Source of the DNA: Devosia sp. LC5
GTDB lineage: Bacteria > Pseudomonadota > Alphaproteobacteria > Rhizobiales > Devosiaceae
Direction: 5' to 3'
DNA length: 64,000 bases
Assembly (NCBI RefSeq): GCF_000735585.1
Contig: NZ_JNNO01000017.1
Location: forward strand, 1 to 64,000
Below are positions 1 through 64,000 of this stretch, in pieces. The notes beneath the pieces are model-generated. The model worked only from the letters and a program-made list of their open reading frames with translations. It was not told where the DNA came from and ran no database searches. Within the stretch, counting starts at the first letter, position 1. Each line of letters starts with the position of its first letter. Both the position numbers and the translations under genes were made by a program.

Positions 1-52
1 GGGATAAGGTGGATAGATCGGGGCCGCCGCTGTTCCCAATATCACCGCGTCT

Positions 53-124
53 GCCTCGGGCTCGATCCGAGGGCCTATCTGGTCCGGCGCAAGCGGTCAG
101 TGGCCCTCGGGTCGAGCCCGAGGG
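53..124. repeat. Inverted repeat ahead of the guaB 3' end
   Basis: Two CCTCGGG...CCGAGGG palindromes lie at about 54-73 and 104-124 and are roughly the reverse complement of each other, so the pair can form either two small hairpins or one long one. The same core (TCCCTCGGGC..GACCCGAGGG) returns as a perfect pair at 45373-45478, so this is a dispersed intergenic repeat family. The remainder of 1-205 shows no gene that I can support. Confidence 0.7.
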
Positions 125-205
125 AGAACGGTGGGGAGGAGAGATCGGCCCTCAAGTGTCAATCGACACGGTGGGGGAGTCCGGAGTGCCCCTGCCAGGG
201 AGGCC

Positions 206-1708
206 TTACCGCCCGCTGCGGTAGTTCGGTGCTTCGCGGGTGATGGTCACGTCGTGGACGTGGCTTTCGCTGAGGGCGGCGCCGGAGATTTTGACGAAGA
301 CGGAATTGTCGCGGAACTCCTGCAGATCGTGGGCGCCGGTATAGCCCATGGAGGCGCGCAGGCCACCGGCGAGTTGATGCAGCACGGCGCCGGCAGCGCC
401 CTTGTAGGGCACCTGGCCTTCAATGCCTTCGGGAACCAGTTTCATCTGGTCGCGCACGTCCTGCTGGAAATAGCGGTCGGCCGAGCCGGAGCCCATGGCG
501 CCGACGGAGCCCATGCCACGGTAGGATTTGTAGGAGCGGCCCTGGTAGAGATAGACCTCGCCGGGGCTTTCGTCGGTGCCGGCCAAGAGCGAGCCGATCA
601 TCACGCAAGAAGCGCCGCCGGCCAATGCCTTAGCCATGTCGCCGGAGAATTTGATTCCGCCATCGGCGATGACCGGAACGCCCTGCTTGGCGCCCTCTTC
701 GGCGCAGGCCATGACGGCGGCCAATTGCGGCACGCCGACGCCCGCGACGATGCGGGTGGTGCAGATCGAGCCGGGGCCGATGCCGACCTTGACCGAGTCA
801 GCGCCCGCGTCGATCAGCGCTTTGACGGCCTCGGCCGTGGCAACATTGCCGGCAACGATGCGGGTGGAATTGCTCTCGCGCTTGACGCGCTCGACGGCCT
901 CGGCAACGCGGACGGAATGGCCATGGGCGGTGTCGATGACGAGCAGGTCGACGCCCGCATCGATCAGTTGCAGCGAACGCTCGAAGCCCTGATCGCCCAC
1001 GGTGGACGCGGCAGCGACGCGGAGGCGCCCCTGGGCGTCCTTGACGGCGTTGGGATTAAGCTGAGCCTTTTCGATGTCCTTGACGGTGATGAGGCCCGTG
1101 CAGCGGCCATCGGCATCAACGACAAGCAGCTTTTCGATGCGGTGCTTGTGCAGCAGCACCTTGGCTTCGTTCTTGGAGACGCCATCGCGCACCGTAACGA
1201 GGTTTTCATGCGTCATCAGCTCGGCAATACGCTGGGCCGGGTTGGAGGCGAAGCGCACGTCGCGATTGGTGAGAATGCCCACGAGCTTACCGATGGCGCG
1301 GCCACCCTTGCCGCCGTTTTCGACCACGGGAATGCCCGAAATGCGGTTGGCCTGCATCAGCGAGAGCGCATCGGCCAGGGTCGCATCGGGGCCGATAGTG
1401 ATGGGATTGACCACCATGCCGGATTCGAAGCTCTTGACCTGGCGGACCTGTTCGGCCTGCTGCTCGGCGGTGAGGTTCTTGTGAATGACCCCGAGCCCCC
1501 CGGCCTGGGCCATGGCGATGGCCATGGCGCTTTCGGTGACGGTGTCCATGGCCGAGGAAATGATCGGCAGATTGAGCGCTATGTCCTTGGTGACATAGGT
1601 CGAAATATCGGTCTCGGTGGGGAGAACGTCCGAGCGCGCGGGCTGGAGCAGCACGTCGTCGAAGGTCAGCGCAGCGTCGCCGGTGATGGTGGTAATAATC
1701 TTCGCCAA
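206..1708 (-). CDS. guaB: IMP dehydrogenase
   Basis: Inosine-5'-monophosphate dehydrogenase, a cytosolic enzyme that oxidises IMP to XMP with NAD+, the first committed step of GMP synthesis. The 500-residue product has the usual length. The N-terminus carries TFDDVLLQP; two CBS motifs (regulatory Bateman module) sit at roughly residues 90-220; the catalytic cysteine is in [11 protein letters not shown] near residues 310-320; the flap motif RYFQQD and the [11 protein letters not shown] segment follow. I start at a TTG (1706-1708) because the family N-terminus begins exactly there and GGAAAGG lies about 8 bases upstream; the open frame continues to 2113 but that extension has no family similarity. 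Divergent from the MFS gene at 1983. Confidence 0.97.
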
Positions 1709-1982
1709 GGCCAGACCTTTCCGGACTTCTGTGGAGCACAGAGATGAAGGAGTGTGAACCGGGCGAGAGACAGGCGCCGGGTTCAGGTTGGCGAGGGTCA
1801 ATAGCACCGGGCGCCCGACTTGCATAGGGGGTGCGCGTGTCCACCAGCGCATGGCTCGAATGCCATTGGCGGGCCAATGCCCTCTGAGCGCGACAAAAAT
1901 GCGCGGCTGGGCTTTGCAGGGGACGCCGAGGCGTTCATAGTCTGTAGGCTGGTTCACAGCCATACAAGATTCCCCCGGTGCA
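1709..1982. other. Divergent intergenic region guaB / MFS
   Basis: 274 bases between the divergently read guaB and the first MFS gene. It should hold both promoters. The only site I can support is the GGAAAGG ribosome binding site of guaB (about 1717-1723, minus strand). The open frames that cross it are extensions or shadows. Confidence 0.5.
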
Positions 1983-3383
1983 ATGTCTCCGATCCGCGTT
2001 ACCCCGCTCATTCTGGCGGTCGCCCTGTTCATGGAACAGATGGACTCGACCGTCATCGCAACATCGCTGCCCGCGATTGCCACCGATATCGGCACGGAAC
2101 CGATTTCGCTCAAACTGGCGCTGACCTCCTATTTCGTGGCGCTCGCCATCTTCATTCCGATCAGCGGGTGGATGGCCGACCGATTCGGCGCCAAGAACAT
2201 CTTCCGGCTGGCCATCTTTGTGTTCATGCTGGGCTCGCTGGCCTGTTCGTTTTCCTATTCGCTCGAGACCTTCGTGATCTCGCGATTCTTCCAGGGCATT
2301 GGCTCATCGATGATGACGCCGGTGGGGCGCCTGCTGCTGGTGCGATCGACGCCGCGCAATGAACTGGTCAATGCCATGGCGTGGCTCACGGTGCCGGCGC
2401 TGCTGGGGCCGGTGACGGGGCCGCTGATCGGCGGATTTTTGACCACCTATCTCAGCTGGCACTGGATTTTCTGGGTCAATATTCCGATCGGGATTGCCGG
2501 TATCATCCTCGCCGGGATTTTCCTCAAAGTGCCCGATGGACGCATTCCGCGGCCGATCGATTTCGTGGGCTTTATCCTCGCCAGCATTGCCTTTGCCGGC
2601 ACCGTGTTCGGGCTGTCGGTGGTGAGCCTGCCGGCCCTGCCGCTGATTTATGGCTATCTGACGCTGGCCGTCGGGGTAACCGCGGGCATTCTCTATCTGC
2701 TGCATGCCAGGCGCACCGAATTCCCGCTGCTCGACCCGGCCTTGTTGCGCCACAAGCTGTTCCGCAGTTCGATCACCGCCGGATCGCTGTTCCGCATTGG
2801 CGTCGGCGCCGTACCGTTCCTGTTGCCGCTGATGCTGCAATTGGGATTTGGGCTCAATCCGTTCCAATCGGGCGCCATTACCTTCGTTTCGGCCATTGGT
2901 GCCATTGCCAGCAAGTTCATTGCCGAGCGCGTCTATCGGCGGTTCGGTTTTCCCCGCGCCCTGGGCTGGGCCTCGCTGCTGGGTGGGCTGCTGATCGCCG
3001 CGCAGAGCCTGTTCACGCCTGACACCTGGGTGCCGGTGATGATGGGCGTCTTGCTGCTGGGTGGCGTGTTGCGGTCGGTATTTTTCACCGGCAGCAATGC
3101 ACTGGGCTATGCCGATATCAGCGACGATGAGGCCAGCCAGGCAACCGCCATTGTCGCAGTGGCGCAGCAACTCAGCGTCGCCTTTGGCGTGGCGGTGGCT
3201 GGCGGGCTGCTGGAATTGAGCACGCGGCTGCATGGCAATGCGCTTTCTCTAGTCGATTTTCAGCTCGCTTTTGTCGTGGTGGGCGTACTCAGCGCGTTTG
3301 CCAGCATTGTTTATTTCAGGCTGCCGGCCGATGCGGGCAGCAATGTTTCAGGTCATGGGGCACTCGCCGCCAGCAAGGAGTAG
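1983..3383 (+). CDS. MFS drug/efflux transporter, DHA2 type, copy 1
   Basis: Major facilitator superfamily inner-membrane exporter of 466 residues, almost wholly hydrophobic, in the size range of MdtD/EmrB-type proton-coupled drug efflux pumps. Visible marks: [17 protein letters not shown] in TM1 (the acidic D of DHA2 proteins), [14 protein letters not shown] as the loop 2-3 motif A (G-x3-DR-x-G), and a motif C-like [10 protein letters not shown] in TM5. The substrate cannot be told. A second, clearly homologous copy follows 27 bases downstream, so the two are a tandem duplication and probably one transcript. Start ATG gives the normal N-terminus directly before TM1. Confidence 0.93.
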
Positions 3384-3410
3384 CCGGGCTTTTCGTCCGG
3401 TGTTCAGCAA

Positions 3411-4796
3411 TTGTCGCGCATCACACCGCTTGTTCTTGCCACCGCCCTGTTCATGGAAAACATGGACTCAACGGTTATCGCCACTTCGCTCGCGGCTATC
3501 GCTGCCGATATCGGCACCGATCCGATTTCGCTCAAGCTGGCGCTGACCGCCTATCTGGTGGCGCTGGCCATTTTCATCCCGATCTCGAGCTGGATGGCCG
3601 ACCGGTTCGGCGCGCGCAACGTGTTCCGCGTGGCTATGCTGGTGTTCATGATCGGCTCGGTGGCTTGTGCGTTTTCGGACTCGCTTGCCGCCTTCGTTGG
3701 AGCGCGGTTCGTGCAGGGCATGGGCGGGGCCATGATGGGGCCGGTGGCAAGGCTCGTGCTGGTGCGGGCGACACCGCGCCATCAATTGGTCAACGCCATG
3801 GCCTGGCTGACCATACCGGCGCTGATCGGGCCAATCGTGGGGCCGCCATTCGGGGGCTTTCTCACCACCTATTTCTCCTGGCACTGGATTTTCTTCATCA
3901 ATGTGCCGATCGGCATAATGGGCATGCTGCTGGTCGGCCTGGTGCTGCCCAATGAGCAGCGCAATGCGCCGCGGCGCATCGATGGCAAGGGCTTTGTGCT
4001 GGCCGGGTCGGCCTTTGCCCTGTTCGCCTTCGGGTGTTCCGTGGTGAGCCTGCCGGCGCTGCCACCGATCTATGGAGCCGTCGCGGCGGCCATCGGGATC
4101 GGGCTGGGCGTGGTCTATGCAAGGCATGCGCTGCGCACGGAATACCCGCTGCTCGACCTGCGGCTGCTGGCCTTTCCCAATTTCCGCGTGGCGGTGGTGG
4201 CGGGCACATTCTTCCGCCTCGGCCAGGGGGCGACGCCGTTTCTGTTTCCGCTGATGCTGCAGCTCAATTTCGGCATGACGCCGTTCGAATCCGGCATGGT
4301 GACCTTTTCGGGGGCCATCGGGGCGCTGCTGGCCAAATTCGTCGCCAACTGGATTTTCGCCCGCTACGGCTTCAAATATCCGCTGGTCGTTTCGACAGCG
4401 ATTTCCACGCTTGGCATTTTGGCCATGGGCTTTTACCAGCCCGACACCTGGATGCCGCTGATCCTGGCCATTCTGGTGTTTGTGGGCTTCTGGCAATCCA
4501 CATTCTGGACCGGCTCGAATGCTTTCGTCTTTGCCGATATCGAGGACAAGGATGCCGGCCAGGCCAATGTGATCAGCCAGGTCTGGGGCCAGCTGATGTT
4601 CGCCATGGGCGTGGCGCTGGGTGGCGGCGTGCTGGAACTGGCGCACAAGCTGCGCGGTGGCGGCGAGCTGGTGCTATCGGATTTCCACATCGCCTTCTAC
4701 GTGGTGGCAGCTGTGTGCGGCGTCTCGACGCTGATGTTCATGCGCCTGCCCAAGAATGCGGGCCACCAATTGCTGGGCGGTCCACACCTGCATTGA
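3411..4796 (+). CDS. MFS drug/efflux transporter, DHA2 type, copy 2
   Basis: 461-residue paralog of the preceding MFS gene; the first 100 residues are nearly identical in pattern ([31 protein letters not shown]) and the TM5 motif reads GPIVGPPFGG. The divergence is larger in the second half and in the loops. TTG start at 3411 places the N-terminus level with copy 1; no ATG exists earlier in a sensible place. Two single-chain exporters in tandem could be functionally redundant, could form a heteromer (unusual for MFS), or could have split substrate ranges. It ends convergently against rlmE, with 32 bases between the stop codons. Confidence 0.92.
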   Translation: MSRITPLVLATALFMENMDSTVIATSLAAIAADIGTDPISLKLALTAYLVALAIFIPISSWMADRFGARNVFRVAMLVFMIGSVACAFSDSLAAFVGARFVQGMGGAMMGPVARLVLVRATPRHQLVNAMAWLTIPALIGPIVGPPFGGFLTTYFSWHWIFFINVPIGIMGMLLVGLVLPNEQRNAPRRIDGKGFVLAGSAFALFAFGCSVVSLPALPPIYGAVAAAIGIGLGVVYARHALRTEYPLLDLRLLAFPNFRVAVVAGTFFRLGQGATPFLFPLMLQLNFGMTPFESGMVTFSGAIGALLAKFVANWIFARYGFKYPLVVSTAISTLGILAMGFYQPDTWMPLILAILVFVGFWQSTFWTGSNAFVFADIEDKDAGQANVISQVWGQLMFAMGVALGGGVLELAHKLRGGGELVLSDFHIAFYVVAAVCGVSTLMFMRLPKNAGHQLLGGPHLH

Positions 4797-4828
4797 GCCT
4801 TGGGAGCAAGTTGAATGGCCAGCTGAGC

Positions 4829-5569
4829 CTAGCGGTCGTATTCCTCGTCGCCGGGCACGGTGTCATTGCTGCCCTTGAAGCCCTTGGCAATCAGATAGGC
4901 CTCGGCCGAATCCGAACGGCTGGAGGGGGGCTTGGCGTGCATGGTGGTTTTGAAATGGCGCTTGAGCATGTGCAGCAGTTCATGCTCGGTGCCGCCCTGG
5001 AACACTTTGGCGATGAATACGCCATTGGGCGCCAGCACGTCGAGCGCGAAGGCCGCCGCGATCTCGATCAGGTGGATGATACGGAGATGGTCGGTGCCGC
5101 GATGGCCGGTGGTCGGCCAGGCCATGTCGGACATGACGACATCAGCCTTGTGGCCGCCCATGGCCTCGATCAGCATGGCGGGCGCGTCTTCCTCGGTGAA
5201 ATCCTTCTTGAGCAGGATGACGCCGGGAATGGGGTCCATTTCCAGATAATCGATGCCCACGACCAGCGGGTGCGCGTCGGTGGAGCCGGTGGCCTTGGCC
5301 GCCACCTGCGACCAGCCGCCAGGCGCCGCGCCCAGATCGACGACATGCATGCCCTTGCGGAAGAACTTATGCTTTTCGTCCATCTCCTTGATCTTGAACG
5401 CGGCGCGCGAGCGATAACCCTCGGCGCGGGCGCGCGCCACATAGGGATCGTTGAGCTGGCGTTGCAGCCATTTGGTGGACGAAACGGTGCGCCCCTTGCC
5501 CGATTTCACCCGGATCTTGAGGTCCTTGTCGGACTTGCGGCCGCCCGTGCCGAGAGCTTTATCAACCAT
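4829..5569 (-). CDS. rlmE: 23S rRNA (uridine-2552-2'-O)-methyltransferase
   Basis: FtsJ/RrmJ-type SAM-dependent 2'-O-methyltransferase acting on U2552 in the A-loop of 23S rRNA at a late stage of 50S assembly. 246 residues, slightly longer than the roughly 209 of E. coli because of a basic N-terminal tail (about residues 1-40, rich in K/R/G). SAM-binding motif I is [15 protein letters not shown] near residues 95-110; the K-D-K-E tetrad residues can be placed at [25 protein letters not shown] and further on. The gene overlaps the 3' end of the upstream Ppx/GppA gene by 8 bases, so the two are co-transcribed, an arrangement I recall from many Hyphomicrobiales. Confidence 0.96.
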
Positions 5570-6755
5570 TGCCTGTCCTTCGCGACGGGTAGCGGGATGC
5601 GCGATTGCGCGTACGGTCGGCGTCCATCAGCGAGATCAGAATGCCCTCACGCAGGCCGCGATCGGCGACACGCACACGTTCGGTGGGCCATTCGCGGCGG
5701 ATCGCCTCGAAAATTGCGCAGCCGGGCAGGACCAGATCGGCCCGGTCCTTGCCTATGCAGGGATGGGCGACGCGCCGCTCGAATGGCATGCCGAGCAGCA
5801 CTTTCATGGTCTGGTCGACCTCGCCGCGTTTCATCCATAGCCCATCGACCTTCTGCCGCTCATAGCGTTCAAGCCCCAGATGCAGCCCGGCCAGAGTCGT
5901 TACCGTCCCCGAAGTGCCAATCAGATGCACCGGATGGGTGCCGATCATGTGGCGCAACTTTTCGCGGCCGCGGAACTGGCGTAAATGCTCAGAGACATGG
6001 CTGACCATGGCCTCAAAAATCTGCGGCGTAACATCGACGCCGCCGAACTTTTCGGCAATGGAGACCACGCCCACCGGCAGCGATTGCCAGGAGCGAATCG
6101 AGGCCGACATGCGGCCCTGCGACTTTGGCCTTCCACCGCGGAAATCGAGCCAGGCGAGTTCGGACGAACCACCGCCAATGTCGAACATCAAAGCGCCCTG
6201 CGCCGTGCCCTCGATCAGATCGGCGCAGCCGGTCACGGCCAATTCGGCCTCGGTGCGACGATCCACGATCTCGAGATCGAGCCCCAGCTCTTCCTTGACG
6301 CGGACGAGGAAAGCCGGGCCATTTTCAGCGGCGCGGCAGGCTTCGGTGGCAATCAGGCGCATGCGCGCGGGCTGATGCTCGCGCAGCTTGTTGCGGCACT
6401 GGCGCAGCGCTTCTATGGTGCGTTCCATGGCCGCATCCGACAGGCGCCCGGTGACTGAAACGCCCTCGCCCAGCCGCACGATGCGGGTGAAGCCATCAAG
6501 CACGCGAAAACCATGATCATGCGGGCGGGCAATCAGCAGGCGGCAATTATTGGTGCCCAGATCAAGCGCCGCATAGATGGGGCCGCGGTGTTTGCGGGAC
6601 GGATTGGGGGCGGGCTTTGTCCGCTGGTCCGCTCCGGGCCCTGGAGGCGGCGCCTCCCCTGCCCTTCCCATCTGTGCAAGGCCAGATGGGGCTCGGACTG
6701 CCACCTCTTCGTCCAGTGACGAAACCGCGGCAACGGACCGATCAGCATCGGTCAC
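5562..6755 (-). CDS. Ppx/GppA family phosphatase
   Basis: Exopolyphosphatase / pppGpp 5'-phosphohydrolase family (ASKHA fold). Two sugar-kinase-like lobes are visible: phosphate-1 motif [16 protein letters not shown] (about residues 62-77), the phosphate-2 motif [13 protein letters not shown] near residues 190-200, and [11 protein letters not shown] near 280-290. 397 residues matches the short form that lacks the long C-terminal helical domain of E. coli Ppx. The first 55 residues are low-complexity, rich in A/P/G and charged residues, and could be a disordered tail or mean that the true start lies closer to residue 55. Overlaps rlmE by 8 bases. Whether polyphosphate or pppGpp is the main substrate cannot be judged. 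Confidence 0.94.
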
Positions 6756-6990
6756 TATGGTCTCCTAGCGTGCGCGGTCGCGGAACCGGACTAGCCGATC
6801 GCGCCCGAACGCACTGTCATTGCGTGTCGAGAAGACGGTAGAGCAAGGGGGGCGGAAGCGCAATCCAAACGATAGCAGGGCAAAGGCGCATCACAGGCGC
6901 TTGCAATCTTTGCCACCATTGTCTATGCAGACCCCGCGCCGACGAGATGGTTCGCCCACCGCCCGCGCTTACCGGCCTTCCGGCTCATGC
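6756..6990. other. Intergenic region before tRNA-Gln
   Basis: 235 bases between the Ppx/GppA start and tRNA-Gln. It must contain the promoters of both but I see no strong sigma-70 boxes and no supportable small gene. Confidence 0.5.
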
Positions 6991-7064
6991 TGGGGAATAG
7001 TTCAACGGTAGAACAGCGGACTCTGACTCCGTCAATCTTGGTTCGAATCCAGGTTCCCCAGCCA
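6991..7064 (+). tRNA. tRNA-Gln(CUG)
   Basis: A complete cloverleaf. Acceptor stem TGGGGAA (6991-6997) pairs with TTCCCCA (7054-7060), discriminator G at 7061 and encoded CCA at 7062-7064. D arm GTTC/GAAC (7000-7014), anticodon stem GCGGA/TCCGT (7016-7032, one G-U), anticodon CTG at 7023-7025, four-base variable loop, T arm CTTGG/CCAGG with loop TTCGAAT (7037-7053). Reads CAG glutamine codons. It stands alone and its 3' end borders the polysaccharide cluster. Confidence 0.97.
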
Positions 7065-7378
7065 AATTTCTTGTAAACGTCGTACAGGGTCCCGCACGCC
7101 GCCTCGAAGTGAGGTTCGGCGGGCGCTTCGGGTGCTTGCCCCGGGCTTGGTCGGGCGGTGCTGGCGATATGATCTGCTTTAGTGCCCGGAGGAGTTGGCG
7201 CTAAGCGCGGATTTGGCTCTGCAGGAAAGGCCTGCTTGATACTGGGAGCGGCATGTGACCCAAAACGGTGGCAGGTCTTCCGATCGGCTTGGCCCAGTGA
7301 AATCAGTACATTCTCAAGCGGATTTGAAATATTGCTGGTACAGACAATGGTTCAGAACGACAGCATCGCGGTTGCAAA
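7065..7378. other. Intergenic region between tRNA-Gln and GT2 gene
   Basis: 314 bases without a supportable gene. A GC-rich stem-loop (CGCCG.CTC / GAG..CGGCG, 7097-7121) sits 33 bases after the tRNA and might help end its transcript, but no T-run follows, so I do not call it a terminator. Bases 7300-7378 are locally more AT-rich and are the likely promoter area of the glycosyltransferase gene. No copy of the tRNA 3' end (attachment repeat) is visible here. Confidence 0.5.
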
Positions 7379-8446
7379 TTGCACAGGCCAGCAATCTCCG
7401 TAGTCATACCAGCGTATAATGCAGAATCCACTCTGCCGGAAACTGTCGAATCGGTTCGCGCTCAAACGCTTTCCAGTATCGAGATCATTGTCGTCGACGA
7501 CGGCTCGATTGATGGTACGCGTTCCATTGCCCAGCAGCTGGCAGCGCAGGACCAGCGTATCCGCGTGATCTCGACGCGCAATGGCGGGGTGGCAGCAGCC
7601 CGCAATGTGGGGATTGAGGCGGCGGGGGCGGTTTATATTGCCCCGATCGATGCCGACGATCTGTGGCATCCTGACAAGCTATCGCGCCAATTGGCAATTC
7701 TGGAGGCACGGCCGGAGGTCTCGCTGGTCTATTCCAGCCGGCGGAATATCGACGAGGGCGGTGCCGTCACCAAGACGATTGCGCGGGCGACGCTCGCCGG
7801 CTGGGCATGTCACCGCCTGACCGCGTTCAATGCGGTGGGCAATGGCAGCGCCATCATGTTCCGCAGGGCGGACGCGCTGCAGGTGGGCGGCTATGATCGG
7901 CGGCTCAAGGAGCGCGGCGCGCAGGGCTGTGAGGACTTCCTGTTTCAAATCCGGCTGGCAATGCTTGGCGAGATCGCGTTGGATGACGGCTATCTCGTCG
8001 GCTATCGCAAGCGGGCCGATGCCATGTCCAACGATGACGGCGTCATGCTGCGCTCGCGGCTGCTGGCGCTCGACATTGTGGAGCAGGAATTGCCGGAACT
8101 GGCGACCACCGCCCGCGCCACCTATAAGAAGCACCAGTTTTTTCTGGGGCTGAAAGTGCTGGCAGAGGGCGATTGGCGCCAGGCAGCGGCATTGCTCGGC
8201 GACTGGACGAAGGACGCGAACCTGGCCTCGCTCGCGGACGGCCTGGGTTACGTGATGCATCGCCAGCAGACGCGCAAGGGTGCGACCGAGGTGGACAAGG
8301 AGCGGCGGCCCTTCGCGGATTACGCAGCAGATGAGAATGCCGCGACCGGTCTAAGCCCGCATTTGCGGCGTATTCTGGATGAAGTCGAGCCCCGCGACAT
8401 TGCTTATGCCCACCTGCAAGGCGCGCTTCAGCGGGTGACAGGATAG
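7379..8446 (+). CDS. Family 2 glycosyltransferase
   Basis: GT-A fold glycosyltransferase of 355 residues. N-terminal nucleotide-binding start ISVVIPAYNAESTLPETV, the VVDDGSIDGT motif near residues 38-47, the metal-binding DADD in APIDADDLWHPDKL near residue 95, and an acceptor-side ED motif (GCEDFLFQIR) near residue 185. Residues beyond about 250 are not recognisable. The start is a TTG at 7379; the only nearby ATG (7347) is out of frame. It is the only gene of the polysaccharide cluster on the plus strand and its last 19 bases overlap convergently with the epimerase gene at 8428. Sugar donor and acceptor unknown. Confidence 0.9.
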   Translation: MHRPAISVVIPAYNAESTLPETVESVRAQTLSSIEIIVVDDGSIDGTRSIAQQLAAQDQRIRVISTRNGGVAAARNVGIEAAGAVYIAPIDADDLWHPDKLSRQLAILEARPEVSLVYSSRRNIDEGGAVTKTIARATLAGWACHRLTAFNAVGNGSAIMFRRADALQVGGYDRRLKERGAQGCEDFLFQIRLAMLGEIALDDGYLVGYRKRADAMSNDDGVMLRSRLLALDIVEQELPELATTARATYKKHQFFLGLKVLAEGDWRQAAALLGDWTKDANLASLADGLGYVMHRQQTRKGATEVDKERRPFADYAADENAATGLSPHLRRILDEVEPRDIAYAHLQGALQRVTG

Positions 8447-9498
8447 CCAGCGAATTCCAGCCAGCCCAGCGTTCTGCGCTGTGCTTCGGGGAAGCTGACG
8501 ATGGGTGCGTAGCCCAGTTCGATAGCGGCCTTGCCGTGCGGCAGTTTGCAGGCGCAGCGATGCAGCAGGCTTCGTTCGAGGCTGGCGACCGCCCGCTTGG
8601 GGCCGGAGCCCGGCTTTGCGGAGCCGCCCGCCATTTCACGAAAACCGGCCCGCAATGCTGCCTTGAGTGGGCGCGGCAGGGCTCGCGCAGCGCGACGCAG
8701 CTGGTGCATGGTTTGCAGGCGGGCAATGAGGCCGGGGGGCCGCTCCATGCCGGGTTGGGGCAGCTCGTCAAGTGAGAAGCCCAAGGCGTCAGCGACCGGT
8801 CGCAGTAATTCCGCCCAGGAGTAGGTTTCCGCGTCACCAAGCAGGTAGGCTTCGCCGTCTGCCGAGCCGGATATGAGGGCAAGCGTCATGGCGTGGATGA
8901 GATTATCCACATAGATGCCGTTGCATATGCCCGCGCCGCCATCGACGAGATAAGCGTCGCCGGCCAGCAATTCGTCGGCAAAACCGCCGATCCAATAGGA
9001 GCGCGGCCCGTAGACGATGCCGGGGCGCAGGATGGTGATTTCGACATTTCCCTGTTGCCGCAAGCTCATCAGCAGCCGTTCGGCGCGCACCTTGGCATTG
9101 TTGTATTCAATGGGCTGGCGGTCCGAGAGCGGGCTTTGTTCGGTCGTGCCAGGCGCGGGGGATTGCCCGTGGACTGAAGCGGAACTGAGATAGATCAGGC
9201 GTTTGACGCCAGCGGCCCCGGCAGCCCGATAGACCGGCTCGATTGCCGCGACAATGGTTTGCGGATCGCCGGCCATGGCATGGATGACGGCGGTGCAGCC
9301 GGCAAAGGCGGCTCGGAGTGCCCCCTCATCGCGGCCGTCCGCGATGCGGCCATCGAGCGCGAACCGGCTGGCCAAGGCCAGCGATTGCGCGCTGCGCACT
9401 ACGGGCCTGACTTCATATTGCCCGCCAAGGGTCAGCATTTCGACGGCGCGATTGCCGATGAAGCCTCCGGCGCCCAGAATGGCGATGCGGTCGGTCAT
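8428..9498 (-). CDS. NAD-dependent epimerase/dehydratase (extended SDR)
   Basis: Extended short-chain dehydrogenase of 356 residues that probably modifies a nucleotide sugar for the polysaccharide. Rossmann glycine motif GAGGFIGN near residues 8-15, catalytic serine in YLSSASVHG, and the catalytic pair Y-x3-K in YNNAKVRAERL. The C-terminal 120 residues differ from classical epimerases. I place the start at ATG 9496-9498, 17 codons inside the longest frame, because the Rossmann strand begins directly after it and this start overlaps the stop of the upstream oxidoreductase gene by 4 bases (ATGA), the coupling seen through much of the operon. Reaction (epimerase, dehydratase or reductase) undecided. 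Confidence 0.9.
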   Translation of the reverse strand: MTDRIAILGAGGFIGNRAVEMLTLGGQYEVRPVVRSAQSLALASRFALDGRIADGRDEGALRAAFAGCTAVIHAMAGDPQTIVAAIEPVYRAAGAAGVKRLIYLSSASVHGQSPAPGTTEQSPLSDRQPIEYNNAKVRAERLLMSLRQQGNVEITILRPGIVYGPRSYWIGGFADELLAGDAYLVDGGAGICNGIYVDNLIHAMTLALISGSADGEAYLLGDAETYSWAELLRPVADALGFSLDELPQPGMERPPGLIARLQTMHQLRRAARALPRPLKAALRAGFREMAGGSAKPGSGPKRAVASLERSLLHRCACKLPHGKAAIELGYAPIVSFPEAQRRTLGWLEFAGYPVTR

Positions 9499-10529
9499 GA
9501 TGGCCTCGACAGCGCGCGGGCACGGGCGCGTTCGCCGGGGCCCAACCATGGCAGGGTCATCGCGGCGCGATTGGCGTAGCAGGTTTCGATCAGGGCGATG
9601 GCTGGCAATATATCGGCGGCGCTGACGGCGTTCCTGCTGCCATCCAGCGCGGCTTCGATCTGCCTGGCAAAGGCCTGGTGGAAATCATCGCCTTGCGGCG
9701 CCCGCATCTGGGTGTCGGCGGTGTCGCCACCCGACAGAGCGAAGCGGAAATTGCGTGCATCATTCACCGGCCATTCCAGCCAGCCCCCGGCCCCCACGAT
9801 GCGGTAAATATTAGGCTGAGCCCAATCGCGGCTGAGACGGATCTTGGCCTGGAAGCCAGGGTAATCCAACGTGACGAGGCAATTTGCCTCGACGCCGCCG
9901 AACGCGTCGTCCTCATAGGCAATCGTGTCTGGCTCGCCGAGCCACCAGATCAGCAGGTCCAGGCAATGGGTTCCGATATCCTGCAGCACGCCGCCGCCGG
10001 AGGATGCGCGGGAGAAATATCCCGAACCGGAAATGGGCCAGGAAAACGGGCCGCCTTCAAAGCAGGTGACGGCGGAAATCTGGCCCAATAGCCCCGACCG
10101 CACGATATCGCGGATGGCATTGGTCGCCGGGAACTGCCGGCGGACGTGGCCGACGAACAGAAGCCGGTTATTGCGAACAGAAGCCTCGATCATCTGCCGC
10201 GCCTGGGCGCTGCCAATGGCGAGCGGTTTTTCGCACAGCACGTGCTTTCCGGCATTCAAGGTGGCAATGACCTGATCGGCATGGGCCATGGGAGGGGATG
10301 CCACGATCAGCAGATCGGCGGGCAAGGCCAATAGGTCGTCGAAAGTTTGGGACACCTCGGTGCCACCAACCAGGCCGGCAAAGGCGTGAGCCTGTGCGGC
10401 GTTGGGATCAAAGGCCGTTATGCGGCCAATCCGGCCCTTTTGCTGCAGGATGGCGAGGGCGGGCGCGTAATAGAGCGTGCTGACGGCGCCGCATCCGGCG
10501 ATGGCGATGTTTGCCGGTGTTGTGATCAT
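9495..10529 (-). CDS. Gfo/Idh/MocA family oxidoreductase
   Basis: NAD(P)-dependent sugar oxidoreductase of 344 residues. N-terminal Rossmann domain with AIAGCGAVSTLYYAPAL near residues 8-24; the family hallmark EKPLA (VLCEKPLAIGS) near residue 95; C-terminal alpha/beta domain with GGVLQDIGTHCLDLLIWWLG, whose D-x3-H pattern carries the catalytic histidine. Likely an oxidation or reduction step in making an unusual sugar for the surface polysaccharide. Start ATG 10527-10529 overlaps the upstream glycosyltransferase stop by 4 bases; the longer open frame to 10904 is a shadow of that gene. Confidence 0.93.
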   Translation of the reverse strand: MITTPANIAIAGCGAVSTLYYAPALAILQQKGRIGRITAFDPNAAQAHAFAGLVGGTEVSQTFDDLLALPADLLIVASPPMAHADQVIATLNAGKHVLCEKPLAIGSAQARQMIEASVRNNRLLFVGHVRRQFPATNAIRDIVRSGLLGQISAVTCFEGGPFSWPISGSGYFSRASSGGGVLQDIGTHCLDLLIWWLGEPDTIAYEDDAFGGVEANCLVTLDYPGFQAKIRLSRDWAQPNIYRIVGAGGWLEWPVNDARNFRFALSGGDTADTQMRAPQGDDFHQAFARQIEAALDGSRNAVSAADILPAIALIETCYANRAAMTLPWLGPGERARARALSRPS

Positions 10530-11524
10530 GGTTGGGGCGCTCCCACCAGGGTTCGGGCCATGATTTTGATGGCGGGCCAGACAATGGATGGCGAGGCGTC
10601 GAGGCGGATGGCTTGCCAGAGCTGGGCGCGCGCAGCCGGTATATCGCCCAGGCGCAGCATGCGATCTGCCATGCCAAGCGAGGCGCGGGCATAGGTTCGC
10701 TTTGCCAAGGGTATGACGGCCTGCCGTGTTGCCGGCGGGAGATAGCCGGCAAAAATCTCGATGGCCTGGCGGGTATAGGCCATGTCGTCGCCCGAGCGAA
10801 TGTGGCGGCCGGTATTGGATTGCAGATGCATGCGGTATTTTGCGAGCGGCCGGGGCTCGTACCAGACGGGATAACGGGCGGCGATGCGAACCCACATTTC
10901 CCAATCCTCGCTGCAGGCGAGACGCTGATCAAAGCCCCCGAGCGCGACATACACGCTGCGGCGCACGACGATGGACGGCGTCATGATGCGCTGCTCCCGC
11001 GCCAGCCGCGCCAGCTGGTCGGGCAGCGGGCCGGCATGGTCCTCTTCCTGCTCGGTCATGCCGAGATCGCGGCCGTCGTCATCGATGAAGCGGGTCCGGC
11101 AGAATGCCGCGCCAATTTCGGGCACGGCGTGGAAGCCATGCTCCAGCGCTTCGTAGAAACCCGGTTCGACCAGATCGTCGCCATGCAGCAAATGCACCAC
11201 CTGCCCGCGGGCCCGCTGAAGGCAAGTGTGGAAATTGGCGATGTGACCGACATTGCGCAACTGGCGGGTGAATTGAACCCGGCCATTGCCAAGCCCGGCA
11301 ACAATGGCGGCAGGGTCGTCCCGGCTGGAGGCGTCGTCGATGACTTCGATCTGCATCCGCTCGGGTCCCTGATCCTGCGCCAGTACGCTCGTCAGGGTTT
11401 GCCTGAGATAATCGCCGCTGTTGAAAGTGGGGATCATCACCGACCAGAACGGAACAGGCTGGTCGGACGGAGGCCGGCTCACGGCATCACGATGGCGCAT
11501 ATCGAGGATGGGAGCGCGGCTCAT
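10526..11524 (-). CDS. Family 2 glycosyltransferase
   Basis: 332-residue GT-A glycosyltransferase. FWSVMIPTFNSGDYLRQTL near residue 25 is the nucleotide-binding strand; the DDAS motif follows; the usual DxD has the form LLHGDDLVEP. Near residues 205-215 the acceptor motif CSEDWEMWVRIA is typical of GT2 proteins in exopolysaccharide clusters. Start ATG 11522-11524 (MSRAP) gives the 4-base overlap with the upstream gene; the frame upstream of it is arginine-rich shadow sequence. Confidence 0.92.
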   Translation of the reverse strand: MSRAPILDMRHRDAVSRPPSDQPVPFWSVMIPTFNSGDYLRQTLTSVLAQDQGPERMQIEVIDDASSRDDPAAIVAGLGNGRVQFTRQLRNVGHIANFHTCLQRARGQVVHLLHGDDLVEPGFYEALEHGFHAVPEIGAAFCRTRFIDDDGRDLGMTEQEEDHAGPLPDQLARLAREQRIMTPSIVVRRSVYVALGGFDQRLACSEDWEMWVRIAARYPVWYEPRPLAKYRMHLQSNTGRHIRSGDDMAYTRQAIEIFAGYLPPATRQAVIPLAKRTYARASLGMADRMLRLGDIPAARAQLWQAIRLDASPSIVWPAIKIMARTLVGAPQP

Positions 11525-12438
11525 CGAAGCACCGAGGCTTTGGCGAGCCGCAGGCCGAGCCGGCCGAATGCGCCCCATGGCACGGCACGACCTACGCCGC
11601 CGCCGCGAAGGGCATAGGCGAAGGCCCGCCGCGATAGCTGCGGCTGGCCCTTGTCCAGATAATCCTCGGCCCAATCGTAGAACAACCGTGAGCATCCGGC
11701 GCGGGCCATGTCGTGATATTGGCCCCCAAGGCATCGATCCATGCTGGTGAGGAAGGCGAAGGTGCTGTCGAGTTTGCTGGACTCCGATTGCGGGCTGAAC
11801 ATGCCGCCTTCATGCAGCCGGTAGAGCGCAACCGGCTCTGGATCGAACGCCAATGGGCCCGAAATGGCGCAGAGGATATAGAGCGGCCAATCGGTGCGTG
11901 GGAAGAAACCGTGATACCAGGCCGGTATCGTGCGGATCGGGGCGAGGCGCAGCATTCCCGCAGCCGTCGCATAGGGATTGCCATGCCAGATCTGCGCCAG
12001 ATCGACGCGGCGGGCTTGGGTTTGGGCCGTCCAGAGGGTGTCGGTCGGCGCCCTGTCCCGGATGATCCTGGCATTGAAGAAATGGCCGGCGCAGTCGGGA
12101 TTGTTCAGCAGGAAATCGGCCTGCCGCTGCAGTTTGTCCGTGGCCGTCCAGCAATCGTCGCCGTCAAGCAGGGCGACGAACTCGCCTTGGGCAGCGTGCA
12201 GGCCGCGGGCCACGGTTTCGTTGCTGCGCAGATTGGTGTCCGAGAGGATCAGACGGATGCGGTCGGGGAAGCGGGCTGCATAGTCCTCGACGATTGCTCT
12301 TGTGCCATCGGTGGAGGCGTCCTCGCTGACGATGATCTCGACGTCGAAATTTGTTTGCTGGGCAAGTGCGCTATCGATGGCCGCAGCGATGAAGCCGGCG
12401 TGATTGTAGGTGACGATGAGCGCGGTCACGAGCGTCAT
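11521..12438 (-). CDS. Family 2 glycosyltransferase
   Basis: 305-residue GT2. TALIVTYNHAGFIAAAIDSAL at the N-terminus, IIVSEDASTDGTR near residues 37-49 (ED in place of the more common DD), and DxD as LLDGDDCWTATDK near residue 95. The C-terminal third holds a conserved-looking FFPRTDWPLYI segment. I choose ATG 12436-12438 over the ATG nine bases upstream because it overlaps the preceding stop by 4 bases. Same operon as its neighbours; sugar specificity unknown. Confidence 0.92.
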   Translation of the reverse strand: MTLVTALIVTYNHAGFIAAAIDSALAQQTNFDVEIIVSEDASTDGTRAIVEDYAARFPDRIRLILSDTNLRSNETVARGLHAAQGEFVALLDGDDCWTATDKLQRQADFLLNNPDCAGHFFNARIIRDRAPTDTLWTAQTQARRVDLAQIWHGNPYATAAGMLRLAPIRTIPAWYHGFFPRTDWPLYILCAISGPLAFDPEPVALYRLHEGGMFSPQSESSKLDSTFAFLTSMDRCLGGQYHDMARAGCSRLFYDWAEDYLDKGQPQLSRRAFAYALRGGGVGRAVPWGAFGRLGLRLAKASVLR

Positions 12439-13337
12439 TGCCGCCACCGGCGAATGGAGCGCTCAACGCGGCGCGTCGCCCGCTTGGCGCGCAGATAGGC
12501 AAGGTCGGCGCTGCGCTGCAGGCCGGGTGGGGCATAGGGCGCCCGCGCGAGCCGCAAGGCCCGCCTCAGGGCCGTTTTGCCACCCAGATATTGCGCGACC
12601 CAATCGAGAAAAGCAGCGCGGGAGCGATGCTCGGCATGGCGCTGATATTGCCCGGACTTGCTCGCCTCGGCGGACACGGAGTGCTCGTGCTGGCGATATC
12701 GCGACAGGCAGCGGTCGTGAATGAAGACCGGATAGCGCAGGAACAGCTTGGTCCAGAGCGTCTGGTCTTCGTAGAGGGTGAATTGCTCTTCGAAGCCTCC
12801 GGTTTCGGCAATGGCGGAGCGGCGGATCAGTACGGCGCAGGTGCAGGGCACATGCCAATCGAGCGACAGGATGACTTTGGAGACCAGTGCCGGCGGCCTA
12901 TGCAGGCGGTTGGCCTGCCGCTGCATCGGTTCGACCCAGCGCCAGGGCCGCTCCCCGTCGCGCCACCATAGCGTGGGACCATAAACCATCGCAGCTTCGG
13001 GATGGGCATCCAGCAGGGCAAGTTCGGTTGCGAGCTTTTGCGGCTCGTAAAGATCGTCGGCATCGAGAAAGGCGACGAACTCGCCCCTGGCCTGTGCGAG
13101 GCCGGCATTGCGTGCAGCGGCGGCGCCGTGCCGCGCATTGGCGGGCCGCGAGACCGTGCGGATGCGGGCATCGCCGGTGGCCGCGGCGGCGGCGATTGCC
13201 GGGCTGGCATCGGTCGAGCCGTCATCGATCAGCAGGAGCTCCCAGTCGGTCTCGGTCTGGGCCAGGACGCTCGCAATGGCCGCCAGCAGGAAGCGCTCGG
13301 CGTTCAGGACCGGGGTGATGATGGAGACCTTTGGCAT
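12435..13337 (-). CDS. Family 2 glycosyltransferase
   Basis: 300-residue GT2 with KVSIITPVLNAERFLLAAI at residues 3-21, LLIDDGSTDASP near residue 36, the AARNAGLAQARGEFVAFLDADD stretch (here split: AARNAGLA, FLDADDLYEP) around residues 75-100 containing DxD, and YEDQTLWTKLF near 190 as acceptor motif. Arginine-rich C-terminus. It begins directly after the stop of the neighbouring GT2 gene, with no gap. Confidence 0.92.
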   Translation of the reverse strand: MPKVSIITPVLNAERFLLAAIASVLAQTETDWELLLIDDGSTDASPAIAAAAATGDARIRTVSRPANARHGAAAARNAGLAQARGEFVAFLDADDLYEPQKLATELALLDAHPEAAMVYGPTLWWRDGERPWRWVEPMQRQANRLHRPPALVSKVILSLDWHVPCTCAVLIRRSAIAETGGFEEQFTLYEDQTLWTKLFLRYPVFIHDRCLSRYRQHEHSVSAEASKSGQYQRHAEHRSRAAFLDWVAQYLGGKTALRRALRLARAPYAPPGLQRSADLAYLRAKRATRRVERSIRRWRQ

Positions 13338-14207
13338 CTAGCGGGCCCTCAGCCAGGAGGGGCGGCGAGGCTTGATCATGGCCCAGCACGTTTGGGCCCC
13401 CAGGCGAGCAATCTGAGCGAGCACGTTCAATTGTGCCGGTGCGCGGCGAACAACATATCCGGCGAACCAGAGGAGGAATGCCAGATGCGCCCGGGCATCG
13501 CCGCCGCTGCCGGCAGATTTGGCCGAGAAACTCTCCTTGTGCTGGCGATAATGGGCCCAATTGCGCGAGGAAATGTAGGCCGGCGCCTCCAGCAGGGCCT
13601 TGGCGAAAAATACCTGATCCTCGAACATGCCGCGAAACCGGCTCTCAAAGCCCCCCAGATCACGCAGGAAAGTGCTGCGCATCAGCGCATTGCAGGTCGT
13701 GGGCGTCTGGCTCCGGTTTTCCAGCAGGATAGTCAGCAGGCCGGGCGGCACCACGATGCGGTCCGGCGCGGTGCCGAGATCGTAGAAGAAGTCATCGGCC
13801 GCCTGGCCGGTTCGCCAGGAATGCCAGATCAGGGTGCGGCCATAGATCATCTGGGCGTCGGGGTGGCGGTCTAGCAACGCCACCTGTTCGGCCAGCTTGT
13901 GCGGCAGCCAGATGTCGTCGCAATCGAGAAACCCGATCAGCGGGGCCCGGGCAGCGGCGATGCCCAGATTGCGCGTGGCGCTCATGCCGTGATTGGCCCT
14001 ATCGGGATGGGCAATACTGCGGATGCGGGTGGGGTGGCGATCGGCGTAATCGCGGGCGATTTCGAGGCCGCGGTCGCTGGAGCCGTCGTCGGCGATGATC
14101 AATTCCCAATCGGGGAAGCTCTGCGCCACCACGCTGTCGATCGCCTCGGCCAGATAGCGGTCGCCATTATAGACGATGATGATGGCGGTGACCCGGGGCT
14201 CAACCAT
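13338..14207 (-). CDS. Family 2 glycosyltransferase
   Basis: 289-residue GT2. VTAIIIVYNGDRYLAEAI, then IIADDGSSDRG near residue 40 and DxD as FLDCDDIWLPHKL near 95. FEDQVFFAKALL near 185 is the acceptor-side motif. The next 60 residues resemble those of the adjacent GT2 at 12435 in layout, so the two may be old duplicates. Overlaps the deacetylase gene by 8 bases. Confidence 0.92.
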   Translation of the reverse strand: MVEPRVTAIIIVYNGDRYLAEAIDSVVAQSFPDWELIIADDGSSDRGLEIARDYADRHPTRIRSIAHPDRANHGMSATRNLGIAAARAPLIGFLDCDDIWLPHKLAEQVALLDRHPDAQMIYGRTLIWHSWRTGQAADDFFYDLGTAPDRIVVPPGLLTILLENRSQTPTTCNALMRSTFLRDLGGFESRFRGMFEDQVFFAKALLEAPAYISSRNWAHYRQHKESFSAKSAGSGGDARAHLAFLLWFAGYVVRRAPAQLNVLAQIARLGAQTCWAMIKPRRPSWLRAR

Positions 14208-15159
14208 GACTGGCGATCAGACGTTCGAAACTGGCGGTGTCGAGATTGCCGATGGCGACACGCGGCAGGGCAAAGCGATCGGCGCGGCGTCTTATGGCAT
14301 CCGCAACCGTCGTACAGGCAAACTGCACGCCGCTTGATCGCGCTGCGGCCAGTGTCTCCTTGTTGTAATCGCCGAACGGAAAAGCGAGCCCCTGGGGTTC
14401 GATGCCGAGTGTTTCCACGATCCAATTGCTGCTGCGGCTGATTTCCTCGGCCTGTGCTGGCGCAGCTAGATGGGGCAGCGATGGATGACTCATGGTGTGG
14501 GCGCCGAAGTCGAGAACGCCCGGCTGAGAAAACGCCCGCAACTGTTCCTCGGTCATGCAGCGATCGCTGGCGGGGGCATCAGCGGGAATGCCGGCCCATG
14601 CCACCAGGGTGGCAAGGTGCCCTGCCCGCTCGGTGTCGCCCATGAATTTGAGAGCGGCCCAGACTTCGTCGTGGACCTTGCGGCGTGTGTCGGTTCGTAC
14701 ATCCCAGGCTAGACTCTTGCCGTCGTGGTCCAGCGTCAATTGCGCCGGCAGGTCCGGCGTTGCCAGGAAAATCCGGGTCAGGGTGTCCCACCAGAAACCG
14801 CCAGGCTGGCCGACAAAAGCGGGCGGCAGGAAAACGGTGGCCGGACAGGTATAGCGCGCCAGCAAAGGCTTGGCATTGTCCAGCAGGTCGACATAGCCAT
14901 CGTCGAAAGTGATGGCGGCAGCGCGGGGCGCGGATTGTCCCCGCTCGAGGCGCTCCACCAGCCAGGACAGGGGGACGATGTCGCGCCTGGCACGCAGAAT
15001 CTGGAGCTGCATCGCGAACCGGTCCGGCGATACGGCCAGCTCCCAAGGGTCGTGGTCGAGATCGGCAATGCGGTGGTACATCAGGATCAGCGGGCGCTCG
15101 CCGCCCAGCAGGCGACGGACAGTCCGCGCCATTCCGCCCAATGTGCTGCGGGCGCTCAT
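14200..15159 (-). CDS. Polysaccharide deacetylase (CE4 / NodB fold)
   Basis: 319-residue carbohydrate esterase family 4 protein. Motif 1 TFDDGY (near residue 90) supplies the catalytic base and a metal-binding aspartate; motif 2 HTMSHPSL (near residue 220) supplies the two metal-binding histidines; AFPFG further on is the substrate groove motif. The N-terminal LILMYHRI is typical of the large deacetylases in exopolysaccharide clusters. No signal peptide is visible, so it may act on a lipid-linked intermediate on the cytoplasmic side. Likely removes N- or O-acetyl groups from the polymer. Overlaps the GT2-methyltransferase gene by 4 bases. Confidence 0.93.
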   Translation of the reverse strand: MSARSTLGGMARTVRRLLGGERPLILMYHRIADLDHDPWELAVSPDRFAMQLQILRARRDIVPLSWLVERLERGQSAPRAAAITFDDGYVDLLDNAKPLLARYTCPATVFLPPAFVGQPGGFWWDTLTRIFLATPDLPAQLTLDHDGKSLAWDVRTDTRRKVHDEVWAALKFMGDTERAGHLATLVAWAGIPADAPASDRCMTEEQLRAFSQPGVLDFGAHTMSHPSLPHLAAPAQAEEISRSSNWIVETLGIEPQGLAFPFGDYNKETLAAARSSGVQFACTTVADAIRRRADRFALPRVAIGNLDTASFERLIASHG

Positions 15160-16715
15160 AGCGCCTTCCTGGCACTGGCCGCGACGATGACCGGGCAGAG
15201 CGGGTCATCCACATCGAGGTCCTGGGGGCGCATTTCGTGCTCGGCAAAGCCATAGAGAAAGGCCGATGCCGCAAGGACGTTGCCATAGGCGTTGACGGCA
15301 ATGTCACTAGCGGCGAACCGCGTTTCCAGCAGCTTGCGCAGCCCGGCCGGCGAGATGGCCCAATACCAGATCGTATTCCACTCACCCTTATCGATCGAGG
15401 TGATCCAGGGAACGGTGACGAGGACGGAGCCGCCGGGCTTCAATGCCTTCCAGATCGTCGCGATGGCTGCGGGCATGTCGAAGATCAGGTGCAGCGTCTG
15501 GGTGAGGACGATGCAGTCGAAGGTGTCGTCTGGCAGGTTATGTACGCCGGATATGTCCCCGACATAGGTTACCCCGGGCTGCCCGGCGAAGCGGTGAAAT
15601 GCCTGTGCTGACACTACACGATCGCCGCCGAACTGGACGGTGTATGAGGTATCGCCGATTTCCAGCACATGCCCGTGGATCAGTTGCGCATGGCGCGCCA
15701 GAAAGTCCTCGACATAATGCCGATCGAGCGGCTTGCCGCGATCATAGCCAAATTCGGTACTGACCCGTTCGGTGCCGAGCCCCGAAAAGGGGCCACGCGC
15801 AGCCGGACTATCGCGCTTGGTCCGGCGCCGCATGAAGCGCCGGAGATCGGAGCCAATGAGCCGGCTTGCCGCGCCGGGAAACGGCAGCATGAACGAAGCG
15901 GTCTGGGAGAGTGATTTGCCCACCCGCCGGCCTGACCTGACGGAGGCTTTGAGGCGGTTTAGTTGCGCTGAACCATAATAGTCGAACCAATAGCGCAGGC
16001 CACGCTGCCGGGCCGCTTTCCAGAGCGGGTTGGTGCCGGCAATTGCCTTCTGCTTGTTCAGCACAAGGCGGACCGCCTTGTTCATGCGGGCGAGGTCGGA
16101 CGACATGTTGCTGTCGTGCTGGCGATATTCGGCCAGCACTTCGGGGCCGCAACTGACGGCATGGTCACGCGCCATGCGCAGATAGACGTCATAGTCTTCG
16201 CAGGCCGGCAGCGCGGTGTCGAAGCCGCCAATGGCGGCCAGCAGATCCCGCCGGTAGAGTACGGTTCCATGCATGCCGATGCAGTTCTGCGTCAGCAATG
16301 TCTGGTAAGGGTCCCTTCCGATCGGACGCAACGCGCATTCCTTGCGCCAGTCGGGCTCGGTGCCGAATAGCCGGTAGGCGCCATAGACGAAGCCGCAATC
16401 GGGGTGCGCTTCGATGCGGCGGACCAGCGTTTCGAGGGCAATTTCGGTGAGACGATCATCGGCATCGAGGAACAGGATATAGCGGCCATGCGCGGCCCTG
16501 AGCCCGGTGTTGCGCGCCGCAGACAGGCCCTGATTGGGCTGGTGGATGATCTCCACGCCGGCAAATTCGGAGACGACCGTTTCGGGGTGGTCGCCGGAAC
16601 CATCGTCGACAACGATGATTTCACCGGCGGAACGGGTCTGCGCACGGATACTCTGAAGGGCCTCTCCCAGATATCTGGCGTGGTTATAGGTGGTGACGAT
16701 GACGGAAACCTTCAT
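15156..16715 (-). CDS. Bifunctional GT2 glycosyltransferase - SAM methyltransferase
   Basis: 519-residue fusion. Residues 1-about 240 are a GT2 domain: VSVIVTTYNHARYLGEAL, IIVVDDGSGDHP, FLDADDRLTE with DxD, and acceptor motif ACEDYDVYLRMA. Residues from about 330 onward look like a class I methyltransferase: VLEIGDTSYT (motif I, atypical for lacking GxGxG), YVGDIS, and the strand 4-5 pattern TFDCIVLTQTLHLI followed by LKPGGSVLVTVPW. The linker (about 240-320) is basic. Such a fusion could add a sugar and methylate it, or cap the chain. Start ATG 16713-16715 overlaps the Wzt gene stop by 4 bases; 17 codons of the longer frame are dropped. Confidence 0.9.
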   Translation of the reverse strand: MKVSVIVTTYNHARYLGEALQSIRAQTRSAGEIIVVDDGSGDHPETVVSEFAGVEIIHQPNQGLSAARNTGLRAAHGRYILFLDADDRLTEIALETLVRRIEAHPDCGFVYGAYRLFGTEPDWRKECALRPIGRDPYQTLLTQNCIGMHGTVLYRRDLLAAIGGFDTALPACEDYDVYLRMARDHAVSCGPEVLAEYRQHDSNMSSDLARMNKAVRLVLNKQKAIAGTNPLWKAARQRGLRYWFDYYGSAQLNRLKASVRSGRRVGKSLSQTASFMLPFPGAASRLIGSDLRRFMRRRTKRDSPAARGPFSGLGTERVSTEFGYDRGKPLDRHYVEDFLARHAQLIHGHVLEIGDTSYTVQFGGDRVVSAQAFHRFAGQPGVTYVGDISGVHNLPDDTFDCIVLTQTLHLIFDMPAAIATIWKALKPGGSVLVTVPWITSIDKGEWNTIWYWAISPAGLRKLLETRFAASDIAVNAYGNVLAASAFLYGFAEHEMRPQDLDVDDPLCPVIVAASARKAL

Positions 16716-17962
16716 GTGAGTTTCTCGCTCGTCCAGTCCAGCCGTGGCCGCACGGCGCCCTCCCATTTGCCGTACCAGCCGAAGCGTCCATACGGATTGT
16801 CGAGAATTTCGAAGGTGAGCAGATCGGGGATGGACAGCAGCACTTCGCCCCGGTCGCGCAGCTCCACGGACACCCGATAGGTGCCGTCATTCATGAGATC
16901 ACCGGGCACCACGCACCGCTCGCGTCGGCGGCCGGCTGCCGTTGCGACCGGCTCCTCATTGGGGCCGGCGTCGAAAATCACGACACCGTCCTCGTTGGTT
17001 ACCACGAGGCCCGCATTGAGATGGGCGCCCTCGCGCAGATTGTCGTATTCAAAGCTCATGGCAAAGCTCTGCCGCACATCTATCGGCGCGCCCGGCTCAG
17101 CGCCGACCGCCTCGACCCGGGCATTGCGCAGGCGGATCGAGGCATTGCCCGGCGCTTTGTCCGCATCGGGCCAATCGCGCGCGATCCCGCCGGCAGTGTG
17201 TTCAGTTCCTGCATAACGCGCGATGACGCTGGCGGTCGGCCCATCGGCCGCTATCGTGCCGCGGTCGAGCCATATGGCGCGCCGGCAGATGGCCTGGATG
17301 GCGATGAGGCTATGGCTGATGAAAATCACCGTGCGCCCGTCATGGGCGATGGAGTCCATGCGATTGAGGCATTTCTGCTGGAACTTGTAGTCGCCCACGG
17401 CGAGCACCTCGTCGACCAGCAGGATATCGGTGTCGAGATGGGCGGCCACTGCGAAAGCAAGCCGCATATACATGCCGCTGGAATAGCGTTTCACCGGCGT
17501 ATCAAGGAAGGCCTCGACCCCGGAGAAGTCGATGATCTCGTCAAAATGCCGTTTCACATCGGCCCGATGCATGCCCAGAATGGCGCCGCTGAGATAGACA
17601 TTGTCCCGCCCGCTCAGTTCGGGATGAAAGCCGGTGCCGACTTCCAGCAATGAGCCGATCCGGCCGCGATAATTCACCGACCCCCGCGTCGGTGGCGTTA
17701 TGCGAGACAGGATTTTGAGCAGCGTACTCTTGCCGGCGCCGTTCTCCCCCACCAGGCCGACGACCTCGCCGGGGGCGATTTCGAATGACACGCCCTTGAG
17801 CGCCCAGAAGTCCTCTGCGCCATTGCCCGCGGACTTGCCCCGCTTGCCTGGCAGCATGGAGGCGGCGGTGGCGCCAAGCAGTTCCGCCATGGTCGAGGCC
17901 CCCCCATTGTGGCCTAACCGATAGCGCTTGGCGATGTCACGAGCTTCGATTGCCGGCAGCAT
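16712..17962 (-). CDS. wzt: Polysaccharide ABC exporter ATP-binding protein, Wzt type
   Basis: ATPase of an O-antigen/capsule-type exporter, 416 residues. Walker A GENGAGKST near residues 72-80, the polysaccharide-exporter signature YSSGMYMRLAF in place of LSGGQ, Walker B DILLVDEVLAVGD, and the H-loop ISHS. After about residue 265 a beta-rich C-terminal extension (about 150 residues) matches the position and size of the Wzt carbohydrate-binding domain that reads the cap of the finished chain. The cap modifier could be the methyltransferase fusion encoded next. Partner of the permease at 17972-18808, 9 bases upstream. Confidence 0.96.
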   Translation of the reverse strand: MLPAIEARDIAKRYRLGHNGGASTMAELLGATAASMLPGKRGKSAGNGAEDFWALKGVSFEIAPGEVVGLVGENGAGKSTLLKILSRITPPTRGSVNYRGRIGSLLEVGTGFHPELSGRDNVYLSGAILGMHRADVKRHFDEIIDFSGVEAFLDTPVKRYSSGMYMRLAFAVAAHLDTDILLVDEVLAVGDYKFQQKCLNRMDSIAHDGRTVIFISHSLIAIQAICRRAIWLDRGTIAADGPTASVIARYAGTEHTAGGIARDWPDADKAPGNASIRLRNARVEAVGAEPGAPIDVRQSFAMSFEYDNLREGAHLNAGLVVTNEDGVVIFDAGPNEEPVATAAGRRRERCVVPGDLMNDGTYRVSVELRDRGEVLLSIPDLLTFEILDNPYGRFGWYGKWEGAVRPRLDWTSEKLT

Positions 17963-17971
17963 GAGCGGTTC

Positions 17972-18808
17972 CTAGATGAGATCGGCAAAGCTGCGTTCGA
18001 GCCGCATGAAAACGAAAATACCGCAGGCGAGCAGCACCATAGCCGTGACGGCGGAGACGGCGACAAGCGGCCAGGGATCGGCGGATGAGCCGAGCAGCAC
18101 CCAGCGGAAGCCTTCGACCACGCCGGCCATCGGATTGAGCCCGAGCAGCGGGCGCAGCGCTTCCGGAACCAGACTGGCGGGATAGACCACGGGCGTGGCA
18201 AACAGGCCCAATTGCAGCAGCAGCGGCACGAGATGGCGGACGTCGCGATAGCGCACATTCAGCGCCGCCAGAATGGCACCCAGCCCCAGTGCCGATGCCA
18301 GGGCAATGGCCGTCAAGGGGATCAATAATGGTAGCCGGACACTGGGCACGATGCCGGCCATGGCCAGGACCGGAACCAGGAATGCCAGGGCGATTGCCAG
18401 ATCGAGCAGAGGCGACAGGATCGCGGACAGCGGCAGCGACAGGCGCGGAAAATAGACTTTCTCGATCAGCGAAGCATTGTTGATGGCGCTGTTGGCGGCG
18501 TTGGTAAGGGCCTGGGAAAAGTAGTTCCAGGCGGTCAGCGCGCAGATGCTGAACGCCCAATAGGGCTGCCCATCGGAGGCAACCTTGACCAGGGTGCCGA
18601 AAATCAAGGTGAAGACGACCATGGTGAAAAACGGCGGCACCAGCGCCCAGGCCGCGCCGAAGAAGGTCTGACGATAGCGTACCTTGATGTCGCGCCAGAC
18701 CAGGAAGGCCACGAGATCGCGATTGGCCCATACTTCGCCCAGATAGGCGAGAATCGAACCCCGGTCCGGCGTGATGAGCGTGGCGTGCCGATCAGGCTGT
18801 TCTGACAT
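17972..18808 (-). CDS. wzm: Polysaccharide ABC exporter permease, Wzm type
   Basis: 278-residue ABC-2 family inner-membrane protein with about six transmembrane stretches. The N-terminal amphipathic segment and LVWRDIKVRYRQTFFGAAWA are hallmarks of polysaccharide exporter permeases; IEKVYFPRLSLPLSAI and the loop RYRDVRHLVP are also family typical. With Wzt it carries the undecaprenyl-linked polymer to the periplasm. It follows the epimerase gene by 41 bases. Confidence 0.96.
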   Translation of the reverse strand: MSEQPDRHATLITPDRGSILAYLGEVWANRDLVAFLVWRDIKVRYRQTFFGAAWALVPPFFTMVVFTLIFGTLVKVASDGQPYWAFSICALTAWNYFSQALTNAANSAINNASLIEKVYFPRLSLPLSAILSPLLDLAIALAFLVPVLAMAGIVPSVRLPLLIPLTAIALASALGLGAILAALNVRYRDVRHLVPLLLQLGLFATPVVYPASLVPEALRPLLGLNPMAGVVEGFRWVLLGSSADPWPLVAVSAVTAMVLLACGIFVFMRLERSFADLI

Positions 18809-18849
18809 CAGGGCTCCAGCAGATGTTGGCCAGCGACCATTTCAATCGA

Positions 18850-19800
18850 TCACGCCGGGATCAGCATGTCCTTGCGGAACCATTCCGTGCTCAGCAGCAC
18901 CCCTTCTTCGTAAGGGATGGCGCATTTCCAGCCCGGCAAGATCCGGTTGCACAATGCCAGGTCGGGGCGGCGATTGGTGGGGTCCTGCACCACGGGGGGC
19001 AGAAACACGATCGGGGATTTGGGAAAATGGCTCTGGATAAACTCAGCCACTTCAAGCACCGAAATCTCGCGATCATTGCCGATATTGAGCGGGCCGGGAT
19101 AATCGGTGCCGTCGCGCCAGAAATAGCGTTCGAGCGCTTCCACGATGTCATCGACATGGCCCCAGCTGCGGGTCTGGGAGCCGTCCCCATAGACGGTGAT
19201 CGGCTTGCCCTGCAGTGCCTGGGTGATGAAATTGGAGACGGCGCGACCATCATCGGGGCGGGTGCGCGGGCCATAGACGTTGAACAGGCGCGCGACTTTG
19301 ACGCGCGTACCGTGTACCCGGTGAGCCTCGAACAGCATCGCCTCGACACATCTCTTGCTTTCGTCATAGGACGAGCGGGGGCCGGTGCAATCGACAGAAC
19401 CACGGTAGGTTTCCGGCTGCGGCGTGATGACCGGATCACCATAGACTTCGGAGGTGGAAGTATATCCGATCACACCGCCTGGCTTGAGCAGGTTCAGCAA
19501 ATTGAGCGCACCGACGACATTGGCCGAAATGGTGCGCAATGGCTGTGTCATGTACCAGGGCGGCGATGCCGGAGACGCCAGATGATAGATTTCATCGAAC
19601 TTGGTGCCGGACGTGAAAGTTTCTACGTCCGATTGTATAAATTCGACGCGCGCATCGGAAATCGCAGCCAGATTTTCAAGCCGGCCGGTCCATAGATTAT
19701 CGACTATGACCAGCCGCTCGATATCGTTGCGCCGGCAAATTCGATCTGCCAAATGTGAGCCGATAAACCCGCAACCTCCAGCAAGAAGTACTTTCTTCAT
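18850..19800 (-). CDS. NAD-dependent nucleotide-sugar epimerase, UDP-glucuronate decarboxylase-like
   Basis: 316-residue extended SDR. GGCGFIGSHLAD near residues 7-18, TSTSEVYGDP near 115, and GPRSSYDESKR near 145-155, which contains the catalytic Y-x3-K and is the pattern of UXS (UDP-xylose synthase) enzymes; RLFNVYGPR and GSQTRSWGHVDDIV are further marks. UDP-xylose or a related UDP-sugar would feed the glycosyltransferases. ATG 19798-19800 preceded by AAGGA is chosen over the ORF start 8 codons upstream. First gene of the long leftward operon. Confidence 0.93.
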   Translation of the reverse strand: MKKVLLAGGCGFIGSHLADRICRRNDIERLVIVDNLWTGRLENLAAISDARVEFIQSDVETFTSGTKFDEIYHLASPASPPWYMTQPLRTISANVVGALNLLNLLKPGGVIGYTSTSEVYGDPVITPQPETYRGSVDCTGPRSSYDESKRCVEAMLFEAHRVHGTRVKVARLFNVYGPRTRPDDGRAVSNFITQALQGKPITVYGDGSQTRSWGHVDDIVEALERYFWRDGTDYPGPLNIGNDREISVLEVAEFIQSHFPKSPIVFLPPVVQDPTNRRPDLALCNRILPGWKCAIPYEEGVLLSTEWFRKDMLIPA

Positions 19801-20035
19801 ATTGCATTCCTTGCCGACCCACATCGACCTATTGCAGTCTAAAACAACGTTATATTACCAACAACTTGCCTGCAACTTTGCTTTTGGGTTTACCTTAATC
19901 TCCGCAACGGCCGTAGTGAGACCTCTCCACCCAAAGCAGGTCGCGGGATAACAACGCCGCTCACATCCCAACATTGGCTTTGCTGGCTCGCACCAGCTAT
20001 CAAGGTCACTCGTGCCCTGCAGGATCAAACGTGCC
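19801..20035. other. Divergent AT-rich intergenic region, polysaccharide operon / lacI-type gene
   Basis: 235 bases separating two divergent transcription units and two functional regions. It is markedly more AT-rich than the rest of the window (19840-19920). It holds AAGGA for the epimerase gene (just upstream of 19800, minus strand), AGGA (20021-20024) before the LacI-type gene, and an AACGTTAT at 19846-19853 that resembles the core of the candidate LacI operator at 29558-29573; the latter match is short and could be chance. Confidence 0.5.
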
Positions 20036-21076
20036 ATGACCAGTCGAGCCAATGCCCAAAATCAGGTCCGCAAGCGGCCGGCGACCATTGTGGATGTGGC
20101 AGAGGTGGCGGGGGTGGCGATCGGGACCGTGTCGCGGCATCTCAATGGACAGCCCGTGCGCGCGAGCAATCGCGATCAGATCGAGCGGGCCATTGCTGCG
20201 CTGGGTTACCGGCGCAATTCCACTGCCGTTGCCATGAAAACCAATACCAGCCGCATTGTCGGCTTCCTGGTGCCGGCGCTGGGCGAGTTTCATGCGGCCA
20301 TGCTTGAGCAATTGTCGCGCCAGATGCGGCTTTCGGGGCGCGCCGTGCTGTCGTTCTGTCACAATACCCAACCCGCCACGATCCGCGAAGGGCTCGAGTT
20401 TTTTGCTGCGCACCGGGTCGATGCTCTGGTGATGGACGGCGAGGAGAGCATCCGCCACGAAGTGCTGCGCCATATCGACGAGGGGCTGGTTGTCGTGCTG
20501 TACGACAATGACATTCCCGGCCTGCCGGTGGACCGGGTGTTCGTGGACAACCGCAAGGCCAGCGCCCGCGCCGTCAACCATTTGCTCGAGCTGGGGCATG
20601 AGCGGATTGCCACCATTCACGGCAGCCAGCGCGACTCGGCGGGTCGCGAACGCCTGGCGGGCTATCACGATGCCTTCGCTGCCCGCGGGCTTACCCCGGA
20701 CCCCATTTTGGTGATGGACGGACAATGGGCCGAAATCCGCGGCTATGAGCGCATGCGCGAATTGCTCACGCTGGCCAATCCACCGACGGCCGTGTTCTGC
20801 GCCAATTATAACATGACACTGGGCGGGCTGGCCTATCTGCATGAAGCGGGAATCCAGATCCCGCGCGATCTGTCGTTGGTGAGTTTCGACGATGTGCCGG
20901 CCTTGCGCCTGCACAATCCGGCCATCACGGCTGTCGGCCAGCCCATAGCCGAGGTCGCCGAAGCCATCGCCCACATTGTGGATGCAAGGCTGGCCGATCC
21001 TTCGGCCATGGGGCGGCACGAGCAACGGATCGATTGCGGCATCACCCTGCGGGATTCGACGCGCCGCCTCAAATAG
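20036..21076 (+). CDS. LacI family transcriptional regulator
   Basis: 346-residue LacI/GalR repressor. N-terminal helix-turn-helix TIVDVAEVAGVAIGTVSRHL at about residues 16-35 with the hinge helix after it, then a periplasmic-binding-like effector domain (RIVGFLVPAL, VFVDNRKASARAVNHLLELGHERIA, RERLAGYHDAF, SFDDVPAL) in the usual order. ATG 20036 is preferred over a GTG 8 codons upstream because AGGA precedes it. It converges on the GH95 gene with 19 bases between stops, so it probably senses the sugar imported by the operon at 29505-21096. Confidence 0.93.
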   Translation: MTSRANAQNQVRKRPATIVDVAEVAGVAIGTVSRHLNGQPVRASNRDQIERAIAALGYRRNSTAVAMKTNTSRIVGFLVPALGEFHAAMLEQLSRQMRLSGRAVLSFCHNTQPATIREGLEFFAAHRVDALVMDGEESIRHEVLRHIDEGLVVVLYDNDIPGLPVDRVFVDNRKASARAVNHLLELGHERIATIHGSQRDSAGRERLAGYHDAFAARGLTPDPILVMDGQWAEIRGYERMRELLTLANPPTAVFCANYNMTLGGLAYLHEAGIQIPRDLSLVSFDDVPALRLHNPAITAVGQPIAEVAEAIAHIVDARLADPSAMGRHEQRIDCGITLRDSTRRLK

Positions 21077-21095
21077 CGGCGCGCCGATCAACCCG

Positions 21096-23330
21096 TCAGA
21101 AGGACAGCGACGCCTCCCCGCTGCCGGTCACTATGAGTTCCGACGCAGACTCGCCCCAGCGCACAATTATGGTCTGCGTCCGGGTTGTCGTGACGCGCAG
21201 GCTTTTGGGGCGGCCATCGAGCCATTCCAGATCGAGCGTCAGCCCGCCGCGGGCGCGCAGACCATGGACTGAGCCCTGGCGCCAATGCGAGGGCAGTGCC
21301 GGCAACAGGTCGAGCACACCCTCGCGCGATTGCACCAGCATTTCGAGAATGCCGGCGGCACCGCCGAAATTGCCATCGATCTGAAACGGTGGGTGAGCGT
21401 CGAACAGATTGGGATAACTGCGCTGCGGGCAGAGCAGCAGCGCCAGTACATCATGGGCATGGTCCCCCTGCCCCAGCCGCGCCCACAGATTGATACGCCA
21501 GCCAATGCCCCAGCCGGTGGCGTCGTCGCCGCGAATTTCTAGCGATCGTTGCGCGGCGGCGGCCAGTTCGGGGCTGGTGTCGACAGCAATCTGCTGGCTG
21601 GGATAAAGCCCATAGAGATGCGAGACGTGGCGATGGTGCATTTCGGGCACCTCCATGTCCCAATCCTCCAGCCATTCCTGCAATTGCCCCGCCCGGCCGA
21701 TGCGATGCGGCGGCAGCCGATCGCGCGCTGCGCTTGCCTCTTCCTGCATCGGGTCGGTCAGGCCCAATTGCATGCTGGCGGCGAGATAAGCGTCAAACAG
21801 GTCGCGCAGAATCTGGTTGTCCATGGTCGGGCCGGCACAGAGGGCCGCGCCGTGCGGGTGCAGGTTTTCTGGCGAGAGCGAGGGCACGGTGACCAACAGG
21901 TCGCTGCCCGGCAGCGGCTGCAGTGTATCGAGGACGAAGCGAACCGCCCCCGCCAACACCGGCAAGAGGCGCTTGACCAGCGCATCGGGGCGGCCGGCAA
22001 AGCTGGCATGATCCCACAATTGCGCGCAGAACCAGGCGCCCCCGGTGGGCCACAGACCCCATTCGGCGCCATCGACCGGGCCGGTGGCGCGCCACAAATC
22101 GGTATTGTGATGTAGTACCCAGCCGCGGGCGCCGTAATGGGTGCGCGCCATCTCGGCGCCCGTCAAAGTCAGGTCTTCCACCATGTCCAGCAGTGGCTCG
22201 AAACATTCGGCCAGATTGGCCGGATCGGGCAGCCAGTAATTCATCTGGGCATTGATATTGGTGGTGTATTTGCTGCCCCAGGGGGGGCGCGTCTCCTTGT
22301 TCCAGAGGCCCTGCAGGGTCGTGGGCTGCGTACCCGGCCGGCTGGAGGACAGCATCAGATAGCGGCCATATTGCACATAGAGCGCGGCGAGCGCCGGGTC
22401 CTGGCCATCGGCAAAACGGGCGATGCGTTCGTCGGTCGGCAGGTCCTGCTTGCCGGGACCCAGGTCGATGGCGAGGCGGTTAAACAAGCGCTGATGCGCC
22501 GCGATATGGCTGGCGCGCAGGGTGACATAATCCTTGCCAGAAACGGCCTGGCGCCGCGCCGCCAGTAGCGCGTCGGGGTCGCCGGATACATCGTCGAAGC
22601 GGCGGAAGGAGGTGGCAATATCGAGGATAAACACCACCGCCGTGGCGTCGCGCACCACGAGGCGCCGCCCCCGGCGCTCCGCTGTTCCGCCCTCAAGGCG
22701 CATGTCGACGCCGATGCCGAAGCGAAGCTGGCCTTCAACGCCATGCTTGCCAAAATTGGTGCCGCGATAATCGAGGCGCGTGGCGTCACCGGTGAGCCAA
22801 TCGCCGGTTTGCGGACTGTCGAGCCAGGCTTCAAACGCCAGCGTGCCGGGGCGGGCGGTCTCGACCCGCAGGACCAGCACGTCATCGGCCGCCGAGATGA
22901 AGCTCTCGCGCCGAACCAGCGTGGTGGTGCCCCCCAGATGATAGCTGGTGGTGGCGATGGCGGTTTGCAGGTCGAGTTCGCGCCGATAGCTGCCGGGGGC
23001 GGCTTCGTGGCGGAATTCGAGGAAGATATTGCCGGCCGGCTGGTAGCTCATCTGCAGATAGGGGCGCGCCATCAGGTGCTGGTTGGCCAGTGCCTGCGCC
23101 TCGGCATAGCGGCCGGCAAAGATCAGCTCCCGCACCGCGGCCAGATTGGGCAGCGCCTGCGGATTGACCGGCTGGTAGGGACCGCCGGACCACAGGGTGG
23201 ATTCATTGAGCTGGATTTCCTCGCGGCCAATGGCGCCATGCACCATGGCGCCCAGCCGCCCATTGCCGAGCGGCAGCGCCTCGGTCCATTCCACCGCGGG
23301 GGACCGATACCAGAGATTAAGTGATGTCAT
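21096..23330 (-). CDS. Glycoside hydrolase family 95, alpha-L-fucosidase-like
   Basis: 744-residue GH95 enzyme, normal family length. Motifs in order: LPLGNGRLGAMVHG (about 20-33), LNESTLWSGGPY, the asparagine-rich TTNINAQMNYW in the middle which holds the catalytic asparagines of GH95, GPTMDNQILRDLFDA, GQLQEWLEDWD (probable general acid Glu), HRHVSHLYGLYPSQ and FQIDGNFGGAAGILEML with the late catalytic Asp. GH95 enzymes are inverting and act mainly on alpha-1,2-linked L-fucose, some on L-galactose. No signal peptide: intracellular, so small fucosides must be imported first by the ABC system of the same operon. Starts 5 bases after the ATPase gene. Confidence 0.95.
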   Translation of the reverse strand: MTSLNLWYRSPAVEWTEALPLGNGRLGAMVHGAIGREEIQLNESTLWSGGPYQPVNPQALPNLAAVRELIFAGRYAEAQALANQHLMARPYLQMSYQPAGNIFLEFRHEAAPGSYRRELDLQTAIATTSYHLGGTTTLVRRESFISAADDVLVLRVETARPGTLAFEAWLDSPQTGDWLTGDATRLDYRGTNFGKHGVEGQLRFGIGVDMRLEGGTAERRGRRLVVRDATAVVFILDIATSFRRFDDVSGDPDALLAARRQAVSGKDYVTLRASHIAAHQRLFNRLAIDLGPGKQDLPTDERIARFADGQDPALAALYVQYGRYLMLSSSRPGTQPTTLQGLWNKETRPPWGSKYTTNINAQMNYWLPDPANLAECFEPLLDMVEDLTLTGAEMARTHYGARGWVLHHNTDLWRATGPVDGAEWGLWPTGGAWFCAQLWDHASFAGRPDALVKRLLPVLAGAVRFVLDTLQPLPGSDLLVTVPSLSPENLHPHGAALCAGPTMDNQILRDLFDAYLAASMQLGLTDPMQEEASAARDRLPPHRIGRAGQLQEWLEDWDMEVPEMHHRHVSHLYGLYPSQQIAVDTSPELAAAAQRSLEIRGDDATGWGIGWRINLWARLGQGDHAHDVLALLLCPQRSYPNLFDAHPPFQIDGNFGGAAGILEMLVQSREGVLDLLPALPSHWRQGSVHGLRARGGLTLDLEWLDGRPKSLRVTTTRTQTIIVRWGESASELIVTGSGEASLSF

Positions 23331-23335
23331 AAAGT

Positions 23336-24397
23336 TCAGTGTCCCGGACGCACACGCTGGCCAGAGGCCGCAAAAACCATGCTGCGGGCGGCGTTGATGC
23401 CCACCTGCACATTGTCGCCGGCCTTGATGCCCGCCCTGTCGCGCACTTCCACCACCAGGGCTTCGCCCGATCCGGTGGTGCCATAGAGGTAGCGCGTGCC
23501 CCCCAGATTTTCGACGACATCCACCTTGACCACGAGGCTTGCATCACCCCCATCGAGCACGAAATTCTCGGGGCGCAGGCCGACCAGCGCTTCACCGGCA
23601 TCAGGCAGGCCAGCAGCGGATAGCGTGGGGCCCGCCGCCAGCTTGAGGCTGCCCTGGGTCAGTTCGGCGCGCAGGAAATTCATGCGCGGCGAGCCGATAA
23701 AGCCGGCGACGAACAGATTGTCGGGATTGTCATAAAGCTCGTCGGGCGTGCCGGACTGGGCGATCTTGCCATCGCGCATCACCACGATCTTGTCGGCCAG
23801 GGTCATGGCCTCGGTCTGGTCGTGGGTCACATAGATCATGGTGGAGCCGAGCTTGTTGTGCAGCTTGGCGATTTCCACGCGCATGGAAACGCGCAATTCC
23901 GCATCGAGATTGGAGAGCGGTTCATCGAACAGGAAGACCTCGGGATCGCGCACAATGGCGCGGCCGATGGCAACGCGCTGGCGCTGCCCGCCCGAGAGCT
24001 GGGCCGGCTTGCGCTTGAGCAACGGCTCGATCTGCAGCGTCTGCGCGGCAGCGACCACACGGGCTTCGATATCGGGCTTGCCGAGGCCCGCCATGCGCAG
24101 CGAGAAGCCGATATTCTGCTCGACTGTCATATGCGGGTAGAGCGCATAGTTCTGGAACACCATGGCGACGCCGCGCTCGATCGGGTCGGCATCGTTGACG
24201 CGCCGCCCATCGATGACCAGGTCGCCCTTGGTGATCGGCTCCAGCCCGGCGATCATGCGCAATAGCGTGGATTTTCCGCAGCCCGAGGGGCCCACGAACA
24301 CGGTGAATGCCCCGTCATCCACGGTCAGGTTGAGATTGTCGATGACCTCGAAAGCGCCATAGGATTTGCTGACATTGCTCAGCGTCACGCTTGCCAT
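23336..24397 (-). CDS. Sugar ABC importer ATP-binding protein, UgpC/MsmK type
   Basis: 353-residue ATPase of a CUT1 carbohydrate importer. Walker [10 protein letters not shown] at about residues 37-45, Q-loop [13 protein letters not shown], signature LSGGQRQR, Walker B VFLFDEPLSNLD, switch histidine [14 protein letters not shown], then a C-terminal TOBE domain (GSPRMNFLRAEL, GLRPENFVL). ATG is preceded by AGGAGG. It energises the two permeases at 26430-28219. Confidence 0.95.
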   Translation of the reverse strand: MASVTLSNVSKSYGAFEVIDNLNLTVDDGAFTVFVGPSGCGKSTLLRMIAGLEPITKGDLVIDGRRVNDADPIERGVAMVFQNYALYPHMTVEQNIGFSLRMAGLGKPDIEARVVAAAQTLQIEPLLKRKPAQLSGGQRQRVAIGRAIVRDPEVFLFDEPLSNLDAELRVSMRVEIAKLHNKLGSTMIYVTHDQTEAMTLADKIVVMRDGKIAQSGTPDELYDNPDNLFVAGFIGSPRMNFLRAELTQGSLKLAAGPTLSAAGLPDAGEALVGLRPENFVLDGGDASLVVKVDVVENLGGTRYLYGTTGSGEALVVEVRDRAGIKAGDNVQVGINAARSMVFAASGQRVRPGH

Positions 24398-24408
24398 TGT
24401 CGGTCCTC

Positions 24409-26427
24409 CTAGGCTTGTTCGAACACGATGGCCGCGTGGATGCGCAGCCGATCCAGGGTGACGCCATAGGTGCCGCCGCCAAGGTCCTGCACATCGAGAT
24501 CCTGGCCGCTCACCGCTTCATAGGCACGGGTCGGGCGGCTGGGCAGGCGGACCGCAGCGCTGACCGGGCCGATGGCCGGAATATCCTCGATCATTTCCAT
24601 GACGCGGGTGCCCTCCCCATGCGGCACCGCCTTGCCGCGCACCTGAGGCGGACCATAGAGCAGATGCAGGACATGCCGGCCGCGCTCGGCCTGATGGGTC
24701 AGCGTCGCACGCCCGGCCGATGGCAGGTCGGTGCTCAAGGCAGGCTTGGGCAGCAGGCGCGACAACAGGGCCTTGACCACGTGCCGGTACAGCGGCTGAC
24801 CGACATTGTGATAGATGCCGAAGATCGGATAGGCGATGTAGCCCACCCGGCCAGACAGCGTCACCGCCGCGCCAAGGGGCGCCGCGTCCGTATTGTCGGG
24901 CGCATGGGCGTGCGAGGAGAAATGCCGGTAGCTGCGGTTGAAATAGGGCGGCACGACCTGGGCCAGCACCTGGGCGCCCTGCGCCACGATCTGCTGGGCC
25001 GTGCCGTAGACGACGAAGGGCGACTTGGTCAGCGCGGGGTCGAGCTCATTGCCCGAGCCGATATAGCTAGGTGTGAACGCCACCGGCCCCTCACTGCGGA
25101 TACCGGCCTCTATGGCGAATTGCCCATCCGCACCCTGCGCCGAACTGCCCGACAGCAGCAGGCCACCGCCCTGCCCCACAAAGGCGTTCAGCCGGTCGGC
25201 AAGCGCTGCATCGACCGGAATGTCATCGGGCAAGATGATCACTGCATAGGGCGAAAAATCCGAGGTGCCGTCGATGACATCGAAGGGGATTTTCAGCTCG
25301 AGCAACATCTGGGCGGCGCCGGCATCGGCCGTGCTGTTGCGATCGCCGGCGTGGTGGAAATATTCCGAGGACAGGATAGCCACCTGCGACACCTGCCTTG
25401 CGGCCTCGATATAGGGCTCGAGCTTGGCGACGCGAGCATAGGCCGGCGCGATCGAGGCATAGGTATCGGGGTTGATGGCGCCATTGGGGTGGAGCTGGTC
25501 GCCGACCAGGCATTTGGAGCCCAGGGCCGCCATCTGCGCCGCCTCATATTCCAGCGCGTCGGGGTGCTTGAAGCCGCCGAATTCGCCCCAGGACAGGTGG
25601 AACTTGCCGGTATGGGCGAGGAAATCGAGCCCCAGCGTTGCCGCATAGCGGGCGCTGGCGGGGAAGTGGTCATAGCCCCAGCCGCCGGTGGGCAGGCTTT
25701 CGAGCTCGAGATGGGTGTAGGGCGCAAAGCGCTTGCGGCCCTGCTTATGGATATGGCCGCAATTGTAGAAGATGCGCAGACCCGGAAATTCGGCATGCAG
25801 GGCGGCCGTCATTTCCGTGCGGAACACCTCGTTGACCCATTCGTCATTGGTCAGGCGATCCTCAGGCTTGGCCGGATCGAGCCCGTGGGCGGCCATGCTT
25901 TCGAGGCACTGCTGGCACACGCAATCGGTAGCCAGAACGATGTCGAAGAACAGGCCGGGCGTGTCGTAATTGCGCACGACTTCGCGCGCGTGCTCGAGCA
26001 GTTCGTCGCGATAGGCCTTGTGGTTGAGGCAGAGCGTATGCCAGGCGGCCTGCAATTGACCGGGATCGAAGCGGTTCCTGGTGGCGGATCGCACGCGCCA
26101 TTCCGGGTGCAGGCGCGCATTGCGCTCATCCCATTGCACCGAAATATAGATCGGCGCTTCGATATCGGCGGCGGCCAGCGCCTTGATCATGTCGCCCATC
26201 AGGTCTGGACGGGCCAGATTGGGATGGGGCGCGCCGACCTCGCTCGGGTAGTACGACCAGCCGTGGTGGCACTTGGCGAAGATGGTGACGCTATCCACAT
26301 TGGCCGCCTTGAAGGTGGCGACAAAATCATCGGGATCAAAGGCCGCGCCGATGGCCAGGATATGCTCGGAGGTGTGGAAATCGAGGTGGATCTGCCGATA
26401 GCGGATCGGCTTGTTCGTCACGGGCAT
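24409..26427 (-). CDS. GHL6-type putative glycoside hydrolase with trimerisation-like domain
   Basis: 672-residue protein whose N-terminus RQIHLDFHTSEHI matches the putative hydrolase family 6 (GHL6), a TIM-barrel group near GH29 and GH42. The barrel spans about residues 1-340: FAKCHHGWSYYP, GLFFDIVLAT with D, a C-x2-C (DCVCQQC) and a WGEFGG motif; residues 350-570 resemble the beta-galactosidase trimerisation domain (VAILSSEYF, VIILPDDIPVD, GGGLLLSG). No signal peptide. Between the permease and ATPase genes of the fucoside operon, it probably trims the same imported glycan as GH95; GHL6 proteins are often annotated as putative alpha-L-fucosidases or beta-galactosidases. True substrate unknown. 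Starts at ATG 26425-26427. Confidence 0.88.
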   Translation of the reverse strand: MPVTNKPIRYRQIHLDFHTSEHILAIGAAFDPDDFVATFKAANVDSVTIFAKCHHGWSYYPSEVGAPHPNLARPDLMGDMIKALAAADIEAPIYISVQWDERNARLHPEWRVRSATRNRFDPGQLQAAWHTLCLNHKAYRDELLEHAREVVRNYDTPGLFFDIVLATDCVCQQCLESMAAHGLDPAKPEDRLTNDEWVNEVFRTEMTAALHAEFPGLRIFYNCGHIHKQGRKRFAPYTHLELESLPTGGWGYDHFPASARYAATLGLDFLAHTGKFHLSWGEFGGFKHPDALEYEAAQMAALGSKCLVGDQLHPNGAINPDTYASIAPAYARVAKLEPYIEAARQVSQVAILSSEYFHHAGDRNSTADAGAAQMLLELKIPFDVIDGTSDFSPYAVIILPDDIPVDAALADRLNAFVGQGGGLLLSGSSAQGADGQFAIEAGIRSEGPVAFTPSYIGSGNELDPALTKSPFVVYGTAQQIVAQGAQVLAQVVPPYFNRSYRHFSSHAHAPDNTDAAPLGAAVTLSGRVGYIAYPIFGIYHNVGQPLYRHVVKALLSRLLPKPALSTDLPSAGRATLTHQAERGRHVLHLLYGPPQVRGKAVPHGEGTRVMEMIEDIPAIGPVSAAVRLPSRPTRAYEAVSGQDLDVQDLGGGTYGVTLDRLRIHAAIVFEQA

Positions 26428-26429
26428 GA

Positions 26430-27251
26430 TTATTCCTTGGCTCCGGTGCGGGTTTGTGAGCCGGCAGCAAATTGGCGTTGAAAGACGACGAAAACGATGA
26501 GGGGCACGATGGTCGTGACGATGGCGGCGACCGAGCGCAGGTCCCAGTTCATCTCATAGGTGCCGGACACCTTGGTGAGCAGAACCGGCAGCGGCACCAT
26601 GCTGCGCAGATAGAGCATGGGCAGCAGCAGAGCATTCCAGCTCCACAGGAACTGCAGCACGCCCACAGCAAAGATCGGGCTGGTGGCATTGGGCAGCACG
26701 ACATGCTGCAGGGTCTTGATCGGGCCGCACCCGTCTATCTTGGCGGCCTCGATCAGCTCCTTGGGAAAATCCTCGAGGAAGTTCTTCACGAGGAAAATGG
26801 ACCAGGCAAAGCTCATCCCGACATAGGGAATGAGTACGGCCAGGGGATTGTCGATCAGCTTCATGTCCCGCCACAGCGTAAATAGCGGTATGACCACGAC
26901 CTGCTGGGGCAGCACGAAGGCATTGATGATGATGATCAGCAGCAGCCGGCGTGAGCGGAACTTGAGGAAGTGGAAGGCATAGGCTGCGGCCGGCGTCAGC
27001 AGCATGGTTCCCAGCGTCGCCAAGGCCGCCAGCAGCGCCGTATAGAAGAAGGATTCGGCGAGCGGATATTCCACCCAGACGCGCTGCCAGGCATCGAGCG
27101 TGAAGCGGATATTGTCGAGCCGCCACCAGCCCAGCGCCACGTCGGCGGGTGGGCGGATGGAGGTCAGCACGATACCCAGTACCGGGACCACCCAGCACAC
27201 CGCCAGCACGCCGACGACAATGACTGTCCACCACGGAACGCGGCCGATCAT
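26430..27251 (-). CDS. Sugar ABC importer permease, MalG/AraQ type
   Basis: 273-residue CUT1 inner-membrane subunit with six predicted transmembrane segments. The EAA loop reads ELIEAAKIDGCGPIKTLQHVVLPN (coupling helix touching the ATPase), given here as EAAKIDG at about residue 180. ATG 27249-27251 overlaps the preceding permease stop by 4 bases; the much longer open frame to 28091 is a shadow of that gene. Confidence 0.94.
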   Translation of the reverse strand: MIGRVPWWTVIVVGVLAVCWVVPVLGIVLTSIRPPADVALGWWRLDNIRFTLDAWQRVWVEYPLAESFFYTALLAALATLGTMLLTPAAAYAFHFLKFRSRRLLLIIIINAFVLPQQVVVIPLFTLWRDMKLIDNPLAVLIPYVGMSFAWSIFLVKNFLEDFPKELIEAAKIDGCGPIKTLQHVVLPNATSPIFAVGVLQFLWSWNALLLPMLYLRSMVPLPVLLTKVSGTYEMNWDLRSVAAIVTTIVPLIVFVVFQRQFAAGSQTRTGAKE

Positions 27252-28219
27252 TTCGCACCTGCCGTGCGCTGGATAATCGCCGGAATGGACACGACCAGCA
27301 CCGCCACGAGCAGTACCACCGTGGCGGCAGCGCCATAGCCGAGTTTGAACTGGGTCATGGATTCCCGATACATGAAATAGCCCACCGTTTCGGTGGCGCG
27401 CACCGGCCCGCCTCCGGTCATCACATAGATGATGTCGAAGGCCCGCAGCGCGCCCAAAAGGTTGATAAAGATGGCGACGCGTACGCCAGGCATGGAGAGC
27501 GGCACCATGATGTGCCGCATGATGGACATGGGTTTGGCCCCATCCATATAGGCGGCTTCGAGCACCGTCTTGGGAATGCCCTGTACCGCCGCAAAGCACA
27601 GCATCAGCGGCAGGCCGACCCCGCTCCAGGAGGCTACGAAGATCAGCGACCAAAGCGCCGTTACCGGATCGCCCAGCCAGGAATGCTGGAAGCCCGGCAC
27701 CACGCTGCCGATCAGCGAATTGAGCAGGCCGGCCTTGTCCGGCCGCAGGATATTGATCCACATATAGCCCGACACGGCTTCGGAAATCCCGAAGGTGACG
27801 AAGAACATGCCGCGAAATGGCAGGGTGTGGCGCGGCGCAAATGAACACAGCATCGCCAGCGTCCAGCCCAGCGACACCGAAATGAGCGTGGTGCCCAGCG
27901 TAAAGATCAGGGTGGTCAGCAGCGTATTGCGGAACGTGGCATCCGCAAACAGGGCCGCATAATTGCCCAGGCCGACGAATTTGGCCGGCGCCAGTCCCTT
28001 GATGTCGAACAGCGACAGCCGGATCGTATCGATCAGCGGATAGATTACCGAAATGCCGAACAGCACGATGACGGGGGCGATCAGCAACCACGCCGCCGGC
28101 GCGTCCCTTAGCCCTTTTTGCCCGCGCCTGACGACCGGCTCGCGCCGGCCGCCAGTCAGGGGGGAGGAGATATCGGCGAACGCGTCCGCCGTTGGTTTTG
28201 CGCCGGAACTGGTCATCAA
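27248..28219 (-). CDS. Sugar ABC importer permease, MalF/UgpA type
   Basis: 323-residue CUT1 permease. A basic cytosolic tail (about 1-40) precedes TM1 (AAWLLIAPVIVLFGISVIYPL); the EAA motif is LEAAYMDGAKPMSIMRHI near residue 225; GALRAFDIIYVMTGGGP is the usual C-terminal signature. The gene starts 4 bases into the binding-protein stop and forms the heterodimeric channel with the gene downstream. Confidence 0.95.
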   Translation of the reverse strand: MMTSSGAKPTADAFADISSPLTGGRREPVVRRGQKGLRDAPAAWLLIAPVIVLFGISVIYPLIDTIRLSLFDIKGLAPAKFVGLGNYAALFADATFRNTLLTTLIFTLGTTLISVSLGWTLAMLCSFAPRHTLPFRGMFFVTFGISEAVSGYMWINILRPDKAGLLNSLIGSVVPGFQHSWLGDPVTALWSLIFVASWSGVGLPLMLCFAAVQGIPKTVLEAAYMDGAKPMSIMRHIMVPLSMPGVRVAIFINLLGALRAFDIIYVMTGGGPVRATETVGYFMYRESMTQFKLGYGAAATVVLLVAVLVVSIPAIIQRTAGAK

Positions 28220-29505
28220 TAGGCCGTGGCCGCCTTGGCTTCGATAGCGGCCAGCACCGTGTCGATCATGTCTTCGCTCGGATCCTGCAGGAAGCGCTGC
28301 AGCTGAATGCGATACTCATCGACCAGGTCGCCCGGCAGCAGATCGCCCAGCACGAACTGTACCTTTGCCTCCGCAACGGCGGCAACTGCGGTCTGCTGCA
28401 CCGGCCCAAGCAGGGAAGTGTCGAACGCGGTGCTCGGCGAGGCATAGCCGTATTTGCCCATGATATTGGCGGCGTCCGGCCCGATGATAAAATCGAGGAA
28501 CGCATCGGCAGCAGCAGGATTGTTGCCATTGCTGGTAACCACCAGCTCCTTTGTATCGACGCTTGTGGTGTCGTCGAACCCCATGCCAAGCGCCGGGAAC
28601 TGGAAGATGGAATAGTCCACGCCCTCCTCCAGCCCATAGTCTTTCTTGAGCGCGGCATTGCTCCACATGCCCATCAACAGATAATTGCCCTCCTCGGCCC
28701 GGAAGACGGATGGATAGGGGTCCTCGGTGGCGAGCATGGTGGCCGGGTTGGCGCAGCAGCCGGCGTCCAGCATTTCCTTGAACTTGACCATGGCGCCCCG
28801 CACCTTGGGATCGGTCCAGGGGATTTCGTGGCGCGCCAGCTGGGCTGCAGTTTCGACGCCCGCTGTGCGCAGCAACAGGGTCTCAAACCACTCGCCATGC
28901 GCCCAATATTTGGCCGGGATGACGACGGGATAGGAATAGCCGGCGGCCTTGAGCGCATCGAAGCTGGCCAGGAATTCTCCCCAACTCGTGGGCGGGGTGA
29001 CACCGGCCTTTTCGAGCTGGGCGGTCTTGTACCAGATGGCCGAGCGGTCGCCATAAGTATAGGTCACGCCATAAGGCACGCCATCGATGGCGCCCAGATC
29101 CTTCCAGGATTGGCTGAGCTTGTCGTCCCAGCCAAAGCTGGCCCATTGCTCCTCGACGGGGCGCAGAATGCCCGCATTGTTGAGTTCCACACGGAATGCC
29201 GGCCAGGTGTTGATGATGATATCGACCACCTCGCCGCCCAGCAGGACCGTGCGGATGCCCGCGCGGGGATCGCCCTGACCGCCGGCCGGCTGGAATTCCC
29301 GCACCGTGACGCCGGGGTTGAGCTCCGTGAATTTGGCTTCGACTTCATGCCACATCTCAAGATCGGTACCGCCCTGCCACTGCAGGATGACCAGCTCCCC
29401 GCTGACCTCCTGGGCGAGGGCAGCGCCACCCATGGTCAGCAGCGCCGCCGTGGCAAGACCCGATAGAAGCGCACGTCGTCCGCAGACACCTTTGAATTTG
29501 CTCAT
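28216..29505 (-). CDS. Sugar ABC importer periplasmic binding protein
   Basis: 429-residue family 1 extracellular solute-binding protein. The first 30 residues form a signal peptide (basic GRRALLSG start, hydrophobic core, ALA-QE cleavage site); the mature part opens with GELVILQWQGGTD and keeps the family pattern (DGVPYGVTYTYGDRSAIWYK, EEGNYLLMGMWSN). First gene of the operon; ATG 29503-29505 follows GGAGGAG 6 bases upstream, which overrides the longer frame. In view of GH95 and GHL6, a fucosylated oligosaccharide is a reasonable ligand guess. Confidence 0.94.
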   Translation of the reverse strand: MSKFKGVCGRRALLSGLATAALLTMGGAALAQEVSGELVILQWQGGTDLEMWHEVEAKFTELNPGVTVREFQPAGGQGDPRAGIRTVLLGGEVVDIIINTWPAFRVELNNAGILRPVEEQWASFGWDDKLSQSWKDLGAIDGVPYGVTYTYGDRSAIWYKTAQLEKAGVTPPTSWGEFLASFDALKAAGYSYPVVIPAKYWAHGEWFETLLLRTAGVETAAQLARHEIPWTDPKVRGAMVKFKEMLDAGCCANPATMLATEDPYPSVFRAEEGNYLLMGMWSNAALKKDYGLEEGVDYSIFQFPALGMGFDDTTSVDTKELVVTSNGNNPAAADAFLDFIIGPDAANIMGKYGYASPSTAFDTSLLGPVQQTAVAAVAEAKVQFVLGDLLPGDLVDEYRIQLQRFLQDPSEDMIDTVLAAIEAKAATAY

Positions 29506-29557
29506 GCTTTCTCCTCCGCATTGATCCAGCCCTCTTTGCGTGGCTATCATCAACAAT

Positions 29558-29573
29558 ATTGAAACGTTATCAT
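29558..29573. promoter_or_regulatory. Candidate LacI-type operator upstream of the fucoside operon
   Basis: ATTGAAACGTTATCAT, with the central AAACGTT core that LacI/GalR repressors typically contact. It lies 53 bases upstream of the binding-protein ATG in an AT-rich stretch, the right place for repression. The half-sites are not fully symmetrical. Confidence 0.4.
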
Positions 29574-29618
29574 CTATCAATCCCCTGTGGAAGCGGGTGA
29601 GATGATGAGGGTGCGAGA

Positions 29619-30473
29619 TTATTGTCCGGCTGCGGCGCGCAGCAGATTTCTGAGCAGCATGGCCCGCGTCAGCGCTCCGACGGAGCCGTGCGGTGGGGTG
29701 ATCCAACCGGCCACCTGTGCAACGCCCGCAGCGATATCCGAAGTCATCACGCCAGCGACATAGCTGATGCCGACACCGACAACAGCGGCGCCGGGTTTGA
29801 CCATTTCAGCTGTGACCAGATCGGGAATGCCCGCGGCCGAAATGACGATATCGGCGCGGCGTGTGGCTGCCGCCAGATCGCGGGATTGGCTGTGCAGCAG
29901 AGTAACGGTCGCGTCCACACCGCGTTGCGACAGCAGCATGGCCAACGGCCGGCCAACCAGGTTGCCGCGGCCGATGATGGCCACTTCCGCTCCGGCCAAA
30001 GGGATATCGTAGGCCTGCAGCAGAGTGAGGATGGCGGCGGGGGTGCAGGGCAAAAAGCCGGGCTGACCGGCCAGCAGGCGCCCCAGATTGATGGGGTGCA
30101 GGCCATCAATGTCCTTGTCGGGCCGCACGGCCTCGAGCATGGCGGCCTCATCGAGCCCGGCCGGCAGCGGCAATTGCACCATGAAACCGTGGACGGACGG
30201 ATCGGCGTTCAGCGCAGCTATGGCCGCCAGCAGTTCATCGGAGGAGATCGTGGCAGGCAGCCGCATATCCTCGACCGCAATGCCGATCTCGGCACAATCG
30301 GCATGCTTGCGCGCCACATAGCTGGCGCTGGCGGGATCGTCTCCCACCAGCACAGTCGCCATTTTCGGCTGGATGCCGTGCGCGATGAGCCGCGCGGCAT
30401 CCACCTTCATCTCGCCCCGCAGGCGCCCGGCGAGCTTATCGCCGTCGAGCAGAATGGCCTGCGGCTCCGGCAT
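29619..30473 (-). CDS. folD: FolD-like methylenetetrahydrofolate dehydrogenase/cyclohydrolase, copy A
   Basis: 284 residues, the usual FolD length: 5,10-methylene-THF to 10-formyl-THF by NADP-dependent oxidation and hydrolysis. Key catalytic residues are present and fall on the classical numbers: Y52 and K56 in YVARK, Q100 in VQLPLP, D123 in DIDGLHP, and PCTPAAILTLL follows. The cofactor loop IGRGNLVGRPLAMLL is near normal. Divergent points: VVGVGIS where most have VIDVGIN (Asp lost), and TPPHGSVGALT where FolD proteins have TPVPGGVGPMT. It is the last gene of the leftward ABC operon; ATG overlaps the binding-protein stop by one base (TAATG), so translation is coupled. A second, differently altered FolD lies at 34991. 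Confidence 0.9.
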   Translation of the reverse strand: MPEPQAILLDGDKLAGRLRGEMKVDAARLIAHGIQPKMATVLVGDDPASASYVARKHADCAEIGIAVEDMRLPATISSDELLAAIAALNADPSVHGFMVQLPLPAGLDEAAMLEAVRPDKDIDGLHPINLGRLLAGQPGFLPCTPAAILTLLQAYDIPLAGAEVAIIGRGNLVGRPLAMLLSQRGVDATVTLLHSQSRDLAAATRRADIVISAAGIPDLVTAEMVKPGAAVVGVGISYVAGVMTSDIAAGVAQVAGWITPPHGSVGALTRAMLLRNLLRAAAGQ

Positions 30474-31633
30474 TATTTGAGCCCGATGGAGGGATCGATG
30501 AAGCGATTGGTGACAACGCTTTCCGGCGTGACGGCCGGGTCGGCGCGTTCATCGAGCCCACCCTTGACCAGATCGAACAGCGCCGAAACCCGCACCATAT
30601 CGAAATCACCCAAAGTGGCATTGCTGCCGTTGGAGACGACGCCGGAATCGACCAGTGCCTTGGCGGCATAGGTCATCAGTTCGGCATCGGTCTTCCAATA
30701 ACCGGCGCCAAAGCCGCCTTCGTTGAAGGCGACGATGACCCCATTGGCCTCGGCCGGATCGGTGACATAATCCACCTCGGCCTGCTGGATGATAGGCACC
30801 AGCTTTTCTAAGCACGGCGCCAGTTCTTCGAGCCGGTTGGTGGCGACCGAGAGCATGCCGGTATAGATCGAATAACCGACATCGGACATCAGCAGATAAT
30901 CGATCGGCTTGCCCCAATTATTGCCATTAGTAAACTTGTAGACCTCGCTGGTGACGAAGCCCTGATTGAGCCAGGTGCCGTTATTGGCGACGAAATTCTC
31001 GCCATCGCCGCGATAGCCTTCGATGAAGACATCGGCCGGCACACCCTGGTCGACCAGATATTTGCCGAAGGTGCGCTTGATGGTGGAGACATAGATCTTG
31101 CCCTGGCCCGAAGCGGCGAAGGCCTTGAGATCGTCGATGGTCTTGAAGCCTTCGGGATAGGTCGCCTTATCCCAGAACAAAGCCGTGGGCGATTTATCCA
31201 GCGGGCTGACGACGCCGACGACCGGGAATTGCTTGGAGAAGATGAAGGCGTTGTCCAGCTCCTGGAAGCCCAGATGCGGCGTCACGCCGGCTTTGGAATT
31301 GCCCATATAGAGCGCCGAATAGGCGGTTTCGCCATCGCCCAGGCCGACCCCGCCGCCGCCTTCGAGCAGCACAAGATCAATGCCGGTCGAGCCGAGCGGC
31401 CCCTGATATTTGCCGGAGGACATTTCGCCTCCAGCCCCGATCATCTGATAGAGCCCGCCATGTTCGGCCTGGGCCAGCCAATCCTTCTGGATGATGAAGG
31501 GATTGGGGCATATATCGGCCAATGGGGTCGTGTAATGTTCCTTGGCGAAAGCGCCCGGCTCGGCGGCGTGGGCGGCTTGCCCGACGCCGGTGAGCGCGGT
31601 GACGGCGAGCAGTAAGGTCCTGAAGTTCATCAT
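30473..31633 (-). CDS. ABC importer periplasmic binding protein (NitT/TauT-like)
   Basis: 386 residues with a Sec signal peptide (MMNFRTLLLAVTALTG.., AHA-AE site). The permease and ATPase next to it are NitT/TauT type, so this should be the ligand receptor; I recognise no motif naming its ligand. Aromatic- and glycine-rich binding segments (GYRGDGENF, TNGNNWGKP, EGGFGAGYWKTD) and two cysteines (C in DICPNPF and in APCLEK) can be seen. Not similar to SsuA/TauA at the level I can judge. Start at the first of two ATGs (31633 or 31630). Placed between permease and folD in one operon. Confidence 0.85.
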   Translation of the reverse strand: MMNFRTLLLAVTALTGVGQAAHAAEPGAFAKEHYTTPLADICPNPFIIQKDWLAQAEHGGLYQMIGAGGEMSSGKYQGPLGSTGIDLVLLEGGGGVGLGDGETAYSALYMGNSKAGVTPHLGFQELDNAFIFSKQFPVVGVVSPLDKSPTALFWDKATYPEGFKTIDDLKAFAASGQGKIYVSTIKRTFGKYLVDQGVPADVFIEGYRGDGENFVANNGTWLNQGFVTSEVYKFTNGNNWGKPIDYLLMSDVGYSIYTGMLSVATNRLEELAPCLEKLVPIIQQAEVDYVTDPAEANGVIVAFNEGGFGAGYWKTDAELMTYAAKALVDSGVVSNGSNATLGDFDMVRVSALFDLVKGGLDERADPAVTPESVVTNRFIDPSIGLK

Positions 31634-31686
31634 TATTGTCCCATGTGAAGAATTTCGGTGGGCGCGGGTCTGGCTTATCCCTCGCG

Positions 31687-32541
31687 CTACCTCCCCCCCG
31701 ACTCGTGCCATTCTGAAAACAGCCGGTTTCCAAGCCAGCTGAACAGCAGATAGACCGATATCGACAGCATCGACGACACCAGCAATGCGGCATACATCTG
31801 TTCGTATTTGAAATCGATCTTGGCGTTGATCAGCATCTGCCCGAGCCCGCCGGGGCCGGACAGGAAGAACAGTTCCGACACGATGGCCCCGATCACCGCG
31901 AGCCCCGCCGAAATGCGCAGGCCGGCGAACAGCGTGGGCGCCGCCGAGGGAAAACCGGCCTTGATCAGCATGGTGGGCCAGCCGGCCTTTTGCAGGCGGA
32001 ACAGATCAATAATGCTGCGATCAACGCTTTTGAGGCCCAGCAGCAACGTGGTCGGAATGGAAAAGAAGGTGAACAGCGCCACGATCAGCACCTTGGGCAG
32101 AAAGCCGAAGCCGAGCGCCGATTGCAGCAGCGGGATGATCGCCAGGATCGGGATGGATTGCAGCGCGACGAGGTAGGGAAAGATGGCCTTTTCCATGACC
32201 TGGAAGCGGAACATCACCACGCCCAGCAACATGCCGATGGGAATGGAGATCGCCAGCCCTGCCAGCGCGATCGAGAGCGTGGTGGCGGCGGCATTGAACA
32301 ATTGGCTGAGCACTGCAGGCTGGCTGAACGCCTGGGTCCACAGGCCTTCCAGCGTCGGCATCAGGAATTGCCGGTGGGTCTCCAGCCCCGAGCGCGTCCA
32401 GATATAGGCGATGACGACCAGCACGCCCATGAGCAGCGGCGGCAGAAGAGCGGCGGCGGAGCGCTGGGATACGCTGGGCCGCGCGACCACTGGCCTGGCG
32501 AGATAGCGTTCGGTGGCGAGCTTGTGTTGGGATCTTGCCAT
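31687..32541 (-). CDS. ABC importer permease, NitT/TauT (SsuC) type
   Basis: 284-residue inner-membrane subunit with about six transmembrane helices. The PGGLGQMLINAK segment near residues 230-240 is the C-terminal signature of SsuC/TauC/NrtB-like permeases; the EAA-like coupling helix lies in LFRLQKAGWPTMLIKAGFPSA. I use ATG 32539-32541, only 4 bases after the ATPase stop; the open frame to 32649 has an unlikely prefix. Works with the ATPase at 32546 and the binding protein at 30473. Confidence 0.93.
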   Translation of the reverse strand: MARSQHKLATERYLARPVVARPSVSQRSAAALLPPLLMGVLVVIAYIWTRSGLETHRQFLMPTLEGLWTQAFSQPAVLSQLFNAAATTLSIALAGLAISIPIGMLLGVVMFRFQVMEKAIFPYLVALQSIPILAIIPLLQSALGFGFLPKVLIVALFTFFSIPTTLLLGLKSVDRSIIDLFRLQKAGWPTMLIKAGFPSAAPTLFAGLRISAGLAVIGAIVSELFFLSGPGGLGQMLINAKIDFKYEQMYAALLVSSMLSISVYLLFSWLGNRLFSEWHESGGR

Positions 32542-32545
32542 GCTC

Positions 32546-33343
32546 CTAGCCCTCCATCGCATTGCGCAGGGCCAGGGAGATTTCCCCGCAGACTTCGGCA
32601 AAGCCGCTGGTGTAGCGCAATTCAGGCGTGCGCGGCTCGGGGAAGGCAATGTCGAAGCTGGCGACGATCCGGCCGGGCCGCTTGGACATAACCACGACCT
32701 TGGTGGACAGATAAACCGCCTCGGGGATGGAATGGGTGATGAAGAGGCCGGTGAATTTCTGCCTGGTATAGAGCGCGATCAATTCGTCATTGAGCCGCTC
32801 GCGGGTGATTTCATCCAGCGCCCCGAACGGTTCGTCGAACAGAAACACTGCCGGATTGAGCGCGAGCGAGCGCGCCAGCGAAGCCCGCATTTTCATGCCG
32901 CCGGAGAGGCGCCGGGGATAGTGGTTTTCAAACCCCGTCAGGCCCACCAGCTCGATCTGCTCCAGAGCAATGCGGCGGCGTTCGGCGGGGTCGAAGCCGC
33001 GCAGTTCCATCAGCAATTCGACATTAGCCAGCACCTTGCGCCACGGCAAAAGCGTTGCATCCTGAAAGGTATAGCCAAGGCTGTCGCGATCGACCCAAAT
33101 ATCGCCCGAGGTATGGCTCTCAAGACCCGAGGCCAGCTTGAGCAGGGTGGATTTTCCGCAACCGGAGGGGCCGACAATGGAGACGAATTCGCCCGGCTGA
33201 ATGGCAAGCGTCACCGTGTCGAGCGCCTGTGTGCCATCGGGAAAGGTCATCGAGACGGCGTCGAACATCAGGGCGGCATTGCCCGGCAGCCGGTCATTGG
33301 CCGGGGCTTTGTCTGTCTTTGTCTGGGCCAGGGAAGTGGTCAT
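32546..33343 (-). CDS. ABC importer ATP-binding protein, NitT/TauT (SsuB) type
   Basis: 265-residue ATPase. Walker [10 protein letters not shown] near residue 60, the Q-loop TFQDATLLPWRKVL typical of SsuB/TauB/NrtD, signature LSGGMKMRASLARSLAL, Walker [17 protein letters not shown], switch THSIPEAVYLS. ATG 33341-33343 is two bases after the quinone-reductase stop; the upstream open frame is a shadow of that gene. Confidence 0.95.
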   Translation of the reverse strand: MTTSLAQTKTDKAPANDRLPGNAALMFDAVSMTFPDGTQALDTVTLAIQPGEFVSIVGPSGCGKSTLLKLASGLESHTSGDIWVDRDSLGYTFQDATLLPWRKVLANVELLMELRGFDPAERRRIALEQIELVGLTGFENHYPRRLSGGMKMRASLARSLALNPAVFLFDEPFGALDEITRERLNDELIALYTRQKFTGLFITHSIPEAVYLSTKVVVMSKRPGRIVASFDIAFPEPRTPELRYTSGFAEVCGEISLALRNAMEG

Positions 33344-33345
33344 GG

Positions 33346-33927
33346 CTAGAATTTCAGCATTTCGGCGCGGATCCTGGCGATGTAGGCATCGGTGCGTTCC
33401 CGCGTTGCATTGTTGATGTCGTATAACGCGTGATAGCGCACTTTGACCCTTGGGTGGCAGACGACGCGCAAAAAGCGCGTGCCATTCTTGCGTGGCGGAT
33501 CGCCCAGCACGACGGCGCGCCAGCGCTTTGAGCCATAGGTGGTGACGGTCGCCAGCTTCCTGATGTTCTTGAGGCCGGGCGAGACCTGCCCGTCCACCAG
33601 CTTGAACGACACATCGGGCAGGAACACGCGGTCGAAATAACCTTTCAGAATAGCCGGCCAGCCGAAATTCCACACCGGGTGGCACAGCACCAGCCCCTCG
33701 CAGCGTTGCAGCCGCGCGACATAGCCCGCGACTTTGCGCTGATTGATGGCCGTGTCGTGATAGTCGCGCCGGTCCTCTTGCGACAGGACGGGGTCGAAAT
33801 TGTCGGCGTAGAGATCGAGATCGTCCACCTCATGCCCCGCCTGAACGAGGCTCTCCACCGTCACCCGATGCAGGTGCGCAGCAAGACTATCGGCCAGGGG
33901 GTGGGCATAGATAACGTGGACTTTCAT
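33346..33927 (-). CDS. NAD(P)H dehydrogenase (quinone)-like flavodoxin-fold protein
   Basis: 193 residues. KVHVIYAHPLADSLAAHL at the N-terminus is the FMN/FAD phosphate-binding start of KefF/NQO1-type proteins; VLCHPVWNFGWPAILKGYFDRVF near residues 75-97 (given here as PVWNFGWPAILKGYFDRV) is the conserved flavin-binding loop; residues 125-145 hold TTYGSKRW. Such enzymes reduce quinones or other electrophiles by two electrons. First gene of the leftward operon with the ABC importer and folD copy A, which suggests the imported compound is redox-active or its product is. ATG 33925-33927 chosen over the longer frame. Confidence 0.9.
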   Translation of the reverse strand: MKVHVIYAHPLADSLAAHLHRVTVESLVQAGHEVDDLDLYADNFDPVLSQEDRRDYHDTAINQRKVAGYVARLQRCEGLVLCHPVWNFGWPAILKGYFDRVFLPDVSFKLVDGQVSPGLKNIRKLATVTTYGSKRWRAVVLGDPPRKNGTRFLRVVCHPRVKVRYHALYDINNATRERTDAYIARIRAEMLKF

Positions 33928-34013
33928 TCCAATCCTTAGGCTCGTGACGTCGAGGCATGCGAACAGGTTCCGCGCCTGCCAATCAGCAGCCACAGAGCCT
34001 CGCTCCCAATGCG

Positions 34014-34026
34014 TTCGATTATCGAA
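34014..34026. promoter_or_regulatory. Candidate IclR operator 1 (palindrome)
   Basis: TTCGAT-T-ATCGAA, a perfect palindrome of two 6-base arms around one base, 87 bases upstream of the leftward operon start codon. IclR-family proteins bind short inverted repeats of this type. A near-identical site (TTCGATAATCGAT) recurs at 36052-36064. Confidence 0.6.
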
Positions 34027-34146
34027 TTAATGTTCGTTATGTAGAGTCTAAGGCCAGTTTGGCGGCACGGTCAAGCCGATTGATTAACTTGAAGGCCAAA
34101 TCTTGATCTGCACAATATATAGGCATACTTATGGAGCGCCGCTCGC

Positions 34147-34174
34147 TAATCGAACGATTGATCTATTATCGAAC
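34147..34174. promoter_or_regulatory. Candidate IclR site 2 (direct repeat)
   Basis: TAATCGAAC and TTATCGAAC, 19 bases apart start to start (about two helical turns), 31 bases before the IclR ATG. Position suits autoregulation. Confidence 0.5.
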
Positions 34175-34205
34175 ATCCCTAAGATGATCTTGATTTGGGG
34201 GTTGC

Positions 34206-34982
34206 ATGGACATGCGCAGGCTGGACGCGGACGACAAGGAAGTTTCGCTGACCTTTGCCAAGGGCCTGGAGGTCATCTGCGCGTTCGACGGCAAGAACCG
34301 CGTGCTGACCATGGCCGAAGTCGCCCAGAAAACCAATCTCAGCCGGGCGGTGGCGCGGCGGTTGGTGCGCACGCTCGAACAACTCGGCTATCTCGCCAGC
34401 GACCGTGGCCGCTATGAGCTCACCCCCCATGTGCTGCGCCTGACCCAGGGTTTTGTCGAAGGTCGCGGCATTTCGCAGATCATCCAGCCCATCCTGCGGC
34501 TCGCCTCCGACGAAGTTGGCGAGGCCGTGTCCTTCAGCATGCTGGACGATACCGAGGCGGTCTACGTCGCCCATTCCTATGGCCCGGCGCGCTTCACCCT
34601 CAATATGGTCACCACCGGCAGCCGCATTCCGCTGCTGCCCACCGCCGCCGGCCGCGCCATGCTGGCCTTCCTCGACGCAGAGACCCGCGACGCGATCATT
34701 GCCGATGCGCCGCTGACCGCCCACACCGCGCACACCGAAACCAGCAAGGACAAGCTGATCGCCCAGCTCGGCGCGATCCGCGCCAAGGGCTATTGCTTCG
34801 CCGATGCCGAATATGTCGAGGGCGTGGATTCCCTCGCCGTGCCCGTATTTGGCGCAGGCGGCAAGGTCATCGGCGCCATCTCGATCATCTTCCCGCAGAG
34901 CCGTTACCAGCCTGAGCATATCGAGCTGGTGATGTTCCCCAAACTGCGCCAATGCGCGGCCGATATCGGCCTGACCTTCTAG
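34206..34982 (+). CDS. IclR family transcriptional regulator
   Basis: 258-residue IclR regulator. Winged helix in residues about 15-80 (SLTFAKGLEVICAFDG, MAEVAQKTNLSRAVARRLVRTLEQLGYL); effector domain with IPLLPTAAGRAMLAFL, RAKGYCFADAEYVEGVDSLAVPVF and GAISIIFP, the usual ligand-pocket signatures of PcaU/PcaR-like members. These often control catabolism of aromatic compounds as activators or repressors. It overlaps nothing and ends 8 bases before the GTG of folD copy B, so the two are probably one transcript, divergent from the flavodoxin-ABC-folD A operon. Confidence 0.93.
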   Translation: MDMRRLDADDKEVSLTFAKGLEVICAFDGKNRVLTMAEVAQKTNLSRAVARRLVRTLEQLGYLASDRGRYELTPHVLRLTQGFVEGRGISQIIQPILRLASDEVGEAVSFSMLDDTEAVYVAHSYGPARFTLNMVTTGSRIPLLPTAAGRAMLAFLDAETRDAIIADAPLTAHTAHTETSKDKLIAQLGAIRAKGYCFADAEYVEGVDSLAVPVFGAGGKVIGAISIIFPQSRYQPEHIELVMFPKLRQCAADIGLTF

Positions 34983-34990
34983 GGCGTCCG

Positions 34991-35830
34991 GTGCAGACAC
35001 GCATATTCTCCGGCCTCGACCTGGCCCGCGGCATGCACGCCGAAACCTTGCGTCGCGCGCAATCTGCGGGCATTCGGCCCACCTGCTCCGTGCTGCTCGA
35101 CGCCACCAATGCCGGTGCGCGCGCCTACGCCGCCCGGCAGCAGGAGATGGCGGAACAGGCCGGCATTGCGTTGACCTTGCTGGCCTATGAGAGCGACCCG
35201 CCCGCGATCTACCGGCAATTGGCCGCGCTGCGCGACGACCCCGCCGTGGATGCCGTGATGACGCTCTACCCCCTGCCCCAAGGCGTCGACGCCATTGCGG
35301 CCGCGCTGGCGATTGGCGCGGAAAAAGACGTCGATGGCCTGCACCCATTGAATGCCGGAAACCTGCTGCTGGGCGCACCAAGCCGGGGTGCTGCGACGGC
35401 ACAGGCCAGTGTAATCTGCGCCGAGACCCTGTTTGGCGATCTGGCCGGGGCGAATGTCGCCGTGGTCGGCGCCTCCGCCGTGGTCGGCCGGCCACTCACC
35501 ATGATGCTGCTCGATCGCAATGCCAGTGTCTCGGCAGGACACGTGGCAACGCGCGATCTGGCGGCACTGACGCGGCAGGCGGAAATCGTCGTGAGCGCCA
35601 CGGGCATAGCCGGTCTGATCACCGCCGACCACATCGCCCAAGGCGCTATCCTGATCGACGTCGGCATCAGTCGCCGCAATCGACAGATCCTGGGCGATGT
35701 CGACCTCGCCAGCGTCGAGGGCAAGGCCGCCGCGGTCACCCATGCGCCCGATGGCGTGGGGCCGATCACCACCGCCTGCCTGTTCCGCAATATAGTGGAT
35801 GCGGCGATCAGCAGGCACAACAAACCCTAG
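34991..35830 (+). CDS. FolD-like protein, copy B, lacking cyclohydrolase residues
   Basis: 279 residues from a GTG at 34991. It is FolD by the motifs DVDGLHPLNAG, VVGASAVVGRPLTMMLLDR, IDVGIS and APDGVGPIT. But the catalytic tetrad is broken: the Y-x3-K lysine is Gln50 (YAARQ), the Gln of VQLPLP is Leu92 (TLYPLP), and the PCTP motif is absent. From published work on human FolD (recalled, not searched), this lysine and glutamine are needed for cyclohydrolase activity. Tyr46 and Asp115 are kept. Likely a dehydrogenase-only or folate-binding protein, or one that works on a different folate. Sits downstream of the IclR gene, copy A lies at the other end of the locus. Confidence 0.88.
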   Translation: MQTRIFSGLDLARGMHAETLRRAQSAGIRPTCSVLLDATNAGARAYAARQQEMAEQAGIALTLLAYESDPPAIYRQLAALRDDPAVDAVMTLYPLPQGVDAIAAALAIGAEKDVDGLHPLNAGNLLLGAPSRGAATAQASVICAETLFGDLAGANVAVVGASAVVGRPLTMMLLDRNASVSAGHVATRDLAALTRQAEIVVSATGIAGLITADHIAQGAILIDVGISRRNRQILGDVDLASVEGKAAAVTHAPDGVGPITTACLFRNIVDAAISRHNKP

Positions 35831-35836
35831 ATTCGC

Positions 35837-35930
35837 AGTAGACCTCATGGTGAGCTTGTCGAACCACGAGGTCGTACCCCAGAATTCTGCCACGACCTCG
35901 CCCTTCGACAAGCTCAGGGTGAGGTCTACT
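35837..35930. repeat. Dispersed palindromic repeat pair (REP-like)
   Basis: Two 38-base arms (35837-35874 and 35893-35930) that are near reverse complements. Each arm is itself a hairpin with CCTC..GAGG outer stem and GAGCTTGTCGAA in the loop; the inner stem varies with compensation (TGGT/ACCA in one, CCC/GGG in the other). The same element is at 52660-52750. Typical extragenic REP-type sequence of Hyphomicrobiales; placed between folD copy B and the SnoaL-like gene. Confidence 0.85.
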
Positions 35931-36039
35931 CGGAGGGTAGCATCAGACGGCCACTGTCACAGTTATGTCATCTGCGCATTCCTGACATTCGGAAAAACCG
36001 GATGGGCGTGGGCCGCAAGGGCTGTCTTGATAATCATTA

Positions 36040-36064
36040 ATCGAACACAAGTTCGATAATCGAT
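36040..36064. promoter_or_regulatory. Candidate IclR operator 3 (overlapping palindromes)
   Basis: ATCGAAC-ACAA-GTTCGAT is a perfect 7-4-7 palindrome (36040-36057); overlapping it, TTCGATAATCGAT (36052-36064) matches site 1 at 12 of 13 bases bar the centre. It lies 18 bases before the ATG of the SnoaL-like gene and just ahead of its RBS, suggesting that IclR controls this gene too. Confidence 0.55.
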
Positions 36065-36081
36065 CATCAGGAGATGTTGAG

Positions 36082-36714
36082 ATGCTCAAGCGCAATGCTC
36101 GCACGCTTGCCGCCATATTGACCATATTGCCCTGCCTGCCCGTTGCGCTATCCGCCGCCGAAGTCCGGCCCGGTGTCGAATATTCCGGCAAGATCGAGGA
36201 AGCCGGCAGCCCTCGGGCACAGTTTCAGGATCTGATCTTCGATCTCGCCAGTTCCTGGGCTAGGTGCAATGGCGATCTGATGGCCAAGACCGTGGCGCCC
36301 GATGTCGATTTCTCTTACCCCACCAGCCATATTACCGGGGTCGACGCTATCCTCGCCGACCTGAAACTGTTCTGCGAGCAGGCGAGCGACACGAGTATTT
36401 TCCTGCCCGCCGACGCCTTCTATATCGACACCGAAACCGGCCGCGTCGCCGCCGAATTGCAATTCCGCACCTTCCAGCGCGGCAATCGCCAGGTGGTCAA
36501 CGATGTCTGGGTGGCCACTGTCAAGGACGGCCAAATCAGCGTTATCAAGGAATATCTCGATGGCCGGGTGAAGAATTTGCAGGCGCAGGGCATTCTCGAG
36601 CTGGAGGAAAGCCCGGACTTCCTCACCCCGTGGCCGCCGCGCACCGAGGCCTGGAAGGATTGCTTCCCCGTGCTCAAGGTCGAGCCGACCAATAGCTGCC
36701 CGGCACCAAAATAG
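36082..36714 (+). CDS. Secreted SnoaL-like protein
   Basis: 210 residues with a Sec signal peptide (residues about 1-25, ALSAAE cleavage). The mature domain looks like a SnoaL/NTF2-like alpha+beta cone: ARAQFQDLIFDLASSWARCNGDLM helix (visible as LIFDLASSWARCNGDLMAK), then FSYPTSHITGVDAILADL, and RQVVNDVWVATVKDGQISVIKEYLDG, the usual strand pattern. Four cysteines remain in the mature part. Function unknown: SnoaL folds range from cyclases to binding proteins. The IclR-type palindrome in its promoter ties it to the FolD/ABC locus; GGAG at 36070 is the RBS. Confidence 0.8.
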   Translation: MLKRNARTLAAILTILPCLPVALSAAEVRPGVEYSGKIEEAGSPRAQFQDLIFDLASSWARCNGDLMAKTVAPDVDFSYPTSHITGVDAILADLKLFCEQASDTSIFLPADAFYIDTETGRVAAELQFRTFQRGNRQVVNDVWVATVKDGQISVIKEYLDGRVKNLQAQGILELEESPDFLTPWPPRTEAWKDCFPVLKVEPTNSCPAPK

Positions 36715-36729
36715 GGCTCGCCGCCACCG

Positions 36730-36756
36730 CTTTTCGGGCCACATAGCCCGGAAAAG
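36730..36756. other. Stem-loop after the SnoaL-like gene
   Basis: CTTTTC-GGGC, loop CACATA, GCCC-GGAAAAG. One bulge. Placed 16 bases after the stop codon, so it may end the transcript, but no T-run follows. Confidence 0.4.
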
Positions 36757-36760
36757 AACC

Positions 36761-36778
36761 TGTGCACTAAACTAGACA
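36761..36778. promoter_or_regulatory. Candidate second PhnF operator (degenerate)
   Basis: TGTGCACTAAACTAGACA lines up with the perfect palindrome in the phnF-phnG gap (TGTCTAGTTTATTAGACA): the right half TAGACA is identical, the left half keeps TGT and A, spacing is the same. It lies 56 bases upstream of the 2H phosphoesterase-phnMN operon. A CTGTCAC at 36788-36794 could be one half of a Pho box. Confidence 0.5.
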
Positions 36779-36833
36779 TTTGTCGAACTGTCACAGAGTT
36801 CAGGTAACGCATGGGAACCAGTGTGGGCCCCCT

Positions 36834-37538
36834 ATGCGTTGCGCGATCTATTTTGTTCCTCCGGCCGATGATCCGCTGCAGATTGCCGCGGCGCAATGGC
36901 TGCGGCGCGACCCGTATACCGGCGCTCGGGTGAGCTGGCCGGTGGAGGGATTGGTGGAAACCGACCACGCCTTCCTCACTGCCGTTCCGCGCCGCTTCGG
37001 CTTTCACGGCACGTTGAAGGCGCCGTTCCGGCTGGCGCCTGAATACGAAATCGGCGACCTGCAAGCGGCGCTCGACCGCTTCTGCCGCCGCTTGCCTTCT
37101 ATCACCGTGCCCGAAATGCGCATTGCGCCGATCCAGAATGCCTTTGCGCTGGTGCCGGCCGTGCCTATGGTCGAACTCAACGACCTGGCGGCCGATTTCG
37201 TCACCGCCTTTGATATCTATCGCAGCCCGGTCACAGATCTCGATCTGGCGCGGGGCGATATCGGGCGCTTCACCGGCCAGCAGTTCGATAATCTGCGCAA
37301 TTGGGGTCATCCCAATGTGTTCGACCAGTTCCGCTTTCATATGACGCTGACCGGCCCCATCGATGAGCTGGAACGTGATCACGTCGCGCTGGTATTGCGG
37401 CGCCATTTCGGCGACCTTGCCACGGCGCCATTGCATATCGGGCAAGTTGCCCTGTTCGTGGAGCCGGAGCCCAATGCGCCGTTCTTCGTCCATTCCAGTC
37501 ACCAGTTTACCACTCAACGCCGACGCAAGATTGCTTGA
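36834..37538 (+). CDS. 2H phosphoesterase (DUF1045), phosphonate metabolism
   Basis: 234-residue RPE-type 2H phosphoesterase regularly found in C-P lyase operons. The two catalytic H-x-T-L motifs are GFHGTLKAPF near residue 60 and FRFHMTLTG near residue 175, the spacing expected for this fold. It probably opens a cyclic phosphate such as ribose cyclic phosphate formed by the C-P lyase or cleans up a side product, but this has not been settled for most homologs. Start ATG 36834 (MRCAIYFVPP) rather than the ORF start 18 codons upstream. Stop is 3 bases before phnM. Confidence 0.88.
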   Translation: MRCAIYFVPPADDPLQIAAAQWLRRDPYTGARVSWPVEGLVETDHAFLTAVPRRFGFHGTLKAPFRLAPEYEIGDLQAALDRFCRRLPSITVPEMRIAPIQNAFALVPAVPMVELNDLAADFVTAFDIYRSPVTDLDLARGDIGRFTGQQFDNLRNWGHPNVFDQFRFHMTLTGPIDELERDHVALVLRRHFGDLATAPLHIGQVALFVEPEPNAPFFVHSSHQFTTQRRRKIA

Positions 37539-37541
37539 TCC

Positions 37542-38690
37542 ATGACGCAGAAGAATGCCGCCGAAACCGTTCTCACCAATGCCAGCATCGTCCTGGCCGA
37601 CGAAGTCGTTACCGGGGCGATCCTGCTGCGCGACGGCGTGATTGCCGATATCTCGGCGGCTTCGGCGCATGGCGAGGACATGGATGGCGACTATGTCATT
37701 CCGGGTCTGGTCGAGTTGCATACCGATCACCTCGAAAACCATTATGCGCCGCGCCCCAAAGTACGCTGGAACGCCATTGCCGCCGTTCAGGCGCATGATG
37801 CCCAGGTCGCAGCTTCCGGCATTACCACCGTGTTCGACGCGCTGCGCGTGGGGACGGACGAGCAGGCGGATATGGGCGACACCGAAATGCTGGTACTGGC
37901 CGACGCCATCGCTGCCGGCAAGGCATCGGGGCGCCTGCGGGCCGATCATTTCATTCATCTGCGCTGCGAAGTTTCGGCGCCTGATTGCCTGCGCGGTTTT
38001 GAACAGCTGCAAGACCATGCCCTGGTGCGGCTGGCCTCGCTGATGGATCACGCGCCGGGGCAGCGCCAGTTCGCCAATCTGGATGCCTATCGCGTCTATT
38101 ATCAAGGCAAGCTCAAGATGAGCGATCAGGCGCTGGCCGACTTCTCGACGCGCCGCATTCGCGACTCCGAGCAGCATGCCGGCCCGCATCGCGCGGCGAT
38201 TTCGCAATTCTGCCAGGCCAACGATATCGTATTGGCCAGCCATGACGATGCCACGCTCGGCCATGTCGATGAGGCGATTGCGCAGGGCATCGATGTGGCT
38301 GAATTCCCCACGACCGTGGAAGCCGCCCGCGCGTCGCATCAGGCCGGCATGGCTGTGCTGATGGGCGCACCCAATGTGGTGCGCGGCTCCTCGCATTCGG
38401 GCAATGTCTCGGCGCGCGAACTGGCCGAGCATGGCTTGCTCGACATCCTCTCGTCCGACTACATCCCCTTCAGCCTGCTGCAGGCAGCTTTCTCGCTGGG
38501 CGACAGTGTCGATGCCATCACCCTGCCCCACGCCGTGCGGCTGGTGTCCAAGCACCCGGCACAGGCCGCGGGGCTGGATGATCGCGGTGAAATCGCCCAG
38601 GGCAAGCGCGCCGATCTGGTGCGTGTGCGGGTGCAGGATGGCATTCCGATCGTGCGCACCGTCTGGCGCGAAGGGACCCGGGTGATATGA
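37542..38690 (+). CDS. phnM: Alpha-D-ribose 1-methylphosphonate 5-triphosphate diphosphatase
   Basis: 382 residues, amidohydrolase superfamily. PhnM removes pyrophosphate from the 5-triphosphate intermediate of the C-P lyase pathway. Metal ligands are visible in VELHTDHLENH near residue 58, HDDATLGHVDEA near 233 and the late DYIPFSLL motif with catalytic Asp. A 4-base overlap joins it to phnN. Confidence 0.96.
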   Translation: MTQKNAAETVLTNASIVLADEVVTGAILLRDGVIADISAASAHGEDMDGDYVIPGLVELHTDHLENHYAPRPKVRWNAIAAVQAHDAQVAASGITTVFDALRVGTDEQADMGDTEMLVLADAIAAGKASGRLRADHFIHLRCEVSAPDCLRGFEQLQDHALVRLASLMDHAPGQRQFANLDAYRVYYQGKLKMSDQALADFSTRRIRDSEQHAGPHRAAISQFCQANDIVLASHDDATLGHVDEAIAQGIDVAEFPTTVEAARASHQAGMAVLMGAPNVVRGSSHSGNVSARELAEHGLLDILSSDYIPFSLLQAAFSLGDSVDAITLPHAVRLVSKHPAQAAGLDDRGEIAQGKRADLVRVRVQDGIPIVRTVWREGTRVI

Positions 38691-39265
38691 GTTCGGACGC
38701 CTCGGCTTCCGGTGCATTCGTCGCCGTGGTCGGCCCCAGTGGATCGGGCAAGGATTCGCTGATCGACTTTGCCCGCCAGCGGCTGGCCGGACGAGCTGAA
38801 TTTACCTTTGTACGCCGCATTGTCACCCGCCCGGCCGATCGTGCGGCGGAAGATCATGACAGCCTGAGCGAAGCCCATTTCGAGGCGCTGGCGCAATCCA
38901 ACGGGCTGGCACTGCATTGGCAGGCGCATGGCCTGCGCTATGGCCTGCCGCGCTCCATTGACAGCGATATCGAGGCTGGCCGCGTGGTCATCGCCAATGT
39001 ATCGCGGCAGGTGATCGGGGAGGCCGCTGCCCGCTACCGGCGGGTCATCGTGGCCAATATTTCGGCCCGTCCCGAAATCATCGCCCAGCGCCTGGCGGCA
39101 CGGGGCCGCGAGGACGCCGAGGCCATCCGCCAGCGTCTGGCACGTCAGCTCGATGTCGCCGTGCCGGGCGGCGAAAGCGTAGAGATCGACAATTCCGGTC
39201 CCTTACAGGAAGCGGGCGAGCATTTTCTTGGCCTGTTGCAACAGGCCCAGGCGGAACGAGTCTAG
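38687..39265 (+). CDS. phnN: Ribose 1,5-bisphosphate phosphokinase
   Basis: 192 residues, guanylate-kinase-like fold. P-loop VVGPSGSGKDS near residue 13-22. Makes PRPP from ribose 1,5-bisphosphate at the end of the C-P lyase route. Stops against phnF, which is convergent and overlaps the last 4 bases. Its operon with phnM and the 2H phosphoesterase is separate from phnGHIJKL. Confidence 0.95.
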   Translation: MSSDASASGAFVAVVGPSGSGKDSLIDFARQRLAGRAEFTFVRRIVTRPADRAAEDHDSLSEAHFEALAQSNGLALHWQAHGLRYGLPRSIDSDIEAGRVVIANVSRQVIGEAAARYRRVIVANISARPEIIAQRLAARGREDAEAIRQRLARQLDVAVPGGESVEIDNSGPLQEAGEHFLGLLQQAQAERV

Positions 39266-39999
39266 ACCACCAGTTCCATGAGGTCTGCCGGAAAGCGGCT
39301 CAACGCATAGAGCAAGGGCTTGCCGCCGAGGTCCGTATCGACCGCCTCCGACACCAGCAGAATGGCGCCGGGGGCGAGTTTCAGCGTTGCCGTCTCGTCG
39401 GCATCCGCGTGGCGGGCGGATATACGCGTGCTGGCGCGGGCATAGTCGGCAATGCCGTAACTCGCCAGCGTTGCCGTGATGGACGGATTTTCCGCAAAGC
39501 GCACCGCAAAATCTGGAAAGGCCGCATAGCTCAGCCAGATGCTGGCGCGCGACATCGGGCGGTTGTCGGCCGATGACAGGGTTTCCAGCCGCGTCACCTT
39601 GGTCCCCGCCCGCAGTCCCAGCGCCGCGGCCACGCTGCCCGTCGCATTTTCCAGCCGCGAAGACAGCATGTCGCGCGAGATCGTTGCAGCCTGCCCGGCC
39701 AGGTTCTCCGAAAACCGGGTCCGCTTGCCAATGCGATAGCTGACGCGGCGGGCCTGGTCGACAAAGCTACCCCGGCCCTGCTCGGTGCGGATGACGCCCT
39801 CCGCCTGCAGCGCTGCCAGCGCCCGGCGCACCGTGTGCCGATTGGCAGAAAAGCGTTCCGCCAGCTCGGTTTCCCCGGGCAGCCGATCGCCCGGCTGGCG
39901 CTTGCCGCCAACGATGTCGAGCCGGATGGCATCGGCAATGCGCCGCCACAGCGCGACGCCGCTGAGATGGGATTCGGACGAGGACTCGGTTTTTGTCAT
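39262..39999 (-). CDS. phnF: GntR/HutC family phosphonate regulator
   Basis: 245-residue GntR regulator. Winged helix with RQPGDRLPGETELAERFSANRHTVRRALAALQ around residues 34-65 (visible as LPGETELAERF and NRHTVRRAL), then a UTRA effector domain. Length matches PhnF of E. coli. Divergent from phnG; a perfect inverted repeat in the 79-base gap is its likely operator. Confidence 0.93.
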   Translation of the reverse strand: MTKTESSSESHLSGVALWRRIADAIRLDIVGGKRQPGDRLPGETELAERFSANRHTVRRALAALQAEGVIRTEQGRGSFVDQARRVSYRIGKRTRFSENLAGQAATISRDMLSSRLENATGSVAAALGLRAGTKVTRLETLSSADNRPMSRASIWLSYAAFPDFAVRFAENPSITATLASYGIADYARASTRISARHADADETATLKLAPGAILLVSEAVDTDLGGKPLLYALSRFPADLMELVV

Positions 40000-40043
40000 T
40001 GCAAATTCACACAGCGCGCCTAAGACCAGAATCAGGATTTATG

Positions 40044-40063
40044 TTGTCTAGTTTATTAGACAA
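40044..40063. promoter_or_regulatory. Probable PhnF operator
   Basis: TTGTCTAGTTTATTAGACAA: two perfect 7-base inverted arms around six bases. It sits 16 bases before the phnG ATG and 45 bases before the phnF start, where it can control both divergent genes. No Pho box (CTGTCAT repeats) is seen in this gap. Confidence 0.75.
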
Positions 40064-40078
40064 GTAGAGGCAAGCGAT

Positions 40079-40516
40079 ATGACGATAGAACCGAGGCGGT
40101 TGGCACTAAATGCCCTGGCAGCGGCCGAGAGCGCGGCCCTCGCCCAGCATTGGACCGACTGGACCGAAAAGCCCGAATTCCGCGCGCTGCGTGGTCCCGA
40201 AACGGGGCTGGTCATGGTGCGCGGCCGCGCTGGCGGTGGTGGCGCGCCGTTCAATCTGGGCGAGGCCAGTGTGAGCCGGGCAAGCGTCCGGCTCGCCAGC
40301 GGCGAAGTGGGGCACGGTTATTGCCTGGGCCGAGACCTCGAAAAGGCGCGGCTGATTGCGGTGTTCGATGCGCTGTTCCAGCGCGATCCGGAGCGGGTGG
40401 AGGCCGAGGTGCTGGCTCCGCTGCGGGCCGTTGTGAGCCAGGGCGACCAGCAGCGGCGCGAGGAATCGGCCGCCACCAAGGTCGATTTCTTCACCATGGT
40501 GCGAGGGGACGTTTGA
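40079..40516 (+). CDS. phnG: C-P lyase core subunit PhnG
   Basis: 145 residues; E. coli PhnG has 150. With PhnH, PhnI and PhnJ it forms the C-P lyase core complex that converts phosphonate and ATP to ribose 1-phosphonate 5-triphosphate and cleaves the C-P bond. Recognised by position and by the GEASVSRASVRLASGEVGHGYCLGRD segment (as ARLASGEVGHGYCLGR-like). ATG 40079, promoter area holds the PhnF palindrome. Ends in a 1-base overlap (TGATG) with phnH. Confidence 0.93.
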   Translation: MTIEPRRLALNALAAAESAALAQHWTDWTEKPEFRALRGPETGLVMVRGRAGGGGAPFNLGEASVSRASVRLASGEVGHGYCLGRDLEKARLIAVFDALFQRDPERVEAEVLAPLRAVVSQGDQQRREESAATKVDFFTMVRGDV

Positions 40517-41115
40517 TGGACAATCTGATGCTCGATGGCGGCTTTGCCGACCCGGTCATGCAGGCCCAGCAGGGGTTCCGCGCCCTGATGGATGCGCTGG
40601 CCAATCCGGGGACAATTCAGCAACTGGCGCTCGGCCTCACCCCGCCAGCGCCGCTGACGCCGGAACTGGCAGCGGTGCTGCTGACACTATGCGATCACGA
40701 TACGGGCGTATGGCTGGAGCCTGATCTGGCGACAGAAGCGGTAACCGGCTGGTTGCGGTTCCATATCGGGTCGCCCCTCAATGTGGCACGGGACCAGGCG
40801 CAATTCGCGGTGTTACGCGACAGCAATACCCTGCAGTTGAACGGCTTTTCGCTCGGCACGGATATTTATCCCGACCGCTCGACCACGGTGATCGTGGCCG
40901 TTCCCGCGCTGAGCGGCGGCGATGCCCTCGTGCTGAAGGGGCCGGGGATCGAACATAGCGTCGAGATATCCCCGCTCGGCCTGCCCGGTGATTTCCTCGA
41001 GCAATGGGCGGAAAACCGTGCGCAGTTCCCGCGTGGGGTCGACCTGCTGCTGGTGGCCGATGGAGCGGTGATCGGGCTACCGCGGACCACGCGAATTTCA
41101 GGGAAGGACGCTTAA
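40516..41115 (+). CDS. phnH: C-P lyase core subunit PhnH
   Basis: 199 residues; E. coli 194. PLP-transferase-like fold without PLP, dimer in the core complex. GGFADPVMQAQQGFRALMDALANPG is the family N-terminus (visible as ADPVMQAQQGFRALMDA) and RGVDLLLV near the end. Overlaps phnG, and its TAA is followed at once by phnI ATG. Confidence 0.94.
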   Translation: MDNLMLDGGFADPVMQAQQGFRALMDALANPGTIQQLALGLTPPAPLTPELAAVLLTLCDHDTGVWLEPDLATEAVTGWLRFHIGSPLNVARDQAQFAVLRDSNTLQLNGFSLGTDIYPDRSTTVIVAVPALSGGDALVLKGPGIEHSVEISPLGLPGDFLEQWAENRAQFPRGVDLLLVADGAVIGLPRTTRISGKDA

Positions 41116-42201
41116 ATGTATGTGGCCGTAAAAGGCGGGGAAGCCGCCATTGCCAATGCCCATGCTCTGCTGGCCGACCGGCGGCGGGGTGATCGGCAGG
41201 TGCCAGCGCTCGGCATCGAGCAGATCATCCAGCAGCTCGGCCTCGCCGTCGATCGCTGCATGGCCGAAGGCTCGCTCTATGACCGGGAACTGGCGGCGCT
41301 CGCCATTATCCAGTCTCGGGGCGATCTGATCGAGGCGATTTTCCTGGTGCGCGCCTATCGCACCACCCTGCCCCGGTTCGGCTATTCGGTGCCGATCGAC
41401 ACCGCCAATATGCTGATCGAGCGCCGGGTTTCGGCGACGTTCAAGGACCTGCCGGGCGGGCAAATGTTGGGACCGACCTTTGACTATACCCACCGACTGC
41501 TCGACCCGGTGGTGGCCGAGGGCGGCGATGTTGCGGCGCCAGTCCGGCGGCCGGCCGATCCGGAACAGGCGCCTCGCGTAACGGATCTGCTGGCTCATGA
41601 AGGGCTGATCGAGCCGGATACCACCCACGACGACAAGCCGGACATCGGCGATCTGACGCGCGAGCCCTTGCAATACCCGCTGGACCGCGATTTGCGGCTG
41701 CAGGCATTGGCGCGGGGCGATGAAGGGTTCCTGCTCGCGCTCGGCTATTCGACACAGCGCGGTTACGCCAGAACGCACCCCTTTGTCGGTGAAATCCGCA
41801 TCGGGGAAGTCGAGGTGGAACTCGACATTGCCGAGCTGGGCTTTGCCGTCAGCCTGGGCCGTGTGCGGGTCACCGAATGCCAGATGGTCAACCAGTTCAA
41901 GGGCTCGGCCAAGGTGCCCCCGCAATTCACCCGCGGCTATGGGCTGGTATTCGGCCAGTCCGAACGCAAGGCCATGTCGATGTCGCTATGCGACCGGGCG
42001 CTGCGGGCCCGCGAATTCGGCGAGGACGTGGTGGCCCCGGCGCAGGACGAGGAATTCGTCATCAGCCACCTCGACAATGTGCAGTCCACCGGCTTCGTCG
42101 AGCACCTCAAGCTGCCCCATTACGTCGATTTCCAGGCCGAACTCGACGTGGTGCGGCGCATGCGGGCCGAGCAGGAAACCCAGAAGGAAGCGGCGGAATG
42201 A
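41116..42201 (+). CDS. phnI: C-P lyase core subunit PhnI
   Basis: 361 residues; E. coli 354. Supplies the nucleosidase activity that replaces adenine of ATP by the phosphonate. YVAVKGGEAAIANAHALL is the standard start, TLPRFGYS and GPTFDYTHRLLD are conserved. Four-base overlap (ATGA) with phnJ. Confidence 0.96.
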   Translation: MYVAVKGGEAAIANAHALLADRRRGDRQVPALGIEQIIQQLGLAVDRCMAEGSLYDRELAALAIIQSRGDLIEAIFLVRAYRTTLPRFGYSVPIDTANMLIERRVSATFKDLPGGQMLGPTFDYTHRLLDPVVAEGGDVAAPVRRPADPEQAPRVTDLLAHEGLIEPDTTHDDKPDIGDLTREPLQYPLDRDLRLQALARGDEGFLLALGYSTQRGYARTHPFVGEIRIGEVEVELDIAELGFAVSLGRVRVTECQMVNQFKGSAKVPPQFTRGYGLVFGQSERKAMSMSLCDRALRAREFGEDVVAPAQDEEFVISHLDNVQSTGFVEHLKLPHYVDFQAELDVVRRMRAEQETQKEAAE

Positions 42202-43079
42202 GCCTGATCCCGAGCTACAATTTTGCCTATCTCGATGAGCAGACCAAAAGGATGATCCGACGGTCAATCCTCAAGGCCATTGCCATTCCCGGCTATCAGG
42301 TGCCGTTTGCCAGCCGCGAAATGCCCATGCCCTATGGCTGGGGCACGGGGGGCGTGCAGGTGACAGCGGCGATCATCGGGCCGAGCGACGTGCTCAAGGT
42401 GATCGACCAGGGCGCCGATGACACGACCAATGCGGTGTCGATCCGCGCCTTCTTCGCCAAGGTGGCCAACGTCGCGACCACCACCCATACGGCCGATGCA
42501 ACCATCATCCAGACCCGCCACCGCATTCCCGAAAGGCCGCTACAGGCCGGCCAGGTGCTGGTCTATCAGGTGCCGATCCCCGAGCCGCTGCGCTTCCTCG
42601 AGCCACGCGAAACCGAGACACGCAAAATGCATGCGCTCGAGGAATATGGGCTGATGCATGTCAAACTCTATGAGGACATTGCCAAGCATGGCCAGATCGC
42701 CACGACCTATGCCTATCCGGTCAAGGTCGAGGGCCGCTACGTGATGGATCCCTCGCCCACGCCCAAATTCGACAATCCAAAAATGCACATGTCGCCGGCC
42801 CTGCAATTGTTCGGCGCCGGGCGCGAAATGCGCATCTATGCCGTGCCGCCCTTCACCGAAGTGGTGAGCCTCGATTTTGAAGATCACCCCTTCGAAATCC
42901 AGCACTTTACCCAGCCCTGCGCGCTATGCGCTGCTACCGGCGTCTATCTCGACGAGGTGATCCTGGATGATCACGGCGGGCACATGTTCGTGTGCTCGGA
43001 CACCGACAATTGCGAAGAGCGCCGCGCCCAAGGCCATCGTGGCCACCTGAGCGGGGAAGAACTGGAGGCGGCGGAATGA
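42198..43079 (+). CDS. phnJ: C-P lyase radical SAM subunit PhnJ
   Basis: 293 residues; E. coli 281. Radical SAM enzyme that cleaves the C-P bond. The four cysteines in C-x2-C-x21-C-x5-C (CALCAATG ... VCSDTDNC, about residues 243-277) show exactly the spacing of E. coli PhnJ, with three binding the 4Fe-4S cluster and one that forms the thiyl. NFAYLDEQTKRMIRRSILKA is the start. Overlaps phnK by 4 bases. Confidence 0.97.
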   Translation: MSLIPSYNFAYLDEQTKRMIRRSILKAIAIPGYQVPFASREMPMPYGWGTGGVQVTAAIIGPSDVLKVIDQGADDTTNAVSIRAFFAKVANVATTTHTADATIIQTRHRIPERPLQAGQVLVYQVPIPEPLRFLEPRETETRKMHALEEYGLMHVKLYEDIAKHGQIATTYAYPVKVEGRYVMDPSPTPKFDNPKMHMSPALQLFGAGREMRIYAVPPFTEVVSLDFEDHPFEIQHFTQPCALCAATGVYLDEVILDDHGGHMFVCSDTDNCEERRAQGHRGHLSGEELEAAE

Positions 43080-43852
43080 GCGAGCAACCCCTGCTGCGGG
43101 TCGAAGGCCTGAGCAAATATTACGGCAACCGCCTGGGCTGCAAAGATGTGTCGTTCGAGCTATGGCCCGGCGAAGTGCTGGCCATTGTGGGCGAAAGCGG
43201 ATCGGGCAAGACGACGCTGCTCAATTGCCTCTCCACCCATCTCGAACCCAGTGCGGGCCGCACGGAATATCGGATGCGCGACGAGGTCTGGCGCAATCTT
43301 TATGAGCTGAGCGAGGCCGAACGGCGCTTTCTGATGCGCACCGATTGGGGCTTTGTGCACCAGAACCCGGCCGATGGGCTGCGCATGACGGTATCGGCCG
43401 GCGCCAATGTGGGCGAGCGGCTGATGGCGGTGGGCGACCGGCATTATGGCCATATCCGGGAAACGGCCATCGATTGGCTCGGCCGCGTGGAAATCGCCGC
43501 CGACCGGATCGACGATCAACCGCGCTCCTTCTCGGGCGGCATGCGCCAGCGCCTGCAGATTGCCCGTAATCTCGTGACGGGGCCAAGGCTGGTGTTCATG
43601 GACGAGCCGACTGGCGGGCTAGACGTATCGGTGCAGGCGCGCCTGCTCGATCTGTTGCGCGGGCTGGTGGGCGAGCTCGGGCTGGCGGCAATCATCGTCA
43701 CCCACGATCTGGCCGTAGCCCGGCTGCTGAGCCACCGCATGATGGTGATGAAGGATGGGCGGGTAATCGAAGCGGGCCTAACCGACCGCGTGCTCGACGA
43801 TCCGCGCGAGCCTTATACGCAGCTGCTTGTGTCTTCGATTTTGCAGGTGTGA
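43076..43852 (+). CDS. phnK: C-P lyase ABC-like ATPase PhnK
   Basis: 258 residues; ABC-type ATPase that docks on the C-P lyase core (PhnJ) and is not itself a transporter. Walker A GESGSGKTT near residue 38, signature FSGGMRQRLQIAR, Walker B VFMDEPTGGLD, switch VTHDLAVARLL. A repeat of 184 bases separates it from phnL. Confidence 0.94.
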   Translation: MSEQPLLRVEGLSKYYGNRLGCKDVSFELWPGEVLAIVGESGSGKTTLLNCLSTHLEPSAGRTEYRMRDEVWRNLYELSEAERRFLMRTDWGFVHQNPADGLRMTVSAGANVGERLMAVGDRHYGHIRETAIDWLGRVEIAADRIDDQPRSFSGGMRQRLQIARNLVTGPRLVFMDEPTGGLDVSVQARLLDLLRGLVGELGLAAIIVTHDLAVARLLSHRMMVMKDGRVIEAGLTDRVLDDPREPYTQLLVSSILQV

Positions 43853-43869
43853 GGGCGATGCGAAAGAAA

Positions 43870-44003
43870 CCCCTCACCCGTCTCGACCTCTGGCCGATCC
43901 ACCCTCTCCCTCAAGGGGAGAGGGGAGGCCCGGTGGCCGTTCAAACTCTGAGCCCCCCTTCTCCTCTTGAGGGAGAAGGTGCCCCAAAGGGGCGGATGAG
44001 GGG
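43870..44003. repeat. Palindromic repeat between phnK and phnL
   Basis: Two hairpins inside an outer inverted repeat (CCCTCACCC ... GGATGAGGGG): CCCTCTCC / GGAGAGGG and CCTTCTCC / GGAGAAGG, then GCCCCAAAGGGGCGGATGAGG. Similar elements are at 51236-51281, 59685-59810 and 61036-61092. Here it splits a co-transcribed operon, so it may fold in the mRNA and alter phnL expression. Confidence 0.8.
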
Positions 44004-44036
44004 TCAACGCACTGTCCAAACTTACGGAGCCACGCT

Positions 44037-44741
44037 GTGACCGCCGCCCTCTCCATCCGCAACCTCTCCAAGACCTTCACCATGCACCTGCGCGATGGCG
44101 TGGTGCTCCCCGTCGTGGAGAATGTCGATTTTGACGTGCATGCCGGGGAATGCGTCGTCCTTGGCGGACCATCGGGTGCCGGCAAAAGCTCCATTCTCAA
44201 AATGGTCTATGGCAATTATGGCGTCGACGGCGGTGCGATCCTGCTAGTCCATGACGGCGCCGAGATCGATCTGGCGACGGCCGATCCGCGGCTAGTGCTG
44301 ACGCTACGGCGCGATACCATTGCCTATGTCAGCCAATTCCTGCGCACCGTACCGCGTGTTTCGGCGCTCGATGTGGTGGCCGAGCCGCTGGTGATCCGTG
44401 GGGTCGATAAAAGTGAGGCGCAGGAACGGGCCAAGGCGCTGCTGGCGCGGCTCAATCTGCCGGAGCGGCTCTGGTCCCTGCCACCGGCGACCTTTTCGGG
44501 CGGCGAGCAGCAGCGCGTCAATATTGCGCGCGGTTTTATCACCGATCACAAAGTGCTGCTGCTGGATGAGCCGACAGCGTCGCTGGACGCGACCAATCGC
44601 GCCGTCGTGGTCGAGATGATCGCGCAGAAAAAAGCGGCGGGCACGGCCCTGCTCGGCATTTTCCATGATGAGGACGTGCGGCATCAGGTGGCCGACCGGA
44701 TTGTCGACGTGACCGCTTTTGCCCCGAGGATTGCCGCATGA
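44037..44741 (+). CDS. phnL: C-P lyase ABC-like ATPase PhnL
   Basis: 234 residues; E. coli 226. ABC ATPase that binds above PhnK in the C-P lyase complex. GTG start after ACGGAG. Walker A GGPSGAGKSS, FSGGEQQRVNIARG, Walker B VLLLDEPTASLD. Ends in a 4-base overlap with the transferase gene. Confidence 0.93.
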   Translation: MTAALSIRNLSKTFTMHLRDGVVLPVVENVDFDVHAGECVVLGGPSGAGKSSILKMVYGNYGVDGGAILLVHDGAEIDLATADPRLVLTLRRDTIAYVSQFLRTVPRVSALDVVAEPLVIRGVDKSEAQERAKALLARLNLPERLWSLPPATFSGGEQQRVNIARGFITDHKVLLLDEPTASLDATNRAVVVEMIAQKKAAGTALLGIFHDEDVRHQVADRIVDVTAFAPRIAA

Positions 44742-45355
44742 CCAAACTCGGCATCGAGCCGTATATCCACGCAACCGCCCATGTCACCGAGTCCACGCTC
44801 GGCCGCTATACCGAGGTGGGCGCGGGCAGCCACGTCGCGCGCTCGAGCATGGGCGACTATTCCTATTGCGTCGAGAACACCCAGATCGCCTATGCCGATA
44901 TCGGCAAATTCGCCAATATCGCCAGCCACGTGCGTATCTATGCCAGCATGCACCCGATGGAGCGGGCATCCCTGCACCACTTTACCTATCGCTCGGCCTG
45001 GTATTTCGAGGGCGAAGCTGACGACCAGGACTTTTTCGACTGGCGCGCAGCCAGCCGCATCAGCATCGGTCACGACACCTGGATCGGCCACGGCGCAGTG
45101 ATCATGCCGGGCACCAGAATAGGCAATGGCGCGATCATCGGCTCCAATGCGGTGGTGACCAAGGACGTGGCAGATTTCGCCATCGCCGTGGGCGTGCCGG
45201 CGCGCACCATCAAGCAGCGGTTCAGCGATGATGTGGCAGGACGGCTGGATAAATTGGCGTGGTGGGATTGGAGCCACGAACGGTTGCACCAGGCCCTGCC
45301 GGATTTCCGCGCGCTGGGGGTGGAAGGCTTTTTGGAGAAGTATGAGGGGGCTTAG
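44738..45355 (+). CDS. Hexapeptide-repeat acetyltransferase of the C-P lyase operon
   Basis: 205 residues with a left-handed beta-helix: repeated [LIV]-G-x4 turns from about residue 15 to 60 (SSMGDYSYCVE, IAYADIGKFANIASHVRIYA) and again at 110-155 (RISIGHDTWIGHGAVIMPGTRIGNGAIIGSNAV), the classical pattern of acyl-transferases; the catalytic His can be in IYASMHPMERA. A phosphonate-operon subtype of this family is known and may protect or modify aminoalkylphosphonates by acetylation, as PhnO does with another fold. Role unproven. Confidence 0.87.
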   Translation: MTKLGIEPYIHATAHVTESTLGRYTEVGAGSHVARSSMGDYSYCVENTQIAYADIGKFANIASHVRIYASMHPMERASLHHFTYRSAWYFEGEADDQDFFDWRAASRISIGHDTWIGHGAVIMPGTRIGNGAIIGSNAVVTKDVADFAIAVGVPARTIKQRFSDDVAGRLDKLAWWDWSHERLHQALPDFRALGVEGFLEKYEGA

Positions 45356-45372
45356 GCCCGAATGCCTTCCCC

Positions 45373-45478
45373 CCACCGGCTCTCCCTCGGGCCTGACCCG
45401 AGGGCCGCTAGCCACATGCAACAGCATTGGTGAGTGCTGCAACAGGCCCTCGGGTCAGGCCCGAGGGAGAGCCGGTGG
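45373..45478. repeat. Perfect 34-bp inverted repeat, 38-bp loop
   Basis: Arms 45373-45406 and 45445-45478 match at 34 of 34 positions. Each arm has CTCCCTCGGGC..GACCCGAGGG, the same core as the pair at 53-124. Transcripts from either side would form a very stable hairpin. Confidence 0.9.
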
Positions 45479-45533
45479 ATGTGGGAAGATTGTGCCTCTG
45501 AGACCGTGAGAGCCGATCCATCGCGGCTTCCCT

Positions 45534-45650
45534 CCACCCCTCCCTGGCCCTCCCCATCAAGGGGAGGGTGACATCGAGTTTTTGGCGAGGTGCTGCCACA
45601 CCGACCGCGCCAGCACCTCCCCTTGATGGGGGAGGCTGGGAGGGGGATGG
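45534..45650. repeat. Imperfect inverted repeat of a second family
   Basis: Arms at 45534-45570 and 45614-45650 share CTCCCCATCAAGGGGAG and its reverse, with flanking CCCTCCCTGG / CTGGGAGGGG. The same TGGCCTCCCC..GGGGGAGG type appears at 51110-51222. Confidence 0.75.
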
Positions 45651-45662
45651 GAACCCCTGCCC

Positions 45663-46574
45663 TTACTGCGCGGCGATGGCCTCAGCGCCCGTCAACCCAG
45701 CCAATTTCCGCGCCCGCTCCAGGCAAGCCGCCTGCTCGTTGCGGTGACGGTGGCCAATTTCCATCATCAGCACCGTGTCGGGCAGGAAATCGAGTTCGGC
45801 AAAAATACTGTCCCACTCGATATCGCCCCAGCCCAGCGGCATGTGCAGGTCGCCAATGCCCATGGCCGTGTTTTCCTGCGGGAAGAAGGGTTTGTAGAAG
45901 CCCTGGGGGCGGCCAAAGCTATCATGAACATGCAGGTGTCCGGTGACCGGGGCCATGGCGGCGATCTGTTCGCGGAAATTGAGGCCCTTATAGGTGCTCT
46001 CGATATAGGCATGGCTGAAATCGATCAGCGCGACCAGGTTGGGGTGGTTGACGGCCTTGACCGTTTCGGCGACCTCGGCCGGGGTCTGGCGGTACTGACC
46101 CAGTTCGGTGGTGAAGATGTTTTCCAGCGCGATGCGCACGCCATAAGGGCGGGCGAATTCGGCCAGTTCGGTCAGGGCCTCGCGTTCACGCTGGTCGGCA
46201 CCGGCGCGTTCGGCAAGCTGGTCGGCGCGCAGCGCACCGCCGTGCTGCACGAGAATTCCCGAGCCGACGCGGTCGCAGAGCTGGACCAGCGCCTTGGCGG
46301 CATCGAGCTGGTAGCGCTGGGTGTCGGGGTCCATGAAATTGGACGAGACCAGGCCATGCACGGTGTAGCGGAAATCGAACTGGTCGGTGAGGGCCAGCAG
46401 GCGTTCGGCGCGCTCTTCGATGATGCGGCCGCCGCTGATCAGGTCGATGCTGGTCAGGGCCAGTTCGACCGTGTCGACGCCGATATCGGCCAGGCGGCGC
46501 AGATCGGCCTCGAGGCTATCGAGTTCGCCGTCGGTGGAGCCGGAATTAAAGCCGGTTGCGGTGATGTTGCTCAT
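45663..46574 (-). CDS. Sugar phosphate isomerase/epimerase (xylose isomerase-like TIM barrel)
   Basis: 303-residue AP-endonuclease-2/xylose-isomerase-like barrel, last gene of the ugp operon. Metal-ligand pattern: E in RIALENIFTTE near residue 150, H in HVHDSFGRP near 215, E in LMMEIGHR near 275; VDTVELAL at the N-terminus. It takes the place where glycerophosphodiester phosphodiesterase UgpQ is found in enteric bacteria. Reaction unknown; myo-inositol- or erythritol-type isomerases are relatives. ATG 46572-46574, 16 bases after the ATPase gene. Confidence 0.88.
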   Translation of the reverse strand: MSNITATGFNSGSTDGELDSLEADLRRLADIGVDTVELALTSIDLISGGRIIEERAERLLALTDQFDFRYTVHGLVSSNFMDPDTQRYQLDAAKALVQLCDRVGSGILVQHGGALRADQLAERAGADQREREALTELAEFARPYGVRIALENIFTTELGQYRQTPAEVAETVKAVNHPNLVALIDFSHAYIESTYKGLNFREQIAAMAPVTGHLHVHDSFGRPQGFYKPFFPQENTAMGIGDLHMPLGWGDIEWDSIFAELDFLPDTVLMMEIGHRHRNEQAACLERARKLAGLTGAEAIAAQ

Positions 46575-46590
46575 GTCAGTCTCCTGGGGG

Positions 46591-47706
46591 TCAGGCGTTG
46601 ATGCGGGTTTGGGTGGCCGCACGCTGGGCCTCGCCCAGCTCGATGCGGCGGCCGGTATCGTGGCTGAAGACGTGCAGATCGGCGGGGTCGATTGCAAAGT
46701 GGATCGGCATGCCGGTGCCGAGCGCATCGGTGGCGGTGTCGACCGAGATGATGCGGCTGCCATCGGCGTCGGCATAGATGAGGCGGGCGGCGCCGAGTTC
46801 TTCGGTGTAGTCGACGACGGCGGCGATCGCGCCTTTTGCCGTCGCGCTGACGCGGCGCACGAGTTCGGGGCGCACGCCGATGGAAACTTCCTGGCTGATC
46901 AGCGCCGGGGCGATGGTGGGCAAATGGATCATGCCGCCCTTGCCGTGGCGGAAATAGCCATCCTGTGCGAAGTGGCCCCGCACCAGGTTCATGGCGGGCG
47001 AGCCGATGAAATCGGCAACGAAGAGGCTGGCCGGGCGGTGATAGACTTCGGACGGCTTGCCGATCTGCTCGACAATGCCCGAATTCATGATGATCAACCG
47101 ATCGGCCAGCGTCATGGCTTCGGTCTGGTCGTGCGTCACGAAAACCGAGGTGACGCCCAGACTGCGGTGCAGATTGCGAACCTCAGCCCGCATGGCCACG
47201 CGCAGCTTGGCATCGAGGTTGGAAAAGGGTTCGTCGAACAGGAACACCTTTGGCTCGCGCACCATGGCGCGGGCCATGGCGACGCGCTGGCGCTGGCCGC
47301 CGGAGAGTTCGCCCGGCTTGCGGTCGAGATAGGCCTCAAGGCTCACCGATTTGGCGACCTTGGCGACCTTGCCGTCGCGCTCGGCGCGGGGCATGCCGGC
47401 GACCTTGAGGGCATAGCCGATATTCTGGGCGACACTCATATGCGGATAGAGCGCGTAATTCTGGAACACCATGGCACAACCGCGCTCGCGCGGTTCGAGC
47501 TTGTTGACGACGGTGCCGCCAATCAGGATTTCGCCTTCGGTGATGTCTTCAAGCCCCGCGATCATGCGCAGCAGGGTGGACTTGCCGCAGCCCGATGGCC
47601 CCAGGATGACGACGAATTCGCCCTGTTCGATCTCGGCATCGACGCCGTGGACGACGAGCGATTTCTGGTAGCGTTTCTTGACGGATTTAAGGGTGATGGC
47701 AGACAT
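46591..47706 (-). CDS. ugpC: Glycerol-3-phosphate ABC importer ATP-binding protein
   Basis: 371 residues; Walker [10 protein letters not shown] near residue 37, [13 protein letters not shown], signature [15 protein letters not shown], Walker [26 protein letters not shown]-terminal TOBE region with [12 protein letters not shown] 47704-47706 is used, not a GTG 5 codons upstream which would overlap the permease stop. Assigned ugpC by operon position. Confidence 0.93.
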
Positions 47707-47717
47707 GATCGATCCAA

Positions 47718-48635
47718 TCACTTGTCGCGAGAAATGAGGCCGCGCACGAACCAGCGCTGCATGAGGGCAACCACCAGCAGCGGCGGCAGCATGATGATGA
47801 GGGCGCCCGCCATGGTGACGTTCCAGTCGGGGGTGCCGTTCTGGGCGGGGATGAGAGCCTTGAGCTGCATGACCACGGTGCCGAAATTGGCCCGGTCGGT
47901 GGTGATCAGCAGCGGCCAGAGATACTGGTTCCAGCTCGACACGAACATGATGGTGGCCAGCGCCAGCATATTGGTGCGGCTCAACGGAAGCAGCACCTCG
48001 AAGAAGAACCGCATCGGGCCGGAACCATCCATTTTGGAGGCTTCGACCAGCTCATCGGGGATGGTCATGAAGAACTGGCGATAGAGGAACGTGCCGGTGG
48101 CAGTGGCGACAAGCGGCAGGATGAGGCCGGTATAGGAATTGAGCAGGTTCCATTCGAGCCCGATGCGAATGCCCGAAAGCGTTTCGACCAGACCGGTAAT
48201 CCCGAACGTGTCGAGGATGACCTGGAAGGGCAGCAGCGCATTGGCGGCGATGGAATAGGTGGGCACGATGCGCACTTCGAGCGGCAGCATCAGGGTGATG
48301 AAAATCACCCAGAAGCAGAGCATGCGGGCGCGGAAGTTGAAGAACACGATGGCAAAGGCGCTTAGCGCTGCCAGCACGATCTTGCCTAATGTCACGCCGA
48401 CGGCGACGATGAAGCTGTTGACCATTTTGGGCCCGAGATCGGCACGGGTCCAGGCCGCCTGGATGTTCTCGAGCAGGTGGGTGGATGGCCACAGGTTGAG
48501 CGGCACCTGGCTGACTTCCTGCAGCGACTGGCTGCCGGCGACCAGCGTGATCCAGAACGGCACCAGCACGAGGAACATGCCGAGGACCATGGCCGCATAG
48601 GTGATGAAGTCGAAAATGGGGGAACGTTCGATCAC
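47718..48635 (-). CDS. ugpE: Glycerol-3-phosphate ABC importer permease UgpE
   Basis: 305 residues with about six transmembrane helices; EAA loop [23 protein letters not shown] near residue 190 (visible as [10 protein letters not shown]). GTG start. [28 protein letters not shown] is the UgpE C-terminal signature and helps to fix the assignment to glycerol-3-phosphate. Confidence 0.92.
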
Positions 48636-48645
48636 GGTCTTCTCC

Positions 48646-49530
48646 CTAGCTATAGTGGACGCGCTTTTCGACCCAGCGGAACTGGACGAAAGTCAGCGCA
48701 ATGACGAGGACCATGAGCACGATCGACTGAGCGGCGGCGCCCGAATAATCGAGGCCTTTGAAGCCGTCGATATAGATGTTGTAGACCATCACTTCGGTGG
48801 CCCCGATCGGCCCGCCCTCGGTCATGGTGTCGATGAGCCCGAAGCTATCGGTGAAGCTGGAAATCAGGTTCATGATCATCAGGAAGAAGACGGTGGGCGC
48901 GATCAGCGGCAATTGCAGGTCGAGCATGCGCTGGAACGGGCGCGCACCGTCCATGGCGCCGGCCTCGGTGATGGATTTGGGGATCATCTGCAGGGCGGCG
49001 AGGAAGAAGATGAAATTGTAGCCGATGCCCAGCCAGGCGTGGCAGACAATGACCATGCCCAGAGCGTGCCAGCCATTGGTGGCGGGGCTCCAGATGCCGG
49101 GCCAGATATCGTTGATCGAGCCGATCAGCCCCGCTTCGGGCGAGAAGATGAAGCGGAAGGCCACGCCGGCAGCGGGCGCCGCAATGGCATAGGGCCAGAC
49201 GAAGACCGACTGGAAAATGCGGGTGCCCTTGAGCGCGCGGTCCACGAACATGGCGAGCGTGAGGGCGATGGCCATGGACAGGCCCGTAGCGCAAATGGCG
49301 TAGAAGGCGCTGCGGCCGACAGTGGCCCAATATTGGCCGTCGCGGAAGATGGCGAGAAAATTGGCGAAGCCAACCCAGGTATTGCCGCCGCCCCAGGCCT
49401 GTTCGAGCGTGAATGCCCAATACAGCGCCTGTGAAGTGGGCCAGTAGAAAAATACCAGCACCAGCAGGAGTTGGGGAGCCAGCAGCAACCAGGGCAAGGT
49501 GCCATTACGATAGAATGCGCGTCGTTCCAT
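48646..49530 (-). CDS. ugpA: Glycerol-3-phosphate ABC importer permease UgpA
   Basis: 294 residues. Starts MERRAFYRNGTLPWLLLAPQL, TM1 with the LVFFYWPTSQALYWAF motif, EAA loop ITEAGAMDGARPFQRMLDLQLPL (visible as EAGAMDGARPF). ATG 49528-49530 was chosen over the ORF start 11 codons upstream because that region is a non-family prefix. Confidence 0.93.
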   Translation of the reverse strand: MERRAFYRNGTLPWLLLAPQLLLVLVFFYWPTSQALYWAFTLEQAWGGGNTWVGFANFLAIFRDGQYWATVGRSAFYAICATGLSMAIALTLAMFVDRALKGTRIFQSVFVWPYAIAAPAAGVAFRFIFSPEAGLIGSINDIWPGIWSPATNGWHALGMVIVCHAWLGIGYNFIFFLAALQMIPKSITEAGAMDGARPFQRMLDLQLPLIAPTVFFLMIMNLISSFTDSFGLIDTMTEGGPIGATEVMVYNIYIDGFKGLDYSGAAAQSIVLMVLVIALTFVQFRWVEKRVHYS

Positions 49531-49598
49531 GAACCATCCGCCTCGCAGAAAATAGCAATGCACGGGCGGTTTTTACCGCCCGTGCGAAAGTCATGAGA

Positions 49599-50936
49599 TC
49601 AGGGGAGCTGAGCGCCGGCATAGGTCTGCTCGAAGCGGCGCAGAACTTCGTTGCTGCGCTCGGCGGCACCGTCAAGGGCCTGCTGCACCGGAACGTTGTT
49701 GAACAGCACTTCCTGTATGGCATTGGCCACTTCGAGGCGCACGGCGCCGAAATTGCCCAGGCGAACGCCGCGGGTATATTCGGTGGGCGGCGTGAAGGTC
49801 AGGCTTTCGACGGCCCGTTCGCGGCCCTTGTAGGGAGCTTCGGCGTAAAAGCCCTTGTCGGTCATGGCCTTGAAGCCCGAATTGGTAACCGGGATGTAAC
49901 CGGTAACCGTCGACCACCATTCGGCCTGCTTGGGGGTGGCGAGGAAAGCGTAGAACGCGGCCGCGCCCTTGTACTGCTCTTCGGTGGAACCCTTGAGGGT
50001 CCACAGCGAAGCACCGCCCACCAGCGTATTGGTGCGTTCGGTGCCTTCCCAGACGGGAAGCATGGCGACATCCCAATGCATGCCTTCAACGGCTTGCTTG
50101 GCGAAGGTGCCGTGGTCGGCAATCGAGGACGACGACATCTGGCACTTGGCATTGACGAAGGCGTCGTTGGAGGTTTCGCCGATGGCCTTGGACTTGGCGA
50201 CGAACAGACCCTCGTCGTACATCTTCTTGATCCAGGTCAGCTGGTCGACAAACTTGCCGTGGTTGAATTCCACGGTGGCATCGAGCCCTTCATAGCCATT
50301 GCCCTTGGAGGCGATGGGCTGATTATGGGCAGCCGAGAACTGCTCCCACCACTGCCAGATGCCGGTTGGATCGAACGCGACGGGGCAGTCATAGCCGGCA
50401 GCCTTCAGATCACGGGCGATCTGCTCGACCTGTTCCCAGGTCTGGGGCGCGCCTTCAAAGCCGACCGCCTCGAGCGCGTCGGTATTGTAATAGAACATGG
50501 CCGTCGAGGAGTTGAACGGCATGGAGAGCAGTTCGCCCTTCGAGGTCGAATAATACGAGGCAATGCCGGAGAAATAGTCGTCCCAGTTGATCTGGTAGCC
50601 ATTCTCTTCCATCAGCTGGCGCACGGGGACATAGGCGCCCGAAAGCATCAGGTCGAGCGTGCCGCCGTCGCTGATCTGGGTGATGGTGGGCTGCCTATTG
50701 GCGCGGAAAGCGGCAATCGTGTTCTGCAGATTGGCTTCGTAGTCATTCTGGCTGACGCAGACGATTTCGTAATCGGCCTGCGACTCGTTGAAGGTCTTGC
50801 ACATGTCCTGGATGCGTTCGCTGAGGTCGCCGGACAGGCCGTACCAGAATTCGAACTTGGTGGCGGCAGAAGCCGGCGCCGCAACGCTCAGCGCGCTGGC
50901 AGCCAGAGCTGCACCGAACAGCCATTTGCTTGTCAT
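49599..50936 (-). CDS. ugpB: Glycerol-3-phosphate periplasmic binding protein UgpB
   Basis: 445 residues with a Sec signal peptide (PASA-ATK cleavage near residue 25). KFEFWYGLSGDLSERI and SYYSTSKGELLSMPFNSSTAMFYYN (visible as LSMPFNSSTAMFYYN) are UgpB marks, and WWSTVTGYIPVT near 340. Binds sn-glycerol-3-phosphate and related glycerophosphodiesters. First gene of the operon; a Pho-box-like sequence lies at 51020-51037. Confidence 0.93.
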   Translation of the reverse strand: MTSKWLFGAALAASALSVAAPASAATKFEFWYGLSGDLSERIQDMCKTFNESQADYEIVCVSQNDYEANLQNTIAAFRANRQPTITQISDGGTLDLMLSGAYVPVRQLMEENGYQINWDDYFSGIASYYSTSKGELLSMPFNSSTAMFYYNTDALEAVGFEGAPQTWEQVEQIARDLKAAGYDCPVAFDPTGIWQWWEQFSAAHNQPIASKGNGYEGLDATVEFNHGKFVDQLTWIKKMYDEGLFVAKSKAIGETSNDAFVNAKCQMSSSSIADHGTFAKQAVEGMHWDVAMLPVWEGTERTNTLVGGASLWTLKGSTEEQYKGAAAFYAFLATPKQAEWWSTVTGYIPVTNSGFKAMTDKGFYAEAPYKGRERAVESLTFTPPTEYTRGVRLGNFGAVRLEVANAIQEVLFNNVPVQQALDGAAERSNEVLRRFEQTYAGAQLP

Positions 50937-51019
50937 TTGGGAAGTCTCCGGGAAGGGGTTGCGCTGTTGAAAGCGGCGCGACTCCTAGACCCGGCGGTTG
51001 ACGGAATGACTGCGTTGCG

Positions 51020-51037
51020 GTGACGGGACGATGACAT
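51020..51037 (-). promoter_or_regulatory. Candidate Pho box for ugpB
   Basis: On the minus strand ATGTCAT-CGTC-CCGTCAC. Against the PhoB consensus CTGTCAT-N4-CTGTCAT the first half matches 6 of 7 and the second 5 of 7, with the right 11-base spacing. It sits about 85 bases before the ugpB ATG, as expected for PhoB-activated ugp. Confidence 0.45.
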
Positions 51038-51109
51038 TGCACAGCTGTGCGATGGATCGGGGGAGATTGTGGGGTTACGCCCCTGCCCCATGCGTGGGAT
51101 AGATCGGAG

Positions 51110-51222
51110 TACCCCCTCCTGGCCTCCCCCTGACAGGGGGAGGGACCGTCCGGTGGTTGCGACTCGATCCAGTCCCAAGAGTGGAGAGATCCCTCCCTTA
51201 TCAGGGGGAGGTAGGAGGGGGT
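51110..51222. repeat. Palindromic repeat upstream of ugpB
   Basis: Arms 51110-51145 (CCTCCTGGCCTCCCCCTGACAGG core) and 51189-51222, its inverted counterpart, sharing CTCCCCCTGA.AGGGGGAG. Same family as 45534-45650. Confidence 0.75.
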
Positions 51223-51235
51223 ATCCGCTAAGAAT

Positions 51236-51281
51236 CCCCCTCATCCGCCCTTCGGGCACCTTCTCCCACGAGGGGAGAAGG
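51236..51281. repeat. Single palindromic element next to the enolase-superfamily gene
   Basis: CCCCCTCATCCGCCC.. followed by CCTTCTCCC / GAGAAGG stem; related to the element between phnK and phnL. It is 9 bases from the stop codon of the leftward gene and may assist its termination. Confidence 0.65.
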
Positions 51282-51289
51282 AAGATGGG

Positions 51290-52489
51290 CTAATCAAAAA
51301 ATCCCATATCCTCGTCCATCAGATACCGCCTGGCCTCCTTGGCATCGATATCGAGCCCCAACCCCGGCCCCGGCAGCAGATCGACCATGGAATCGTTGAC
51401 GATGCGGCCGGCCGGCAACCCCGTCACGATATCCTCCCACCACGGATCGGACGCACTGGGATATTCAAACGCGATATAATTGGCCGGCAGCGTAGCACAC
51501 ACATTGATCAGCGCACCTAGCCCCAGCAGCCCATTGGCCGTGCCGTGCGGGGCCATCATGATCGAGTGCATATAGGCGTGCTCGGCCACCCATTTGAGCT
51601 CGGCAATGCCCCCAATGTCCGCCGGATCTGGCCCGACAACCCGTACCGCCTGCGTCTCGATCAGTTCCTTGAAATTGTGCCTGAGATAAATCTGCTCGCC
51701 GGTATGGATGGGCGTTGAGGTGGACGTCGTCAGCTCGCGATAGGCCTGCGGGTTGACCCAGGGGACGTAGTCGCCGGTCAGCATATCCTCGAGCCACATG
51801 AGATTGTATTTCTCCACCGCCTGGGCGAAGCGGATGGCGTCGGGCAGGAACCAGCCGGGGCCGCAATCGAGCGCCAGGCTCACCTTATCGCCCAGCACTT
51901 CCTTCATGGCGATGACGCAATCGAGCATGTGGTGGAAGGCGTGTTCGCTGATCTGCCCCTGGTCCATGGCGCCGTGGTAGCCGGGCGGCTGGGTGACGCC
52001 ATAGTGGAAGTCCTCCACATTGCGCTTCATATTGGAATGAAAGCCGATGCCCTGCTTGACCATGAAGAAATTCTCGGGCCGCTCCTTCATCCATTTGACG
52101 TCGGCGGCATAGTCCTGTGGCCGGTCACCCGTGCGCTTCTGGCGGATCGAGCCGTTATAGACGCGCACCTTGTCGCGCACCTTGCCGCCGAGCAGCTTGT
52201 AGGCGGGCACGTTGGCCGCCTTGCCGGCAATATCCCACAGCGCATGTTCGATGGCGCTGACCGCGGCGCCATAGGGCTTGAAGCTGCCGCGCTGGCGGAT
52301 TTTGAGCATGACCCGCTCGACATCGGTCGGGTCCTCGCCAATCAGCGCCTCGCGGAAATGCAGCACCCAGGGCTTGAGGTAGGGCTTGGTATATTCCACC
52401 TCTCCCAGGCCGTAGAGCCCTTCATCGGTGACGATGCGGACGATGGGGTGGCGGCCAATTACCGCGCAGCGCAGATCGGTGATTTTCAT
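51290..52489 (-). CDS. Enolase-superfamily enzyme (MR/MLE), dehydratase/racemase 1
   Basis: 399-residue mandelate racemase/muconate lactonising enzyme. N-terminal capping domain (residues about 1-120, LYGLGEVEYT) and the barrel. Metal ligands: D in LALDCGPGW near residue 215, E in MWLEDML near 243, E in IHTGEQIY near 270; the late base is H in MAPHGTANG near 317. Probably an acid-sugar dehydratase, as others in this locus. The exact sugar acid is unknown; the APHGTANG motif differs from the PHNPLGPI of galactonate dehydratases (compare 59832). Leftward, alone on its strand. Confidence 0.87.
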   Translation of the reverse strand: MKITDLRCAVIGRHPIVRIVTDEGLYGLGEVEYTKPYLKPWVLHFREALIGEDPTDVERVMLKIRQRGSFKPYGAAVSAIEHALWDIAGKAANVPAYKLLGGKVRDKVRVYNGSIRQKRTGDRPQDYAADVKWMKERPENFFMVKQGIGFHSNMKRNVEDFHYGVTQPPGYHGAMDQGQISEHAFHHMLDCVIAMKEVLGDKVSLALDCGPGWFLPDAIRFAQAVEKYNLMWLEDMLTGDYVPWVNPQAYRELTTSTSTPIHTGEQIYLRHNFKELIETQAVRVVGPDPADIGGIAELKWVAEHAYMHSIMMAPHGTANGLLGLGALINVCATLPANYIAFEYPSASDPWWEDIVTGLPAGRIVNDSMVDLLPGPGLGLDIDAKEARRYLMDEDMGFFD

Positions 52490-52556
52490 TTTTGGTCATC
52501 CCTCCTTACGGCCTCGCGCTCATGCGCAGATCAGTCCCTCATTCCGCCACGCCGTC

Positions 52557-52628
52557 ATTGCCCGGCTTGTCCGGGCAATCCAAGAGGTACCGCCATTCGG
52601 CGCTGGACCACCCGGATAAGCCGGGTGG
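52557..52628. repeat. Two small hairpin repeats
   Basis: ATTGCCCGG-CTTGT-CCGGGCAAT (52557-52579, 9-base stem) and CCACCCGG-ATAAG-CCGGGTGG (52608-52628, 8-base stem). CCCGGCTTGTCCGGG is a well-known Hyphomicrobiales palindrome type. They mark the intergenic space between two MR/MLE genes. Confidence 0.8.
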
Positions 52629-52659
52629 TGGCGATGTATTGGAATTTCCGGCCCCAGCA

Positions 52660-52750
52660 GACCTCATCCTGAGCCCGTCGAAGGACGAGGTCGTGGCAAC
52701 CAAGCCTCCACTCGCCCGACCTCGTGGTTCGACAAGCTCACCATGAGGTC
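52660..52750. repeat. Dispersed palindromic repeat pair (copy 2 of the 35837 family)
   Basis: Arms 52660-52693 (GACCTCATCCTGAGCCCGTCG...) and 52717-52750 (...GTTCGACAAGCTCACCATGAGG in part). Each has CCTC../..GAGG with GTCGAA in the loop, as at 35837-35930. Confidence 0.8.
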
Positions 52751-52762
52751 TTTGAAAGCTCT

Positions 52763-54127
52763 TCAGCTCCAGGTGCGGTCCCAGGAATATTCGTGATCCC
52801 AGTGATCCGTCGGCTGCCAGATGCCTTTGACACCCTCCTGCAGGTGGCCGGCGATAACCTCGTCGACGACATCATCGATCCCCAGGCCCGGTTTGTCGGG
52901 CACGGTGATGAAGCCGTTCTTGACCAGCGGCTTGGGGAGGCCCGTGACGATATCGTCCCACCAGTCCACCTCCACGCTGTGATATTCGAGCGCCATGAAG
53001 TTTTCAGTCGCGATGGCGACATGGGCGGCGGCCATCGCCGCGATCGGGCTTTCCGCCATATGGATGGCCATGGCGATGCCATGATCCTGGGCGGCATCGC
53101 CGATTTTCTTGGTTTCGAGAATACCGCCCGACGTCAGCAGGTCCGGGTGAATAACCGAGATGCCCGATTTGAGCAGCGGCTCGAAGCCTTCCTTGAGGTA
53201 GATGTCTTCGCCCGTGCAGATCGGCACGGTGGTGGCCTCCTGGAGCTGGCGGTATTGGTCGGCATATTGCCAGGGGATCACGTCCTCCAGCCATGCCGGC
53301 ACATATTTCTCGATCCGCCGCGCCAGGCGGATGCCGTTCTGCAGCGAGATGTGGCCGACATGGTCGATAGCCAGCGGAATATCGTAGCCGATGACTTGGC
53401 GGACCTCGGCAATATATTGCTCGAGCAGGTCGATCCCCTTGTCGGTGAAATGCAGACCCGTGAAGGGATGGCGGACATTGTGCGTGTCATAGACGGCGTT
53501 GCGGGCGCGCCGGTCTTCCATGGTCTTGGCCCGGCCACGGCTGGGACGAATCCGGTAGCCCTCAAGCGTGCCGGCCGGCGAAACGACGGCGCCTGGCACG
53601 TCAGCGATCTGCATCAGGCCCAGATCCATCTTGAGGAAAGTGAACCCCAGATCCATGCGCTGCTTGAGCCGTTTTCCGGTTTCGGTGCCGCTGGGCTTGT
53701 CCGCGTCCGTATCGCAATAGACCCGCACCTTGTCGCGGAACTTGCCGCCCAGCATCTGGTAGACCGGCACGCCATAGGCCTTGCCGGCGAGGTCCCAGAG
53801 CGCAATTTCCACCGCCGAGACGCCCCCGCCCTGCCGTCCATGGCCGCCAAATTGCTTGATGCGGCGGAACAGGCGGTCGACATCGCAGGGATTTTCGCCC
53901 AGCAGCCGGCTTTTGAGCATCAGCGCATAGGTGGCGCTGGCGCCGTCGCGCACTTCGCCCAGGCCGACAATGCCCTGGTTGGTATAGATCTTGATCAGCG
54001 CCGAGGTGAATGGCGCGCCGACAATTTCGGCGACGCGCAGATCGGTAATGCGTAAATCGCTTGGCCGCGAACTGGTGCGGACATTGTTCTCAATACTATC
54101 GGCGGCCTCCAAAGTGGTCGTCATCAA
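52763..54127 (-). CDS. Enolase-superfamily enzyme (MR/MLE), dehydratase/racemase 2
   Basis: 454 residues, longer than most of the superfamily. Metal ligands D in [12 protein letters not shown] near residue 260, E in AWLEDVIPW near 289, E in [11 protein letters not shown] near 315; catalytic H in AIHMAESP near 365; the second-strand motif reads LKMDLG where family members often have KxK. An N-terminal 25-residue tail precedes the capping domain. A 40-residue insertion ([24 protein letters not shown]..., residues about 187-215) is unusual and could cover the active site. Start at ATG 54127 or 54124. Leftward, next to the GntR gene. Confidence 0.85.
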
Positions 54128-54153
54128 TTCCCCTCCTCAGAAAAATTTGATTT

Positions 54154-54849
54154 TTATGTCAGCGGCTTGCGGGCTCCTGTGGCGCGGGCAAGGCGCATAT
54201 GCTCGATAATGTGCCGGCCCGACCCCTCGACATGGGCGGCAATGACGGCGGCGGCCCGATCGGCATCCTGGGCGCGGATGGCCTCGATCAGTTCGTGATG
54301 CTCGCGCAGCACAGCGGCGCGGCGGCTGAGCGAGGTGGGAAAGCGCCGGCTGATGGCACGCAGCACTTCGCGATGGCGCCACCAAAGGTCCGCAGCATGG
54401 CGATTATAGTGCCGGTCATAGATGACCTCGTGGAACCGGGTATCGAGCTGGCCATGCCGATTGGGGTCGGAAAAATTGAGTGCCTCGATCTCGGCCTGGA
54501 TCTCCAGCAGCTGGGCGATATCGGCCTCGGTGGCGATGCCGACGAACCAGCGGGTCAGCGCCGGCTCGATCAGCGCGGCGATTTCGATGATGTCGCGCAC
54601 GAAATTCTCGTCGATCGGGCGGACCCTCGCCCCGCGATGGGGCTCCATGATGACGAAATCCTCGCCGCGCAATTGCTGCAGCGCCTCGCGAATGGGGTTG
54701 GTCGAGGTGCCATAGCGCTTGGCCAGATCGGCGATCTTGAGGCGCTCATTGGGCCCGATCTTGCCCGAAATGATATCTTCCCGGATCAGCTCGTAGATCG
54801 AAGCTGGCACGGGTTCGACGTCAATCGTGGCGGCGGGCTGCTTATCCAT
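54154..54849 (-). CDS. GntR family regulator, FCD type
   Basis: 231 residues. N-terminal winged helix with LKIADLAKRYGTSTNPIREALQQL near residues 38-60 (visible as TSTNPIREALQQL); alpha-helical FCD effector domain after residue 95 with DTRFHEVIYDRHYN, which carries the metal-binding pattern D-x3-H, and HHELIEAIRAQDAD. Such regulators sense sugar acids or other carboxylates. Divergent from the ABC importer, convergent to nothing; the 25-base inverted repeat at 54912-54936 is a candidate operator. Confidence 0.9.
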   Translation of the reverse strand: MDKQPAATIDVEPVPASIYELIREDIISGKIGPNERLKIADLAKRYGTSTNPIREALQQLRGEDFVIMEPHRGARVRPIDENFVRDIIEIAALIEPALTRWFVGIATEADIAQLLEIQAEIEALNFSDPNRHGQLDTRFHEVIYDRHYNRHAADLWWRHREVLRAISRRFPTSLSRRAAVLREHHELIEAIRAQDADRAAAVIAAHVEGSGRHIIEHMRLARATGARKPLT

Positions 54850-55129
54850 GATTGCCTTGTTTATGGGCAGTCAGCATACAAGCCAAGGGGTTTTGCACAT
54901 TAAAACCCAAAAATAATGTATGATCCAAACATTATTGACAGACAAGTTGCAGTCTGGAACTGTCCAGCCTGGGAGACATGGCAAAAGCCGGCCCCATGGC
55001 GCTGAAGGCCGGAGCAAGCAGGCCCTTCGCACCAGTTCTGACTACGAGGAGGCGCAGCTGACGCTGCGAGGAAGCCCAGGTTCGGCCGAGGGGGCTGGAC
55101 GGTCTTCCGACGATGAGGAGGACTTTTTG
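54850..55129. other. Divergent region between GntR and the sugar-acid ABC importer
   Basis: 280 bases. Contains the inverted repeat at 54912-54936 and the GAGGAG RBS of the binding-protein gene near 55115-55120. The open frame starting at 54920 continues into the binding protein but has a polar, low-complexity prefix and is not taken as coding. Confidence 0.55.
54912..54936. promoter_or_regulatory. Candidate GntR operator
   Basis: AATAATGT - 9 bases - ACATTATT, a perfect inverted repeat with 8-base arms, 63 bases from the GntR start codon and about 195 upstream of the importer ATG, in the AT-rich part of the gap. Confidence 0.5.
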
Positions 55130-56629
55130 ATGACGAATTCGCAAGGCCGCACCATGCGGTCTGGCTCGCCCGGTCGTCGGCTTCTGCTTGGCTATGCCAT
55201 GGCGGCGCTGACCACCGCGTCGCTGATGTCGAGCACCGTTTATGCGCAGAGCGTCGATCTCAGCCAATGGTCACCCGAATATATCCGCTCCATCGCGGGC
55301 ACGGAAACCTTCGACACTGCCGGCCATTGCGCCAGCGTCGTACCGCTCGATTACACCGGCCGCCTGACCTATTGGTGGACCGGCCCGACCGAGGCTTCGC
55401 CCCGGATCGAACACGAGATCAACGACGCATTCTGGGCGGCCTGGGCCGAGACCTATCCCAATATCGAGACTGACGCGCAGAATATCGACTATAACCAATT
55501 GCTGGACCGGCTGCGCACTACCCTGCTCGGCAATGCCGGGCCGATGGCGATCCGGCTGCAGATTCTGGGCGGGGTGGAATTCGCCTCCAAGGGCTATTTC
55601 CAGGAGCTCAAGCCCGAGGATATCGGCTACCCCACCGCAGATTTCTGGCCGGGCGCCATGAAATCGGTGACCTGGGACGGCGCTGTCTATGGCGTGCCCA
55701 CCAACAACGAAACCATGGCCCTGATCTGGAACGCCGATATCTTCGAGCGGGCAGGTCTCGATCCGGAATCCCCGCCCGCAACCTGGGATGACGTTGTCAC
55801 CTATTCCAAGAAAATCCACGACGAACTCGGCATTTCCGGCTATGGCCTGGTGGCTCGCCAGAATGCCGGCAACACGCCATTCCGCTTCATGCCCCAGCTC
55901 TGGGCTTTTGGCGGCGGCGCACTGGACGAAGCCGAAGCCACCCCTGCCTATGCCGAATCCTATCTCGACAATGAGGGGGCGGTAGCCGCGTTGCAGGCGG
56001 CCTATGACATGTATGTCCGCGACAAATCTGTGCCGACATCAGCCCTGACCAATACGCAGAACGAGAACCAGGCTCCGTTCATCGCCGGCCAATTGGCCAT
56101 GATGATCGCCCACCCCTCCGAATACGCCAAGATGGTGGATCTGGCGGGGCTGGCGACCGGCGCGGACAAGGAGATTGCCGACACGGTGGTCGAGAACATG
56201 CGCTATGGGCTGATCCCCGAGGGCCCGGCACGGCGTGCCGTGGTGTTCGGCGGCTCGAACATGCATTTCATCAACCCCGAATATGTCGAGGGCGGCTTCG
56301 ATGAGATGGCGGCCAAGGCCTTTGCCTGCTTCTGGAACAGCCCGGAATGGTCGACCAAGCTGGCCTGGACCGGTTCCAATCCCGGCAACCTGGCCGGTTT
56401 CAAGACCGAGTGGATGAAGGAACGCCTGGACAGCATCAAGTTCCTTGACGTGACGACCTCCATGCTGCCCAGCGGCATCCCCTTCCCGGTCATTCCTGAA
56501 GCGACCGAGATCATGAACATCATCGTTCCCGACATGCTGCAAAACGCACTGACCGAACGCATGACGGTCGAGGAGGCGGCGGCCGACGCGGCGGCCAAGG
56601 TAGAATCCCTGCTCGGCGGTGGTCTCTAG
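55130..56629 (+). CDS. Sugar-acid ABC importer periplasmic binding protein
   Basis: 499 residues with a signal peptide (GRRLLLGYAMAALTTASLM.., VYA-QS cleavage near residue 40). Mature part: family 1 binding protein of unusually large size, with PLDYTGRLTYWWTGPTEASP near residues 70-90 and NIDYNQLLDRLRTTLLGNAG. It may bind a sugar acid or uronate-type oligomer in view of the neighbours. ATG 55130, after GAGGAG. Confidence 0.9.
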   Translation: MTNSQGRTMRSGSPGRRLLLGYAMAALTTASLMSSTVYAQSVDLSQWSPEYIRSIAGTETFDTAGHCASVVPLDYTGRLTYWWTGPTEASPRIEHEINDAFWAAWAETYPNIETDAQNIDYNQLLDRLRTTLLGNAGPMAIRLQILGGVEFASKGYFQELKPEDIGYPTADFWPGAMKSVTWDGAVYGVPTNNETMALIWNADIFERAGLDPESPPATWDDVVTYSKKIHDELGISGYGLVARQNAGNTPFRFMPQLWAFGGGALDEAEATPAYAESYLDNEGAVAALQAAYDMYVRDKSVPTSALTNTQNENQAPFIAGQLAMMIAHPSEYAKMVDLAGLATGADKEIADTVVENMRYGLIPEGPARRAVVFGGSNMHFINPEYVEGGFDEMAAKAFACFWNSPEWSTKLAWTGSNPGNLAGFKTEWMKERLDSIKFLDVTTSMLPSGIPFPVIPEATEIMNIIVPDMLQNALTERMTVEEAAADAAAKVESLLGGGL

Positions 56630-56698
56630 CCCTTCAAGCTCAAGCCGGCGGCACCCGCTGCCGCCGGTACCTTGCCTTCACACGAAAGGACGAGCCCT

Positions 56699-57664
56699 GT
56701 GAGCATCGCGACGGGACGGGCCACGGCCCCATTGGCCGCCGGCACCACGCGCAAGCGCGCCGGAATCCTCAGCCGTATCATCGCCCATCGGACCGATTAT
56801 CTCTATGTCCTGCCGGCACTGATCGTCATGCTGGTGGTGATCGCCTTCCCCATCTACTACACGATCGAACTCAGTTTCTTCCGCACCCCGCCCAATCTGC
56901 AGATGCGGGACAAGATCTGGACCGGGCTCAGCAATTATTCGACGGTTCTCAATTCCTCGGTATTCCACGAGGTAACGATCCAGACCATCATCTGGACCAT
57001 CGCTTCGACCGTCTTCGCTTTCCTGCTGGGGCTGGGGGCGGCGCTGGCGCTGCATCGCGAATTTGCCGGCCGCGGCCTGCTGCGCGCCCTGCTGCTGATC
57101 CCCTATGTAATCAGCGCGGTGGCCGCATCCTATGTGTGGAAATGGCTCTATCATTCCGATTTCGGGGTTATCGGCGCGATCTCGGTGGCGCTGGGCATTA
57201 CCGACGAGCCGATCAATTTCCTCGATAACCGTCAGACCGTGCTGGCGTCGCTGATCGTGGTCAATATCTGGAAGGAATTCTCCTTCGCCATGGTCATGTT
57301 GATGGCAGGCCTGCAGACCGTGCCGGATCAGTTGCACCGCGCCGCGCAGGTCGATGGCGCCAATACCTGGGACCGCTTCTGGCATGTGACCGTCCCGCAT
57401 CTCAAGGGCGTGTCGATGGTTACCATCCTGTTGCTGATGGTTGCCAATTTCAATTCCTTCATCATCCCCTTCGTGATGACCGGCGGCGGCCCCGCCGACG
57501 CCTCCCATATCTGGATCACCCATATCTACCAGCTCGCCTTCGGGCGCCAGCAATGGGGCGTGGCCTCGGCCTATGCGGTGATCCTGTTCATCGTGATGAT
57601 GACCTTTGGCTATTTCTACGTGAAGGCGCTGACGCGCGGTGACGAAACCCGGGCAGGAGATTGA
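56699..57664 (+). CDS. Sugar-acid ABC importer permease, MalF type
   Basis: 321 residues with six transmembrane helices; TM1 is YVLPALIVMLVVIAFPIYY. EAA loop RAAQVDGANTWDRFWHVTVP near residue 225. GTG 56699 with AAGGACGAG upstream is preferred to a TTG nine codons earlier. Confidence 0.9.
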   Translation: MSIATGRATAPLAAGTTRKRAGILSRIIAHRTDYLYVLPALIVMLVVIAFPIYYTIELSFFRTPPNLQMRDKIWTGLSNYSTVLNSSVFHEVTIQTIIWTIASTVFAFLLGLGAALALHREFAGRGLLRALLLIPYVISAVAASYVWKWLYHSDFGVIGAISVALGITDEPINFLDNRQTVLASLIVVNIWKEFSFAMVMLMAGLQTVPDQLHRAAQVDGANTWDRFWHVTVPHLKGVSMVTILLLMVANFNSFIIPFVMTGGGPADASHIWITHIYQLAFGRQQWGVASAYAVILFIVMMTFGYFYVKALTRGDETRAGD

Positions 57665-57667
57665 GCC

Positions 57668-58552
57668 ATGGCCGTGATTTCCGAAACCGCCATCCGCCCT
57701 GTGGTCAGGAAGCCCATCGATTGGTGGCGCTGGGCCGGGCGGGCTTTTCTCACCTTCCTGCTGCTGTTCACCGTCCTGCCCATGGCCTGGATGGTGCTGA
57801 CGTCGGTCAAGTCGCAATTCGCGGCCATGCAATATCCGCCGCAATGGTGGCCGGCCGAGCCGACCCTGAACAATTATTTCAAGCTGCTCGACCCCAATAG
57901 CCGGGTGGGTCAGGATTTCCTGCGCTACTTCTGGAATAGCTTCTACGTATCTCTGGTGACTACCATTCTGGGAGTCGTGGTGGCGGTGCCGGCGGCCTAT
58001 GCCTTCTCGCGGTTCCGCTTTCCGGGCCGCAATTTCATGTTCTTCGCCGTGCTGGTTCGGAACATGTTTCCCGCGGTGGTCTTCCTGATGCCGCTGTTCC
58101 TGCTGATGCGCTGGATGGGCCTGGTCAATACCCACGGCTCGCTGATCCTGACCTATCTCACTTTCGGGTTGCCGCTCTCGATCTGGCTGCTCAAGGGCTT
58201 TTACGACAATATTCCGATCCAGCTCGAACAGGCCGCGCGGATCGATGGCGCCACCCGGTTCCAGGCATTCCTGTTGATCGTCATGCCGCTGTCGACACCG
58301 GGCATTATCGCCACCTCGATCTTCTCGTTCATCGGCGCCTGGAACGAATATGTCTATGCCTACACGTTCCTGTCCCGCGACAGCCAGATGACCCTGCCGG
58401 TGGGTATCCAGCGCTTCTTCACCGAATTTGCCACCGACTGGCCGGGGCTGATGGCGGCAACGTTCATGATGAGCGTGCCGGTCGTCGTTCTGTTCCTGGT
58501 GCTTCAGAAATACTTCGTGCGTGCCCTCACCGAAGGCGCCGTCAAACACTAG
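57668..58552 (+). CDS. Sugar-acid ABC importer permease, MalG type
   Basis: 294 residues, six transmembrane helices. EAA loop LEQAARIDGATRFQAFLLIVMPLS near residue 190 (visible as EQAARIDGATRF). Follows the first permease by 3 bases and precedes the ATPase by 10. Confidence 0.93.
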   Translation: MAVISETAIRPVVRKPIDWWRWAGRAFLTFLLLFTVLPMAWMVLTSVKSQFAAMQYPPQWWPAEPTLNNYFKLLDPNSRVGQDFLRYFWNSFYVSLVTTILGVVVAVPAAYAFSRFRFPGRNFMFFAVLVRNMFPAVVFLMPLFLLMRWMGLVNTHGSLILTYLTFGLPLSIWLLKGFYDNIPIQLEQAARIDGATRFQAFLLIVMPLSTPGIIATSIFSFIGAWNEYVYAYTFLSRDSQMTLPVGIQRFFTEFATDWPGLMAATFMMSVPVVVLFLVLQKYFVRALTEGAVKH

Positions 58553-58562
58553 GAGAACGCGG

Positions 58563-59663
58563 ATGGCCGAGGTGGTCCTCAAGGATGTCGTGAAGAATTA
58601 CGGCAATGTCTACGCCGTCAACAATGTGTCGTTCACCGTGGAGCATGGCGAGTTCGTCGCCTTGGTGGGCCCCTCGGGCTGCGGCAAGACGACGACGCTG
58701 AACCTGATTGCCGGGCTGATTCCCATGTCGGGCGGCGACATCGCCATTGGCGACCGTATCGTCAATGACCTCGATCCCAAGGATCGCGACATTGCCATGG
58801 TGTTCCAGAATTACGCGCTCTACCCCAATAAAAGCGTGTTCAAGAACCTGGCTTTCCCGCTGCAGATGCGCAAGCTCCCCAAGGAGGAGATCGCCCGCAA
58901 GGTGAACGATGCGGCCAAGCTGCTCGACATCACCCACCTGCTCGACCGCAAGCCGCGCGAGCTGTCCGGCGGCCAGCAGCAGCGCGTCGCCCTGGGCCGG
59001 GCGCTGGTGCGCGATCCTGCCGTGTTCCTGATGGATGAGCCGCTCTCCAACCTCGACGCCAAGCTGCGCGTGCAGATGCGCAGCGAGATCAAGCGCTTCC
59101 ACCACAACCTCAATGCCACCGTGGTCTACGTCACCCATGACCAGCTCGAAGCCGTGACCATGGCCGACAAGATGGCGGTGATGAATGGCGGCCTGCTGCA
59201 GCAATATGACTCCCCGGCCAATGTGTTTGCCCACCCGGTCAACACTTTCGTTGCCAGCTTTGTCGGCAGCCCGGCCATGAGCCTGATCCCGCTCGATGTG
59301 GCCACCCAAGGCACAGAAACCTCACTACGCAGCCCCGAAGAGGGCTGGGAACTGCCGCTGTCGCCGATGAATGCCCGCAAGGCCAATGCCTCGAGCAATG
59401 GCAAGGTGGTACTCGGCGCGCGGCATTCGACGCTCAAATTGCACCGGCAGGCCGTTCCCGGCGCCGTGCCGGGCAAGGTCTATACGGTGGAGCCCACCGG
59501 CGACGTCACCTTCGCCCAGGTCTTCATCAGCGGCGCGGTGGTCAATATCAGCCTCGACCCATCCGTCGTCATCGCCCCCGACGAAAAGGTGTGGGTCGAA
59601 TTCGACCAGGAGCGCATGCACCTGTTCGATGGGCAAACCACCATGGCGCTGCAGGCCGCCTGA
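58563..59663 (+). CDS. Sugar-acid ABC importer ATP-binding protein, UgpC type
   Basis: 366 residues. Walker A GPSGCGKTT near residue 37, [13 protein letters not shown], signature LSGGQQQRVALGRAL, Walker B VFLMDEPLSNLD, THDQLEAVTMAD, then TOBE domain. ATG 58563 after AGGAG. Last gene of the importer; a palindromic repeat then separates it from the dehydratase gene. Confidence 0.94.
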   Translation: MAEVVLKDVVKNYGNVYAVNNVSFTVEHGEFVALVGPSGCGKTTTLNLIAGLIPMSGGDIAIGDRIVNDLDPKDRDIAMVFQNYALYPNKSVFKNLAFPLQMRKLPKEEIARKVNDAAKLLDITHLLDRKPRELSGGQQQRVALGRALVRDPAVFLMDEPLSNLDAKLRVQMRSEIKRFHHNLNATVVYVTHDQLEAVTMADKMAVMNGGLLQQYDSPANVFAHPVNTFVASFVGSPAMSLIPLDVATQGTETSLRSPEEGWELPLSPMNARKANASSNGKVVLGARHSTLKLHRQAVPGAVPGKVYTVEPTGDVTFAQVFISGAVVNISLDPSVVIAPDEKVWVEFDQERMHLFDGQTTMALQAA

Positions 59664-59684
59664 GATGAGTTTCGTGATGAGCGA

Positions 59685-59810
59685 AAGGCCCCCTCACCCG
59701 CCGCTGCGCGGCGACCTCTCCCCCAGAGGGGGAGGTGAAGAAAGCAGCGAACCCTTCTCACCTCTCCCTGGGGGGAGAGGTCGGCCCGAAGGGCCGGGTG
59801 AGGGGGCCTT
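59685..59810. repeat. Palindromic repeat between importer and dehydratase genes
   Basis: Outer inverted arms (AAGGCCCCCTCACCCG at the left, CGGGTGAGGGGGCCTT at the right) with inner CCTCTCCCCCAG / CTGGGGGGAGAGG. Same family as the phnK-phnL element. It could trim the transcript while the dehydratase gene is read through. Confidence 0.8.
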
Positions 59811-59831
59811 CCAGATTCGCGAGTATCATCG

Positions 59832-60986
59832 ATGAAAATCACGACTATCACCCCCTACCCGACCTGGGTGGGCATTCGAAACCAGCTCATCGTCAAGGTG
59901 GAGACCGACGAAGGCATTTATGGCTGGGGCGAAAGCGGCCTCAGCGGGCGCGAAAAGGCGGTGGTGGGCGCCATCGAGCATTATCGCGAATTCCTCATCG
60001 GCCGCGATCCGATGGCCATTGGTGCGCTGTGGCAGGAAATGTATCGCAGCCAGTATTTCGAGGGCGGCCGCGTGCTGACCGCCGCGATTTCGGCCATCGA
60101 CATCGCCCTGCATGACATCAAGGGCAAGGCGCTGGGCGTGCCGGTCTATCAATTGCTGGGCGGCAAGCAGCGCAACCACATTCCCACCTTCGCCACCACC
60201 AAGGGACCGTGCGGCCCCGAAATGATCGAGCAGGCCCAGGAGCTGATGGCGCTGGGCTGGAACGCCCTCCGCCTGTTCCCGGCCGAACACGGCAGCAAGA
60301 ATATCTACGAACCGCGCCAATCCATCGCCGAAACCGCCAAATGGTGCATCAAGGCGCGCGAGGCGCTGGGCGACGCCGTCGTGCTGGGCGTCGATTATCA
60401 CCACCGCCTGTCGGTGGCGGAGGCGGCCAGCTATTGCCAGAAAATGCCCTCCGGCACGCTGGATTTCCTCGAAGAACCGATCCGCGACGAGACGCCGGAA
60501 GCCTACGAGGCGTTGCGGAAAATGACCGATGTGCCCTTCGCCATTGGCGAGGAATTCGCCAGCAAGTGGCAGTTCCTGCCTTACATCGAGCGCGACATCC
60601 ACCAGTTCAACCGGATCGACATCTGCAATGTCGGCGGGCTGACCGAGGCGATGAAAGTCGCCGGCTGGAGCGAAGCCCACTATGTCGACATGATGCCGCA
60701 CAATCCCCTTGGCCCGATCTGCACGGCAGCGACCATCCATTTTTCAGCGGCCGTCGCCAATTTCGCCTGGCTCGAAACGCGGGCCTCCCCCGGCGAGCTT
60801 TACCACGGCTTCGACGACGCCGGCATTTTCACCAGCCAGCCCCGCCTCAATGGCGCAGTCTACGACGTCACCGACGCGCCTGGCCTGGGCGTCGAGGTCG
60901 ATGAGGAGCTGGTCAAAAAACAGAGCTTCAAATTCTGGGAAGCGCCGCATCTGCGGCGCACCGACGGATCAGTCACCAATTGGTAG
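59832..60986 (+). CDS. Galactonate dehydratase-like enolase-superfamily enzyme 3
   Basis: 384 residues; the closest fit is the D-galactonate dehydratase (DgoD) group. Visible residues: D and H in GVDYHHRL near residue 187-192, E in FLEEPIRDE near 213, E in AIGEEFASKW near 241, and H in MMPHNPLGPI near 288, the exact DgoD set. It should dehydrate an aldonate to a 2-keto-3-deoxy sugar acid. A 4-base-perfect ATG and no other start. The RraA-like aldolase is next. Confidence 0.9.
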   Translation: MKITTITPYPTWVGIRNQLIVKVETDEGIYGWGESGLSGREKAVVGAIEHYREFLIGRDPMAIGALWQEMYRSQYFEGGRVLTAAISAIDIALHDIKGKALGVPVYQLLGGKQRNHIPTFATTKGPCGPEMIEQAQELMALGWNALRLFPAEHGSKNIYEPRQSIAETAKWCIKAREALGDAVVLGVDYHHRLSVAEAASYCQKMPSGTLDFLEEPIRDETPEAYEALRKMTDVPFAIGEEFASKWQFLPYIERDIHQFNRIDICNVGGLTEAMKVAGWSEAHYVDMMPHNPLGPICTAATIHFSAAVANFAWLETRASPGELYHGFDDAGIFTSQPRLNGAVYDVTDAPGLGVEVDEELVKKQSFKFWEAPHLRRTDGSVTNW

Positions 60987-61035
60987 GTGAGCGCCCCGAT
61001 CTGCCGCCGATCCATCGATCTAACGGCTCTATCGT

Positions 61036-61092
61036 CCCCTCGCCCCTCATCCGGCGCTACGCGCCGACCTCTCCCCTGAGGGCGAGGTGAGG
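61036..61092. repeat. Palindromic element between dehydratase and RraA-like genes
   Basis: CCCCTCGCCCCTCATCCGGC.. with GCGCTACGCGC hairpin and CCTCTCCCCTGAGGGCGAGG. A half element of the family at 59685. Confidence 0.65.
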
Positions 61093-61158
61093 ATCGCGGC
61101 TCGCCAAACATGGTTCAAAGCTGACTATCAATTGCCCTAAAGGGAAAAGGAGATTTTC

Positions 61159-61905
61159 ATGACTCACACGCCCGGAATTACCCGCCCATCCAAGGACATT
61201 ATCGCGGCGCTGCAGCATATCGGCTCGGCCACGGTGGCCGGCACGCTGGGTCATATGGGCATTCGCAATCCGCATATTCAGGGACCGGTGAGCTGGAACA
61301 AGGGCAAGTCCATTGTCGGTCCGGCGCTGACCCTGCAATTCATGCCCAAGCGCGAAGACCTTTACGGCGACGGCGAATATGCCGACCCTGAAAAGCAACT
61401 GCACCGCCATGTGCTCTATCACGTGGAGGAGGGTGACATCGTCGTGGTGGACGCGCGCGGCGACATGACGGCCGGCGTGTTCGGCGACATGATGAGCACC
61501 TATTTCAAGGGCCGCGGCGGCGCCGGCATGATCATCGACGGCTGCCTGCGCGACTACCCAAATCTCAAAAAACTCGATCTGCCGCTTTGGGTGCGCGGCT
61601 GGACACCCAATTTTCATACCCAGACCGGGTTGATGCCCTTTGCCGTCAACGTGCCGATTGCCTGTGGCGGGGTGACCGTCATTCCCGGCGATATCATCGT
61701 GGCCGATGACGATGGCGCAGTGGTGCTGCCGGTGGCGCTCGCCGCCGACGTCATCGCCAAATCGGCCGAGCATCACGAATGGGAAGATTTCTCCCGCATG
61801 AAGCTGATGGAGGGTGCGCCGCTACAGCGCTATTACCCGCTCCATGCCGATGCGCGCGAGGAATACGAGGCCTGGCGCCAGCTCAATCCGGTCAAGCATT
61901 CCTGA
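61159..61905 (+). CDS. RraA-like (HMG aldolase family) protein
   Basis: 248 residues, RraA/HMG-aldolase fold. The D-x20-R-D pattern of metal-dependent aldolases is present (GDMMSTYFKG ... DGCLRD, about residues 113-136), and VVVDARGDMTAGVFGDMM is typical. Such proteins cleave 4-hydroxy-2-oxo acids to pyruvate or oxaloacetate; here the substrate could be the 2-keto-3-deoxy acid from the dehydratase. Longer C-terminus than RraA of E. coli (161 residues), so it is not the RNase E regulator. RBS AAAGGAG at about 61146. Confidence 0.88.
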   Translation: MTHTPGITRPSKDIIAALQHIGSATVAGTLGHMGIRNPHIQGPVSWNKGKSIVGPALTLQFMPKREDLYGDGEYADPEKQLHRHVLYHVEEGDIVVVDARGDMTAGVFGDMMSTYFKGRGGAGMIIDGCLRDYPNLKKLDLPLWVRGWTPNFHTQTGLMPFAVNVPIACGGVTVIPGDIIVADDDGAVVLPVALAADVIAKSAEHHEWEDFSRMKLMEGAPLQRYYPLHADAREEYEAWRQLNPVKHS

Positions 61906-61971
61906 CCAGCCCGCCCTTCCCGAAGGGTCATGATCCGCGCTACAAGCCCCCGCACTTGCGAAGGTCTTGTC

Positions 61972-62505
61972 ATGTTGATGCGTTTGCTGGCCGCTCTTGT
62001 CGTGGCATTATTTGCCCTGCCGGTTCACGCACAACAGGCCGATCTGCTGGACCAGGCCATTGCCGATGCAACCCGCACCTTCGAGCGCGCCCTGCCCCAG
62101 CTGGGCGCGACAATGATGGGCGTCGACACCAATGCCTATCGCGACGCCCTCAAGGCGCGGCGGTTTCATTCGGCGCGGACCGGCGGCGCGCGAGACGTGA
62201 TCTTTGTCATCGAGAACAGCGAGAATGGCCCATGCGCCAGGTTCGCGGCCTATGTCGCCGGGGTCGCCAATAGCGACGCCGCGCATATGTTCCTCTGCCC
62301 GCAATTCTTCACCCCCGACGCCGATCTGCTGCGCGAAACCACGATCCTGCATGAAATGGTGCATGTGGTGGCCGGGACGGATGAGTGTCAGGCCATGGCC
62401 TTTACGGCGCAGGTGCAGATGCTGGCTCGGGGCAGTTTTGTGCCGGTGGAGCGGTATTGGAAGGCCAATGGGTGCGTTGGCTCGCGGTATAAATTGCCGG
62501 ATTAG
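61972..62505 (+). CDS. Small secreted HExxH metallopeptidase-like protein
   Basis: 177 residues. A signal peptide (MLMRLLAALVVALFALPVHA-QQ) and then an all-alpha or mixed domain. TTILHEMVHVVAGTDECQA near residues 130-150 contains HEMVH, the zinc-binding HExxH of gluzincins/deuterolysin-like (M35-type) peptidases, and an E in DECQA that can be the third ligand. Four cysteines. No known name; short for a protease, so perhaps an inhibitor-like or processing enzyme. ATG 61972 after AAGG is preferred over the ORF start 14 codons upstream. Stands alone between RraA and PfkB. Confidence 0.8.
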   Translation: MLMRLLAALVVALFALPVHAQQADLLDQAIADATRTFERALPQLGATMMGVDTNAYRDALKARRFHSARTGGARDVIFVIENSENGPCARFAAYVAGVANSDAAHMFLCPQFFTPDADLLRETTILHEMVHVVAGTDECQAMAFTAQVQMLARGSFVPVERYWKANGCVGSRYKLPD

Positions 62506-62535
62506 AGACCTCAGACCCCCCTCCTCCTCCCCACA

Positions 62536-62618
62536 GTGTCATTCCCGCGAAAGCGGGAACCTCTGTTTTTGGATGCAAGGGAAGGAAACGGAGGTTCCCG
62601 CTTTCGCGGGAATGACAC
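62536..62618. repeat. Perfect 28-bp inverted repeat
   Basis: Arms 62536-62563 and 62591-62618 match at 28 of 28 positions; each has ATTCCCGCGAAAGCGGGAA, itself a hairpin. This GTCATTCCCGCGAAAGCGGG unit is a common repeat in proteobacterial genomes. Between convergent genes, so may terminate both. Confidence 0.9.
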
Positions 62619-62644
62619 CGTGGGTGTGACTGTTTGAGGGGCTT

Positions 62645-63553
62645 TCAAGCCACGTGATGCGCCGCCCCCAGGCTACCCGTCCCACCCGTCGCCTGCACCG
62701 AACGCGACCCGGCCTCGATGGCCGCAGCCAAGCACGCCTCCATCGCCGCCCCATCCAGCCAGGCGTGCAGGAACCCGGCATTGAACGCGTCCCCGGCGCC
62801 CGTCGTATCCACCACCTCGACCGCTGGCGTGGAGCGATGAATGGTCTGCCCATCCATGCCCAGCATCGCGCCATCCCCACCGCATTTGAGCGCCACCACC
62901 GGGAAATGCCGCACCAGCCGCGCCAGCGCCTCTTCCGGCTCCTCGCAATGGGTCAGCGCCCGCGCTTCCTCCAGATTGGGCAGGAACACATCAACCCCCG
63001 CCGCGCGCTCGAAGAACATCGGGTCCCTGATCAGCTCGGCATCCCAGCTCGGATCGAGCGAAACGGTCAGCCCACGCTTCTTGGCCGCCGCGACAGCCGT
63101 GGGGATTTCGTGCAGCGTGGCATATTCGGCAATGTGCAAATGCCCCGCCTCATTCCAGTCCAGCGCCTCTTCGAATGTCGCCGGCAGAGCATGTCCCGCC
63201 CGGCGCGACAGGAAGGCCCGTTCCTCCTGCTGAACCATGACTACGGTCACCTGCGGACCGGCCGACGGATGCCGATCAAGAAAGCGCAGGTCGATCCCGA
63301 GCGCATCAATCTGCCCTTCAAGCGCATTCGACATCGCATCGGTTCCGAAGCGAGCCAGCAGTGCTGTGGGGCGGCCCAGCGCCACGGCATGCGCAGCCGT
63401 GATCAGCGCGCCGCCACCTGGCGTGATGGTAAAATCCCGCGCGAAGAGTTCACGCCCGAGTTCAGGCATGGCGTCCAACCCATTGAACACCATGTCGCAA
63501 TAGATGCGGCCCAGGCTCAGCATGGCCTGGCCGCGCGATTGTATTGAAGTCAT
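62645..63553 (-). CDS. PfkB family carbohydrate kinase
   Basis: 302 residues, ribokinase fold. The substrate GG motif ITPGGGALITAAHAVALGR near residue 43-60 and the signature-2 DTTGAGDAFNAGF near 250, with the catalytic Asp in it. Could be a fructo-, ribo- or 2-keto-3-deoxygluconate kinase; no clear subfamily. Overlaps the following ABC ATPase by 4 bases (its start lies in the stop), so it belongs to that importer's operon. Confidence 0.93.
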   Translation of the reverse strand: MTSIQSRGQAMLSLGRIYCDMVFNGLDAMPELGRELFARDFTITPGGGALITAAHAVALGRPTALLARFGTDAMSNALEGQIDALGIDLRFLDRHPSAGPQVTVVMVQQEERAFLSRRAGHALPATFEEALDWNEAGHLHIAEYATLHEIPTAVAAAKKRGLTVSLDPSWDAELIRDPMFFERAAGVDVFLPNLEEARALTHCEEPEEALARLVRHFPVVALKCGGDGAMLGMDGQTIHRSTPAVEVVDTTGAGDAFNAGFLHAWLDGAAMEACLAAAIEAGSRSVQATGGTGSLGAAHHVA

Positions 63554-64000
63554 GCCCGGCCCAGCGCCCGCTCGGTTGCCGCATCGAACAGATAGAGTGA
63601 GCCCGGCTCGGCCCGTGCCGCCAGCGTGCTGCCGACTTTTGGGACAACACGGCCCGGCGCCGTGGCGATAACGGTTTCCCCGCCAACGGCCAGATGCACC
63701 AGCGTTTCAGAACCCAGTGGCTCGACCGCGACCACCTCGCCCGACAGCGTCAGGCCCGGCCCTTCGGTGCCCACGATCAGATCATGCGGACGCACGCCGA
63801 TCTTGATCGGCGCATCGGGGAAGTCGAGCTTGCCGCCATCCCATTTGGTGCCCTCGATGGCGAGGCCACCAGCACTCAGCGTGCCGGAAACCAGGTTCAT
63901 CGAGGGACTGCCGATAAAGCGAGCCGTGAAGATATCCACCGGATGCTCATAGAGATCGGTGGGTGTACCGACCTGCAGGATATGGCCATCGCGCATCACG
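63550..64000 (-). CDS. Sugar ABC importer ATP-binding protein, UgpC type, 3' part only
   Basis: The window ends inside this gene. The visible last 149 residues are MMRDGHILQVGTPTDLYEHP, the end of the nucleotide-binding domain, and a TOBE-type C-terminal domain (FIGSPSMNLVSG, GVRPHDLIVG, VVAVEPLGSETLVHL). The Walker and signature motifs lie beyond the window. A fifth sugar importer, next to a PfkB kinase. Confidence 0.93.
   Translation of the reverse strand, partial: VMRDGHILQVGTPTDLYEHPVDIFTARFIGSPSMNLVSGTLSAGGLAIEGTKWDGGKLDFPDAPIKIGVRPHDLIVGTEGPGLTLSGEVVAVEPLGSETLVHLAVGGETVIATAPGRVVPKVGSTLAARAEPGSLYLFDAATERALGRA

Follow-up and report, generated by a model that had tools for sequence, protein, structure and literature searches.

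Two FolD paralogues of different lineages around a transporter locus in Devosia sp. LC5, one lacking residues tied to cyclohydrolase activity

The window, the whole 64,000-nucleotide stretch of Devosia sp. LC5 analysed here, carries an ABC transporter, a flavodoxin-fold oxidoreductase and an IclR regulator between two divergent FolD genes. FolD is usually regarded as a uniform housekeeping enzyme and a drug target. The arrangement seen here suggests that a single catabolic unit has taken in FolD paralogues of two different lineages, and that one of the two is missing the cyclohydrolase-linked residues. Tentatively, and at somewhat less than even chances, we read it as a horizontally assembled, IclR-controlled catabolic unit in which an importer is joined by an accessory bifunctional FolD (copy A) and a dehydrogenase-only FolD (copy B). 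This reading draws on observed gene order, residue states, tree grouping, selection and the lack of an FTCD_C match in the genome. The two copies are probably specialised helpers, not interlocking halves of one enzyme.

Organization of the locus

The original prediction of two FolD paralogues in one locus is confirmed by their coordinates and by both FolD Pfam domains in each copy. Copy A scored 127.6 bits for PF00763 and 181.3 bits for PF02882, and copy B 45.2 and 150.9 bits, all above the gathering cut-offs (32.8 and 27, respectively). Among the best 25 of 30 NCBIfam models, both missed the FolD cut-off (339.8 against the 401 needed for copy A, 187.4 against 396 for copy B). The features are as follows.

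29619..30473, minus strand: FolD copy A, 284 aa (Pfam, alignment to E. coli FolD)
30473..31633, minus strand: putative ABC transporter substrate-binding protein (from its neighbours; start picked by hand)
31687..32541, minus strand: ABC transporter permease (Pfam; start picked by hand)
32546..33343, minus strand: ABC transporter ATPase (Pfam; start picked by hand)
33346..33927, minus strand: Flavodoxin_2 / NAD(P)H oxidoreductase (Pfam; start picked by hand)
33928..34205, no strand: intergenic region of 278 bp separating the divergent arms (coordinates)
34206..34982, plus strand: IclR-family regulator (Pfam, NCBIfam)
34991..35830, plus strand: FolD copy B, 279 aa, GTG start (Pfam, alignment to E. 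coli FolD)
36082..36714, plus strand: SnoaL/NTF2-like protein (Pfam)
36780..45355, plus strand (PhnF minus): adjoining putative phosphonate (C-P lyase) gene run (open reading frames and relatives)

The minus-strand arm, which diverges from IclR and copy B, is compact, with gaps of 2, 4 and 53 bp and a 1-bp overlap in the last pair, where the ATG of copy A and the stop codon of the binding-protein gene share a base (TAATG). IclR and copy B are 8 bp apart. The 278-bp region is a possible shared promoter and operator for both arms. The best NCBIfam model for the IclR protein was the PcaR/PcaU/PobR family, with a score under the cut-off. The SnoaL/NTF2-like gene accompanies copy B in all three genomes that have it, and its product has a possible signal peptide, judged by eye. 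An upstream ATG for copy B at 34952 lies in a frame that is open within the window and closed in the two orthologues. Among the titles returned by a literature search, none described a locus like this FolD pair and transporter, which does not prove that it is unpublished.

The phosphonate run, whose genes we take to be DUF1045, PhnM, PhnN, PhnF (minus strand), PhnG to PhnL and a hexapeptide transferase, is probably a neighbour with a different function. DUF1045-PhnM adjoins the unit of copy A and transporter in all five genomes with that unit, directly in two (G103 and G503) and across an oxidoreductase-IclR-B-SnoaL block in the other three, and these neighbourhoods look like a single inherited arrangement. 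PhnM-like matches occur in 72 of the 75 genus genomes, and the unit was present at one of 12 further PhnM loci (that of G503) and absent at 11 (tblastn, 1e-10, about 20 kb). The constant adjacency raises a functional tie between copy A and the phosphonate operon as a possibility, but the single inherited arrangement, the wide occurrence of PhnM and the PhnM loci without the unit weaken it.

Copy A: intact catalytic residues and a remodelled loop

Copy A keeps Tyr52, Lys56, Gln100 and Asp123, as had been predicted; counted on the translation, they align with Y50, K54, Q98 and D121 of E. coli FolD, and all four are retained in all five A rows. The predicted changes were also borne out by alignment: a Gly stands at E. 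coli D229, the Asp of VIDVGIN, and HGSVGA replaces PGGVGP. D229G and the absence of Pro at 260 are common to all five A rows. Across 84 rows, the changes at D229 and at the first Pro of PGGVGP co-occur in all seven that show either. Since they are always paired, they look like remodelling, not decay, and the pair is an active-site variant with, probably, more than one origin. Both FolD copies evolve under purifying selection, with dN/dS (NG86) of 0.089-0.193 for copy A (four comparisons) and 0.115 for copy B (two comparisons). Given these values and the residue states common to relatives, decay of either copy is unsupported.

All seven key residues given in the available part of PMC3368264 are present in copy A by our own matching of columns. 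Consequently, the idea that the two copies have suffered complementary losses is unsupported. Intact catalytic residues in copy A would suit a pair of ordinary bifunctional paralogues kept for gene dosage or differing cofactor use, as would the 316 plasmid records, out of 72,556, with a match to copy A (a number of these are large replicons on which the principal folD may lie). However, the losses in copy B, including that of the Lys named as general acid/base, are common to all three orthologues, and we consider this explanation improbable.

Copy B: loss of the cyclohydrolase-linked residues

At the four E. coli columns copy B has Y, Q, L and D (Y46, Q50 and L92 in its own numbering, counted on the translation). 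The expected Gln and Leu at the Lys and Gln positions thus aligned as K54Q and Q98L, and PCTP has indeed given way to AATA. Two further substitutions had not been listed before: L99Y, at the Leu after the Gln, and G261D, at the first Gly of PGGVGP. K54Q and Q98L are present in all three B rows.

In the parts of the literature available to us, the Lys and Gln of FolD are assigned a role in cyclohydrolase catalysis (PMC3338484, PMC3368264), and the Lys is named as general acid/base (PMC3338484). Together with the Gln, it is also credited with supporting hydride transfer (PMC3368264, in part). In the model of PMC9173628, as far as the portion available goes, neither residue can serve as base in the cyclohydrolase step, with room left for a catalytic role of the Lys. 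The claim that copy B lacks residues tied to cyclohydrolase stands on PMC3338484 and PMC3368264, with PMC9173628 more guarded, and on its nearest relatives, described below. The Gln and a Gly retained by those lysine-less relatives are gone from copy B too, and since Lys and Gln are linked to hydride transfer, the protein might not work as a dehydrogenase. For copy B, the most likely reading is a dehydrogenase devoid of cyclohydrolase activity, or else a protein put to another use.

The lysine-less clade and FTCD_C

Copy B clusters with five lysine-less actinobacterial FolDs, from Nonomuraea, two Embleya, Nocardia and Paenarthrobacter YJN-5. Support was 97/95 in a 27-row tree whose rows we chose ourselves, where the branch of copy B is long (2.0 changes per column), and weaker in the full 84-row tree (96/68, with the bootstrap unsettled). 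Like copy B, the clade has lost the Lys, and it has PATA at the PCTP position; unlike copy B, it keeps both the Gln and the Gly. An FTCD_C gene lies in the fetched flank of four of the five clade members (YJN-5 is the exception), whereas a PF04961 (FTCD_C) search of the Devosia sp. LC5 genome found no match at E 0.001; the same family was found in two of 14 control genomes.

Outside the window, six of seven rows deviating at Lys or Gln had FTCD_C in the fetched flank, in five of the six no more than about 60 bp away (five identified by Pfam, Embleya NBC_00888 by tblastn only). No FTCD_C was found at the loci of 103 rows with both residues intact (tblastn, 1e-3, four FTCD_C queries), mostly short-flanked loci with a median shorter side of about 1.5 kb and both sides reaching 3 kb in 17 of 72. 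A changed Lys or Gln with a neighbouring FTCD_C is a simple, testable rule for single-function bacterial FolDs.

Copy B might be no folate enzyme at all, and instead a pseudo-enzyme, a regulator or a protein acting on some different ligand by way of the Rossmann domain it has kept. Four of the seven key residues (PMC3368264, in part) are gone, one of them the Gly that the lysine-less relatives retain, and the long branch despite purifying selection and the genome without an FTCD_C match point the same way. Human MTHFD1L, whose FolD region has neither dehydrogenase nor cyclohydrolase activity according to the available part of PMC11064299, is a precedent. However, the Tyr and Asp that position folate are retained in all three B rows, and the stretch GAS-VVGRP in two of them (the window and G083; G097 has SAS for GAS). 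On balance, we think this unlikely, if well worth weighing. A still bolder reading, that copy B has evolved into a new enzyme or a sensor whose target is either the compound imported or a modified folate, while copy A does the matching one-carbon processing, seems decidedly improbable; if true, it would be a two-FolD unit with the folate dehydrogenase fold reassigned.

Distribution and ancestry

The prediction had called for a search for a third, normal folD, and a canonical one was found on another contig (G000:C1:133955-134806). Copies A and B fall in different tree groups, and forcing them into one clade fits worse (p-AU 0.03); therefore, the pair did not arise by recent divergence of a single gene, and a local duplication of one FolD is disfavoured.

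The unit of copy A and transporter was found in five genomes, three of which also have copy B. When 396 other genomes of the order were searched with copy B, two gave matches passing E 1e-45; both scored 159 bits, shared 35-36% identity and had lost neither the Lys nor the Gln. A single scan of the genome_contigs set for copy B orthologues gave four loci. In a profile search of 398 phylum genomes at a lax limit, all 29 best loci outside the window were ordinary intact FolDs.

FolD is a dimer, and copy B has been seen only together with copy A (three of three), as would suit a heterodimer dividing the two reactions. However, G103 and G503 (two of the five genomes) have copy A and the transporter without copy B, which makes an obligate heterodimer unlikely; G503, whose binding-protein frame carries three stops, is the weaker support. 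Given also the key residues that copy A keeps and the poor fit of a single A+B clade, we give such a heterodimer very little chance.

Transporter and catabolic context

Neither Pfam nor NCBIfam gave a match to the binding protein at 0.001, and its best PDB E-value was 0.63; its putative role is named from the adjacent permease and ATPase and the annotation of a distant relative. Counterparts in a Nitratireductor cluster are 69% (binding protein), 66% (permease), 75% (ATPase) and 58% (IclR) identical, and the oxidoreductase is 50.5% identical to its counterpart in an Agrobacterium plasmid cluster. Both clusters are catabolic-looking, and the flanks read around them contain no folD. Nitratireductor also has a cytosine-deaminase-like protein in its cluster, to which one protein of this genome is related (39% identical, contig C1), and the GcvT C-terminal family has one match (contig C18). 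The scan of flanking genes identified neither a demethylase nor any other enzyme that would release one-carbon units.

In the catabolic unit that we favour, a small molecule would enter through the importer under IclR control, and the two accessory FolDs would process one-carbon units freed from it. Copy A, whose gene overlaps that of the transporter, would be an actinobacterial-type enzyme with both methylene-THF dehydrogenase and cyclohydrolase activity and with its loop remodelled. Copy B, from the separate actinobacterial lysine-less lineage, would retain the methylene-THF dehydrogenase activity alone after losing the cyclohydrolase, and the methenyl-THF it makes could be hydrolysed by copy A or the housekeeping FolD. 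These activities, along with substrate, regulation and direction of transfer, are what we infer.

Comparison with known systems

Both copies share their two Pfam domains with bifunctional FolDs such as E. coli FolD, the human MTHFD1 DC domain and PDB 2c2x, which we take to be an M. tuberculosis-type FolD and which copy A matches over residues 6-281 (5.9e-81). Copy A has the same catalytic residues and differs in D229G and the PGGVGP loop, whereas copy B lacks the Lys and Gln. Yeast MTD1 and the Peptostreptococcus productus enzyme are described as monofunctional methylene-THF dehydrogenases (PMC11064299, in part); copy B would resemble them in activity, and its PDB search at E 0.001 gave no match to yeast 1edz.

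On Rhodococcus erythropolis pLRE138, IclR, FolD and NTF2-like genes are grouped as they are here, although its IclR is 29% identical to ours and an ABC transporter is absent among the genes listed. Its FolD has lost D229 and P260 like copy A and keeps the Lys and Gln; it is a weakly placed sister of copy A in the 27-row tree (84/62) and falls outside the immediate group of copy A in the 84-row tree.

The view that FolD is normally just one housekeeping dimer overstates the case, as accessory folD genes are known in catabolic operons. The nicotine plasmid pAO1, in the part of PMC6214936 available, has such a FolD in a MABO-FolD-PurU operon, while no demethylating oxidase or PurU was identified among the flanking genes scanned beside copy A or B. 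In Paenarthrobacter CZY1, purU, an FAD oxidoreductase and folD likewise adjoin.

Results

The two FolD genes lie at the predicted positions and each has both FolD domains. They belong to a single divergent unit, one on either side of its 278-bp centre.

29619-30473, minus strand: FolD copy A (284 aa)
30473-31633, minus strand: binding protein
33346-33927, minus strand: flavodoxin-fold oxidoreductase, first gene of the minus-strand arm
34991-35830, plus strand: FolD copy B (279 aa)

After the oxidoreductase, the minus-strand arm continues with the ATPase, permease and binding-protein genes, separated in turn by 2, 4 and 53 bp with the start codons we picked; the ATG of A overlaps the binding-protein stop (TAATG). 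On the plus strand an IclR gene precedes B by 8 bp, and a SnoaL-like gene and a phosphonate gene run follow. We infer that IclR regulates the divergent unit. Reading the C-P lyase run (36780-45355) by eye, we noticed no phosphonate binding-protein or permease genes; contig C34 of this genome holds a second PhnM-like gene. A further run (8428-19824) of glycosyltransferases, epimerases and an ABC ATPase resembles a surface-polysaccharide cluster.

A genome search found a third, normal folD (G000:C1:133955-134806, where G000 is the Devosia sp. LC5 genome), in which YVAQK, VQLP, CTP, VIDVGIN and PGGVGP are all present. Copies A and B are therefore accessory. The active-site residues named for them in the original prediction were correct when checked against translations and an alignment. 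The available text of PMC3368264 gives seven key residues of the human enzyme (Tyr52, Lys56, Gln100, Leu101, Asp125, Gly273 and Gly276), which we matched to E. coli columns. In that numbering, A retains Y50, K54, Q98, L99, D121, G261 and G264, while B retains Y50, D121 and G264 and is altered at four positions (K54Q, Q98L, L99Y, G261D).

B (over 500 bits) was found in 3 of 121 family genomes, all three of which also carry A. Two related genomes, G103 and G503, have A with the binding protein, permease and ATPase, without the oxidoreductase, IclR, B or SnoaL genes; neither genome yielded a B orthologue. G503 is 84% complete, with a frame-split PhnM and three stops in the binding-protein frame, breaks that are probably assembly errors, which leaves G103 as the clean case of A without B. 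A sugar-binding gene in G503 (locus L084) is likewise split across frames.

Seven of the aligned FolD sequences that do not belong to the window's own family differ at K54 or Q98.

Lysine deviant (six): Nocardia, Nonomuraea, two Embleya, Paenarthrobacter YJN-5, a Prevotellaceae MAG
Glutamine deviant: contig 12 of the related genome G115 (Gln98 to Glu, lysine kept)

FTCD_C (PF04961) is a separate gene family whose proteins can function as methenyl-THF cyclohydrolases (FchA). For six of the seven deviants the fetched flank includes an FTCD_C gene: in five of them it lies no more than about 60 bp away, and in Nocardia it is on the other strand at about 3.3 kb. Five of these genes were confirmed by Pfam; the one in Embleya NBC_00888 was identified by tblastn, at 66% to the Nonomuraea gene. 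Paenarthrobacter YJN-5 has none within 8 kb on each side. The deviants are perhaps two or three independent lineages, most retrieved with B as query. FTCD_C was found at none of the loci of 103 sequences (74 + 29) keeping both Lys and Gln, by tblastn with four FTCD_C queries (1e-3), which may overlook diverged copies (the first query by itself missed the Prevotellaceae gene); in the first set the shorter flank had a median of about 1.5 kb, and 17 of 72 sequences had at least 3 kb of flank on either side. A Pfam profile search of the Devosia sp. LC5 genome gave no PF04961 match. In G115, of the same genus, FolD (about 9510-10346 of locus L041) lies beside FTCD_C (about 10373-10891).

In a 27-sequence tree, B falls in a group with five actinobacterial FolDs that lack the lysine (97/95), and A likewise joins actinobacterial FolDs (99/99); constraining both to one clade gave a p-AU of 0.03. 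We selected these sequences from 84, omitting the longest branches (Prevotellaceae, G115 contig 12, Rhodococcus 2G) and most proteobacterial sequences. In the 84-sequence tree, whose bootstrap had not settled, the group of B includes G115 contig 12 (96/68).

Seven of the 84 distinct sequences lack D229 (five A, S. canus and R. erythropolis), and all seven also lack P260; the 77 with D229 all retain P260. The change probably arose at least twice, since S. canus pairs with a Streptomyces sequence retaining both (97/90, 27-sequence tree). The S. canus folD adjoins purU and an aminomethyltransferase gene; that of R. erythropolis (D229G), on a plasmid (locus L127, 5080-7298), is flanked by IclR and NTF2-like genes, close to aromatic-ring genes, and its product is a weakly placed sister of A.

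By NG86, dN/dS against relatives was 0.089, 0.144, 0.137 and 0.193 for A, 0.115 and 0.115 for B, and 0.015 to 0.183 for neighbouring genes, omitting the broken G503 binding protein (0.309). YN00 gave 0.047-0.144 for A and 0.070-0.074 for B. Against the related genomes G097 and G083, A and B change faster at the protein level than the ATPase and IclR, partly owing to higher dS.

At 0.001 neither Pfam nor NCBIfam had a model that matched the binding protein, and its best PDB chain had an E of 0.63, despite its setting in a plain ABC operon. Among 396 other genomes of the order, a sample drawn outside the relatives known to carry it, nothing matched at 1e-10. Two plasmid matches were found, in Nitratireductor OM-1 (69%) and Agrobacterium (24.5%). 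The former's cluster also holds relatives of the permease, ATPase and IclR, with two FAD enzymes, a cytosine-deaminase-like amidohydrolase, a creatininase-family gene, a hydantoinase and a Rid protein; the latter adjoins a 50% relative of the oxidoreductase.

Discussion

The original prediction held that the two copies have complementary losses, which is half right. B, altered at K54 and Q98, has probably lost cyclohydrolase activity, but all seven listed residues are present in A, and at least one intact relative retains A while lacking B. As excerpted, published accounts of the Lys/Gln pair differ. The lysine is described as the general acid/base of the cyclohydrolase step, positioned by the glutamine (PMC3338484); the pair also supports hydride transfer (PMC3368264, PMC6443876); and in the dehydrogenase step the lysine acts mainly in binding (PMC9173628). 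The cyclohydrolase model of PMC9173628 has a base that can be neither Lys nor Gln, without excluding a catalytic role for the lysine. Consequently, loss of cyclohydrolase activity in B is likely, though not certain, and loss of dehydrogenase activity is possible. The absence of D229 and P260 from A may be read as a coherent remodelling.

The plasmid clusters argue for a catabolic importer, its cargo perhaps a nitrogen heterocycle or N-methyl compound. In the flanks read, however, folD is missing from both clusters, and the link between the transporter and folate is weaker for it.

An accessory FolD in catabolism is established for pAO1, according to the available part of PMC6214936. The pairing of two FolD lineages within one unit looks new, as does how much B has lost in the absence of a partner cyclohydrolase.
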